Positions 1 through 64,000 of a stretch of 64,000 nucleotides of DNA are shown here, in pieces; the stretch's first letter is position 1; each line of letters begins with the position of its first letter. The stretch is from Amia ocellicauda. Taxonomy: Eukaryota; Chordata; Actinopteri; Amiiformes; Amiidae. The notes under the pieces are model-generated. The model saw nothing but the letters and a program-made list of their open reading frames with translations. It was not told the DNA's origin and ran no database searches. The stretch spans positions 62,001 to 126,000 of the forward strand of contig NW_027102719.1 of assembly GCF_036373705.1 (NCBI RefSeq). Direction: 5' to 3'. The translations under genes were made by a program, and so were the position numbers.

Positions 1-318
1 ATGTCCCGCTGCGTGAGGCTTCCTCTAGTTCAACTGCGTGATGAGCTTTCTTTTCATACTTTCCCTACCATGGAAGATACTCTCAAAAAGTGGATACAAA
101 ATATTTGGTGTGAGCAGTTCAGCATAACCCCTCATACTATCGTCTGCAGTCGCCACTTTCAAGAGGAAGATATGAGTGAGCCTAAGCTCCAGCCTAAACG
201 GTCCCGAATTAATAAATTGGACAGTTTACTGTACAACCATGATAATAAGAAATCAATTCTGTACAACATGAAAAACAGGACAAAAATCATTTCACTGATG
301 AACAGGGGTGATTTCTAG
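1..318 (+). pseudogene. THAP-domain-like remnant, copy 1
   Basis: The reading frame of 105 residues resembles a THAP zinc-finger DNA-binding domain. It has the SFHTFP motif, a conserved Trp in KKWIQNI, the proline in ITPHT and the closing CSRHF pair (Cys-x2-His). The opening Cys-x2-Cys is missing: only one Cys remains near residue 4, so a normal zinc site cannot form. No AVPTxF-type motif follows, and the frame ends about 40 residues after the domain. THAP domains occur in host transcription factors and in P-element-like transposases; this fragment could come from either. The start shown is the window edge. In the other copies the open frame begins further upstream. Confidence 0.55.
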
Positions 319-2692
319 GATTTTGAAAATGGGGCGGGGGCCATAAGGAGGCCATGATTATTACAGAGAGGTCTGCTAGGGGGGTCTGGGGGCATGCTTT
401 TAAAATTGGTTTTAAAAACTCGGTTTGTAAGTCAAGATTGAAGCAAATTACAAGGATAAGATGGGCTATTCTTAACAATCCAGCATTAATGTACCACCAT
501 ATTTGCTACCATTTGCTAGTGACTAATGTATTTTAAAATGAACACAATAGACAACGGTGATGCCTTCTTGCCATGAACACAAGACAATACAGACAACTTT
601 TCCACCCGCCTCACCCCCAAAAGTGTTTCAATATGGACACATTCCTTGAGCATGTGTTCAGTGCAAGAGGGAATGGTATTAGTGAACAAAATAGGGTCCC
701 CTTAATATGCAAAAATAAAGAAAATGCCTGACTGGAGAGAATGGGTACACAACTCCCCCCAACATCACTAGAATGCATCTTTAACACTGTATGTTAAGAA
801 GTACCTTTTACAACAAAGTGTTATGACCTCAAACAAGTATTTACATGCAAAACAAAATCTATGTATTAATGTCTGAACAATAAGTTATGAGTGTAACATT
901 CAATCCCTGGACCCTTATGTAACATTATATACTGTGCAAATATATACAAATAGGTCAAATAAAAAACAGCACTTATTTGTTCAATACATGGCAAAAAGGT
1001 GCTAAAATGCTTTACCAAGAAAAGAACACAAAAACTTGTGAGCTAAAACATATTTTTTTAACAATCAATAACAAACAATAAATAACATTAACGATAGTAT
1101 TATTTTTACTAAAAAGAATATCATATTTGTTTTAGTTAATATGATTAATGTATATAAAAAGTATTTACTTTGAAAAACCACACTATTAAATGAAAATACA
1201 TTTTAACACTATAACAAGGTAATATAGTACAAATATAACTGAAGAAACAGTAACAGCTAAACACTCAAAGATAGAGGAGGAGCAACCTCCTCTGCCTCTG
1301 TGGACCAGCCTCCTCTGATGTATGGTAACCCTAAACTAGCTATCACCATTCATCAAATTGTCAGTGTCATAGCAGAAATAAAATCCAGCACAGCAAGAGT
1401 ATTTCAATGGTCAACTTACTGTGCACTGTCTGGTCCTGAGACTGACCTGCAGTGCGCATTGGAGAGCAGAGCGCAGCAGCAGGTGTGTTTGATGCAGAAC
1501 TGCTCTCTTGCACCTCTATGCACCAGCCTCCTCTGGTATGTAAGTAGGTAGCAGTGGCCACACTGAACACAGGGCCCGATCTGTAATCAGTGTATACCAG
1601 TGATGGCACCAGTGACTTTTCTAGTCTTAAACCCCCCCCACCAAGAATTGGGTCTGAGTTCATGGTCATTGTGCTTGTACATTAGTGTATGCGTACAGTT
1701 ACAATGTTACAGTATCCTTGTATGTGCTCGCTTTGCTTTGTGGAATGATGTTCTTTGCTTTATTGTTGTGTGTTTCAGATGATCATTTTATCATTTTCAG
1801 AGTTAGCATAACTAAAGATTCAGCAATAGTTTGGTGTTCATATGTGTGTAGTGTTATCGCTTTTCAATATAGTGTGCCCAGTGTGCATAATGAGAAACAT
1901 GTTCAGCTCATCTGCTCTGATGTTACGGATATCAAAAATGTCAACCCTCCACAGACACACACACACAGAGACACAGACACAGACGCACTGATAGGGACAA
2001 ATTTTACTCCCTCAATAAACAGGCGGACAAGGAATAATCAGGACCTGATTTAACTGAAATAATACCAAAAAAGATTATTGAGCTACAACGAAGCGCTCCG
2101 GAGATGGTCACTGGGCAAGACACATCTAAAGTTTTTCTAAAGAACTTGCTATCATATACAAGAGGACTCCCTTTGGTTTCTGGGCAACTAGATGATGGTA
2201 ATGAGGTACCTCAAACTTTAACACACACGTCTCCTGTGTCTTACATTATGTTCTTTCTATGTCCTTGGATGAAAATGTTTTTCTAAAAATCACCTGCACA
2301 GAACTACTGTACCTGTCCTCTCCGGAGCCATACACAAAGCTTAAATTCATATATGGGTTACACAATCTTGCTGCAACAATGGTGGGAATATAATATATTT
2401 GGCACTCAGACAGGGCACTGTCCCACATCACACACAGAGACACACACACACAAGCACAGACACACACAGACAGCCAGACAGACACAGACAGTGTGCTTGA
2501 CAAATACTTCCCCTCACAGTCAAGTCAACATGAGCCGCATTATCTAAAAGAAGAACCCATCATTTCCTTTTGTGTCAATATCAGCGAGACAGGGATTTAA
2601 AAACACATCTGAAAATGCTACTTGTACAATCACGCTGAGATGCCCCGTCATCAGTAGGCATGCAGAACAGTATGGTGACAAATGTCTTGTGT

Positions 2693-2783
2693 GGCTCTGT
2701 GGCGCAATGGATAGTGTGTTGGACTTCTAGTTAAAAGGACAGTGGTCATTCAAAGGCTGTGGATTTGAGTCCCACCAGAGTCT
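2693..2783 (+). pseudogene. tRNA-Arg(UCU) pseudogene with intron, block A1
   Basis: The sequence lines up with the intron-containing tRNA-Arg at 59192-59282. The anticodon is still TCT. Changes hit the D-arm (GCGC to GTGTG-like), the intron and the T-arm (the T-loop reads TTTGAGT and its stem is weakened), so it is probably not functional. Confidence 0.7.
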
Positions 2784-3548
2784 GTACTTATTCCCTTAAA
2801 CTTAGTGCTTGCTAGTCTGCCTCATGACAGCCAGAGGTATCTTGCAGTCAAGTGCCTCGCTGAGACCTTCACTTCTTACTTTTCTGGAATGCTGACTTTG
2901 TCCCAAATCCTTGCCTGACTATCAAGACCTCATACGCTGCTTCTTTTCCTAGCCACTGTCACTGTACCAGTCCCCCTCCGTGTCAGTTGAATCTCTGGGA
3001 ACAGCTGGATCAGGTGGCCTTGTACTTAAGGCCATGGACTACTAAGCCGTTGTGTTTTGCACCCGTGGCTTTCTATCCCACCTTCGTTGTGGGCATTCCT
3101 TGTTTGACATTTCTTGACGACTGACGCCATGTACGTCCAATGGACAGTTCCAAGATTCGCAAGACAGAGCTACTTGTGCATTATTGCCCGCTTAACCTGG
3201 CTGCCTCTCGAGTGAGCAAAGCATGGAAAGTGGCTGCAACAGAAATCAAGACGGTGGAATCGTACAGAGTATACACCACGCTCGTCGGGAGGGATGGACC
3301 TGCAAGATCTTGCCTAACCCTGCTATGATGGGCTGAAAAGCATACCCATTGCACTTGCTTGCAAGCTGAAGACTCAAGTCAACATGAGCCGCTTTTACCA
3401 AATAGAAGAACCCATCATTTCCATCCGTCTCAATATCTGCGAGACAGGGATTTAAAAAACACAGCTGTAAATGCTACTTGTCAAATCACGCTGAGACGCC
3501 CGGTCATCTTCAGGCATGCAGAAGAGTATCTTCGTCGTACAGTTTTGT

Positions 3549-3586
3549 GGTTCTGTGTCCCAATGGATAGTGTGCTGGACTTCTAG
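3549..3586 (+). pseudogene. tRNA-Arg 5'-half fragment
   Basis: About 38 bases match the first exon of the neighbouring tRNA-Arg copies up to the anticodon-loop TTCTAG and then run into a CA repeat. The same truncated half is found at 22105-22142 and 59880-59917. Confidence 0.6.
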
Positions 3587-3740
3587 TGACACACACACAC
3601 ACACACAGACACTACAATTCAATATTCAATGTGCAAACAAGTTTAGCCTTGAGAAACAGAACTCTCTCAATCAAGAAATCATGAATATACATTATAAATC
3701 GATTCAGAATTTGCATAATACCATTGTATATTTACTGCGT

Positions 3741-4260
3741 TCCCATCCCTGCACTCTCTCATTCATCCAATCTTGCCCAGTCAGCGAGAGAAGCCACGTA
3801 CATGCTTTGCCTTCCTCTCCCTCTCCCTTCACTGCCAGTTCAGCGATGACATCTCAGAACTCTCTCACAGCTGACTTCTATGACATCACAGAGTGCATCA
3901 ATTCCGTGGCTTCCCATATGTCGCCACACTGTCAGTGTTGACTTTCTCACTCACTATGCCAAGCTTTCTCGGAAACACTTGGAATACGTGGTTGAGTTTG
4001 TACCACTTTTGGAGGTTTTGCCCACCTGGGGCGAGGCTGTGATCCAGCTGAAAAGCAATTCGGGCATGTGGGCAGGGAAAGATGTATTTGTGATGAAGAG
4101 AAACCCAGGTCGATGATGTTTCCAACCAGCCCCATCGGTCCAGCCACAGACACACACACAGACTGCCACAGACACACAGACAGCCATAGATAGACAGACA
4201 AACACACAGACAGTGTGCCTGACAAAAACTTCCCCTCACAGTCAAGTCAACATGAGTCGT
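3741..4260. repeat. R repeat with coding-like stretch (copy in B1)
   Basis: This roughly 400-base unit, followed by CACA/GACA-rich sequence, recurs at 22692-23105, 37128-37620 and 60453-60866. All copies share an open stretch with residues like EFVPLLEVLP and AVIQLKS at 3950-4080. I do not recognise the family. The frame is short in every copy, so I treat it as a repeat rather than a gene. Confidence 0.6.
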
Positions 4261-4413
4261 ATTATCTAAAAGAAGAACCCATCATTTCCTTTCGTCTCTA
4301 TATCAGAGACAGCGATTAAAAAAACACATCTGTAAATGCTACTTGTACAAGCACGCTGAGATGCCCCATCATCAGTAGGCATGCAAAAGAGTATGGTGAC
4401 CAATGTCTTGTGT

Positions 4414-4504
4414 GGTTCTTTGGCGCAATGGATGGCGCGTTGGACTTTTAGTGAAAAGGGCAGTGGTCATTCAAAGGTTGTGGGATCAAGTACCACCGGA
4501 GTCA
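4414..4504 (+). pseudogene. tRNA-Arg-derived pseudogene with anticodon changed to TTT
   Basis: The same intron-containing tRNA-Arg body, but the anticodon loop reads CTTTTAG, so the anticodon is TTT (a lysine anticodon on an arginine body). The B-box is broken (GGGATCAAGTACC instead of GGTTCGAGTCC). It stands directly in front of the gypsy remnant. Confidence 0.65.
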
Positions 4505-4558
4505 GTGCTCACTTCATGACCCGGAGGCTTTTCTTACCATCTTCAAGCGCACTGCCCG

Positions 4559-4885
4559 GTGTTGGGACTGGCCGGAGTCGGAGTGGGCGGTACGCCTGGC
4601 TCCCCTGCCACCCGAGTGCTTCGTCCCGAGGATGCCCTAGACTACAAAAGACTGAGGGACAGTGTCCTGGACCGGGTCAGTCTGACGTCGGACGGCCAGC
4701 GCCGAAAGCTCAGAAGCCTCCGGTTCGAACCTGGCTCCCGGTGCCTGCCACCGCTGGCTCAAGCCACGGAAGTTGCCGACCTGGTGGCCTTGGAGCAGTT
4801 CATCTGCCATCTCCCACGTCCAACCCGAAGGCTGGCACCAGGCTGGCAGAGAACCATCATTGCCCGGGACGATGCCACCTTCTGA
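4559..4885 (+). pseudogene. Ty3/gypsy gag (capsid-like) remnant, B1
   Basis: The open frame of 108 residues resembles the C-terminal, SCAN-like capsid part of fish gypsy Gag proteins: RPEDALDYKRLRDSVL, an FEPGSR segment and VALEQFICHLP, followed by a truncated tail. Gag packages the element RNA in cytoplasmic particles. No full-length Gag or protease is left: the next coding segment is the integrase. A copy lies at 37925-38236. The call rests on family resemblance recognised by eye. Confidence 0.55.
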
Positions 4886-5129
4886 TGCCCGACGGCGGGC
4901 ACCCTCCCTTCCGTTCCCAAGACCCCCTCTGACCCGACTGTCCTGGATACCAGCATGTTGCCAAACACCACACCTAAACATGTTTCTCCCCGACCCACTT
5001 CCCCTTCTCGCCTTGCCTGTCCCAAAAACAAAACTGTCTCCTTAGCTCCTTCTTTTTCTCTCTCCCCCGGCAGTGTGTGGTCCCCTGGAAAAACCACGGT
5101 GACGTTGCGGGCAGCCTGGACATCGCCCG

Positions 5130-6215
5130 GCCGGGTGCTCGCTAGTGAAAACTATCTATCTAATATTAAGGATCATAGGCTCTCATCTGATTTGGCTGGG
5201 GCAGGTCACCTGTGTCGTGACAAGACCTTAAGCCGGATAATGGACCGATTCTTCTGGCCAGGCATCAAAAAGGAGGTAGAAAGATGGTGTGCTGCCTGTC
5301 CGGAGTGCCAGAAGACCAATGCCAGTGCAGTACCGCGGGCTCCGCTGGTACCGCTGCCTCTCATGGAGATACCATTTGAGCGCATTGGGATGGATTTAAT
5401 CGGTCCGTTGGAGAAAAGCTCCGCGGGGTATCAATTTGTGCTGGTCATAGTAGACTACGCCACTCGGTACCTGGAGGCAATTCGTCTACGGACAATGTCA
5501 GGGACTAGGATCACCGAGGAGCTGTTTAAGGTCTTCACTCGGGTGGGGATCCCAAAGGAAATCCTGACAGATCAGGGCTCTCCATTCATGTCACGCGTGA
5601 TGCGAGACCTCTGTAGGCTGCTGGGGATAAAGTCCATCAGGACCTCAATCTATCATCCCCAGACAGACGCCCTAGTGGAGCTCTTTAATAAAACCCTAAA
5701 GAACATGATCTGTAAGTTTGTGAGCACAGACGCTTGGGACTGGGACAAGTTATTGCCACCCCTGCTGTTCGCTGTACGCGAGGTGCCCCAGACGTCCACT
5801 GGCTTCTCTCCCTTCGAGCTGCTGTACGGGAGGCGGCTGAGGGGCATCCTCGACTTAATAAAGGAGGACTGGGAGGCGACCGCCCCCTCCCAGACCTCTA
5901 TGGTACAGCACATCCTGGACCTGAGAGATCGGCTATCGGCACTGGGGAAACTTGCACAGTTGCATCTCTTACAGGCCCAGGAGCGACAACAGCGCATGTA
6001 CAACAGGAGAGCCCGGTTACGATCGTTCACCCAAGGACAAGGTACTGGTGTTATTCCCAAATTCAACATCTAAACTGCTGGCTAAGTGGCAGGGACCCTT
6101 TTTGGTCACACGCCGCTTAGGGGATGTTGATTATGAAGTGTGTCGCCCAGATCGTCGGAGGTAAAAGCAGATCTATCATCTGAACATGCTGAAGAAGTGG
6201 CGAGAGCAGGAAGCA
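5130..6215 (+). pseudogene. Ty3/gypsy integrase with GPY/F tail, B1
   Basis: The frame encodes a retrotransposon integrase, which inserts element DNA into the host chromosome. In order it has a zinc-binding region (GHLCRDKTL, then CAACPEC), the catalytic core with Asp in GMDLIGP, Asp in LTDQGSPF and Glu in LVELFNKTL (D,D,E all present), and a GPY/F-type tail (LLAKWQGPF, DYEV, YHLNMLKKW). A frameshift near 6030 moves the tail out of the core frame, and a stop codon falls at 6162-6164. Sequence just before the zinc region is deleted by comparison with 34518-34905. Reverse transcriptase follows directly, which is the Gmr1-like order rather than the usual RT-RNaseH-INT. Confidence 0.85.
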
Positions 6216-7178
6216 TTGGGTGCTTTTAGTTCCCCCCACAATAAAGAGTCTGAAGCCGCTGTTTCTGAGGTTCGCACTGAACTCAATTTAACAAACGCCC
6301 ATTTAACAAACGCCCAGAAACAGCAGGTTCGCTCTTTATTGTGCCGCTTCCAGCATGTCTTTTCTCACCGACCCGTGCTCACACCTCTCATTGAACACCA
6401 CATCCACACAGCACTGGACCACTGCGTGCGTGTCAAACCCTATCGCACCCCCTATTACAAAAAGTAGGCTGTCAATGAAGAGGTGCAGAAGATGTTGGAG
6501 CTGGGAGTCATTGAAAAGTCACAATCGGAATGGTGTAGCCCTATAGTCTTGGTGCCAAAGCCTGACGGCAGCACTAGATTCTGCGTTGATTATAGGGAGC
6601 TCAATGCAGTGTCTAGGGTTGATGCCTATCCGATGCCCCGTGTGGATGAGTTGCTGGATCGGCTGGGCGCTGCTCACGGAAAACCCGGGCGAGTGAACAG
6701 TTGGGAGGAGGGAGACCAAGTATCTGGGGTACCTCTTAGGAGGGGGGCAGGTACGGCCAGTCGTTGACAAGGTGACCGCTATTGCCTCCTGTCCGCCTCC
6801 TAAGTCCAAAAAGGAAGTTCGGCAGTTTTTGGGGTTTTCCGGGTATTATCGCCAGTTTCTGCCGGACTTTGCCACCCTGGCTTACCCCCTGACCGAACTG
6901 ACGCGAAAAGGTGCTCCAGATACGGTCCAGTGGACGGAGCAGTGCCAGATGGCTTTCCAGGCGATTAAGGACCGCCTCTGCCAACACCCTTTTTTTAAAT
7001 GCCTTGACTTCTCTCTCCCTTTCATTCTACAGACCGACGCCTGAGAAGTTGGAGTGGGCACGGTCCTGTCCCAGAGTGTTGGGGGTCAGGAACACCCCGT
7101 CCTCTATCTAAGCAAACAATTATCGCCCAGGAGCGTAAATATAGCACCATTGAAAAGGAGTGTCTCGCTATAAAGTGG
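6186..7178 (+). pseudogene. Ty3/gypsy reverse transcriptase / RNase H, deleted core, B1
   Basis: The linker and finger part of reverse transcriptase is readable (SPIVLVPKPDG, FCVDYRELN, AYPMPRVDELL). A stop codon breaks it at 6465-6467. At about 6680-6715 the frame jumps to the thumb (KYLGYLLGGGQVRP), so the palm with the catalytic Asp-Asp motif is gone. The connection domain follows (FLGFSGYYRQFLPDF, LTRKGAPD), then the start of RNase H (LQTDA, stop at 7042-7044). RNase H is cut off after CLAIKWAV-like sequence at about 7178, where it joins the inside of the LTR at a shared CTGTGCC. The element cannot copy itself. Confidence 0.85.
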
Positions 7179-7432
7179 GCTGTGCCCTGTTTATTTAATC
7201 CCTCTCCCTCCCCGACGGAAGCAGCTAACCGACAAGAAGGTGGACTGAGTCTATTACCCCTGTCTGCCCGGAGCACCCCGATTGTGGACACTTTTTGCTT
7301 TTGCTTTTGATTTTGTTTTTGTTTTGTATCTCCGCCCTTTTTTGACATACCTGAACAAAATAAAGCCCGGACACAACCGAAACCGGAGACTCTCCCTCTC
7401 TCTCTCCCCGTTATTTGTGTCCGGCTTTCACA
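7179..7432 (+). mobile_element. Partial 3' LTR of the gypsy element, B1
   Basis: This matches the 3' two thirds of the LTRs at 22300-22686 (reverse strand) and 33880-34253. It contains a TATA-like TATTTAATCC box, the AATAAAGCCCGGACAC polyadenylation region and ends in TTTCACA. Its 5' part was lost in the deletion that removed RNase H. Confidence 0.75.
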
Positions 7433-7844
7433 GTAGGCTATTCAAGAAGGGGGGCTCAAAGATGGCCAGATATAAATTTATCTATTTTATTTTATTTTAT
7501 TTATTGTGCTTTGTTGGCACAGTGTTTAATGTTCAGTCTTAAATACATATTTTTTAATTGTAGTTTTGTAATTGATTTTGTCTTTGAAAAGCAAGACAAA
7601 ATAATAAAAAGCACATTTTAGACTATTTAATTTATGCAATGGTGAAAAAATTGTCAAAATAACTGAAATGTAAAAAACAACAAACAAAAAAAAACTATCA
7701 AAACAATCTGATGCATTTATAAGAACAATAACGGTCAATGCATTTGACAAATAAAAAAAACATCAAAACATTCAAAAACAGTGAAACCAGTGCTATTTAG
7801 AAATAATTAATACAATAATTTCCATAATTTCTTTACGTACTGTT
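7433..7844. other. AT-rich flank with the end of a LINE fragment
   Basis: No gene is visible. The last bases before 7849 are the tail of the LINE reverse-transcriptase fragment that is longer in the second unit (41112-41335). The GGAAA at 7845-7849 is the junction where the first unit lost 4,360 bases. Confidence 0.5.
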
Positions 7845-7849
7845 GGAAA

Positions 7850-8465
7850 CATTTTACTGTCCCTCGGATTTATAAGGAATAGATGAGTCACCTACACGGC
7901 CAAAATTGCAGGCATTTGCTTTAATTTGTGTTAAATCCCAAAGTTTTTCATCACAGCGGTGGTATGAGAAGTATCGCTGGATGGAATACAGCATAGCCAG
8001 AAATGCAATTATCTGTAGATATGCAGGCATTTGTTCTGATTCCCACACCGAAGAAACATTCACTAAAAATGGTTTTAAAGATTTTAAGCATTTGAATCAG
8101 AGCCGTTCAAAACATGAAGCAAGCAACTGGTACTGTCCATCCGAAGGTTACAGACAAAGCCACACAGAAACATTTTTAATCGGTTAAATCGGGATTCCAG
8201 GAAGGCTTATTTGAGAGGAATTGTGATTAAAGCTGTGACTGACATTCTGATGTACTGCACAAAGCAGTGAATTCCAATCAGGGGTCTCAGAGAAGCTCTA
8301 AATAAAGGACATTTCTCTGAGCTATTTAAAGTAAACATGATAGTGAAATACAAACCTGTGTTGAAGAACTCCGCAAAAATGCAACACTATGAGCCCTGAT
8401 ACTCCAAAAGAGCTACTGCTTTACCATCACGCACACCTCATCACAGGGTACATTTCATGACCAGC
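7850..8465 (+). pseudogene. hAT transposase remnant with TTF-type zinc finger, C1
   Basis: The frame at 7906-8187 resembles the TTF-type zinc-finger region of hAT-family, transposon-derived proteins (RWYEKYRWMEYS, FTKNGFKDFKHL, SRSKHEASN). Downstream, broken by stops, come segments like LREALNKGHFSEL and YKPVLK that fit the start of the transposase core. The second cysteine pair looks degraded. The 5' part present in the other copy (45048-45535) is missing because of the deletion at GGAAA. The remnant ends before the (TAT)n repeat. Confidence 0.65.
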
Positions 8466-8469
8466 ATCA

Positions 8470-8534
8470 GTTCAGTATAGACCAGTGTCTCTATGGTTAC
8501 CTTTTCCCAGTACAGACAAGTGTGTCTCTATGGC

Positions 8535-8592
<58 letters not shown>

Positions 8593-9062
8593 TCTTGGCA
8601 GATGCCCTTATCCAGTGCTATACAAATTGCAAGAATACAGTTAAGGCATCAAATATTACAAATACAAATTTACATTGTACAAAGCAATTCAAAATATAAT
8701 ACATTTTACAACTTCCAATTTACACAGGTAAGTACAGTAAGTTAGGTCATACATCCTGGAACGTAAAAGCTAAGTGCTGTCAAGATGTAAGGCCACAGTC
8801 AAGGGTTACAGGAAAGTGAGCAAGAGGGAAATCAATCAATAATACAAGTATTAGTAACACAAGAAGCATGATCAAATGCTGTGAAGTGCTATCTTCCAGG
8901 GAATAAAAGGACTAATACGTAATATTACTAATGGTTACCTATGTAGAAGCCCCAGTATAGAACAGTGTCTCTATGGTTACCTATGTAGAAGCCCCAGTAT
9001 AGACCAGTGTGTCTCTATGGTTAGCTATATAGAAGCCCCAGTACAGAACAGTGCGTCTCTGT
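8470..9062. repeat. TAT microsatellite, SINE-like segment and minisatellite units
   Basis: A (TAT)n tract lies at 8535-8592 (shorter and interrupted at 46221-46263). After it, TTGGCAGATGCCCTTATCC is a motif common in fish dispersed repeats, so 8593-8760 may be a SINE-like segment. Units of the CCAGTATAGACCAGTGTGTC minisatellite occur at 8475-8530 and 8930-9062. No coding sequence is seen. Confidence 0.5.
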
Positions 9063-9341
9063 GTGTAGAGTCACAAACACACAGAGGGAATTCTAGATGG
9101 GCAGGAACCAGAACCCTTGGATGATCTAGAGCTAGAGAGGGAGGATTCCCCTGTTGTGAGACGCTCCTAGAGATATAACAAGGGTACACTTCCAGTAAGC
9201 TTAATAGAAGGGTATTTACAAAAAATATGCAGTGTATTGTCATTATAGATCACAGACCCCTTAAAAGGTATCCTGAAATTGCCTTGAATGTTTTGATATA
9301 TAACCTGTATTAATTCAGCAGGTTTTCAACAGGGGGGATAC

Positions 9342-10250
9342 TGTAAGGGATACTACTTTGTTCAGAATACGGTATTGTTACATTAAGAACACCAGAGAGG
9401 TCTAATGTAATGGATGGCTTCGCAAACCAACTGAATTACTGAATCGCCTAACCTGCTGTCCAATCGGAATGTAGCTTTCTCGAGAAAAAGGGTGGGCTGT
9501 AGTTCGGGAAGAGTAGTCGCCATGATTAGTTGAGTGTGCAAATTGGAGCTGTGTAGTGTGCAGAGGAAATAAACATGTTTTTTATATGAAAACAATGAAC
9601 TTTGTTTTTGAACACTGGCCTGGAATTGTGTATCTTTTCAAGTTTTTTTTTAGAAGAGACTGTTCTAGGTGCAAAGTGAACGGGACCCGTGTGACACGCA
9701 GTTAAGGAGAGCCCGCGTTGAACTAAGATGACTACAGTGAGATTTCCTGGACAAAGCTCGGGCAAAGGATAGCGCAGGGTGCACCTGCACCTGAGTTTTT
9801 GTCAAAAAGCATTGTGATCAGAGAAGGTAAAAAGGGAAAAACGCAAGTAAGCAGCAATAGCATTTTCTTTCTTTGAAGCATAGCATGACCATAGTTTTTC
9901 TATTGTATAAGTATCTTGGTGTAGGGGTGTCTCGCCTGTCCTGTAAGATTCGGGAGGGTAGGAATAGTTTAGTTATCCTCTCTGTTTACTTTTTGTGTGC
10001 CCCATTACTGTTAGTTCAGGTAGCCATTGTGAATTTAAATCTTGAACCCTACTTTGCCAAATTAGGTCACAGCTATACTTCGGTATGTAAAAAAATATAT
10101 AACGCAGGATGGGCACATACCTCAAATTTGGGGGGTATAGGGACAAACTGTGTTGGGGGCGCGGACTTAGATCCTTTAGTTTCTCATCCATCCAAGATAT
10201 CTAGCTTAGAACCCCTACAACAGCAGGACATTTACTAACTCCTCGTTACA
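9342..10250 (+). mobile_element. Possible LTR of an unidentified retroelement, C1
   Basis: A purine run (AGGGGGGATAC) resembling a polypurine tract is followed by a segment starting TGTAAGGGATAC and ending CTCGTTACA, so the ends are TGTAA...TTACA. An AATAAA lies at about 9567. Minisatellite units stand on both sides. No matching second LTR or pol sequence was found here, and 9063-9341 would be leftover internal sequence. The second copy is 47050-47959. Confidence 0.35.
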
Positions 10251-11615
10251 TATGGTTACCTATGTAGAAGCCCCAGTATAGACCTAATGCTGATGAAGTG
10301 AGGTCCGGGGGAGCTGGGGGGCTGCGAAAGTGAGGTCCGGTGGGGTCCAGGTTTCCTTCTTTGTTACCATCAAGTTTACAAAGTGATCAAACACAAAGGC
10401 TTCTCTGACATTGTGAAAGTGTTTGTCCAAATCAGTAGGCAGTGGGTCCTCAGCCAGTCCAGGTTCAATCACAAAATTAGGGTTCTCAGTAAGAGTCCAA
10501 ATCAAAAACGCAAGCAATCCTTAAAATATATATATATATATATTAACACAGTCAAAACCACCACAATCTTTCTACCCAACAAACAAGGAGAGCGAGGTAG
10601 GTCCTTATATAGTAAGTTTTAGAACAATGGGTAATTTAAGATGGTTCTTGTGATATATCCTTCCCAACAAGAGCGCAGGACTAGGACACTGTCTTGTATG
10701 AGTGTCTGTTAGGTGGATGAGGAACTCATTGGCTGAGATTCAGATAATTATTACAAAATAAATTTTTCAGCACTTCCAAATCTCACAGCTACTGCAAATC
10801 TCGCAGCTGCTGTTTTATTTTTTCAGCAGTTGCACTTCAGGGCCACCGTAAGAAAGAAACTAGGTGTAACTCAAGTAACAGAAAGGTTGAGTACTTGTAT
10901 GGTTTAAACGGGTCCACTGTGCCATCCTTAATGGACAAGTTTTCGGTCCAGAAATGTACCAGCTGAATGTCTCCATCCTGCCATCGGCTCCAGTGCGTCT
11001 CTTCAGTTTTCTGTGTCATTGTGCCCGCACCGTGTGAGTTCACCCGTGCACATGTTGCAGCAAACTCTCCAGTGTAAATTCAATGTAAAGTGCTCTTTTA
11101 CTTTCCACGGGTGAAGCTGTTGCCTCTCTCAAGGTTTTTTCTAGTAGCTGCGCCCCAGGTAGACCCAAGTAATCGACGATTAATTACATTTTAAGATTTT
11201 ATTCGATTTTAATCAACTTTATCGCTAAGTCGTTGGCAGCCCCGCTGTCGCTGAGTACTACTGTATCTGTAAGTGTGTTTTAATGACGAGGCGGCTAACG
11301 CCAGATGGTAGGTGATTGGATGTCGTACCAAATGTACCGCTGCAGCACTGGGTCATGAACGTCATTCACGGTTCTTGTAGTTTTCATTGCCTTCTCGGTT
11401 AATTGCGACAATCCACAACCGAACTACATTTCCCACATTTTCTAACGTAATAATGATTAGTGTAAAATATAATTATTATCAAAATCCTGTCAATGTAGTA
11501 TTTACTTATAGAGTTCAAATATTGTATATGCACTGTGCGCCCAAATTGTATTTCACACTCGCACAACATTATTTTCACTCACAAATTCGAGCATAACGCT
11601 CACACTGTAGAGCCC
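10251..11615. other. No recognisable gene
   Basis: The stretch holds a minisatellite unit at 10252-10282, a short open frame on the minus strand (10284-10517, extended to 91 residues in the other copy by a 4-bp insertion) and an AT dinucleotide run near 10525. I do not recognise any protein or RNA family. Confidence 0.4.
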
Positions 11616-11619
11616 TGGG

Positions 11620-11874
11620 TTACCTATGTAGTAGCCCCATATAGACTAGTGTGTCTCTATGGTTACCTATGTAGTGGCCCCAGTATAGACCAGTGTGTCT
11701 CCATGGTTACCTATGTAGTAGCCCCAGTATAGACTAGTGTGTCTCTATAGTTACCTATGTAGTAGCCCCAGTATAGACCAGTGTGTCTCTATGTTTACCT
11801 ATGTAGTAGCCCCAGTATAGACCAGTGTGTCTCCATGGTTACCTATGTAGTAGACCCAGTATAGACCAGTGTGT
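11620..11874. repeat. 43-bp minisatellite array, C1
   Basis: About six head-to-tail units of roughly 43 bases contain ACCTATGTAGTAGCCCCAGT and ATAGACCAGTGTGTCTC. Units differ at single bases. Single units lie elsewhere in the block, including an inverted one at 12535-12596. The matching array is 49329-49584. There are no unique spacers. Confidence 0.85.
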
Positions 11875-13250
11875 CAGGAAAAGAAAATTGTTGAAAATAT
11901 TGTCAATTTGTATTATTTAAAACTGTAACAAACTTTGTTATTTCTTATTTAATTTGCACTCACTGTCACTCAATGTTTTGTCAATTTGCTGCATCATTCA
12001 GGCTTCTAAATGTGCTGTATTTGAACAATACCACTTAAAACACATGAAATACAGAGTATTCAAATTCCAGCTGCCATTTGGCCTGAACTGTAATACTCAT
12101 TATTAAGAAGTCACACACATTGAGTGACATTGCCTTCAAGAATCAAAACATTTCATAAACATGGAACCATCGATCTTCATCGATTTTTACCAATCATTGT
12201 TTCATTATCAATTCACATCTGATTCATATACTCCTGAGCATTCTGAGGCACAACGTGAAAAGTAAATTTTAAAATCAAAAGTCTGAGAGTAGAACATCAA
12301 CTGGACTAGAATCTGAGCCCTCATTAAAACAACAATCCATTCAACAATAGACTAGTCATAGGCAGGACCATACTGGACTAGACCCAAAGAGAAACAGTTC
12401 CCACTGACTAGTGACTGACTAATGCAAGCCAGCTTGACTACTGTATAATTAACAGACTTCTCACTACGTTTGACACAACATTTGGCACAATGTGACAATT
12501 ATAAGTCTAACTCTATAATACAGTCCATCTAATAGACCAGAGACACACTGGTCTATACTGGGGCTTCTACATAGGTAACCATAGAGACACACTGTTCTAC
12601 TACAGGGGTCGATCTTAACGCGAGCCCGCTTGCCAATGGCTAGTGCAGCTCGCTGCGGGCCAGTACAGATTCTCTAGAACTAGTCCGTGTGGCTAGTGCA
12701 TATTATCTTACGTTTTACAGCTGTTACGATTTAAATCCTCAGATTTTTCCTCGGTGCGCTATTCGGTGCGCTAGTTTCACGAATGCGTGCAACTGACAAT
12801 GTGCCAGCGGTTGCGTTCGGTTTGTGTCCTCCAGCCTAACTCCGGTAGTATTTTATATAGAAATGTACTGGAAACGATCGCTACTAGCGCACGTCAAGAT
12901 GTAATCGAATGTACCACTTGCAGCAGACAACAGAGGCAGTCTGTGGAGTGACCAGAGCATCATTAAACGTGAGTATAATCCTAAAACAAAGCCAAAAGAC
13001 AAGAAAACGTGTGTATCAATCCTTAAATACAGTTGCATAGACCATAAATAAGCTACGTTAAAATACAAGTAAACGTATAGAGTGATATTGTGCAGTTAGG
13101 GATGGGCCATTTGGTATTGGGGGGGGGGTACTGGATTAAACTGAAGAAACCTTGTACATAAATCCTTTAACACAGTTGCATACACCATAAATAAGCAACA
13201 CCGTATTTAAGTCAATATATAAGCAAACATATATGATATAGATAGTGATA
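11875..13250. other. Non-coding; inverted minisatellite unit and a tandem duplication
   Basis: The inverted minisatellite unit lies at 12535-12596. A roughly 150-base segment is repeated in tandem (about 13019-13120 and 13165-13280), recognisable by AGGGATGGGCCATTTGGT in both. No coding sequence is recognised. Confidence 0.4.
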
Positions 13251-13262
13251 ATATGGAGCTAG

Positions 13263-13600
13263 GGATGGGCCATTTGGTTTGTTGGGCGCTCACTATGGGT
13301 CGACCCTGGAGAGCTGTGGTGCAGGTGAGCGTTTCTCTCTCCTTATTTCCCTTTCTTCCTTTTCACTCTCGTCCTTTCTTGTGTTTGGTTTCAGCGCAGG
13401 GCACACACCCTGATTTCCAGTAACCATTCTGAACCGTTTTATTTTATTTCTCCAGGTATGGTGAGGACAATGACACTTTTAAAGTGGAGAGTTTCCCCAG
13501 CAGCGGCGATGATGACAATAACTAAGGAAGTGACGAGTGCCACAGAGAAGGTGACATCAGACTACCACTCGGGCTCCACCTCGGTCTAAGACAGCAGCAC
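13263..13600 (+). pseudogene. BTG-family (BTG3-like) pseudogene, two exon remnants, C1
   Basis: The reading frame LWVDPGELWCR ends at a GT donor (13325). It continues after an intron with a CAG acceptor (exon start 13456) as YGEDNDTFKVESF. Spliced in phase, this matches the end of the BTG domain of BTG/Tob antiproliferative proteins, whose family signature is LWVDP-x-EVCCRYGE. A TAA follows. In the next frame KVTSDYHSGS matches the segment after the domain in BTG3, so a frameshift separates the two. BTG proteins bind the CCR4-NOT deadenylase. The upstream BTG exons are not visible. The copy at 50971-51270 has lost the DYHSGS segment in a roughly 45-bp deletion. Confidence 0.6.
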
Positions 13601-13632
13601 CTGGGATGCCCAGCACGCCCCCCCCGCCACCC

Positions 13633-13638
13633 CACACA

Positions 13639-13674
<36 letters not shown>
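13633..13674. repeat. CA microsatellite
   Basis: A (CA)n tract with one TA interruption, just downstream of the BTG remnant. The copy is at 51295-51337. Confidence 0.9.
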
Positions 13675-13676
<2 letters not shown>

Positions 13677-14319
13677 GTACCGGTACTGAGCCAGCACTGT
13701 CCCCAGTCCCCTGGATCCAGCGATAATATAGAGAGCACAGAATTCAAGTGAGAAAAGTAAATTCGGATAATTGTGAAAGTCTACAGAAGCCCCCGCACTG
13801 CGACTGTCTGTTTACTCTGATGGTGCTCAATTCATGTTGCCGTTCTAGACAAGCGGCCTGTGTCATTAATGCTGGCTGAACACGGCTGATCGTGGCACAG
13901 AGCGCCAGCAATTGTGAAAAGGCACATTAAATGGTTATGGTTCCTTTCATCGCTTAGCTGGCTTGCCCTGTGTGATAAATGTCTGAGCTTTTATCGAGAT
14001 CATGTATTCTACAATTTATGACAGTTGAGCAATAACATATAAACTGTTTTGCAGGCGCCTGATTTTGTGTGCCAGCCTGTTCCAGCATGGCAGCAGCTAC
14101 CCAGGAATAAGTGTGTTCTGTACATAGCGTAGTGCTTTGCCAAACATAGTGCATTGTTTCTCTGACAGCAGATGGTGAAAGTTATCTAATATGTAAACAT
14201 TGGTACAGGATTAAGTTAGTAACTCAAAGGTGTTGCCCTTTGGGTCAGATTGCAACACAAGTGCAGGATACGCACTAAATTGCAGCCTAGTATATAATTT
14301 CCTGGTGGATTGTACACAC

Positions 14320-14760
14320 CTGGGGCTTATACCAATCAATTAGCAACAAACAAATGATCCGGAGGTCCGATATAGAGCAGAGGAACAGCTTTCCAAAGCC
14401 CAGTGGGTCATAGGGAACATGTTGTCTTTGTGATTGAAAGATGCTTCTTAAATAATGCTCAATTTGCTCTGCTTGTGCAACCAATGCATATATTGTTAGA
14501 AAGTGAAATTGATACGCGGGATACTCATTTTGCTGCCCTTATCCTTGTAGAATTTGTAATTCGTGTTCAGATCCTTTATGGAGAAAAAAATATGACATTC
14601 AATGTGCATCAATTTACTCCTCTGGCCTCAAATGTCAATAATTGGGGAGCCCTGTGAGCACATTGTGCTTCTTATTTTGAAAATGGAAATGGAAAGCTTG
14701 TTAAGCTGTTGAGGTGCACCACTACACAGTTAATATGTTTATGCTGTCAAAGACTCTCCA
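14320..14760 (+). pseudogene. DNA-transposon protein remnant (DUF4218-like), C1
   Basis: The 84-residue frame at 14403-14657 and its degraded flanks resemble the C-terminal, DUF4218-like part of CACTA/EnSpm-related transposon proteins that are common in fish. Readable pieces are FALLVQPMHILLESEI, YGEKNMTFNVHQF, VNNWGAL, then after a stop FENGNGKLVKLL. Upstream, RRSDIEQRN fits the usual segment before it. Stops and frameshifts break the frame. The element's ends were not found. The copy is 51983-52423. Confidence 0.5.
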
Positions 14761-15121
14761 TTTAGCAATCTACACAACATTACTGAGAGGGTATCGAATT
14801 TCTGTAGCAAATTAACTGAACCACCAGTTTTTTTTTAAAAAGGAAAATTAATAAAATCGTCTTGAATGGTTCAAAAACTGTACTCCTTGGTTTAAGTACA
14901 TTTGAAGAAAGAAAAGAATGAAATTATTAGAAGGGAAACCACAAAACTTGAGACAGGGGTGACAGGTAGCGGTGATCTGGGGAATCCATGCAGCAGGTCC
15001 GACAACGAGACACTTGGCACCGGCAGCACATGCTTCAGTGCTCTGGGAGTGTTTACAGCCTGTGAGTTTAACACTTCATGACCGACAGCTGCCCTTCATG
15101 CCAACACAATACACATCAACA

Positions 15122-15490
15122 ATGACTTTCATCACCATGTTCATCTGGACACTCTGCACTCAGGGTGGGAATTATTTTGATTTTATTATTTCCATTTTGT
15201 ATGTATTTCTTTGTAATATCTAAACAGGCACACATCAAACTCACAGACCAAATCAGATTGTTTTCATGTATATTACATATATATGTAAGCATTATTTTTA
15301 TTCTTCGTTTCCAGAATCCACCGGACAGTATACTGTGACTCAGACTCCATCAGTGAAATCTGTTCAGCCAGGAGAGACACTCACTGTGACCTGTAAACCC
15401 AGCAGTGCAGTGTATATTAACAACATCCTACACTGAGACCAACAGAAAACTGATTTATTTTGCCACTACCCGTCAGTCTGGGATCCCCAT
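15122..15490 (+). pseudogene. Immunoglobulin light-chain V-segment pseudogene, C1
   Basis: A leader exon (15122-15164, MTFITMFIWTLCTQ) ends at a GT donor. A short intron ends TTTCCAG at 15314, and the V exon begins in the phase-1 splice usual for V genes. The V exon reads GQYTVTQTPSVKSVQPG, TVTCKPSS (first conserved Cys) and LH, then a stop where the conserved Trp should be, then DQQK. A deletion shifts the frame: LIYFATTRQSGIP continues in another frame. The homology stops there, so the rest of framework 3, CDR3 and the recombination signal are absent. It is kappa-like in style. No J or C segment was seen. The copy is 52785-53153. Confidence 0.8.
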
Positions 15491-17376
15491 TATAGTGTTG
15501 GGCTGTGGTGAATGAGGGCCCAGAGTGTGAGCCATCTCTGAGTGACTGTGCTACACTGCTCCACAATATCACAATATGTACTGCTGGTCATAGCAATACA
15601 ACAATAACAATACCCTGCACACAACACATGCCCTTAATAAGCTCCTTCTCTGTCAGAGGGCAGCCTGAGACACGTCTTGGAATCCAGCATGACTTCACTA
15701 TTGACAAATAGTACATAGATTAAAAAAAAAAAGTTTCTACCTACTTTAGTCAGCTAATGTGTCACCTCACCCCTTTCTAGAAAATAAAATGATATTTGTT
15801 ACATCAGTAATACTTGCATATCATATGAAAGAGGGAGACTGGGACACAGATTAATCTGATTAGACATTAGTATTAAACTGGGATCTCTGACAGGGGTAAA
15901 AATAGAAGAAAACCAGGAAAGTGTCCCACCCCTATCAAGTCCCACCTGTGTTCACAGCTCCCAACTCATCTAACTTTCTGTGACAGGATTTGGATGAAGG
16001 AAGCTGCTCTGCATACCTGTCCTCCCCGAGGTAACTGGATTTAAACTGCATTTTAGGTAACTTTTGTTTAATCATGCTGACAATGGATTTTATGTATTTT
16101 TTTCTTTGTTTTTATCCATCTTTAAACTATTGTTATATTATGATTTGTAACGTACAATAGTTTTAAAAGTCATCTGTCTAATTGCCACTTGGTGAACGGG
16201 TAGTTGGGGTTTCTTATTTGAATGGTTTCTTTTTTGGAGTTGAGTTGTTACAATGATCACGATTTGTTTTCACATTTAGAGTTTGGTTTGTAGTGTGGTT
16301 TATTTGTTTATTTTACTTCACTAACCCCAGTTCGCCTGTGGCATTTAAGATGAATAATTATTGAATCGTTTATTGCATATCCTGCTTTTATTCTTGGATT
16401 TTTGCTTGTAATAAACTGTTAAACATTTTGTACAATTTATTCCGGTCTCTGCTTACTTTTATTTGATTAAAAAGATCTTGTAGGGGGAAACCTGAGTTGT
16501 GCGCATTATATCTAAAACTATTTGGGCGAAACGAGTGGCATGGTCAGTAATTTAGCCAAGGGTAGAGTGTACACATCAGCCACCTGGTTACAATTATTAT
16601 GATGCACAAGACAATATGAATTATTGTGAAAAAATATATATATAGAGAGAGTCTGCCCATGATGACATCTGTCTAGGTCACTCACAGCAATAATTGCCCT
16701 CATAGAAATCTTGCACAGCGTCAGGGGTGGCGGCGGGGTATGGCTTGGTTAGGCTACAGCTCCACTTTAGCACCACCATGGAACAACCAAGAATATCACC
16801 GAGCAGAATAAGTGCCAGCCAGTTCCATTTGTGTCACTGCGTCATTGCTGCGTGAAACTGCGGGCGTTAGCATGCAGTGTAGTGATGCAGCGCATCACAC
16901 ATTACACTGATCTGAGTAAAATTAGTTAACGCTAGCTAGCTATGTAAGTTGGTAAATTGGAACATTGTTAGCATTATTATGGATCGATCCAACCACGACA
17001 ACCGGCAGATTGTGCTCCTTTGAAAACGTAAATGCCGAGTTTGAATATATTTTAAATAATAGGGTCGATTTGGAAACTGTGCTGACTTTGTCGTGTTTTG
17101 TGTGGCCTCGGCGGCCACCTCTTGTGCTCCGTTAATTACTGTAGCGCTCTCTCTCTCTCTATCTGTCTCTCTCTGTGTCTCTCTATATCTTTCTTTGTGT
17201 GCGTCTGTGTGAGGGGAGTGTGATGCGTGATGTACAATCCGCTGGGTTTGCCAGACAATGTGAACGACTTTAAATAGCATGCATAATAATTATTGCCTGA
17301 ACTCAGTAGTAGTGACCGTCCATGTCTGTTGCTCTCGATGTAATTTTGCGTGTGAAAAAAGGAGTCAGTGCAATCG
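15491..17376. other. No recognisable gene
   Basis: Non-coding, partly AT-rich sequence with a TATATATAGAGAGAG run near 16630 and a CT-rich tract at 17148-17190. No protein or RNA family is recognised. Confidence 0.4.
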
Positions 17377-17384
17377 TCTAACCC

Positions 17385-18056
17385 AGTGGTTTTCAAACCG
17401 GTCCTGGAGTACCCCCTGCCCTGCTGGTTTTTGTTCCAACTGCAGCGTACATTTTGTTGTCTCAAATTTGCATAGTAGTTATGCTAATCAAATATAATTT
17501 TGCTTAGCAACACGAGTTGCTTGATTAGCAACTTAAATTGGTCTACCAATTATCAATAGTGGTGATTATTTGTTCTCACACAAACCCGCAGCGCAGCCAA
17601 GTACTCGGATATGGGCGTGTCTGGTGTAATTGGAAAGCTACAGCCCTGCCCTGTATGAGTGACAGACCCGCTGGCCAATGATTCGGGATTCGGGTAACAG
17701 GGCACGGAGCGTCACAATAAAATAAAAAAAATACGCGTATCTTAAAGGGGAGGTACCTCAGCATTGCTTATACGCATTTTCGATGCTTGATTTGGGACGG
17801 AAAAACGTATTTTAATGCATCGCAGAATCAGCGAATCGATGAAGAAAATACATCGCAAATGGAGGTGAATTTGTCTCACATTTTGCGATGTGAACCCTGA
17901 CAAAATGTTCACTGCAACTGAGGTCTTAAATTGCTTAATTGAATCCTTAATTGATCTAACAATGCAATATACCATTCAATTAAGTAATTAAAACCTAAAT
18001 TGGAACAAAAACCAGCAGGGCAGGGGGTACTCCAGGACCGGTTTGACAACCCATGA
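17385..18056. mobile_element. hAT-type MITE with 8-bp target duplication, C1
   Basis: The 672-base element has inverted ends of about 60 bases (TCAAACCGGTCCTGGAGTAC at the left, its reverse complement at the right). It is flanked by TCTAACCC at 17377-17384 and 18057-18064. An 8-bp target duplication is the hAT signature. It carries no transposase. The copy at 55046-55726 has the same flanks. Confidence 0.8.
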
Positions 18057-18174
18057 TCTAACCCATAGCAGCCTAATGCGTGGTATTTCTAGCTACTGGG
18101 AAGGGTGCTATTTTATTGTGTATGTATTCACACTGAAATTCAGACGTTGCATTACGGGTTCGCCATCCCTGCCA

Positions 18175-18176
<2 letters not shown>

Positions 18177-18212
<36 letters not shown>
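18177..18212. repeat. GT microsatellite, short allele
   Basis: Eighteen GT units. The same site in the second block (55847-55986) has seventy units. Confidence 0.95.
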
Positions 18213-18213
<1 letters not shown>

Positions 18214-18660
18214 AGTCCGACAGAGCAGAGCAGCGGCTGCAGCTGCGTGATTTCCAATGACACCGACACGTTCAAAAGAACCGTAACGTCGGAGCTCATC
18301 AATACTACAGTCTTTAATCATTTAGCACCGGGGCCCGTTTAATACCGGGTTGGTACACAGCCCTTCTCATGGCCAGTGAAGCAGTGTTTTTTTTTCTTAT
18401 CTAGTGAAGTAAATGTGCTAACGTTACTTAAAGGTTAAGCTTTCTAGCTGACGTTTTATTTGCGAGTCTACCAGCTCCTCACTTTTGCCATGTTCAGCTT
18501 CGCCTATCATACCTGGTGTTCATGCTTTGCAAGAAATGTGGCCATTGCCTCTCTGCTTCTTTCGATTCCTTTTCCTCTCTGTCCACTGATTTTTGCCTTT
18601 GGTGAGGCATTTTGACTCGCTAGTCAGTTTCCGCTTTGCTGAGCTACAAAATGCACATCA
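18213..18660. other. Non-coding sequence before block A2
   Basis: Contains ordinary mixed sequence leading into the THAP-like frame. No promoter element can be supported. Confidence 0.3.
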
Positions 18661-19050
18661 GTGTGTTCCGCACATCTGACTGGCCAAGTGTTTCGACCGC
18701 ACCATTTTCACAATAACAGCGGGGGAGTGGGGTATCAGATGTCCCGCTGCGTGAGGCTTCCTCTAGTTCAACTGCGTGTTGAGCTTTCTTTTCATACTTT
18801 CCCTACCATGGAAGATACTCTCAAAAAGTGGATACAAAATATTTGGTGTGAGCAGTTCAGCATAACCCCTCATACTATCGTCTGCAGTCGCCACTTTCAA
18901 GAGGAAGATATGAGTGAGCCTAAGCTCCAGGCTAAACGGTCCCGAATTAATAAATTGGACAGTTTACTGTACAACCATGATAATAAGAAATCAATTCTGT
19001 ACAACATGAAAAACAGGACAAAAATCATTTCACTGATTCTAGGATTTTGA
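18661..19050 (+). pseudogene. THAP-domain-like remnant, copy 2
   Basis: This is the longest copy (129 residues). The frame opens 26 codons before the methionine that lies at the window edge in copy 1, and the added residues give no Cys-x2-Cys. It keeps SFHTFP, the Trp, and CSRHF, and ends without the tail insertion of copy 1. As in the other copies, the zinc site is incomplete. There is no sign of introns or a transposase domain downstream. Confidence 0.55.
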
Positions 19051-21416
19051 AAATGGGGCGGGGGCCATAAGGAGGCCATGATTATTACAGAGAGGTCTGC
19101 TAGGGGGGTCTGGGGGCATGCTTTTAAAATTGGTTTTAAAAACTCAGTTTGTAAGTCAAGATTGAAGCAAATTACAAGGATAAGCTGGGCTATTCATAAC
19201 AATCCAGCATTAATGTACCACCATATTTGCTACCATTTGCTAGTGACAAATGTATTTTAAAATGAACACAATAGACAACGGTGATGCCTTCTTGCCATGA
19301 ACACAAGACAATACAGACAACTTTTCCACCCGCCTCACCCCCAAAAGTGCTTCAATATGGACACATTCCTTGAGCATGTGTTCAGTGCAAGAGGGAATGG
19401 TATTAGTGAACAAAATAGGGTCCCCTTAATATGCAAAAATAAAGAAAATGCCTGACTGGAGAGAATGGGTACACAACTCCCCCCAACATCACTAGAATGC
19501 ATCTTTAACACTGTATGTTAAGAAGTACCTTTTACAACAAAGTGTTATGACGTCAAACAAGTATTTACATGCAAAACAAAATCTATGTATTAATGTCTGA
19601 ACAATAAGTTATGAGTGTAACATTCAATCCCTGGACCCTTATGTAACATTATATACTGTGCAAATATATACAAATAGGTCAAATAAAAAACAGCACTTAT
19701 TTGTTCAATACATGGCAAAAAGGTGCTAAAATGATTTACCAAGAAAAGAACACAAAAACTTGTGAGCTAAAACATATTTTTTTAACAATCAATAACAAAC
19801 AATAAATAACATTAACGATTAGTATTATTTTTACTAAAAAGAAAATCATATTTGTTTTAGTTAATATGATTAATGTATATAAAAAGTATTTACTTTGAAA
19901 AACCACACTATTAAATGAAAATACATTTTAACACTATAACAAGGTAATATAGTACAAATATAACTGAAGAAACAGTAACAGCTAAACACTCAAAGATAGA
20001 GGAGGAGCAACCTCCTCTGCCTCTGTGGACCAGCCTCCTCTGATGTATGGTAACCCTAAACTAGCTATCACCATTCATCAAATTGTCTTTGTCATAGCAG
20101 AAATAAAATCCAGCACAGCAAGAGTATTTCAATGGTCAACTTACTGCGCACTGTCTGGTCCTGAGACTGACCTGCAGTGCGCATTGGAGAGCAGAGCGCA
20201 GCAGCAGGTGTGTTTGATCCAGAACTGCTCTCTCGCACCTCTATGCACCAGCCTCCTCTGGTATGTAGGTAGGTAGCAGTGGCCACACTGAACACAGGGC
20301 CCGATCTGTAATCAATGTATACCAGTGATGGCACCAGTGACTTTTCTAGTCTTAAACCCCCCCCACCAAGAATTGGGTCTGAGTTCATGGTCATTGTGCT
20401 TGTACATTAGTGTATGCGTACAGTTACAATTTACAGTATCCTTGTATGTGCTCGCTTTGCTTTGTGGAATGATGTTCGTTGCTTTATTGTTGTGTGTTTC
20501 AGATGATCATTTTATCATTTTCAGAGTTAACATAACTAAAGATTCAGCAATAATTTGGTGTTCATATGTGTGTAGTGTTATCGCTATTCAATATAGTGTG
20601 CCCAGTGTGCATAATGAGAAACATGTTCAGCTCATCTGCTCTGATGTTATGGATATCAAAAATGTCAACCCTCCACAGACACACACACACAGAGACACAG
20701 ACACAGACGCACTAATAGGGACAAATTTTACTCCCTCAATAAACAGGCGGACAAGGAATAATCAGGACCTGATTTAACTGAAATAATACCAAAAAAGTTT
20801 ATTGAGCTACAACGAAGCGCTCCGGAGATGGTCACTGGGCAAGACACATCTAAAGTTTTTCTAAAGAACTTGCTATCATATACAAGAGGACTCCTTTTGG
20901 TTTCTGGGCAACTAGATGATGGTAATGAGGTACCTCAAACTTTAACACACACGTCTCCTGTGTCTTACATTATGTTCTTTCTATGTCCTTGGATGAAAAT
21001 GTTTTTCTAAAAATCACCTGCACAGAACTACTGTACCTGTCCTCTCCGGAGCCATACACAAAGCTTAAATTCATATATGGGTTACACAATCTTGCTGCAA
21101 CAATGGTGGGAATATAATATATTTGGCACTCAGACAGGGCACTGTCCCACATCACACACAGAGACACACACACACAAGCACAGACACACACAGACAGCCA
21201 GACAGACACAGACAGTGTGCTTGACAAATACTTCCCCTCACAGTCAAGTCAACATGAGCCGCATTATCTAAAAGAAGAACCCATCATTTCCTTTTGTGTC
21301 AATATCAGCGAGACAGGGATTAAAAAACACATCTGAAAATGCTACTTGTACAAGCACGCTGAGATGCCCCGTCATCAGTAGGCGTGCAGAACAGTATGGT
21401 GACAAATGTCTTGTGT

Positions 21417-21507
21417 GGCTCTGTGGCGCAATGGATAGCGCGTTGGACTTCTAGTGAAAAGGGCAGTGGTCATTCAAAGGTTGTGGGTTTGAGTCCCACC
21501 AGAGTCA
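21417..21507 (+). tRNA. tRNA-Arg(UCU) with intron, mutated T-loop (A2)
   Basis: Sequence and folding are as in 59192-59282, with an 18-base intron after position 37, but the T-loop reads TTTGAGT instead of TTCGAGT. The changed base is the invariant C56, which is also in the B-box of the internal promoter. Probably weak or inactive, unlike the copy in A3. Confidence 0.7.
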
Positions 21508-22104
21508 GTGCTCACTTCATTAAACTTAGAGCTTGCTGGGCTTCCTTGTGACAGCCAGAGGTATCTTGCAGTCAAGTGCCTCGCTGATGCCTTCACTTCT
21601 TACTTTTCTGGAATGCCAACTTTGTCCCAAATCCTTGCTTGACTATCAAGACCTCATACGCTGCTTCTTTTCCTAGCCACTGTCACTGTACCAGTCCCCC
21701 TCCGTGTCAGTTGCATCTCCGGGAACAGCTGGATCAGGTGGCCTTGTACTTAAGGCCATGGACTACTAAGCCATTGTGTTTTGCACCCGTGGCTTTCTAT
21801 CCCACCATCGTTGTGGGCATTCCTTGTTTGACATTTCTTGACGACTGACGCCGTGTACGTCCAATGGACAGTTCCAAGATTCGCAAGACAGAGCTACTTG
21901 TGCATTATTGCCCGCTTAACCTGGCTGCCTCTCGAGTGAGCAAAGCCATTTTACCAAATAGAAGAACCCATCATTTCCATCCGTCTCAAAATCAGCGAGA
22001 CAGGGATTTAAAAAACACAACTGTAAATGCTACTTGTCAAATCACGCTGAGACGCCCGGTCATCTGCAGGCATGCAGAAGAGTATCTTCGTCGTACAGTT
22101 TTGT

Positions 22105-22142
22105 GGTTCTGTGCCACAATGGATAGTGTGCTGGACTTCTAG
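22105..22142 (+). pseudogene. tRNA-Arg 5'-half fragment (A2)
   Basis: First-exon fragment ending at TTCTAG, followed by a (CA)n tract at 22145-22183. Same as 3549-3586. Confidence 0.6.
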
Positions 22143-22143
22143 T

Positions 22144-22188
<45 letters not shown>

Positions 22189-22299
22189 TACAATTCAATA
22201 TTCAATGTGCAAACAAGTTTAGCCAGAAGAAACAGAACTCTTTCAATCAATAAATCATGAATATACATTACAAATCGATTCAGAATATGCATAATACAA

Positions 22300-22686
22300 T
22301 GTAAAAGCCAGACACAGGGATGGAGAGAATCTCTGGTTCCGTTGGTGTCCGGGCTTTATTGTGGTTCACAGGGTAAACGGGACAAAATACAAGGGGTAAA
22401 AACAACCAAAACGAAACATCCACACAAAACAGGGTGCTCCGGGCAGTCAGGGTTGGGAGTGTCAGTCCTCCTTCTCAGCGGGTTAGCTGCCTCCATCTGG
22501 GAAGGAGAGGGATTAAATAGAGAAGGCACAGCTGCCACTGACGTCACAATCGCCTCGGTGCTCATTGCCCGCAACCGTGAGTCCACAGCCTGTTAGCGAG
22601 GGAGTGACAACACAGCTGTGGCACATGAGCACCTCATCAGCAGACGTCAGCAGCAGCCGTGCCGTGACAGACAGCGGCCTGTCACA
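22300..22686 (-). mobile_element. Solo LTR of the gypsy family, reverse orientation (D2)
   Basis: The 387-base segment begins TG and ends CA and is flanked by the 5-bp repeat TACAA (22295-22299 and 22687-22691). Read on the minus strand it matches the LTR at 33880-34253: TATTTAATCCCTCTCC box, AATAAAGCCCGGACACC, and the end TTTTACA. Block A1 has the site without the insertion (about 3725-3740). No internal sequence remains, as expected after recombination between two LTRs. The copy is at 60061-60447. Confidence 0.9.
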
Positions 22687-22691
22687 TACAA

Positions 22692-23105
22692 TTGTATATT
22701 TCCTGCGTTCCGTTCCTGCACTCTCTCATTCACCCATTCTAGCTGAGGCAGCCAGTGAGCCCACACATGTGCTATCCCTTCCTCTTCCTCTCACTTCACT
22801 GCTATATCAGCGATGACATCATAGAAATCTCTCACCTGACAGCAATGACATTACAGAGCACATACATTATGTCTCTCGCCACACTGTCAGTGTTGACTTT
22901 CTCGCTCAGTATGCCAGCTCTCCCGGAAACACTGCAATACGTGGATGAGTTTGTACCATTTTTGGATGCTCTACCCTGCTGGGGCGGAGCTGTGATCCAG
23001 CTGAAAAGCAGGTCAGGCATGTGGGCACCTGGGCAGCGAAAGATGTATTCGTAATGAAGAGAAACCCAGGTCCAACCCTCCGGTCCAGCCACAGACAGCC
23101 ACAGA
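22692..23105. repeat. R repeat with coding-like stretch (copy in D2)
   Basis: Matches 3741-4130 at lower identity and 60453-60866 almost perfectly. The shared open stretch reads YVDEFVPFLDALP and AVIQLKSRSGMW. It is interrupted after 23099 by the large inverted-repeat element, whose target duplication CACAGA is at 23100-23105. Confidence 0.6.
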
Positions 23106-23548
23106 AGTAGTATAGATGGCGGCATCACTTATTTTGACAGCTGGAAGTCCCGCCCTCCCTATGAACCGTTGAACGGGAACTCCTCTCTCCTTCCCAGCAC
23201 CCCCCTTGGGTTACCATTTGACCCTCCCTTGTCAGCCATCTTGGATGATATCGGCTATTTTGGATGTCAGCCATCTTGGCTGATATCGGCCATTTGTAAG
23301 GTCATAGGTCATCTGGTAAGATGGTAGCCATTTTGTTAGGGTGACATCCATCATGGTGAGTGTCCAAGTGCACCTCACCCTGCTGGTGTGGAGATGTAAC
23401 GTTTAATAGCGTAAACTGTGTTTTTAAGGTTATATTGTTTTCATGATACTGTGTTGGAAAATTAAGAAATAAGAAAATAAAAGTTTTATATATTTTAGGT
23501 TATAATGTTTTATGATACTGTTTAAGTAAATAAAAAGAATAAGAAAAG

Positions 23549-23615
<67 letters not shown>

Positions 23616-23666
23616 TTATATTGTTTTATGAAACTGTTTTGGTAAATTAAAAAATAAGAAACATTT

Positions 23667-23702
<36 letters not shown>

Positions 23703-23737
23703 AGGTTAAATAGAGAATAAGAAAATAGAAGTTTTAA

Positions 23738-23792
<55 letters not shown>

Positions 23793-25865
23793 TATATTGT
23801 TTTATGATACTGTTTTAGTAAATTAAAAAATAAGAAAAGTTTTAAATATATATATATATTTAAGGTTATAAAGAGAATAAGATAATAAAAGTTTTATATT
23901 TTATTTTAGGTTAAAATGTTTTATTATTTGTTTTAGTAAATTAAAAAATAAGAAAAATAAAAGTTTTATATATATACAAGATTATATTGTATACATTTAA
24001 GAAAAATAAAAGTTGTAAATACACATATATATTTTATTTTAGATTATGTTTGATTATACTGTTTTAGTAAATTAAAAAATAAGAAAAATAAACGTTTTAT
24101 ATATATTTAAGGTTACAATGTTTTATGATACTGTTTTAGTAAATTAAAAAGAAATACGAATATTTACTCAGAGTGGGATTTGAACCCACATGTGTTTTTA
24201 GTTTATATGTTTTATGATTAGGCTTAGGATGATACTGTGTTTGCAAAATAAAAAGGTAAGAAAAAATCAATTAAGAAATGTATAGACTTACATATATTGC
24301 ATGTCATTACATATATATTTAAGCAAACACAGATAAACACACATACCTATATCTCTTTAGTTTATATTTATCAATAGACAATAGAGAACAACAGTGAAAT
24401 GTATAGAATTATATCTGTACATTTTGACCAGCACTGTACTTATTATATTTGTTACATTAGTGAATGCTCAAACATAGCCTTGACATGTATCATATTTAAG
24501 AATATACTGCATTTCATTCCAATACACACACACACACACACACACAAACATATATATATATCTTGTTAGGTTTTATTTATCAATAGACACTAAAGACATG
24601 CACACCACATTTCTTAGAGAGACACAGTGAAGCACTATTTGTGAATACTCATATGTAATAAATAATATATGTATATATGAATTGTTTGTGCTTAAATGTA
24701 TAGAATTAATAAAATACACACACACACACACACAATGGTGACTTTTATTGTGACAAACAAGCATTTTACAACATGGAACATAGTCAGAAGTAGAAAAAGA
24801 TACTCCATGAAATGTTTTATAGATACTTGTAATCATTAATTTCTTGTTCACAACACCAACATTGGACAGAAAGAAACTCTGACCTGTACAGAGTAATGTC
24901 ATTTCCAGCATATTCCATATATATTCTATTCAGTCTTTCACTCTTGGCTTCTTTTTCAAAGTTATACCAGGTTCTGGTGACAAAGTACATCAGGTATCTA
25001 TTGTAAATAAAGTGAGAAACACTTAAGTTTCTATTCCTTTGGAAATACCTTATTTTTCAAACCTACAAATACATGGTGACAACTGCAAGCATGACACATA
25101 TACAAAACACAGAAATAGGGACCACATTGCAAGGATATAATAAGCACAAATGGTATTTTACTGCAAATTTTAAGTTTTGTAAAATTATTTATATAACTTC
25201 TAGGAGTAATCTGCAAACTACATAGTGAAAATGCAATCAGTCTTCAGGAAACACACACAGCAGACTGAAATAAGCACAACGACATATTTATATGAACCAA
25301 AACTGCATTCTACTAAACCCTGAAATTCTGAAAAATCACTACAAACTCTGTGTTTTGTAAAATGGCTTATTTCACAGACACAGAAACAAATAGGCTCACC
25401 CTCAACATATTCCAACACTTGTTATGATGTAAACTAAAAGGTTTACCAGTAGTACAGGGGTATTATTAATCTATTCATGCAACTTTTAGACACTTGTCTA
25501 ATACAGAGCTAACAACTGCATTGATAGCGGGTAGCAGGGCTTTGACAATGCTGTGCGGTGGGGTTTAAAATGACTTTGTAGGCCAGGGCTTCAAAACCTT
25601 ACCCCATTTTAACATTTTCAAATTAGCCTCCAACCCCTAAAATACTAAGACATGTTTTTTTGTATCATATGTATCATGTTGTATTACTATGTACATTAAT
25701 GTGGTTTATAATTTTGATTTAATTTGACATAATTTTATCATATTTTTAATTACAAATTCATATATTTAAATAACAAATACTATATAATAATAGTAATAAT
25801 AATGCAAAAACATATTAAGCAATCATATTTTTACTTACAAAATAATATATATAAAATAACAATAT
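23106..25865 (+). repeat. Left arm of the inverted-repeat element
   Basis: The outer 300 bases are GC-moderate (GCCATCTTGG motifs). An AT-rich minisatellite follows at 23400-24170 (about nine copies of a 65-100 bp unit with TTTTATGATACTGTTTTAG), then long (AT)n runs at 23551-23612, 23668-23698 and 23742-23788. A 3' tRNA remnant lies at 24166-24190 on the minus strand. Short CA runs are at 24523-24544 and 24715-24734. Open frames here are under 115 residues, are low in complexity and are not recognised. Confidence 0.8.
24166..24190 (-). pseudogene. tRNA 3'-end remnant in the left arm
   Basis: On the minus strand GTGGG TTCAAAT CCCAC forms a perfect T-arm followed by TCTGAGT. The rest of the tRNA is not there. 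The same remnant lies in the right arm (31461-31485, plus) and at 62019-62043 (minus). Confidence 0.5.
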
Positions 25866-25884
25866 CGAGCGTGGTATTGACGGT

Positions 25885-26469
25885 ATGGAGAGACCCCGTT
25901 CCTCCTCCTCCCGTCCCCGCTGCTGTGCCACGTGTGGCCACCGCATGCTACCGGCTTGGAGTGGTGACGTGATCTGCCCCCTCTGTCAGGGACCGGACCC
26001 GCGGGGTCCTAGTCACGTCCTGAAAGACAGGGGGCGAGATGCTGCACCAAGATGGACCAGATCTGTGCCCTACTGGCTGCTCAAGGTTTATTTAGCCGCC
26101 CTCTCCTCATGTCATGTCAGGATTGATGGCGAGCCTCCGGGCCCTCATTTTTTAGCAGCGCAGTTTCTGAAAGGTGCACGTAGGCAGAGGCCTACCCACG
26201 CTCCTTCTTTGCCCGCATGGCGCCTTGATGTAGTGCTGGACGCGCTTTCTAAGGCCCCATTTGAGCCCTTGCAGTCATATGACTTAAGGTTTGCATCACT
26301 GAAGACGGCGTTTTTGCTGGCAATCACGTCAGCGAGTTACATGCCCTGTCTGTTCACCCTGTGTGTGTCCGTTTTGCAGGAGATGGTTCCAGGGTTACAC
26401 TTTGACCTAATCCTGCATTCCTCCCGAAGGTGCTGTCTCCTTTCCATATCAACAGGCCTATTGAGTTGA
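25885..26469 (+). pseudogene. DIRS zinc-finger segment fused to tyrosine recombinase N-half
   Basis: Residues 1-50 carry two Cys pairs (CATCGHRM and CPLC), as in the N-terminal gag-like protein of DIRS elements. From about residue 90 the frame follows the DIRS tyrosine recombinase (QFLKGARRQRPTHAP, DALSKAPFEPL, SLKTAFLLAITSA). The sequence jumps from one protein to the other, so everything between them, including reverse transcriptase, is deleted. The position of the first catalytic Arg, just after LLAITSA (family KRV), reads SYM here. The frame then drifts and stops. Confidence 0.75.
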
Positions 26470-26544
26470 TGGCTTTCCATCCACCACCCTTCTCTTCGGA
26501 GGAGGAGAGTAGGCTACACCTGTTGACCTGCTGCGGGCTCTCAG

Positions 26545-26878
26545 GTGCTATTTGAAGCGCACCAAGGACATTCGAAGTTCGGACCAATTGTTTGTGGCCG
26601 GGCGCTTTCAAAGCAGCGCCTCTCGCACTGGATTGTGGACACCATTACCACGGCTTATGAGTCAACTGGAGCCCCAGTGCCTGAACACCTGGTGGCCTAC
26701 TCGACTCAAGGTGTAGCCACGTCGTGGGCCCTTTTTCCAAGGCGCCCCACTGGCAGACATCTGTGTGGCTGCGAGTTGGGTCTTGCCGCACACCTTTGTT
26801 CGGTTCTACAGGCTGGACGTGACGGGCCCAGTTCCTTCTATTGAGAATCCGGTGTTGGCTTCAGCTGAGTCGCAGTAG
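26545..26878 (+). pseudogene. DIRS tyrosine recombinase C-half, catalytic residues lost
   Basis: In a shifted frame the recombinase continues: GRALSKQRLSHWIVD, then VAYSTQGVATSWA. The family has HSTRGVASSWA here, so the conserved His and Arg of the H-x-x-R box have become Tyr and Gln. A further frameshift precedes the end (CVAASWVLPHTFVRFYRLD-like). With the N-half changes, the enzyme must be inactive. Confidence 0.75.
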
Positions 26879-27039
26879 CCTGTTAGGCACTGGCTCCTGG
26901 CTTTTCTATCCCTGTCTGCCCCTGTTGAGCATGCTTGGGAAAAGCAATGCAGAACCGTTATCCCTTCCTACCGGACTGTGACTTGTATACAGTTCATTCT
27001 ATAGGTGGGAGTGCATGTGTTTTTTACACGTGTACCCCG

Positions 27040-27510
27040 CCATTGTACATAGTTCCTTTGTCAGCAGGCCTTGGCCCCTCCCTAGCTATACTAGCTGTGC
27101 TGAGGGCCGCTGCTGCTGTATTCAGCAGTAGGCTTTGAGTTTGCTCTTGTGCCCCGCTGTGTATATAGTTCATTTATTGACATAAGTAGAGCATCTGTTG
27201 CCGCTAGCTTCCGCAGTGGGTATCCTGCTCCTGTGTCATGTGTGTGGTGCATGAACTGGCTCCTGCGCCCCGCAGTGTATATAGTTCTTTAGAATATACA
27301 GTTGAGCTTGTCCGCTCCTTATTAAGTTTAGCATGGACAACTGCTCCTGTTGTTAGCGAGGGCACTCGTGCTTCGCTATGTATATAGTTCCTTTGCCAGC
27401 AGTCTGTGGCCCCGCCCTAGCTATGCTAGGGCTGAGGCCACTGCTGCGGTGTCCAGCGGAAGGCACTTGAGTTGGTTCTTGTTGGTCCACTGTGTATATA
27501 GTTCCATTAT
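27040..27510. repeat. About 113-bp tandem repeats in the DIRS 3' region
   Basis: The motif TATATAGTTC or its variant recurs near 27047, 27162, 27279, 27381 and 27495. Between the motifs come diverged GCAG/GGCC-rich segments. Five units are visible. Confidence 0.65.
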
Positions 27511-27922
27511 TCGTAATTGAACTATCCAGCAGTGGCTATCTAGTCTGGTTAGCCCGCTGTATGTTGAGCACGGGCTCAACGGACTGCGACCTGTGCTTAT
27601 ATGGTGTGGTCTGGGTATTGGCCCTGCTCCTAGCCCTGCTAGTAGAGCAGGAGACTGCTATTACTAGGCTTCATGGTAGGCACAAGGTCTTGTTGCCTGT
27701 GGATACACCATTGCTTATTTCTTCCCAGTTCAGCGTGACTGTGGTCTTCGCGTCTGAGCAGCCCAAATGTGGCCCAAGGGGCCCCTGTGGTTCTATCATA
27801 GAGTTGGTACGGCTCCTAGTAGGTTCGCCTCGGGGCAGGCTCTCTTACCAGCTCGCTGCCTCCTCCCTTGCGACGGTTTGGTTATACTGTAACACCTCCC
27901 CCTTGGGCAGTGCTTCTGACTC

Positions 27923-28232
27923 GAAAGATAACGATAGGTTGCGTATGAAACCCCGGTTATCTGAGAAAACAAGCACTGCCCAAGGGTTGCAAGCTCGCGC
28001 GGGAGTTCAAGCTCCCGGCAAAAAGAGGAAGTCCTTGTGCAGACGTCACCTTTTATACAAACAGGAAGTGGAAGGGTCCTGTTTGAGTGACGGGCACAAG
28101 GGCCAATGGCAGCTTTGATAGACAAAAGTCTTCGATGCGTTCCAGCGATGCACGCTGAAAACCCCTCCCCCTTGGGCAGTCCTTCTTTTCTCAGATAACC
28201 GGGGTTGCATATGCAACCTATCGTTCTTTGTC
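27923..28232. repeat. Inverted repeats at the DIRS 3' end
   Basis: The segment 27923-27985 (CGATAGGTTGC, CCCCGGTTATCTGAGAAAA, CACTGCCCAAGG) recurs reversed at 28169-28232. A short extra copy of CCTTGGGCAGTGCTT at 27900-27914 can pair with 27972-27985. Terminal and internal inverted repeats are typical for DIRS elements, which use them to form circular DNA. Confidence 0.7.
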
Positions 28233-29745
28233 TATGGTTAAATCCCTCTCACTTTGTAACTTTTACTAGTAAGTCAAATTGAGATTTTAAAAGTTGGTAC
28301 ATGTGAGACAGAGCCAAGAAGGTTGAATTCAGACTGTAGGTTGTTTATGTACATGGGTAAATTACTTTTGCTAGCCTAGTATAGTACTATATACCAATGC
28401 TTTATTGTCCTTCAGGCTAAATCATTTTGTATACCAAACAATGGTGAGTGACATATTCTGAGTAATGTACTTAAACTAGTGCTAATCATGCTCTGAAACC
28501 AACCCATAGAGAACAAGGTGAAATCTGGATTAATGGCAAAGCACAGCCATAAACTGTCAACATAATCAAGCCCAGGTAGAAATATAGATGTCTAATTATT
28601 TTGAGCACTAATCTTACATTTCATAAAGAAAAGCATTTAATTCTTAGCAATTGTTAGGTGTATGCTGTACGTATTCCAGTTAGTTCACTGTAATGACAGA
28701 AATGAGAAGTTCATTTCTTTAGCACACTCACGGAAAACCATTTATTTTTAAACAGTTACTAGATAGCCAGTTTAGGCCTTCATCTTAGTTATTTCTAATA
28801 GCAAGAGTGCTTAAAATTATTAATTGAATTATATATCTTTGTTCCCCCTTTTTCTTACTGCTCTCATAAAATAACATTTTATTCAAGCAATAACAGGGTA
28901 GCCTAAATATACAACATATCTTAAAGTACAAGGCATCTGAAAGCTGTGTATGGTCTCAATGCATTTGATGCGGAGGATTAATTCAACTGAAAATGGTCAA
29001 AACTGTGGACTTTTATTGAATGTTAAATTTGACAGTGTTCTCTCTTAAGGACCTGTTGCCTGTGGGACGTTGCTGCTTTGGTTGTGTCCAGTGCCATTTC
29101 AGATAAGAGAGGCTCTGCAGGACAAGCAGGACAGAAACCCGTCTCACAGACACTCTGCCTGCTCTGCATCTCCATTTCCCCTCTCCACCGCACACAGCTG
29201 AACGTTATTCTGAATCTTACACAGAGCGCTCAGCTTCTGACGCTGATGGCAACATGGGGCCTGGCTCCGAGCCTGAGGAAAACCATGAGGTAATTCAAAC
29301 TTATTTAATTTCTATACTGTGAAATGTCAGATTGAAAGTGGTTTCTGTTCTTAATGTTTGTATTGTTTATGTATTTCATGTATTTTTGTACAGTTTTGTG
29401 TTGACGAGTCCTACATCAACATGAATGTGAATTTCAATGTGAAGAGCACGTGTCATGCTCTGTAATGCAAGGGAGCAATGAGGGGCTGTAGAGACACTCA
29501 TAAGAGTAGCAGGAGCACTTTTTTATGAACTACTAATTTGTTATATTTTAATAGAATATGAAATGTAGTAGAAAGTTGTATCAGATCAGACCACTGGACA
29601 GAAACACCCCACCAAGACTGAGTTTTCATGTTTCTGCACATGTCACCTACAAACTGTTGACAGAGTGGATGAGGGTCTACAGCAGAGGTTCCCCATCCTG
29701 AGGTTGTGACAAAGTCAGGGTGAGTTTTGTTTAATATGTTTTTAA

Positions 29746-29777
<32 letters not shown>

Positions 29778-29783
29778 ATTATT
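28233..29783. other. Loop sequence of unknown nature
   Basis: No recognised gene. An exon-like open stretch at 29094-29291 (starting after GCCATTTCAG, ending at ATGAG|GTAATT) is discussed as rejected. It ends in a (ATT)n run at 29745-29775 beside the right arm. Confidence 0.35.
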
Positions 29784-32359
29784 ATATTGTTATTTTAAAT
29801 ATATTATTCTGTAAGTAAAAATATGATTGCTTAATATGTTTTTGCATTATTATTACTATTATTATATAGTATTTGTTATTTATATATATGAATTTGTAAT
29901 TAAAAATATGATAAAATTATGTCAAATTAAATCAAAATTATAAACCACATTAATGTACATAGTATAACAACATGATACATATGATACAAAAACATGTCTT
30001 AGTATTTTAGGGGTTGGAGGCTAATTTGAAAATGTTAAAATGGGGTAAGGTTTTGAAGCCCTGGCCTACAAAGTCATTTTAAACCCCACCGCACAGCATT
30101 GTCAAAGCCCTGCTACCCGCTATCAATGCAGTTGTTAGCTCTGTATTAGACAAGTGTCTAAAAGTTGCATGAATAGATTAATAATACCCCTGTACTACTG
30201 GTAAACCTTTAAGTTTACATCATAATTTTTGTAAGTGTTGGAATATGTTGAGGGTGAGCCTATTTGTTTCTGTGTCTGTGAAATAAGCCATTTTACAAAA
30301 CATAGAGTTTGTAGTGATTTTTCAGAGTTTCAGGGTTTAGTAGAATGCAGTTTTGGTTCATATAAATATGACGTTGTGCTTATTTCAGTCTGCTGTGTGT
30401 GTTTCCTGAAGACTGACTGCATTTTCACTATGTAGTTTGCAGATTACTCCTAGAAGTTACATAAATAATTTTACAAAACTTAAAATTTGCAGTAAAATAC
30501 CATTTGTGCTTATTATATCCTTGCAGTGTGGTCCCTATTTCTGTGTTTTGTATGTGTGTCATGCTTGCAGTTGTCACCATGTATTTGTAGGTTTGAAAAA
30601 TAAGGTATTTCCAAAGGAATAGAAACTTAAGTGTTTCTCACTTTATTTACAATAGATACCTGATGTACTTTGTTGCCAGAACCTGGTATAACTTTGAAAA
30701 AGAAGCCAAGAGTGAAAGACTGAATAGAATATATATGGAATATGCTGGAAATGACATTACTCCGTACAGGTCAGTGTTTCTTTCTGTCCAATGTTGGTGT
30801 TGTGAACCAGAAATTAATGATTACAAGTATCTATACAACATTTCATGGAGTATCTTTTTCTACTTCTGACTATGTTCCATGTTGTAAAATGCTTGTTTGC
30901 CACAATAAAAGTCACCATTGTGTGTGTGTGTGTGTGTGTGTGTATTTTATTAATTCTATACATTTGAGCACAAACAAATCATATATACATATATTATTTA
31001 TTACATATGAGTATTCACAAATAGTGCTTCACTGTGTCTCTCTAAGAAAAGTGGTGTGCATGTCTTTAGTGTCTATTGATAAATAAAACCTAACAAGATA
31101 TATATATGTTTGTGTGTGTGTGTGTGTAATGGAATGAAATGCAGTATATTCTTAAATATGATACATGTTAAGGCTACGTTTGAGCATTCACTAATGTAAC
31201 AAATATAATAAGTACAGTGCTGGTCAAAATGAACAGATATAATTCTATATATTTCACTGTTGTTCTCTATTGTCTATTGATAAATATAAACTAAAGAGAT
31301 ATAGGTATGTGTGTTTATCTGTGTTTGCTTAAATATATATGTAATGACATGCAATATATGTAAGTCTATACATTTCTTAATCGATTTTTTCTTACCTTTT
31401 TATTTTGCAAACACAGTATCATCCTAACCCTAATCATAAAACATATAAACTAAAAACACATGTGGGTTCAAATCCCACTCTGGGTAAATATTAATTTTTC
31501 TTTTTAATTTACTAAAACAGTATCATAAAACAGTGTAACCTTAAATATATATATATAAAACGTTTATTTTTCTTATTTTTTAATTTACTAAAACAGTATA
31601 ATCAAACATAATCTAAAATAAAATATATATGTGTATTTACAACTTTTATTTTTTTTAAATGTATACAATATAACCTTGTATATATATATATACAACTTTT
31701 ATTTTTCTTATTTTTTAATTTCCTTTAACAAATCATAAAACATTATAACCTAAAATAAAATATAAAACTTTTCTTTTCTTATACTCTTTTTATTTACTAA
31801 AACAGTATCATAAAACAATATAACCTATTGATTATATATATATCTGTATTTAAAACTTTTATTCTCTTTTTATTTACTAAAATAGTATCATAAAACAATA
31901 TAACTTTAAATATATATATGTATTTAAAACTTTTCTTATTCTCTTTTTATTTACTTAAACAGTATCATAAAACAATATAACCTTAAAAACACAGTTTATG
32001 CTATTAAACATTACACCTCCACACCAGCAGTGTGAGGTGCCCTTGGACATTCACCATGATGGATGTCACCCTAACAAAATGGCTACCATCTTACCAGATG
32101 ACCTATGACCTTACAAATGGCCGATATCAGTCAAAATGGCCGATATCATCCAAGATGGCTGACAAGGGAGGGTCAAATGGTAACCCAGGGGGGTGCTGGG
32201 AAGGAGAGAGGAGTTCCGGTTCAATGGTACATAAGGAGGGAGGGTCAAAGAGTAACCCAGGGGGGTGCTGGGAAGGAGAGAGGAGTTCCAGTTCAAAGGT
32301 ACATAGGGAGGGCGGGACTTCCGGCTGTCAAAATAAGTGATGCTGCCATCTATACTACT
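29784..32359 (-). repeat. Right arm of the inverted-repeat element
   Basis: Reverse complement of the left arm. The minisatellite part (31490-31990) is shorter and lacks the long (AT)n runs. Near the outer end a segment of about 82 bases (GGTGCTGGGAAGGAGAGAGG) is duplicated at 32183-32350. A 3' tRNA remnant lies at 31461-31485. Confidence 0.8.
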
Positions 32360-32365
32360 CACAGA

Positions 32366-33879
32366 CACAGTTAGCCACAGCCACGGCTTCTTCCAATTCT
32401 CGTCAGTGTTCCAGATTCGATGTTTTTTTTCTTCAGTGACGTTATAAACACGCACGTGGGGAGCACATCAAAACCCAGTTTTGTGATTCAGTTACAGAAA
32501 CAACTGACACAGCGGAGCAGTAGGGGTTGTAACATTTTTTGGTCCAAGGTCTGGACCACAGCGACTGAGTGATCCGGACCTCGGCACTGTGGTCCACGGA
32601 GTGGTCCCAATCACGTAACGCAAATTGGGATGGGTTTTTGTTTAGTTTTTTTGGACACACCGTATAAAACCCATTTACTGTCAAATATATTATCGACATA
32701 TCCAAACTACAAACATAATGATCATAAATGTACAATATTAATAGTATAATTCTCATTTGTAACATAGCCGATAGCTGATTTCTTTTTTTAATCTTATCTA
32801 TCAGACAATTTGTAGGAAGCTGTGCTAACGTTACTCTGAAAAAGGCGCTTACATTGAGCAACTTTGTCATTCTGAATGAAATTATTCAAGTTATAAATTT
32901 TTCCTCATCATGACTGAAGAGAAAAGATAGCTTATTTAGAATCTTATCTTTAATTTAATGTCAGCCTATTTACATGTCCTCTGTTTGCGCTCTGCCAAGA
33001 AATGTTTTATCAACTTTTTTGGTTAAACCATATCTTCCTTATTTTATCACTGTGAGATCTAGCAACATTAAAAACAAAAGCATAGGTTGTTTTGTTTATG
33101 TATGGTTAACATTGTAATAGTTGGTATTTTAAAGAGAGATTATAAGAGATGTATTAACGTATTGATCATCTGATGCCCTTTGTCTTTTCTTGAAGGATAA
33201 TGTCATTATGAAGAAGATAAAACTTTTTTTTTTTAAAACACCTCCCCCCAGCAGGATTTGGGTCGCCTCCGCACTGTTTCTGCTGAAACAAAAAAACAAG
33301 TGTCAATCTCTGCAGGAATCTACTCCGGCTCCCCCTTCTGGTGATGAAGAGGAACCCGAGTCCAAGATGCTTCCAACCAGCCCTCAGGCGCTCCCTTCGG
33401 CTGTAGGTCACGCTCCAGGGGGCCGGGGGAGTTAAGAGGGTGTCACTGGACGGGGACGACAAACGCCTCCAGTGACAGACGGACGCACACAGAGAGAGAA
33501 AGAGACAGAGAGAGAGAGTTGCACTTCCTCCTGCAATGCAATAAATATGCCCAAAATAAGGGACACATTCCTTAACAAAATAATGAATGCCACCCTACCT
33601 TTGACAAAACTGAGAAAAAATAAAAATGGTCAGTCCTCCTGGAGGAGGGACACACAGCCTCCCTGGCTGCCCAATATGTCACCGCCTGCCACAGCCTGAG
33701 GGGCACAGTGACACATGAGCACCAGCTGTAAATAAAATGTAAATACTCATTTGTAATGCATGTCATTGTATTTCCAAAAAGGAATCTGTAAACACTAAAC
33801 CTATTTTCTTTAGTTCTATGTATTAAAGATCATTTATAGTTTATTACATTTTGTTTTTCTGTACTTTTATACATCTTAT
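32366..33879. other. Region E, left part: no recognisable gene
   Basis: Sequence present once in the window. Inverted GGTCC/GGACC words lie at 32545-32620. At 33340-33390 a short stretch (GATGAAGAGGAACCCGAGTC) resembles part of the R repeats (near 4095). An AGAG-rich run lies at 33490-33520. Open frames are below 145 residues and are not recognised. Confidence 0.4.
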
Positions 33880-34253
33880 TGTGATTTTGGCAGGACGCTG
33901 TCTGTCACTGCATGGCTGCTGCTGACGCACACTAATTAGGTGCTCATGTGTTGCAGCCGTGTTGTCCGCTGCATCGCAGACAGCTTGTGAGCTCACAGCT
34001 GCAGGCAATGATCACTGATGCGACTGTGACGTCATTGGCAGGTGTGCTTCATCTATTTAATCCCTCTCCTTCCCCGAGGGAGACTTTATTGTGACTGCCC
34101 GGAGCACCCTGTTTGTGTGGATGTTTTGTGTGCTGGTTTTGCCTTGTTTTCCCCTTTTTGTGTTTTTTTCTGTTGGACTATTGTGAACCCCAATAAAGCT
34201 CGGACACCGCCGGAACCCGAGACTCTCTCCATTTATTGTGTCCGGCATTTACA
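33880..34253 (+). mobile_element. 5' LTR of a gypsy element, region E
   Basis: The 374-base LTR starts TGTGATTTTGG and ends CATTTACA. It contains CTATTTAATCCCTCTCC and AATAAAGCTCGGACACC. It matches the solo LTR at 22300-22686 and the partial LTRs of block B. Since gag sequence follows, it is the left LTR. Confidence 0.85.
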
Positions 34254-34255
34254 TT

Positions 34256-34272
34256 TGGTGGCCAATGTGGGG
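34256..34272 (+). promoter_or_regulatory. Probable primer binding site
   Basis: TGGTGGCCAATGTGGGG follows the LTR after two bases. It differs at three places from the tRNA-Lys primer site TGGCGCCCAACGTGGGG, so tRNA-Lys is the likely primer. Confidence 0.5.
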
Positions 34273-34320
34273 AAGCTTTGTGACATACTTACCCTGAACT
34301 CTGTACCTGGAAGGACAGCT

Positions 34321-34905
34321 ATGGAGGCGTCTCCAGTGGAACAGTTGTTGGCCCCAGTGGTGAAGCCGCAGGCTCAAAAACAACAAACTCTCGAGACGCT
34401 TGTCCAGCAACTTCAAGTACCAGCTCCTGCACCTAACCCTGCTGTGGCCGCAGCAAACCCGGCTTGGGCAGGTCTGCACATTCCAAAGATGGGACCGGAG
34501 GACGACCCAGAGGCTCTGAATTTCTGTCCAATATTAAAGATCCTAGGCTCACATTGTCTGATTTGGCTGGGGCACAATTGGGACATGTCTCTGGGGACCG
34601 ATCACCATTAGTGACTGCAGGTGATGAGAGGGGCAGGGACAGCCTACCCTCTGACTCCAGTCGTGTAGCAGCCAACAGTACCCTGTTGGACCCAGGGGAA
34701 GGAACGAGTTCTGGGACTCACCTCCTCTCTCCTTCTTCCAGTGGAAGGCCCGACACTGGATCCCGCCTTCAACCGGGTTTCCGATTTCACTATGGACCAG
34801 ACACAGGATGATGCCCTGGGACATATATATGACCAGGTCAGAGTTGTTGATGGTTGCATAGTGAATACACAGAGGGCACTTTGTGTTTCTCTCCAAACCA
34901 GCAGC
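34321..34905 (+). pseudogene. gypsy gag start and pre-integrase remnant, region E
   Basis: The ATG at 34321 opens a Gag N-terminus (VEQLLAPVV, a Gln-rich stretch with LETLVQQLQ, then PKMGPEDDPEAL, the start of the capsid-like part). The frame then jumps to a segment also present in block B just before the integrase (SNIKDPRL, SDLAGA). Further on TLDPAFNRVSDF, DDALGHIYDQV and VVDGC fit the region that precedes the integrase zinc finger in Gmr1-like elements. The integrase itself is cut off by the Tc1-like sequence. This copy shows what block B lost between SDLAGA and GHLCRDKTL. Confidence 0.65.
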
Positions 34906-34913
34906 CAAACCGA

Positions 34914-35566
34914 TCATGCTGGATGATGTTGCAGACAGAATAACGTTCACCACGGTGCCTCCAGACTCTTTCACGAATACCAATCGAGCTGCACGGTGCT
35001 GGGCTGTGAGCAAGGGTCCCACTAGAGGATGACGGGCCCTCGTGCCACCCTCATAGAGTCTGTTTCTGACAGTTTAGTCAGAAACATGCACACCAGTAGA
35101 CCGCTGGAGGTCATTTTGGAGGGCTCAGGCAATGCTCCTCCTGTTCCTCCTCGCACAAAAAAGCAGATACTGGTCCTTCTGGTTCTTCTGATAGCACGGA
35201 TGAATGTGACATCCTGAAGGAGCTGGACTACCTGTGCAACCTGAATGGGCTGCAGGGAGCGCCTCATAATTCCAGTAGTGACAAGGACACTAGCAAAAGG
35301 CAAAACTAGAGAAGAATCAGTCAGGAAGGATAAGGAGAGAGCAATCGTCTGTGGCCACCACCTGCAAAACCATTCCCTTTTTGGGGTTGTCTTGCTGTTG
35401 CCTATCTCCGGTGCACCTGCTGTCACTTTCATTTGCACCAAAACAAGAGACAGTGATTCACAACCGCGTAGGCTTCCTAACTGTACAGATTAATATGCCT
35501 GAACTGTAACTGACTTGGTATTATGCTGTGATGATTACTTGTTCCCTTATTTTTTTGAGAGGTGTA
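34914..35566 (-). pseudogene. Tc1/mariner-like element, 5' end with broken transposase
   Basis: Read on the minus strand it begins at an inverted-repeat end (CTCAAAAAAATAAGGGAACA, 35541-35562). The transposase N-terminus with a helix-turn-helix follows (MRRSLQPIQVAQVVQLLQD, from 35280). After deletions and frameshifts come LTAQHRAARLVF and, near 34925-34975, GERYSVCNIIQHDRFG. A transposase of this family would be over 300 residues; less than half is left, and the DDE core beyond GERYSVC is missing. It cuts into the gypsy remnant. Confidence 0.7.
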
Positions 35567-36010
35567 TTATAGAAGATAGCCTTGAGAAGGCGGCCACAGA
35601 ATTGCGGGAATCCGTGACTTTCAACACTTATGCAACCGAGTCGAGGTGACCAACAGCTCAATGTCTGGTTGGCACCATGGCTTAGATGTGCCATTCATGA
35701 AACTTGCGTTGATTCTTGAAGCCACTGGCATTGCTTCCCTCTCCAAGTCTGTGTAATAAGGAATTGGCAGGAGCCCACGAGTTGAAACTATCAGAGGACA
35801 GAATGCAAATGAAGTGTTCTGAGAAAAGCAAAGCGGCGAAAGGACATTTTCCCGTGTGCATGTAGATGGCCGACTTTGACACGGCTTGATGAAGTCTTGT
35901 GGATCCTACCACTGCTTAAGTGCACTACTACGCTTGCCTTCAGGGAGTTTCATGTCAAACTTTCAAAAAACAGGACTCGTACTAGACGGATGAGCACCTA
36001 CGATCGGTCT

Positions 36011-36084
36011 TGGCCGATGTGGGGATCGAATCCAAGACCTTGGCGTTATTAGCACCACGCTCTAACCAACTGAGCTAGCCGGCC
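36011..36084 (-). tRNA. tRNA-Ile(AAU)-like gene, degraded
   Basis: On the minus strand, 74 bases form GGCCGGC acceptor, a normal D-arm (GCTCAGTTGGTTAGAGC), an anticodon arm with AAT and a T-loop TTCGATC. Position 7-66 of the acceptor and two T-stem pairs do not match, so it may be a pseudogene. The identity call rests on the anticodon and on strong likeness to vertebrate tRNA-Ile(AAU). Confidence 0.65.
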
Positions 36085-36210
36085 ATCAAAAGGAGTCTCT
36101 CTGCCAGGCATTTGCTCATGTTTATGTAATTTGGCTGCAAAATGCATTACACACAAGTGTGAAAAGAACACTTTTGCAATTCCTAGCATTGGTGATGATA
36201 TAAATCAATC

Positions 36211-36325
36211 TGTCAGGAGTGGGATTTGAACCCACGCCTCCATCAGGAGACCAGAAAACCCTTCTACACTCTTCAAGGGAACAACACCTTAAGTCTGGCA
36301 AATTAGACCACTCGGCCATTCTGAG
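36211..36325 (-). tRNA. tRNA-Leu-like gene with intron and long variable arm, degraded
   Basis: On the minus strand the sequence has the Leu-type D-arm (ATGGCCGAGTGGTCTAA), CCAGA/TCTGG anticodon stem, an intron of about 30 bases, a variable arm and a T-arm GTGGG TTCAAAT CCCAC. The anticodon reads TAA, while vertebrate intron-bearing tRNA-Leu normally has CAA. Two acceptor pairs mismatch, so it is likely a pseudogene. Confidence 0.6.
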
Positions 36326-36355
36326 AGGATGTATACGTCCACCGGGAGATTATAT

Positions 36356-36891
36356 ACTGATCAAGAAAACTGCGGGAACACTTAAATCACACATCGGATC
36401 TCCGTGATCGAAGTCTAGGAAACCTCAAGATCTTCACCGTACATTGCATAATTCGTAACTCTCCCACCTCCATGCTTTTGAGACTGTACTGGGAGACACA
36501 GCAAACTTTCTTCAGATGGCACGTATGGATGTGCCATACTGGAGGAGCTGGACTACCTGTGCAACCTGAATGGGCTGCAGGGAGCGCCTCATAATACCAG
36601 TAGTGACAAGGACACTAGCAAAAGGCAAAACTAGAGAAGAATCTGTCAGGAAGGATAAGGAGAGAGCAATCGTCTGTGGCCACCACCTGCAAAACCATTC
36701 CCTTTTTGGGGTTGTCTTGCAGTTGCCTCTCTCCGGTGCACCTGCTGTCACTTTCATTTGCACCAAAAAAGGAGAGAGTGATTCACCACCGCTTAGGATT
36801 CTTAACTGTACAGATTGATATGCCTGAAGTGTAATTGACTTGGTGTTATGCTGTGATGATTACGTGTTCCCTTATTTTTTTGAGAGGTGTA
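36356..36891. mobile_element. Short deletion derivative of the Tc1-like element
   Basis: About 540 bases with a degraded left end (CTGATCAAGAAAACTGCGGG AACAC-like) and the right end TGTTCCCTTATTTTTTTGAG. It holds only the transposase 5' region. TA stands at both edges. Confidence 0.5.
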
Positions 36892-37046
36892 TTATAGAAG
36901 ATAGCCTTGAGAATGAGGCCACAGAATTGCGGGAATCCGTGACTTTCAACACTTATGCAACCGAGTCGAGGTGACCAACAGCTTAATGTCAGAAAATAAA
37001 AGAACACTTTTGCAATTCCTAGCATTGGTTATGCTATAAATCAGTC

Positions 37047-37118
37047 TGTCAGAAGTGGGATTTGAACCCACGCCTCCATCAGGAGACCAGAAAACTCTTC
37101 TACACTCGAGGGAACAAC
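37047..37118 (-). pseudogene. tRNA-Leu 3' part, truncated at the tandem junction
   Basis: Matches the 3' half and intron of 36211-36325 and stops at about 37118, where the R repeat of block B2 starts. The joint between the two large tandem units therefore falls inside this tRNA copy. Confidence 0.65.
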
Positions 37119-37779
37119 TTCATTTCCGTCCTTGAACTCTCTCATTAATCCAATCTTGCCCAGTCAGCGAGAGAAGCCATGTACATGCTTTGCCTTCCTC
37201 TCCCTCTCCCTTCACTGCCAGTTCAGCGAAGACATCTCAGAACTCTCTCACAGCTGACTTCTATGACATCACAGAGTGCATCAATTCCGTGGCTTCCCAT
37301 CTGTCGCCACACTGTCAGGGTTGACTTTGTCACTCACTATGCCAAGCTTTCTCGGAAACACTGGAATACGTGGATGAGTTTGTACCACTTTTGGAGGTTT
37401 TGCCCACCTGGGGCGAGGCTGTGATCCAGCTGAAAAGCAATTCGGGCATGTGGGCAGGGAAAGATGTATCTGTGATGAAGAGAAACCCAGGTCGATGATG
37501 TTTCCAATCAGCCCCATCGGTCCAGCCACAGACACACACACAGACAGCCACAAGCACAGACTGCCACAGACACACAGACAGCCACAGATAGACAGACAAA
37601 CACACAGACAGTGTGCCTGACAAAAACTTTCCCTCACAGTCAAGTCAACATGAGTCGTATTATCTAAAAGAAGAACCCATCATTTCCTTTCGTCTCTATA
37701 TCAGAGAGAGCGATTAAAAAAACACATCTGTAAATGCTACTTGTACAAGCACGCTGAGATGCCCCATCATCAGTAGGCA

Positions 37780-37870
37780 TGCTCTGTGGCGCAATGGATA
37801 GCGCGTTGGACTTTTAGTGAAAAGGGCAGAGGTCATTCAAAGGTTGTGGGATCGTGTACCACCGGAGTCA
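37780..37870 (+). pseudogene. tRNA-Arg-derived pseudogene, anticodon TTT (B2)
   Basis: Same as 4414-4504, with the TTT anticodon loop and a broken B-box (GGGATCGTGTACC). The first base of the acceptor is lost in a deletion that removed the upstream flank. Confidence 0.6.
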
Positions 37871-37924
37871 GTGCTCACTTCATGACCCGGAGGCTTTTCT
37901 TACCATCTTCAAGCGCACTGCCCG

Positions 37925-38236
37925 GTGTTGCGACTGGCCGGTACACCTGGCTCCCCTGCCACCCGAGTGCTTCGTCCCGAGGATGCCCTAGACTACAATA
38001 GACTGAGGGACAGTGTCCTGGACCGGGTCGGTCTGACGTCGGACGGCCAGCGCCGAAAGCTCAGAAGCCTCCGGTTCGAACCTGGCTCCCGGTGCCTGCC
38101 ACCGCTGGCTCAAGTCACAGAAGTTGCCGACCTGGTGGCCTTGGAGCAGTTCATCTGCCATCTCCCACATCCAACCCGAAGGCTGGCACCAGGCTGGCAG
38201 AGAACCATCATTGCCCGGGACGATGCCACCTTCTGA
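37925..38236 (+). pseudogene. Ty3/gypsy gag (capsid-like) remnant, B2
   Basis: Copy of 4559-4885 with a 15-base in-frame loss near its start (GVGVG segment missing). Confidence 0.55.
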
Positions 38237-38480
38237 TGCCCGACGGCGGGCACCCTCCCTTCCATTCCCAAGACCCCCTCTGACCCGACTGTCTTGGATA
38301 CCAGCATGTTGCCAAACACCACACCTAAACATGTTTCTCCCCGACCCACTTCCCCTTCTCGCCTTGCCTGTCCCAAAAACAAATCTGCCTCCTTATCTCC
38401 TTCTTTTTCTCTCTCCCCCGGCAGTGTGTGGTCCCCTGGAAAAACCACGGTGATGTTGCGGGCAGCCTGGACATCACCCG

Positions 38481-39566
38481 GCCGGGTGCTCGCTAGTGAA
38501 AACTATCTATCTAATATTAAGGATCATAGGCTCTCATCTGATTTGGCTGGGGCAGGTCACCTGTGTCGTGACAAGACCTTAAGCCGGATAATGGACCGAT
38601 TCTTCTGGCCAGGCATCAAAAAGGAGGTAGAAAGATGGTGTGCTGCCTGTCCGGAGTGCCAGAAGACCAATGCCAGTGCAGTACCGTGGGCTCCGCTGGT
38701 ACCGCTGCCTCTCATGGAGATACCATTTGAGCGCATTGGGATGGATTTGATCGGTCCGTTGGAGAAAAGCTCCGCGGGGTATCAATTTGTGCTGGTCATA
38801 GTAGACTATGCCACTCGGTACCTGGAGGCAATTCGTCTACGGACAATGTCAGCGACTAGGATCGCCGAGGAGCTGTTTAAGGTCTTCACTCGGGTGGGGA
38901 TCCCAAAGGAAATCCTGACAGATCAGGGCTCTCCATTCATGTCACGCGTGATGCGAGACCTCTGTAGGCTGCTGGGGATAAAGTCCATCAGGACCTCAAT
39001 CTATCATCCCCAGACAGACGCCCTAGTGGAGCTCTTTAATAAAACCCTAAAGAACATGATCTGTAAGTTTGTGAGCACAGACGCTTGGGACTGGGACAAG
39101 TTATTGCCACCCCTGCTGTTCGCTGTACGCGAGGTGCCCCAGACGTCCACTGGCTTCTCTCCCTTCGAGCTGCTGTACGGGAGGCGGCTGAGGGGCATCC
39201 TCGACTTAATAAAGGAGGACTGGGAGGCGACCGCCCCCTCCCAGACCTCTATGGTACAGCACATCCTGGACCTGAGAGATCGGCTATCGGCACTGGGGAA
39301 ACTTGCACAGTTGCATCTCTTACAGGCCCAGGAGCGACAACAGCGCATGTACAACAGGAGAGCCCGGTTACGATCGTTCACCCAAGGACAAGGTACTGGT
39401 GTTATTCCCAAATTCAACATCTAAACTGCTGGCTAAGTGGCAGGGACCCTTTTTGGTCACACGCCGCTTAGGGGATGTTGATTATGAGGTGTGTCGCCCA
39501 GATCGTCGGAGGTAAAAGCAGATCTATCATCTGAACATGCTGAAGAAGTGGCGAGAGCAGGAAGCA
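38481..39566 (+). pseudogene. Ty3/gypsy integrase, B2
   Basis: Copy of 5130-6215. All three catalytic acidic residues are kept (GMDLIGP, LTDQGSPF, LVELFNKTL). The same frameshift and stop in the GPY/F tail are present, so these breaks predate the duplication. Confidence 0.85.
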
Positions 39567-40504
39567 TTGGGTGCTTTTAGTTCCCCCCACAATAAAGAGT
39601 CTGAAGCCGCTGTTTCTGAGGTTCGCACTGAACTCAATTTAACAAACGCCCATTTAACAAACGCCCAGAAACAGCAGGTTCGCTCTTTATTGTGCCGCTT
39701 CCAGCATGTCTTTTCTCACCGACCCGTGCTCACACCTCTCATTGAACACCACATCCACACAGCACTGGACCACTGCGTGCGTGTCAAACCCTATCGCACC
39801 CCCTATTACAAAAAGTAGGCTGTCAATGAAGAGGTGCAGAAGATGTTGGAGCTGGGAGTCATTGAAAAGTCACAATCGGAATGGTGTAGCCCTATAGTCT
39901 TGGTGCCAAAGCCTGACGGCAGCACTAGATTCTGCGTTGATTATAGGGAGCTCAATGCAGTGTCTAGGTTTGATGCCTATCCGATGCCCCGTGTGGATGA
40001 GTTGCTGGATCGGCTGGGCGCTGCTCACGGAAAACCCGGGCAAGTGAACAGTTGGGAGGAGGGAGACCAAGTATCTGGGGTACCTCTTAGGAGGGGGGCA
40101 GGTACGGCCAGTCGTTGACAAGGTGACCGCTATTGCCTCCTGTCCGCCTCCTATGTCCAAAAAGGAAGGTATTATCGCCAGTTTCTGCCGGACTTTGCCA
40201 CCCTGGCTTACCCCCTGACCGAACTGACGCGAAAAGGTGCTCCAGATACGGTCCAGTGGACGGAGCAGTGCCAGATGGCTTTCCAGGCGATTAAGGACCG
40301 CCTCTGCCAACACCCTTTTTTTAAATGCCTTGACTTCTCTCTCCCTTTCATTCTACAGACCGACGCCTGAGAAGTTGGAGTGGGCACGGTCCTGTCCCAG
40401 AGTGTTGGGGGTCAGGAACACCCCGTCCTCTATCTAAGCAAACAATTATCGCCCAGGAGCGTAAATATAGCACCATTGAAAAGGAGTGTCTCGCTATAAA
40501 GTGG
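39537..40504 (+). pseudogene. Ty3/gypsy reverse transcriptase / RNase H, B2
   Basis: Copy of 6186-7178 with the same stop, the same loss of the catalytic palm and the same RNase H truncation. It has one further 25-bp deletion that removes the QFLGFSG part of the connection region. Confidence 0.85.
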
Positions 40505-40758
40505 GCTGTGCCCTGTTTATTTAATCCCTCTCCCTCCCCGACGGAAGCAGCTAACCGACAAGAAGGTGGACTGAGTCTATTACCCCTGTCTGCCCGGAGC
40601 ACCCCGATTGTGGACACTTTTTGCTTTTGCTTTTGATTTTGTTTTTGTTTTGTATCTCCGCCCTTTTTTGACATACCTGAACAAAATAAAGCCCGGACAC
40701 AACCGAAACCGGAGACTCTCCCTCTCTCTCTCCCCGTTATTTGTGTCCGGCTTTCACA
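40505..40758 (+). mobile_element. Partial 3' LTR, B2
   Basis: Copy of 7179-7432, with the same junction to RNase H sequence. Confidence 0.75.
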
Positions 40759-41111
40759 GTAGGCTATTCAAGAAGGGGGGCTCAAAGATGGCCAGATATA
40801 AATTTATCTATTTTATTTTATTTTATTTATTGTGCTTTGTTGGCACAGTGTTTAATGTTCAGTCTTAAATACATATTTTTTAATTGTAGTTTTGTAATTG
40901 ATTTTGTCTTTGAAAAGCAAGACAAAATAATAAAAAGCACATTTTAGACTATTTAATTTATGCAATGGTGAAAAAATTGTCAAAATAACTGAAATGTAAA
41001 AAACAACAAACAAAAAAAAACTATCAAAACAATCTGATGCATTTATAAGAACAATAACGGTCAATGCATTTGACAAATAAAAAAAACATCAAAACATTCA
41101 AAAACAGTGAA

Positions 41112-41335
41112 ACCAGTGCTATTTAGAAATAATTAATACAATAATTTCCATAATTTCTTTACGTACTGTTGGAAATATACCATCTGGCCCAGGTGATTTG
41201 TTTGTTTTTAATTCTGCTAGTCCCTTTACTACCTCCTCCTCATTTATCCTGATCTCTCTTAGGGTTTGACTGGACTGGTTGTTAACCTGTGGCATGTTAT
41301 CTGTTTTTTCTTTAGTAAAAACCTCAATATCGTCA
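41112..41335 (-). pseudogene. LINE (CR1/L2-like) reverse-transcriptase fragment
   Basis: On the minus strand a frame reads VFTKE, EIRINEEEVVKGLAELKTN, then KSPGPDGI, the first conserved block of non-LTR reverse transcriptase, and PTVRKEIMEII. A stop follows. Only about 70 residues remain. It crosses the deletion edge at 41171-41175: the first unit keeps just the last part. Confidence 0.65.
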
Positions 41336-42616
41336 GCTCAGCATACCTTAGTATAACTTAATATAAGCAACAGAGACGCTGCTGTGAAGGAGCGCAATAG
41401 TCTCTATAGCCGCTCTGTCACAGCCACCTCAATAAATACATCAATTCATTAATCATTGTATTGACTTCAACCATTTAAACACATGTAATGTTTTGCTTTA
41501 TGCTAGGGGTGGCTAAGCCTGGTCCTGGATTTGAGCCCCCACCTCCCCAGGGATCTGTATTGGCAAACTGCTGAGCTGATGATATTGACTGCAAAGGGGA
41601 ATCTCTCTGGAATGGTCCATTATACAGGGGAGCTAAAGACCTCCAGGAAAGCACTAACCTGTGGCCCTGGGGCCCTGGGGTTTGTCTGCCTAACGCTCGT
41701 CCTCTGTTCTTTGGGTCTGCACTGGTTCTGGTCCTATCTGACCAACCTGTTCTGAATAGGGCAGTGGTTCTCGACCTGCGGCCCGTCACACATGGAAGTG
41801 CGGCCCACGATATGACACCCACATTTAACACTACAAGCGCAGAGCCGGTCAATTTGACCGTTTTGGTTATTCAAATTTGAATTATACTGTGTTCCAAAAT
41901 ACACTGCGCATATACCCATTCGTGACTATTCCTAACTATATGTATTAAACATGCCTACAGCGTTTTACCTGCATAAACACGAAAATAAATAAGTTATAAA
42001 CACATTTACCTAGAATAGCCAAAATCGGGTTATTTTGACTGGTCATTTAAATACATAATAACTCAAATATAACACATAATCCTGCCTTCCCTTTACAATA
42101 GAGTCTGTCTGGCACTCAAGTGGCGATCTCTACCTGTCTACAATCTTTCATGTGCTTGAAAAACACATGCATTTGTACAGCATTACAGGTGTTTTCTTAC
42201 AACTGTAGTAAGATTGAGTGGATACAGTGATTACCCGCAAATCAACATGGATTTGAAACGGAGATTGAAGAGAGCTCGTTTTGGAAATTGGACAAGTAAA
42301 ATCATGTTCTGTGAAATTGCAGTGTCTCACCACACAATGAGATGAGTTACAACAACCTCAACTTGAACAGAATTGTAAAACTTTAAATAACGTGCTCAGG
42401 TAACCACAAAACATATGTTCTATGAACGTTTTGTGTAATGCGCATGTGCCAAAACCATCACGTCATGATGACATACTACTTTACCGGAGTTGAGACATTT
42501 TTTGTATTAATTAGCATGGGATAAAGTTGCTGATCATGCAAGAAAAGATGAAGTAGCCCGCGTTTGAATGATTATAGATGGACTTTGTGGATTGCAAATA
42601 ATGAAATTAATAAGTA

Positions 42617-44181
42617 CAGTGGGGGAAAAAAGTATTTGATCCCCTGCTGATTTTGTATGTTTGCCCACTGACAAATAAATGATCAGTCTATAGTTTTAAT
42701 GGTAGGTGTATTTTAGCAGTGAGAGACAGAATAACAACAAAAAAATCCAGAAAAATGCATTTCAAAAGTTATAAATTGATTTGCATGTTAATGAGGGAAA
42801 TAAGTATTTGACCCCTTCGACTTAGTACTTGGTGGCAAAACCCTTGTTGGCAATCACAGAGGTCAGACGTTTCTTGTAGTTGGCCACCAGGTTTGCACAC
42901 ATCTCAGGAGGGATTTTGTCCCACTCCTCTTTGCAGATCCTCTCCAAGTCATTAAGGTTTCGAGGCTGACGTTTGGCAACTCGAACCTTCAGCTCCCTCC
43001 ACAGATTTTCTATGGGATTAAGGTCTGGAGACCGGCTAGGCCACTCCTTGACCTTAATGTGCTTCTTTTTGAGCCACTCCTGTGTGTTTTGGGTCATTGT
43101 CATGCTGGAATACCCATCCACGACCCATTTTCAATGCCCTGGCTGAGGGAAGGAGTTTCTCACCCAAGATTTGACGGTACATGGCCCCGTTCATTATCCC
43201 TTTGATGCGGTGCAGTTGTCCTGTCCCCTTAGCAGAAAAACACCCCCAAAGCATAATGTTTCCACCTCCATGTTTGATGGTGGGGATGGTGTTCTTGAGG
43301 TCATAGGCAGCATTCCTCCTCCTCCAAACACGGCGAGTTGAGTTGATGCCAAAGAGCTCGATTTTGGTCTCATCTGACCACAACACTTTCACCCAGTTCT
43401 CCTCTGAATCATTCAGATGTTCATTGGCAAACTTTAGACGGGCCTGTACATGTGCTTTCTTGAGAAGGGGGACCTTGCGGGCGCTGCAGGATTTCAGTCC
43501 TTCATGGCGTAGTGTGTTACCAATTGTTTTCTTGGTGACTATGGTCCCAGCTGCCTTGAGATCATTAACAAGATCCTCCCGTGTAGTTCTGGGCTGATTC
43601 CTCACCGTTCTCATGATCATTGAAACTCCACGAGGTGAGATCTTGCATGGAGCCCCAGACCGAGGAAGACTGACAGTTATTTTGTGTTTCTTCCATTTGC
43701 GAATAATCGCACCAACTGTTGTCACCTTCTCACCAAGCTGCTTGGCGATGGTCTTGTAGCCCATTCCAGCCTTGTGTAGGTCTACAATCTTGTCCCTGAC
43801 ATCCTTGGACAGCTCTTTGGTCTTGGCCATGGTGGAGAGTTTGGAATCTGATTGATTGATTGCTTCTGTGGACAGGTGTCTTTTATACAGGTAACGAGCT
43901 GAGATTTAGGAGCGCTCCTAATGTCAGCTCATTACTTGTATAAAAGACACCTGGGAGCCAGAAATCTTGCTGATTGATAGGAGATCAAATACTTCTTTCC
44001 CTAATTAACATGCAAATCAATTTATAACTTTTTTGAAATGAGTTTTTCTGGATTTTTTTGTTGTTATTCTGTCTCTCACTGTTAAAATACACCTACCATT
44101 AAAATTATAGACTGATCATTTCTTTGTCAGTGGGCAAACGTACAAAATCAGCAGGGGATCAAATACTTTTTTCCCTCACTG
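42617..44181 (-). mobile_element. Full-length Tc1 element
   Basis: 1,565 bases between TA duplications (42615-42616 and 44182-44183). The ends are CAGTGGGGGAAAAAAGTATT and its reversed counterpart. Inverted repeats are about 200 bases and contain inner repeats (AAATAAGTATTTGACCCC), the IR/DR arrangement of many fish Tc1 elements. The transposase runs on the minus strand. Confidence 0.95.
42822..43830 (-). pseudogene. Tc1 transposase, frameshifted
   Basis: The start at 43830 ([20 protein letters not shown]) gives a paired helix-turn-helix DNA-binding region (about residues 1-110), then the catalytic core with Asp in [12 protein letters not shown] and Asp in [10 protein letters not shown]. After PKHT the frame breaks near 43075. 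The rest continues in another frame with [10 protein letters not shown] and the third acid in [11 protein letters not shown], ending at NKGFATKY. About 14 bases appear to be missing at the break relative to intact relatives. All three DDE residues are present but not in one frame, so no active enzyme is made. Confidence 0.9.
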
Positions 44182-45047
44182 TAAGTAATGAAAGTTGAGG
44201 AAGAATGACTATTTTGTCAATTAGACTTGGTTTATAGTTGTGAAAACTTGAAAAATTAAGTTCAATTAATATGTTTTTCAGTTGACTTAACTAAAAATTC
44301 TAAATGCTTATTAATTGATAGAGTACGTTGGCTCAATTTACTGCATGTTATTTCAACAGTGAGTGAACTTAACACTTCATGTTTGCTAAACTGAGTCAAA
44401 GCAACAAGATGACTTGACTAAGTCACGTTGCGTCAACAAATAATTTTTACAGTGTAGCGGTTACATTTATGATTTGAAGAAATGTGGCTTCATTTTTAGT
44501 AAGAGGCTCAACTGAGTGTAGGTCCTTGTTTTGTGAAAGTATGCCTCAAAGCTAACCATATTGTGACTGCAGTTCACCATTGGTCGTTTGAAAATATCAA
44601 ATAGCATGTGCTCTCTCTGGTTGGTTCCCTGACTATTTGAGGTAGAAAGCAGTCGTTTGCCCTCTAAAACATTTCTACTACTGCTTCTGTAGTCTCAACT
44701 GGGCTTTCCCAGTCAATGTTAGGAAATCTAAAACCCCATTATAACAGCCACTATAGCCCAATTCAGAAATCGTTTAAAGTGGTAATGTTATCTCTGAATA
44801 ACTAGTTGTGTGCAAGTTTCTATCAGCTACTTTCAGAGAACAAAAGTAGTGAGGGAGTTCAAGGGTGACGATCTCAAGTCATTGTACATTTTCCCTGCAT
44901 GCTTTGAAGACACGCGATACTTATAATACACAATACTTCAGGTCCAAGTTCAGAACCGGACAGCCGTCTTTAGACTCTTTAATAAAGGCAACCTAAATTA
45001 ATCAGTGGGCCGTAAGTCTGGGTGTCAAATAAGCACCTGGGCCACAA

Positions 45048-46155
45048 CAGGAGCGTAGCCATGGGTGGGCCTGGGTGGGCCTGGTTGGGCCATGGCCCAC
45101 CTACTTACCTCTCAGGTCCACCCAATCAGAGAGTGTAAAATTTCTCCCGCGTGTTAAAAAAACATTATAAATACAAGATTCTGAAGCAATAACGTGTTTC
45201 GGAAAATCACAGGCTTTATTCCAAAGCATGGGGGCTGGTTCTTTTCAAGTCTAATGGTTACATTTTGGCTAAGTTATGCACAAGCAGGTTATAACTGGCT
45301 GTGGTAAATGTTTTTTTACGTAGTGCATCACACCATGACAACTGAACAAATGTAGTTGTGAACGGAGTTCCTACAAATGGTGAAACAAAATTATTTGTTG
45401 AATTATTTCAAAAGACGAGAAGAGAACTATCAGAACAGCACATTACACAACCTGATAAATCACCAACTGCATCGGAAGAAACCAATATAAGCACTGCTTT
45501 GCATCCACAGGCCAGTGTTGAATTCGGTAAGGAAACATTTTACTGTCCCTCGGATTTATAAGGAATAGATGAGTCACCTACACGGCCAAAATTGCAGGCA
45601 TTTGCTTTAATTTGTGTTAAATCCCAAAGTTTTTCATCACAGCGGTGGTATGAGAAGTATCGCTGGATGGAATACAGCATAGCCAGAAATGCAATTATCT
45701 GTAGATATGCAGGCATTTGTTCTGATTCCCACACCGAAGAAACGTTCACTAAAAATGGTTTTAAAGATTTTAAGCATTTGAATCAGAGCCGTTCAAAACA
45801 TGAAGCAAGCAATTGGTACTGTCCATCCGAAGGTTACAGACAAAGCCACACAGAAACATTTTTAATCGGGTAAATCGGGATTCCAGGAAGGCTTATTTGA
45901 GAGGAATTGTGATTAAAGCTGTGACTGACATTCTGATGTACTGCACAAAGCAGTGAATTCCAATCAGGGGTCTCAGAGAAGCTCTAAATAAAGGACATTT
46001 CTCTGAGCTATTTAAAGTAAACATGATAGTGAAATTCAAACCTGTGTTGAAGAACTCCGCAAAAATGCAACACTATGAGCCCTGATACTCCAAAAGAGCT
46101 ACTGCTTTACCATCACGCACACCTCATCACAGGGTACATTTCATGACCAGCATCA
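45048..46155 (+). pseudogene. hAT element with TTF-type transposase remnant, C2 (longer copy)
   Basis: The left end is probably CAGGAGCGTAGCCATGGG at 45048, a common start of hAT elements. The frame at 45358-45561 (ELFQKTRREL, YCPSDL) stops at a TAA and continues in the same frame with SPTRPKLQAFALI and the TTF-type finger RWYEKYRWMEYS to 45873, then broken core segments. The first unit has lost everything before YCPSDL. Confidence 0.65.
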
Positions 46156-46231
46156 GTTCAGTATAGACCAGTGTCTCTATGGTTACCTTGTCCCAGTACA
46201 GACCAGTGTGTCTCTATGGCTATTATTATTA

Positions 46232-46263
<32 letters not shown>

Positions 46264-47049
46264 TCTTGGCAGATGCCCTTATCCAGTGCTATACAAATTG
46301 CAAGAATACAGTTAAGCCATCAAATATTACAAATACAAATTTACATTGTACAAAGCAATTCAAAATATAATACATTTTACAACTTCCAATTTACACAGGT
46401 AAGTACAGTAAGTGAGGTCATACATCCTAGAACGTAAAAGCTAAGTGCTGTCAAGATGTAAGGTCATAGTCAAGGGTTACGGGAAAGGGAGCAAGGGGGA
46501 AATCAATCAATAATACAAGTATTAGTAACACAAGAAGCATGATCAAATGCTGTGAAGTGCTATCTTCCAGGGAATAAAAGGACTAATACGTAATATTACT
46601 AATGGTTACCTATGTAGAAGCCCCAGTATAGAACAGTGTCTCTATGGTTACCTATGTAGAAGCCCCAGTATAGAACAGTGTGTCTCTATGGTTACCTAAT
46701 CCCAGTATAGACCAGTGTGTCTCTATGGTTAGCTATATAGAAGCCCCAGTACAGAACAGTGCGTCTCTGTGTGTAGAGTCACAATCACACAGAGGGAATT
46801 CTAGATGGGCAGGAACCAGAACCCTTGGATGATCTAGAGCTAGAGAGGGAGGATTCCCCTGTTGTGAGACGCTCCTAGAGACATAACAAGGGTACACTTC
46901 CAGTAAGCTTAATAGAAGGGTATTTACAAAAAATATGCAGTGTATTGTCATTATAGATCACAGACCCCTTAAAAGGTATCCTGAAATTGCCTTGAATGTT
47001 TTGATATATAACCTGTATTAATTCAGCAGGTTTTCAACAGGGGGGATAC

Positions 47050-47959
47050 TGTAAGGGATACTACTTTGTTCAGAATACGGTATTGTTACATTAAGAACAC
47101 CAGAGAGGTCTAATGTAATGGATGGCTTCGCAAACCAACTGAATTACTGAATCGCCTAACCTGCTGTCCAATCGGAATGTAGCTTTCTCGAGAAAAAGGG
47201 TGGGCTGTAGTTCGGGAAGAGTAGTCGCCATGATTAGTTGAGTGTGCAAATTGGAGCTGTGTAGTGTGCAGAGGAAATAAACATGTTTTTTATATGAAAA
47301 CAATGAACTTTGTTTTTGAACACTGGCCTGGAATTGTGTATCTTTTCAAGTTTTTTTTTAGAAGAGACTGTTCTAGGTGCAAAGTGAACGGGACCCGTGT
47401 GACACGCAGTTAAGGAGAGCCCGCGTTGAACTAAGATGACTACAGTGAGATTTCCTGGACAAAGCTCGGGCAAAGGATAGCGCAGGGTGCACCTGCACCT
47501 GAGTTTTTGTCAAAAAGCATTGTGATCAGAGAAGGTAAAAAGGGAAAAACGCAAGTAAGCAGCAATAGCATTTTCTTTCTTTGAAGCATAGCATGACCAT
47601 AGTTTTTCTATTGTATAAGTATCTTGGTGTAGGGGTGTCTCGCCTGTCCTGTAAGATTCGGGAGGGTAGGAATAGTTTAGTTATCCTCTCTGTTTACTTT
47701 TTGTGTGCCCCATTACTGTTAGTTCAGGTAGCCATTGTGAATTTAAATCTTGAACCCTACTTTGCCAAATTAGGTCACAGCTATACTTCGGTATGTAAAA
47801 AAAATATATAACGCAGGATGGGCACATACCTCAAATTTGGGGGGTATAGGGACAAACTGTGTTGGGGGCGCGGACTTAGATCCTTTAGTTTCTCATCCAT
47901 CCAAGATATCTAGCTTAGAACCCCTACAACAGCAGGACATTTACTAACTCCTCGTTACA
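47050..47959 (+). mobile_element. Possible LTR of an unidentified retroelement, C2
   Basis: Copy of 9342-10250, with the same TGTAA...TTACA ends. Confidence 0.35.
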
Positions 47960-49328
47960 TATGGTTACCTATGTAGAAGCCCCAGTATAGACCTGATGCT
48001 GATGAAGTGAGGTCCGGGGGAGCTGGGGGGCTGCGAAAGTGAGGTCCGGTGGGGTCCAGGTTTCCTTCTTTGTTACCATCACTTAAGTTTACAAAGTGAT
48101 CAAACACAAAGGCTTCTCTGACATTGTGAAAGTGTTTGTCCAAATCAGTAGGCAGTGGGTCCTCAGCCAGTCCAGGTTCAATCACAAAATTAGGGTTCTC
48201 AGTAAGAGTCCAAATCAAAAACGCAAGCAATCCTTAAAATATATATATATATTAACACAGTCAAAACCACCACAATCTTTCTACCCAACAAACAAGGAGA
48301 GCGAGGTAGGTCCTTATATAGTAAGTTTTAGAACAGTGGGTAATTTAAGATGGTTCTTGTGATATATCCTTCCCAACAAGAGCGCAGGACTAGGACACTG
48401 TCTTGTATGAGTGTCTGTTAGGTGGATGAGGAACTCATTGGCTGAGATTCAGATAATTATTACAAAATACATTTTTCAGCACTTCCAAATCTCACAGCCA
48501 CTGCAAATCTCGCAGCTGCTGTTTTATTTTTTCAGCAGTTGCACTTCAGGGCCACCGTAAGAAAGAAACTAGGTGTAACTCAAGTAACAGAAAGGTTGAG
48601 TACTTGTATGGTTTAAACGGGTCCACTGTGCCATCCTTAATGGACAAGTTTTCGGTCCAGAAATGTACCAGCTGAATGTCTCCATCCTGCCATCAGCTCC
48701 AGTGCGTCTCTTCAGTTTTCTGTGTCATTGTGCCCGCACCGTGTGAGTTCACCCGTGCACATGTTGCAGCAAACTCTCCAGTGTAAATTCAATGTAAAGT
48801 GCTCCTTTACTTTCCACGGGTGAAGCTGTTGCCTCTCTCAAGGTTTTTTCTAGTAGCTGCGCCCCAGGTAGACCCAAGTAATCGACGATTAATTACATTT
48901 TAAGATTTTATTCGATTTTAATCAACTTTATCGCTAAGTCGTTGGCAGCCCCGCTGTCGCTGAGTACTACTGTATCTGTAAGTGTGTTTTAATGACGAGG
49001 CGGCTAACGCCAGATGGTAGGTGATTGGATGTCGTACCAAATGTACCGCTGCAGCACTGGGTCATGAACGTCATTCACGGTTCTTGTAGTTTTCATTGCC
49101 TTCTCGGTTAATTGCGACAATCCACAACCGAACTACATTTCCCACATTTTCTAACGTAATAATGATTAGTGTAAAATATAATTATTATCAAAATCCTGTC
49201 AATGTAGTATTTACTTATAGAGTTCAAATATTGTATATGCACTGTGCGCCCAAATTGTATTTCACACTCGCACAACATTATTTTCACTCACAAATTCGAG
49301 CATAACGCTCACACTGTAGAGCCCTGGG

Positions 49329-49584
49329 TTACCTATGTAGTAGCCCCATATAGACCAGTGTGTCTCTATGGTTACCTATGTAGTGGCCCCAGTATAGACC
49401 AGTGTGTCTCCATGGTTACCTATGTAGTAGCCCCAGTATAGACTAGTGTGTCTCTATAGTTACCTATGTAGTAGCCCCAGTATAGACCACTGTGTCTCTA
49501 TGTTTACCTATGTAGTAGCCCCAGTATAGACCAGTGTGTCTCCATGGTTACCTATGTAGTAGACCCAGTATAGACCAGTGTGTC
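49329..49584. repeat. 43-bp minisatellite array, C2
   Basis: Copy of 11620-11874 with the same number of units and a few base changes, so the array has not changed length since duplication. Confidence 0.85.
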
Positions 49585-50970
49585 AGGAAAAGAAAATTGT
49601 TGAAAATATTGTCAATTTGTATTATTTAAAACTGTAACAAACTTTGTTATTTCTTATTTAATTTGCACTCACTGTCACTCAATGTTTTGTCAATTTGCTG
49701 CATCATTCAGGCTTCTAAATGTGCTGTATTTGAACAATACCACTTAAAACACATGAAATACAGAGTATTCAAATTCCAGCTGCCATTTGGCCTGAACTGT
49801 AATACTCATTATTAAGAAGTCACACACATTGAGTGACATTGCCTTCAAGAATCAAAACATTTCATAAACATGGAACCATCGATCTTCATCGATTTTTACC
49901 AATCATTGTTTCATTATCAATTCACATCTGATTCATATACTCCTGAGCATTCTGAGGCACAACGTGAAAAGTAAATTTTAAAATCAAAAGTCTGAGAGTA
50001 GAACATCAACTGGACTAGAATCTGAGCCCTCATTAAAACAACAATCCATTCAACAATAGACTAGTCATAGGCAGGACCATACTGGACTAGACCCAAAGAG
50101 AAACAGTTCCCACTGACTAGTGACTGACTAATGCAAGCCAGCTTGACTACTGTATAATTAACAGACTTCTCACTACGTTTGACACAACATTTGGCACAAT
50201 GTGACAATTATAAGTCTAACTCTATAATACAGTCCATCTAATAGACCAGAGACACACTGGTCTATACTGGGGCTTCTACATAGGTAACCATAGAGACACA
50301 CTGTTCTACTACAGGGGTCGATCTTAACGCGAGCCCGCTTGCCAATGGCTAGTGCAGCTCGCTGCGGACCAGTACAGATTCTCTAGAACTAGTCCGTGTG
50401 GCTAGTGCATATTATCTTACGTTTTACAGCTGTTACGATTTAAATCCTCAGATTTTTCCTCGGTGCGCTATTCGGTGCGCTAGTTTCACGAATGCGTGCA
50501 ACTGACAATGTGCCAGCGGTTGCGTTCGGTTTGTGTCCTCCAGCCTAACTCCGGTAGTATTTTATATAGAAATGTACTGGAAACGATCGCTACTAGCGCA
50601 CGTCAAGATGTAATCGAATGTACCACTTGCAGCAGACAACAGAGGCAGTCTGTGGAGTGACCAGAGCATCATTAAACGTGAGTATAATCCTAAAACAAAG
50701 CCAAAAGACAAGAAAACGTGTGTATCAATCCTTAAATACAGTTGCATAGACCATAAATAAGCTACGTTAAAATACAAGTAAACGTATAGAGTGATATTGT
50801 GCAGTTAGGGATGGGCCATTTGGTATTGGGGGGGGGTACTGGATTAAACTGAAGAAACCTTGTACATAAATCCTTTAACACAGTTGCATACACCATAAAT
50901 AAGCAACACCATATTTAAGTCAATATATAAGCAAACATATATGATATAGATAGTGATATTATGGAGCTAG

Positions 50971-51270
50971 GGATGGGCCATTTGGTTTGTTGGGCGCTCA
51001 TTATGGGTCGACCCTGGAGAGCTGTGGTGCAGGTGAGCGTTTCTCTCTCCTTATTTCCCTTTCTTCCTTTTCACTCTCATCCTTTCTTGTGTTTGGTTTC
51101 AGCGCAGGGCACACACCCTGATTTCCAGTAACCATTCTGAACCGTTTTATTTTATTTCTCCAGGTATGGTGAGGACAATGACACTTTTAAAGTGGAGAGT
51201 TTCCCCAGCAGCGGCGATGATGACAATAACTAAGGAAGTGACGAGTGCCACAGAGAAGGTGACGTCAGAT
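50971..51270 (+). pseudogene. BTG-family pseudogene, C2
   Basis: Copy of 13263-13600, with the donor at 51033 and acceptor before 51164. The DYHSGS segment is deleted, joining GACGTCAG to ATGCCCAGC. Confidence 0.6.
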
Positions 51271-51301
51271 GCCCAGCACGCCCCCCCCGCCACCCCACAC
51301 A

Positions 51302-51339
<38 letters not shown>

Positions 51340-51982
51340 GTACCGGTACTGAGCCAGCACTGTCCCCAGTCCCCTGGATCCAGCGATAATATAGAGAGCA
51401 CAGAATTCAAGTGAGAAAAGTAAATTCGGATAATTGTGAAAGTCTACAGAAGCCCCCGCACTGCGACTGTCTGTTTACTCTGATGGTGCTCAATTCATGT
51501 TGCCGTTCTAGACAAGCGGCCTGTGTCATTAATGCTGGCTGAACACGGCTGATCGTGGCACAGAGCGCCAGCAATTGTGAAAAGGCACATTAAATGGTTA
51601 TGGTTCCTTTCATCGCTTAGCTGGCTTGCCCTGTGTGATAAATGTCTGAGCTTTTATCGAGATCATGTATTCTACAATTTATGACAGTTGAGCAATAACA
51701 TATAAACTGTTTTGCAGGCGCCTGATTTTGTGTGCCAGCCTGTTCCAGCATGGCAGCAGCTACCCAGGAATAAGTGTGTTCTGTACATAGCGTAGTGCTT
51801 TGCCAAACATAGTGCATTGTTTCTCTGACAGCAGATGGTGAAAGTTATCTAATATGTAAACATTGGTACAGGATTAAGTTAGTAACTCAAAGGTGTTGCC
51901 CTTTGGGTCAGATTGCAACACAAGTGCAGGATACGCACTAAATTGCAGCCTAGTATATAATTTCCTGGGGGATTGTACACAC

Positions 51983-52423
51983 CTGGGGCTTATACCAATC
52001 AATTAGCAACAAACAAATGATCCGGAGGTCCGATATAGAGCAGAGGAACAGCTTTCCAAAGCCCAGTGGGTCATAGGGAACATGTTGCCTTTGTGATTGA
52101 AAGATGCTTCTTAAATAATGCTCAATTTGCTCTGCTTGTGCAACCAATGCATATATTGTTAGAAAGTGAAATTGATACGCGGGATACTCATTTTGCTGCC
52201 CTTATCCTTGTAGAATTTGTAATTCGTGTTCAGATCCTTTATGGAGAAAAAAATATGACATTCAATGTGCATCAATTTACTCCTCTGGCCTCAAATGTCA
52301 ATAATTGGGGAGCCCTGTGAGCACATTCTGCTTCTTATTTTGAAAATGGAAATGGAAAGCTTGTTAAGCTGTTGAGGTGCACCACTACACAGTTAATATG
52401 TTTATGCTGTCAAAGACTCTCCA
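51983..52423 (+). pseudogene. DNA-transposon protein remnant (DUF4218-like), C2
   Basis: Copy of 14320-14760 with the same stops. Confidence 0.5.
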
Positions 52424-52784
52424 TTTAGCAATCTACACAACATTACTGAGAGGGTATCGAATTTCTGTAGCAAATTAACTGAACCACCAGTTTTTTTTTA
52501 AAAAGGAAAATTAATAAAATCGTCTTGAATGGTTCAAAAACTGTACTCCTTGGTTTAAGTACATTTGAAGAAAGAAAAGAATGAAATTATTAGAAGGGAA
52601 ACCACAAAACTTGAGACAGGGGTGACAGGTAGCGGTGATCTGGGGAATCCATGCAGCAGGTCCGACAACGAGACACTTGGCACCGGCAGCACATGCTTCA
52701 GTGCTCTGGGAGTGTTTACAGCCTGTGAGTTTAACACTTCATGACCGACAGCTGCCCTTCATGCCAACACAATACACATCAACA

Positions 52785-53153
52785 ATGACTTTCATCACCA
52801 TGTTCATCTGGACACTATGCACTCAGGGTGGGAATTATTTTGATTTTATTATTTCCATTTTGTATGTATTTCTTTGTAATATCTAAACAGGCACACATCA
52901 AACTCACAGACCAAATCAGATTGTTTTCATGTATATTACATATATATGTAAGCATTATTTTTATTCTTCGTTTCCAGAATCCACCGGACAGTATACTGTG
53001 ACTCAGACTCCATCAGTGAAATCTGTTCAGCCAGGAGAGACACTCACTGTGACCTGTAAACCCAGCAGTGCAGTGTATATTAACAACATCCTACACTGAG
53101 ACCAACAGAAAACTGATTTATTTTGCCACTACCCGTCAGTCTGGGATCCCCAT
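52785..53153 (+). pseudogene. Immunoglobulin light-chain V pseudogene, C2
   Basis: Copy of 15122-15490. It shares the Trp-to-stop change, the frameshift and the truncation, so it was already dead before duplication. One silent change lies in the leader. Confidence 0.8.
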
Positions 53154-55045
53154 TATAGTGTTGGGCTGTGGTGAATGAGGGCCCAGAGTGTGAGCCATCT
53201 CTGAGTGACTGTGCTACACTGCTCCACAATATCACAATATGTACTGCTGGTCATAGCAATACAACAATAACAATACCCTGCACACAACACATGCCCTTAA
53301 TAAGCTCCTTCTCTGTCAGAGGGCAGCCTGAGACACGTCTTGGAATCCAGCATGACTTCACTATTGACAAATAGTACATAGATTAAAAAAAAAAAGTTTC
53401 TACCTACTTTAGTCAGCTAATGTGTCACCTCACCCCTTTCTAGAAAATAAAATGATATTTGTTACATCAGTAATACTTGCATATCATATGAAAGAGGGAG
53501 ACTGGGACACAGATTAATCTGATTAGACATTAGTATTAAACTGGGATCTCTGACAGGGGTAAAAATAGAAGAAAACCAGGAAAGTGTCCCACCCCTATCA
53601 AGTCCCACCTGTGTTCACAGCTCCCAACTCATCTAACTTTCTGTGACAGGATTTGGATGAAGGAAGCTGCTCTGCATACCTGTCCTCCCCGAGGTAACTG
53701 GATTTAAACTGCATTTTAGGTAACTTTTGTTTAATCATGCTGACAATGGATTTTATGTATTTTTTTCTTTGTTTTTATCCATCTTTAAACTATTGTTATA
53801 TTATGATTTGTAACGTACAATAGTTTTAAAAGTCATCTGTCTAATTGCCACTTGGTGAACGGGTAGTTGGGGTTTCTTATTTGAATGGTTTCTTTTTTGG
53901 AGTTGAGTTGTTACAATGATCACGATTTGTTTTCACATTTAGAGTTTGGTTTGTAGTGTGGTTTATTTGTTTATTTTACTTCACTAACCCCAGTTCGCCT
54001 GTGGCATTTAAGATGAATAATTATTGAATCGTTTATTGCATATCCTGCTTTTATTCTTGGATTTTTGCTTGTAATAAACTGTTAAACATTTTGTACAATT
54101 TATTCCGGTCTCTGCTTACTTTTATTTGATTAAAAAGATCTTGTAGGGGGAAACCTGAGTTGTGCGCATTATATCTAAAACTATTTGGGCGAAACGAGTG
54201 GCATGGTCAGTAATTTAGCCAAGGGTAGAGTGTACACATCAGCCACCTGGTTACAATTATTATGATGCACAAGACAATATGAATTATTGTGAAAAAAAAT
54301 ATATATAGAGAGAGTCTGCCCATGATGACATCTGTCTAGGTCACTCACAGCAATAATTGCCCTCATAGAAATCTTGCACAGCGTCAGGGGTGGCGGCGGG
54401 GTATGGCTTGGTTAGGCTACAGCCCCACTTTAGCACCACCATGGAACAACCAAGAATATCACCGAGCAGAATAAGTGCCAGCCAGTTCCATTTGTGTCAC
54501 TGCGTCATTGCTGCGTGAAACTGCGGGCGTTAGCATGCAGTGTAGTGATGCAGCGCATCACACATTACACTGATCTGAGTAAAATTAGTTAACGCTAGCT
54601 AGCTATGTAAGTTGGTAAATTGGAACATTGTTAGCATTATTATGGATCGATCCAACCACGACAACCGGCAGATTGTGCTCCTTTGAAAACGTAAATGCCG
54701 AGTTTGAATATATTTTAAATAATAGGGTCGATTTGGAAACTGTGCTGACTTTGTCGTGTTTTGTGTGGCCTCGGCGGCCACCTCTTGTGCTCCGTTAATT
54801 ACTGTAGCGCTCTCTCTCTCTATCTGTCTCTCTCTGTGTCTCTCTATATCTTTCTTTGTGTGCGTCTGTGTGAGGGGAGTGTGATGCGTGATGTACAATC
54901 CGCTGGGTTTGCCAGACAATGTGAACGACTTTAAATAGCATGCATAATAATTATTGCCTGAACTCAGTAGTAGTGACCGTCCATGTCTGTTGCTCTCGAT
55001 GTAATTTTGCGTGTGAAAAAAGGAGTCAGTGCAATCGTCTAACCC

Positions 55046-55726
55046 AGTGGTTTTCAAACCGGTCCTGGAGTACCCCCTGCCCTGCTGGTTTTTGTTCCAA
55101 CTGCAGCGTACATTTTGTTGTCTCAAATTTGCATAGTAGTTATGCTAATCAAATATAATTTTGCTTAGCAACACGAGTTGCTTGATTAGCAACTTAAATT
55201 GGTCTACCAATTATCAAAAGTGGTGATTATTTGTTCTCACACAAACCCGCAGCGCAGCCAAGTACTCGGATATGGGCGTGTCTGGTGTAATTGGAAAGCT
55301 ACAGCCCTGCCCTGTATGAGTGACAGACCCGCTGGCCAATGAGGGACGGGATTCGGGTAACAGGGCACGGAGTGCGGGCCGCCTCTCGGGCGTCACAATA
55401 AAATAAAAAAAATACGCGTATCTTAAAGGGGAGGTACCTCAGCATTGCTTATACGCATGATTTGGGACGGAAAAACGTATTTTAATGCATCGCAGAATCA
55501 GCGAATCGATGAAGAAAATACATCGCAAATGGAGGTGAATTTGTCTCACATTTTGCGATGTGAACCCTGACAAAATGTTCACTGCAACTGAGGTCTTAAA
55601 TTGCTTAATTGAATCCTTAATTGACCTAACAAAGCAATATACCATTCAATTAAGTAATTAAAACCTAAATTGGAACAAAAACCAGCAGGGCAGGGGGTAC
55701 TCCAGGACCGGTTTGAAAACCCATGA
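55046..55726. mobile_element. hAT-type MITE, C2
   Basis: Copy of 17385-18056 with TCTAACCC flanks at 55038-55045 and 55727-55734. Small internal indels near 55345-55392 make it 681 bases. Confidence 0.8.
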
Positions 55727-55844
55727 TCTAACCCATAGCAGCCTAATGCGTGGTATTTCTAGCTACTGGGAAGGGTGCTATTTTATTGTGTATGTATTCA
55801 CACTGAAATTCAGACGTTGCATTACGGGTTCGCCATCCCTGCCA

Positions 55845-55987
<143 letters not shown>

Positions 55988-56435
55988 CAGTCCGACAGAG
56001 CAGAGCAGCGGCTGCAGCTGCGTGATTTCCAATGACACCGACACGTTCAAAAGAACCGTAACGTCGGAGCTCATCAATACTACAGTCTTTAATCATTTAG
56101 CACCGGGGCCCGTTTAATACCGGGTTGGTACACAGCCCTTCTCATGGCCAGTGAAGCAGTGTTTTTTTTTCTTATCTAGTGAAGTGAATGTGCTAACGTT
56201 ACTTAAAGGTTAAGCTTTCTAGCTGACGTTTTATTTGCGAGTCTACCAGCTCCTCACTTTTGCCATGTTCAGCTTCGCCTATCATACCTGGTGTTCATGC
56301 TTTGCAAGAAATGTGGCCATTGCCTCTCTGCTTCTTTCGATTCCTTTTCCTCTCTGTCCCCTGATTTTTGCCTTTGGTGAGGCATTTTGACTCGCTAGTC
56401 AGTTTCCGCTTTGCTGAGCTGCAAAATGCACATCA

Positions 56436-56825
56436 GTGTGTTCCGCACATCTGACTGGCCAAGTGTTTCGACCGCACCATTTTCACAATAACAGCGGGGG
56501 AGTGGGGTATCAGATGTCCCGCTGCGTGAGGCTTCCTCTAGTTCAACTGCGTGTTGAGCTTTCTTTTCATACTTTCCCTACCATGGAAGATACTCTCAAA
56601 AAGTGGATACAAAATATTTGGTGTGAGCAGTTCAGCATAACCCCTCATACTATCGTCTGCAGTCGCCACTTTTAAGAGGAAGATATGAGTGAGCCTAAGC
56701 TCCAGGCTAAACGGTCCCGAATTAATAAATTGGACAGTTTACTGTACAACCATGATAATAAGAAATCAATTCTGTACAACATGAAAAACAGGACAAAAAT
56801 CATTTCACTGATTCTAGGATTTTGA
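56436..56825 (+). pseudogene. THAP-domain-like remnant, copy 3, with nonsense change
   Basis: Identical in frame to 18661-19050 except that the Gln codon right after CSRHF is TAA (56673-56675, C to T). The frame therefore ends after 79 residues. The rest of the region is intact to 56825. Confidence 0.55.
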
Positions 56826-59191
56826 AAATGGGGCGGGGGCCATAAGGAGGCCATGATTATTACAGAGAGGTCTGCTAGGGGGGTCTGGGGGCATGCTTTT
56901 AAAATTGGTTTTAAAAACTCAGTTTGTAAGTCAAGATTGAAGCAAATTACAAGGATAAGCTGGGCTATTCATAACAATCCAGCATTAATGTACCACCATA
57001 TTTGCTACCATTTGCTAGTGACAAATGTATTTTAAAATGAACACAATAGACAACGGTGATGCCTTCTTGCCATGAACACAAGACAATACAGACAACTTTT
57101 CCACCCGCCTCACCCCCAAAAGTGCTTCAATATGGACACATTCCTTGAGCATGTGTTCAGTGCAAGAGGGAATGGTATTAGTGAACAAAATAGGGTCCCC
57201 TTAATATGCAAAAATAAAGAAAATGCCTGACTGGAGAGAATGGGTAAACAACTCCCCCCAACATCACTAGAATGCATCTTTAACACTGTATGTTAAGAAG
57301 TACCTTTTACAACAAAGTGTTATGACGTCAAACAAGTATTTACATGCAAAACAAAATCTATGTATTAATGTCTGAACAATAAGTTATGAGTGTAACATTC
57401 AATCCCTGGACCCTTATGTAACATTATATACTGTGCAAATATATACAAATAGGTCAAATAAAAAACAGCACTTATTTGTTCAATACATGGCAAAAAGGTG
57501 CTAAAATGATTTACCAAGAAAAGAACACAAAAACTTGTGAGCTAAAACATATTTTTTTAACAATCAATAACAAACAATAAATAACATTAACGATTAGTAT
57601 TATTTTTACTAAAAAGAAAATCATATTTGTTTTAGTTAATATGATTAATGTATATAAAAAGTATTTACTTTGAAAAACCACACTATTAAATGAAAATACA
57701 TTTTAACACTATAACAAGGTAATATAGTACAAATATAACTGAAGAAACAGTAACAGCTAAACACTCAAAGATAGAGGAGGAGCAACCTCCTCTGCCTCTG
57801 TGGACCAGCCTCCTCTGATGTATGGTAACCCTAAACTAGCTATCACCATTCATCAAATTGTCAGTGTCATAGCAGAAATAAAATCCAGCACAGCAAGAGT
57901 ATTTCAATGGTCAACTTACTGCGCACTGTCTGGTCCTGAGACTGACCTGCAGTGCGCATTGGAGAGCAGAGCGCAGCAGCAGGTGTGTTTGATCCAGAAC
58001 TGCTCTCTCGCACCTCTATGCACCAGCCTCCTCTGGTATGTAGGTAGGTAGCAGTGGCCACACTGAACACAGGGCCCGATCTGTAATCAATGTATACCAG
58101 TGATGGCACCAGTGACTTTTCTAGTCTTAAACCCCCCCCACCAAGAATTGGGTCTGAGTTCATGGTCATTGTGCTTGTACATTAGTGTATGCGTACAGTT
58201 ACAATTTACAGTATCCTTGTATGTGCTCGCTTTGCTTTGTGGAATGATGTTCGTTGCTTTATTGTTGTGTGTTTCAGATGATCATTTTATCATTTTCAGA
58301 GTTAACATAACTATAGATTCAGCAATAATTTGGTGTTCATATGTGTGTAGTGTTATCGCTATTCAATATAGTGTGCCCAGTGTGCATAATGAGAAACATG
58401 TTCAGCTCATCTGCTCTGATGTTATGGATATCAAAAATGTCAACCCTCCACAGACACACACACACAGAGACACAGACACAGACGCACTAATAGGGACAAA
58501 TTTTACTCCCTCAATAAACAGGCGGACAAGGAATAATCAGGACCTGATTTAACTGAAATAATACCAAAAAAGTTTATTGAGCTACAACGAAGCGCTCCGG
58601 AGATGGTCACTGGGCAAGACACATCTAAAGTTTTTTCTAAAGAACTTGCTATCATATACAAGAGGACTCCCTTTGGTTTCTGGGCAACTAGATGATGGTA
58701 ATGAGGTACCTCAAACTTTAACACACACGTCTCCTGTGTCTTACATTATGTTCTTTCTATGTCCTTGGATGAAAATGTTTTCTAAAAATCACCTGCACAG
58801 AACTACTGTACCTGTCCTCTCCGGAGCCATACACAAAGCTTAAATTCATATATGGGTTACACAATCTTGCTGCAACAATGGTGGGAATATAATATATTTG
58901 GCACTCAGACAGGGCACTGTCCCACATCACACACAGAGACACACACACACAAGCACAGACACACACAGACAGCCAGACAGACACAGACAGTGTGCTTGAC
59001 AAATACTTCCCCTCACAGTCAAGTCAACATGAGCCGCATTATCTAAAAGAAGAACCCATCATTTCCTTTTGTGTCAATATCAGCGAGACAGGGATTAAAA
59101 AACACATCTGAAAATGCTACTTGTACAAGCACGCTGAGATGCCCCGTCATCAGTAGGCGTGCAGAACAGTATGGTGACAAATGTCTTGTGT

Positions 59192-59282
59192 GGCTCTGTG
59201 GCGCAATGGATAGCGCGTTGGACTTCTAGTGAAAAGGGCAGTGGTCATTCAAAGGTTGTGGGTTCGAGTCCCACCAGAGTCA
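59192..59282 (+). tRNA. tRNA-Arg(UCU) with 18-base intron
   Basis: The best tRNA of the window. Acceptor GGCTCTG pairs with CAGAGTC (one G-U pair). The D-arm is GCGC-AATGGATA-GCGC. Anticodon stem TTGGA pairs with TTCAA around a loop with TCT at 59225-59227. The intron lies at 59229-59246, after position 37. The T-arm is GTGGG-TTCGAGT-CCCAC, and the discriminator is A. A-box and B-box (GGTTCGAGTCC) are intact. It reads AGA codons and must be spliced. No oligo-T terminator follows at once, so transcription would end further down. Confidence 0.9.
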
Positions 59283-59879
59283 GTGCTCACTTCATGAAAC
59301 TTAGAGCTTGCTGGGCTTCCTTGTGACAGCCAGAGGTATCTTGCAGTCAAGTGCCTCGCTGATGCCTTCACTTCTTACTTTTCTGGAATGCCAACTTTGT
59401 CCCAAATCCTTGCTTGACTATCAAGACCTCATACGCAGCTTCTTTTCCTAGCCACTGTCACTGTACCAGTCCCCCTCCGTGTCAGTTGCATCTCCGGGAA
59501 TAGCTGGATCAGGTGGCCTTGTACTTAAGGCCATGGACTACTAAGCCGTTGTGTTTTGCACCCGTGGCTTTCTATCCCACCATCGTTGTGGGCATTCCTT
59601 GTTTGACATTTCTTGACAACTGACGCCGTGTACGTTCAATGGACAGTTCCAAGATTCGCAAGACAGAGCTACTTGTGCATTATTGCCCGCTTAACCTGGC
59701 TGCCTCTCGAGTGAGCAAAGCCATTTTACCAAATAGAAGAACCCATCATTTCCATCCGTCTCAAAATCAGCGAGACAGGGATTTAAAAAACACAACTGTA
59801 AATGCTACTTGTCAAATCACGCTGAGACGCCCGGTCATCTGCAGGCATGCAGAAGAGTATCTTCGTCGTACAGTTTTGT

Positions 59880-59917
59880 GGTTCTGTGCCACAATGGATA
59901 GTGTGCTGGACTTCTAG
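59880..59917 (+). pseudogene. tRNA-Arg 5'-half fragment (A3)
   Basis: Copy of 22105-22142, followed by a CA tract (59921-59943) that is shorter than in A2. Confidence 0.6.
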
Positions 59918-60060
59918 TGACACACACACACACACACACACACAGACACTACAATTCAATATTCAATGTGCAAACAAGTTTAGCCAGAAGAAACAGAACT
60001 CTTTCAATCAATAAATCATGAATATACATTACAAATCGATTCAGAATATGCATAATACAA

Positions 60061-60447
60061 TGTAAAAGCCAGACACAGGGATGGAGAGAATCTCTGGTTC
60101 CGTTGGTGTCCGGGCTTTATTGTGGTTCACAGGGTAAACGGGACAAAATACAAGGGGTAAAAACAACCAAAACGAAACATCCACACAAAACAGGGTGCTC
60201 CGGGCAGTCAGGGTTGGGAGTGTCAGTCCTCCTTCTCAGCGGGTTAGCTGCCTCCATCTGGGAAGGAGAGGGATTAAATAGAGAAGGCACAGCTGCCACT
60301 GACGTCACAATCGCCTCGGTGCTCATTGCCCGCAACCGTGAGTCCACAGCCTGTTAGCGAGGGAGTGACAACACAGCTGTGGCACATGAGCACCTCATCA
60401 GCAGACGTCAGCAGCAGCCGTGCCGTGACAGACAGCGGCCTGTCACA
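60061..60447 (-). mobile_element. Solo LTR of the gypsy family (D3)
   Basis: Copy of 22300-22686 with the same TACAA duplication, so the insertion is older than the tandem duplication. Confidence 0.9.
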
Positions 60448-60452
60448 TACAA

Positions 60453-60866
60453 TTGTATATTTCCTGCGTTCCGTTCCTGCACTCTCTCATTCACCCATTC
60501 TAGCTGAGGCAGCCAGTGAGCCCACACACGTGCTATCCCTTCCTCTTCCTCTCACTTCACTGCTATATCAGCGATGACATCATAGAAATCTCACACCTGA
60601 CAGCAATGACATTACAGAGCACATACATTATGTCTCTCGCCACACTGTCAGTGTTGACTTTCTCGCTCAGTATGCCAGCTCTCCCGGAAACACTGCAATA
60701 CGTGGATGAGTTTGTACCATTTTTGGATGCTCTACCCTGCTGGGGCGGAGCTGTGATCCAGCTGAAAAGCAGGTCAGGCATGTGGGCACCTGGGCAGCGA
60801 AAGATGTATTCGTAATGAAGAGAAACCCAGGTCCAACCCTCCGGTCCAGCCACAGACAGCCACAGA
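60453..60866. repeat. R repeat (copy in D3)
   Basis: Copy of 22692-23105, ending in the CACAGA target hexamer (60861-60866). Confidence 0.6.
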
Positions 60867-61309
60867 AGTAGTATAGATGGCGGCATCACTTATTTTGACA
60901 GCTGGAAGTCCCGTGCTCCCTATGAACCTTTGAACGGGAACTCCTCTCTCCTTCCCAGCACCCCCCTTGGGTTACCATTTGACCCTCCCTTGTCAGCCAT
61001 CTTGGATGATATCGGCTATTTTGGATGTCAGCCATCTTGGCTGATATCGGCAATTTGTAAGGTCATAGGTCATCTGGTAAGATGGTAGCCATTTTGATAG
61101 GGTGACATCCATCATGGTGAGTGTCCAAGTGCACCTCACCCTGCTGGTGTGGAGATGTAACGTTTAATAGCGTAAACTGTGTTTTTAAGGTTATATTGTT
61201 TTCATGATACTGTGTTGGAAAATTAAAAAATAAGAAAATAAAAGTTTTATATATTTTAGGTTATAATGTTTTATGATACTATTTAAGTAAATAAAAAGAA
61301 TAAGAAAAG

Positions 61310-61376
<67 letters not shown>

Positions 61377-61427
61377 TTATATTGTTTTATGAAACTGTTT
61401 TGGTAAATTAAAAAATAAGAAACATTT

Positions 61428-61485
<58 letters not shown>

Positions 61486-61519
61486 GGTTATATAGAGAAT
61501 AAGAAAATAGAGGTTTTAA

Positions 61520-61574
<55 letters not shown>

Positions 61575-62373
61575 ATTATATTGTCTTATGATACTGTTTT
61601 AGTAAATAAAAAGAATAAGAAAAGTTATATATATATTAGGTTATATTGTTTTATGAAACTGTTTTAGTAAATTAAAAAATAAGAAAAGTTTTAAATATAT
61701 ATATATATATTTAAGGTTATATAGAGAATAAGATAATAAAAGTTTTATATTTTATTTTAGGTTAAAATGTTTTATGATTTGTTTTAGTAAATTAAAAAAT
61801 AAGAAAAATAAAAGTTTTATATATATATACAAGATTATATTGTATACATTTAAGAAAAATAAAAGTTGTAAATACACATATATATTTTATTTTAGATTAT
61901 GTTTGATTATACTGTTTTAGTAAATTAAAAAATAAGAAAAATAAACGTTTTATATATATTTAAGGTTACAATGTTTTATGATACTGTTTTAGTAAATTAA
62001 AAAGAAATATGAATATTTACTCAGAGTGGGATTTGAACCCACATGTGTTTTTAGTTTATATGTTTTATGATTAGGCTTAGGATGATACTGTGTTTGCAAA
62101 ATAAAAAGGTAAGAAAAAATCGATTAAGAAATGTATAGACTTACATATATTGCATGTCATTACATATATATTTAAGCAAACACAGATAAACACACATACC
62201 TATATCTCTTTAGTTTATATTTATCAATAGACAATAGAGAACAACAGTGAAATGTATAGAATTATATCTGTACATTTTGACCAGCACTGTACTTATTATA
62301 TTTGTTACATTAGTGAATGCTCAAACGTAGCCTTAACATGTATCATATTTAAGAATATACTGCATTTCATTCC

Positions 62374-62415
<42 letters not shown>

Positions 62416-62584
62416 TATATATATATATATATCTTGTTAGGTTTTATTTATCAATAGACACTAAAGACATGCACACCACTTTTCTTAGAGAGACACAGTG
62501 AAGCACTATTTGTGAATACTCATATGTAATAAATAATATATGTATATATGATTTGTTTGTGCTTTAATGTATAGAATTAATAAA

Positions 62585-62617
<33 letters not shown>

Positions 62618-63746
62618 GGTGACTTTTATTGTGACAAACAAGCATTTTACAACATGGAACATAGTCAGAAGTAGAAAAAGATACTCCATGAAATGTTTTA
62701 TAGATACTTGTAATCATTAATTTCTTGTTCACAACACCAACATTGGACAGAAAGAAACACTGACCTGTACAGAGTAATGTCATTTCCAGCATATTCCATA
62801 TATATTCTATTCAGTCTTTCACTCTTGGCTTCTTTTTCAAAGTTATACCAGGTTCTGGTGACAAAGTACATCAGGTATCTATTGTAAATAAAGTGAGAAA
62901 CTCTTAAGTTTCTATTCCTTTGGAAATACCTTATTTTTCAAACCTACAAATACATGGTGACAACTGCAAGCATGACACACATACAAAACACAGAAATAGG
63001 GACCACATTGCAAGGATATAATAAGCACAAATAGTATTTTACTGCAAATTTTAAGTTTTGTAAAATTATTTATATAACTTCTAGGAGTAATCTGCAAACT
63101 ACATAGTGAAAATGCAATCAGTCTTCAGGAAACACACACAGCAGACTGAAATAAGCACAACGTCATATTTATATGAACCAAAACTGCATTCTACTAAACC
63201 CTGAAACTCTGAAAAATCACTACAAACTCTGTGTTTTGTAAAATGGCTTATTTCACAGACACAGAAACAAATAGGCTCACCCTCAACATATTCCAACACT
63301 TGTTATGATGTAAACTTAAAGGTTTACCAGTAGTACAGGGGTATTATTAATCTATTCATGCAACTTTTAGACACTTGTCTAATACAGAGCTAACAACTGC
63401 ATTGATAGTGGGTAGCAGGGCTTTGACAATGCTGTGCGGTGGGGTTTAAAATGACTTTGTAGGCCAGGGCTTCAAAACCTTACCCCATTTTAACATTTTC
63501 AAATTAGCCTCCAACCCCTAAAATACTAAGACATGTTTTTTTGTATCATATGTATCATGTTGTATTACTATGTACATTAATGTGGTTTATAATTTTGATT
63601 TAATTTGACATAATTTTATCATATTTTTAATTACAAATTCATATATATAAATAACAAATACTATATAATAATAGTCATAATAATGCAAAAACATATTAAG
63701 CAATCATATTTTTACTTACAAAATAATATATATAAAATAACAATAT
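60867..63746 (+). repeat. Left arm of the inverted-repeat element, second copy
   Basis: Matches 23106-25865. The (AT)n runs (61313-61373, 61432-61481, 61525-61571) and CA runs (62377-62411, 62587-62614) differ in length, and one extra minisatellite unit is present near 61620. The right arm would lie beyond the window. Confidence 0.85.
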
Positions 63747-64000
63747 CGAGCGTGGTATTGACGGTATGGAGAGACCCCGTTCCTCCTCCTCCCGTCCCCG
63801 CTGCTGTGCCACGTGTGGCCACCGCATGCTACCGGCTTGGAGTGGTGACGTGATCTGCCCCCTCTGTCAGGGACCGGACCCGCGGGGTCCTAGTCACGTC
63901 CTGAAAGACAGGGGGCGAGATGCTGCACCAAGATGGACCAGATCTGTGCCCTACTGGCTGCTCAAGGTTTATTTAGCCGCCCTCTCCTCATGTCATGTCA
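63747..64000 (+). mobile_element. DIRS element, second copy, cut by the window end
   Basis: Starts with the same junction as 25866. The zinc-finger-like frame opens at 63766 and runs off the window without differing from the first copy where visible. Confidence 0.8.

Follow-up and report, generated by a model that had tools for sequence, protein, structure and literature searches.

A transposon with giant inverted arms in Amia ocellicauda, very probably a non-autonomous Polinton/Maverick multiplied within a tandem array

Introduction

A 64,000-nucleotide stretch of the Amia ocellicauda genome (C84:62001-126000, hereafter the window) contains a 9,254-base unit with two very long arms that are inverted copies of each other, raising the questions of whether this unit moved as a transposon, to which family it belongs and how its arms became so large. 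The original prediction regarded it as a transposon, either a non-autonomous relative of Polinton/Maverick or a member of an undescribed family, and cautioned that the hexamer flanking it could match by chance. To address these questions we searched the genome (988 Mb, 385 contigs; contigs are denoted C and further loci L). Barreat and Katzourakis (2021; PMC8097293) report that intact vertebrate Mavericks are 12.7-24.6 kb long, have 6-bp duplications and terminal inverted repeats of 46-1,447 bp, and most commonly end in (AGT)2//(ACT)2.

Results

Global alignment of one arm of the window element with the reverse complement of the other gave 2398 identical positions, 85 different positions and 370 gap columns, in agreement with the predicted 2.76- and 2.58-kb reverse-complementary arms. 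The inner arm portion (23967-25865) aligns in ungapped pieces that are 96-100% alike between the arms, while the outer portion, which is AT-rich and has many indels, aligns in ungapped pieces that are 80-97% alike. The element termini are AGTAGT and ACTACT, within the end sequences AGTAGTATAGAT...ATCTATACTACT, and CACAGA adjoins both directly, confirming the reading of AGTAG...CTACT ends with this hexamer immediately outside. The features are as follows.

23100-23105, no strand: left copy of the target duplication CACAGA, the flank being identical in all 30 left-end loci read (the window's own included)
23106-25865, plus strand: left arm (2,760 bases), matching the right arm in inverted orientation as a whole; the outer portion is the counterpart of the Polinton terminal repeat
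23106-23138, plus strand: 33-base end common to gene-bearing Polinton copies, which mostly have C, not A, at base 7
25866-28222, plus strand: GC-rich (about 53%) foreign insert, replacing about 2.1 kb of spacer present in L084
28223-29783, plus strand: leftover original spacer, within stretches 91-93% identical to the dispersed copies L084 and C7
29747-29775, plus strand: (ATT)n run bordering the right arm on its inner side, the point at which the duplicated arm of L084 stops
29784-32359, plus strand: right arm (2,576 bases), the reverse complement of the left arm
32360-32365, no strand: right copy of the target duplication CACAGA, the flank being identical in all 30 array right-end loci read
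60867-64000, plus strand: start of the element in the following tandem unit (left end and left arm), truncated where the window stops

By eye, we take the foreign insert to resemble a DIRS tyrosine-recombinase element; its 194-aa frame had no Pfam match. Nor did Pfam match any family in the frames scanned, which were the three on the plus strand of 25867-28238 (at E 1) and all six of 28230-31500. Rfam had no match on the element. Tc1-like, gypsy-like and other repeats were also noticed.

The window is itself tandemly repeated, with 18177-26119 matching 55949-64000 and 7845-18212 matching 45531-55882 at 97-98%. When the genome was searched with the left arm's outer 300 bases, 605 candidates came up; among the best 40, which were scored, 39 are on C18 and one is the window's own on C84, all shown as 100%. 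Listed exact right ends lie within 16 kb of 33 of these 39 C18 left ends, at 7.1-13.0 kb. Spacings between the listed C18 left ends are 35-41 kb in 12 of 38 gaps and 44.8-248 kb in the rest, the wide gaps arising partly because further left ends fell outside the scored 40. An end-pattern search allowing up to 2 mismatches returned 118 forward and 117 reverse matches; among the matches listed, a hand count found 88 exact array-type right ends (63 on C18, 10 on C19, 5 on C376, 3 each on C62 and C84, 2 on C120 and 1 each on C193 and C199). At every left-end locus read the flank was CAGCCACAGACAGCCACAGA, and at every array right-end locus read it started with CACAGACACAGTTAGCCA. Since these 60 array ends (30 left, 30 right) have identical flanks, the array copies read are tandem duplicates of one insertion, multiplied together with its surroundings, mostly on C18, by tandem amplification and not by transposition.

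In a control for a chance match of CACAGA, hexamer pairs agreed in 15 of 1225 comparisons (1.2%) with 40-base flanks and in 15 of 9025 with 100-base flanks; the match at the window locus, taken alone, is suggestive but not conclusive. A search of the whole genome for the empty site that the original prediction envisaged, with the flanks joined as a 37-base pattern and up to 3 mismatches allowed, had 0 matches. Two window stretches that resemble the joined flanks (3718-4175, 76%; 37124-37552, 75%) span the join by 19 and 14 bases only.

Outside the array, at least 58 exact ends with AGTAGTCTAG (36 forward, 22 reverse) were found among the matches listed; two of these, on C19 and C193, carry T and may be array variants. 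Both ends were inspected at 12 loci outside the array, a count that leaves out C126 (its flanks are those of C7) and L082 and L084 (one end each).

C6: AGCGCC, 6 of 6
C2: CTCAAC, 6 of 6
C3:54.97: AGCAGG, 6 of 6
C18:37.44: TATTCA, 6 of 6
C20:28.47: GTCCAC, 6 of 6
C7: TAGCAC, 6 of 6
C23:29.75: AAAGTT, 6 of 6
C3:16.07: AAGGAC, 6 of 6; left flank read, right junction located by pattern with 2 differences within the element end
C28:21.34: TACTCC/TGCTCC, 5 of 6
C1:3.09: TAGCCA/TAGCCC, 5 of 6
C1:23.36: mirror-image flanks, no duplication
C20:27.18: mirror-image flanks with both candidate right ends paired, no duplication

C126 was considered as a second, identical C7-type copy and rejected: with the flanks of C7, it was treated as that locus represented again on a different contig. 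No element end was present at the guessed places on C18 and C20 (L088, L089).

The same ends thus stand at independent loci, with perfect and mutually different 6-bp duplications at 8 of the 12, and the window element is a transposon, as had been proposed. These independent copies also settle the question of a chance CACAGA, which at the window alone had been a reasonable worry. The expectation that an outer-arm search would find copies with AGTAG ends and differing duplications held for the dispersed loci, two more of which agree at five of six positions; it failed for the array copies and for the two loci with mirror-image flanks. An inverted segmental duplication that never transposed, its CACAGA recurring by chance in a CACAGA-rich stretch, would be in keeping with the 40-base control, with the location in a segmental array and with the missing empty site. 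The eight other loci with the same ends and other perfect duplications refute this explanation, which we regard as exceedingly improbable.

To which family the transposon belongs is indicated by the genes of same-ended copies, which the original prediction had suggested seeking. L061, which has both ends, encodes an integrase core (rve, Pfam E 2e-15), and L062, with one end in the stretch, encodes a viral/organellar polymerase B (DNA_pol_B_2, Pfam E 2e-16 and 3e-18); an A32/IVa2 ATPase had a weak Pfam match, below the cut-off, in same-ended copies. For the polymerase piece, 122 relatives were found at E up to 1e-3, and the best of those with names come from cobra, turtles, coelacanth and fishes; it matches animal proteins in which Pfam recognises a polymerase-B domain, with 61% to Naja as the best. 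Among integrases of known structure, some of them retroviral, the integrase piece has matches with a best E of 1e-6. Further frames of the same-ended copies are, we presume, capsid-like; Pfam had no match in those tested. Because same-ended copies carry an integrase and a viral-type DNA polymerase B, the family is Polinton/Maverick.

The window element is tied to these copies by its terminal region, hundreds of bases of which are common to L061, L062 and L063 at 72-87%. It combines (AGT)2//(ACT)2 ends, a 6-bp duplication and terminal-repeat homology to polymerase B- and integrase-bearing copies in the same genome, in which it is like the vertebrate Mavericks of PMC8097293. It differs from the intact elements of that survey in length (9.25 kb versus 12.7-24.6 kb) and in its arms (2.58-2.76 kb versus 46-1,447 bp), and its frames scanned with Pfam had none of the autonomous gene set (polymerase B, integrase, ATPase, protease and capsid proteins). 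An unrelated, undescribed superfamily of DNA transposons that came to look like Polinton by convergence would account for the lack of a Pfam gene in those frames; the terminal region shared with L061 and L062, in which Pfam confirms integrase or polymerase B, refutes it and leaves it almost no probability. The proposal of an undescribed family therefore found no support at the superfamily level, while that of a non-autonomous relative was upheld: taking family, mobility and array together, the window element is very probably a non-autonomous Polinton/Maverick. The superfamily is known; the gene-less form with giant arms is unusual.

Gene-less relatives that share the window element's interior, overall at 90-95%, are dispersed in the genome. 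L084, on C28, is built like the window element: its arms (323-2403 and 8138-6069) are 95% alike, and its 4525-8133 is 91% identical to window 28223-31826; its right end is intact, with the flank GACGCC, and its left end has been lost to other sequence. The foreign insert of the window occupies the place of the L084 spacer at about 2404-4525. In the C7 copy (10.28 kb), sequence 92-95% identical to window 28223-30593 is present, part of it as a tandem duplicate; the left and right ends of this copy agree for about 0.23 kb and resemble each other more loosely as far as about 0.5 kb. A search with the part of the C7 interior that is absent from the window gave 152 genome candidates, the best 40 of which were scored. 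The L084 spacer (2450-4500) gave 172 candidates; among the best 40, none was on C19, C62, C84, C120, C193, C199, C376 or in the C18 array region.

The inner-arm segment of L084 (1583-2330) gave 383 candidates, the best 40 comprising 29 in arrays and 11 outside. Eight of these 11 form four converging inverted pairs (C28:19.29, C23:28.03, C3:16.07 and C10:37.38) and three are single (C18:31.97, C3:54.98 and C3:32.48). The pair at C3:16.07 sits between the two ends with the AAGGAC duplication, and the long-armed form is therefore an insertion in its own right. The spacer segment from the C7 interior likewise occurs as a close inverted pair at five loci among the matches listed (C6:46.35, C18:36.40, C28:21.34, C5:0.857 and C20:33.26), two of which are L082 and L083. 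The arms of L083 are 99.7% alike over the 3.19 kb compared, extend to about 3.9 kb by symmetry and have differing flanks; those of L082 are 99.8% alike over 2.57 kb and surround a Tc1-like element, the matching sequence running on into L085. Thus, one genome holds three palindrome forms: that of the window and L084, that of L082 and that of L083.

Short exon-like frames with AG/GT borders, seen by eye in the arm at about 30680-30769 and in the spacer at about 29198-29289, would fit a host gene captured as cargo by the spacer and inner arms. Pfam had no match in window 28230-31500 or in L064 950-4800, each translated in six frames, which argues against such a capture, and we consider it quite improbable.

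Discussion

How the giant arms arose can be approached from their inner edges. In L084, the junction of left arm and spacer falls in an (AAT)n run, with similar runs in the spacer and at the inner boundary of the right arm, and the inner edges of the window copy and L084 agree within about 15-27 bases. The window's own left-arm breakpoint is unreadable because the left arm stops at the foreign insert; the insert itself was considered as a marker of the breakpoint and rejected, as L084 has arms without it.

For the arms themselves, we tentatively suggest that a linear element switched template and copied back while it replicated. In a progenitor, synthesis that had started at the right end of the linear molecule would have reached an (AAT)n run, and a template switch there, followed by copy-back, would have placed the right end on both sides, yielding two working ends and keeping the element mobile. 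It is this long-armed form that inserted at CACAGA; its spacer bears the foreign insert, and tandem duplication multiplied it along with about 35-40 kb of surroundings. Integrase and polymerase from full Polintons presumably recognise the element's ends and drive its movement.

The arms might instead have formed after insertion, through chromosomal break repair or an unequal exchange within the resident Polinton, with the long-armed form mobilised later. Two loci have mirror-image flanks that include host DNA, and at such loci larger inverted duplications that take in the flanks, or folds in the assembly, also occur; the 99.7-99.8% likeness of the L082 and L083 arms over 2.6-3.2 kb is what gene conversion would produce. 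Against this, long-armed copies stand at unrelated loci, two of them with both ends and distinct flanks (C3:16.07 Mb, 6 of 6; L083, 5 of 6), and hence are mobile, and the near coincidence of the inner edges in the window and L084 is what one common event would give. A chromosomal origin is thus possible, if rather doubtful. Copies with short terminal repeats do not fix the order of events, as both C7 (with tandem duplications) and C23 (with a truncated Tc1-like insertion on the left) are rearranged and either could have lost long arms. Accordingly, C23:29.75 Mb was rejected as a pre-expansion copy, the insert making its left part uninformative on direction.

Very long inverted arms are also found in Foldback-type transposons and in copy-back defective viral genomes, the latter deriving both ends from one end. 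The window element is like these systems in its arms and differs in that its ends, duplications and relatives are those of Polinton. In the open-licence literature (Repbase being outside this scope), we found no non-autonomous Polinton/Maverick by that name and no paper that brings together Polinton, long terminal inverted repeats and foldback, which is no proof of novelty; excerpts pairing Polinton with 'non-autonomous derivatives' likewise held no account of non-autonomous Polintons.

The present case is a Polinton derivative caught inside a multi-megabase tandem array. A broader reading, which we consider unlikely though worth stating, is that gene-less Polintons with giant arms are defective genomes of the copy-back kind, derived from a virus-like element and fixed in the chromosomes; with both ends taken from one end, they would depend on full Polintons for a polymerase to replicate them and would be competitors of those elements. 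Polinton replication has been inferred from gene content, and structured gene-less copies with ends duplicated from one side would offer a fossil test of how the linear DNA is copied. If the broader reading were true, such palindromic copies could record the Polinton replication mode.

Tandem arrays around the element

A transposon-rich tandem array occupies about 38.1-42.0 Mb of contig C18 of the host genome, close to the end of this 42.25-Mb contig. Among the matches listed, the array units are frequently 35-41 kb in length, a second array lies at 3.89-4.36 Mb of contig C19, and contigs C62, C84, C120 and C376, together with window 1-64000, also hold array sequence. The window includes a short array unit of about 18.7 kb (1-18700), which, in a self-comparison of the window, lacks the sequence found at 22300-37117 of the next unit, including the Polinton element. 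The gap in the short unit coincides with a dispersed repeat (window 3718-4158 and 37124-37540).

Other features of the window and the arms

Three long frames lie outside the element:
4955-6073, long frame
38294-39424, long frame
43054-43830, long frame

Two of these resemble each other and are of the integrase type (rve, H2C2), Pfam having been applied to the first of the pair only; the remaining frame we take, by eye, to be Tc1-like.

The window also contains five tRNA-family matches:
2693-2783, tRNA-family match
21417-21507, tRNA-family match
37780-37870, tRNA-family match
59192-59282, tRNA-family match
36011-36084, tRNA-family match

Four of the five sit in a repeat present several times in the window; the matches are perhaps SINE heads.

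Within the arms, inspection by eye showed a short frame that is open and has borders resembling splice sites, at window 30680-30769 and again at the mirror position of the left arm; the stretch carrying it is absent from the dispersed gene-less relative on C7.

Related sequence elsewhere in the genome

Mirror-image host flanks were found at Polinton ends at C1:23.36 Mb (stretches L068/L069) and C20:27.18-27.20 Mb (L076-L078), as if each insertion lay within a larger palindrome or the assembly had folded back. Among the matches listed, the spacer of the gene-less Polinton occurs five times as direct copies, spaced about 4.2 and 24 kb apart, at G000:C18:25815835-25873783, a second, smaller cluster.
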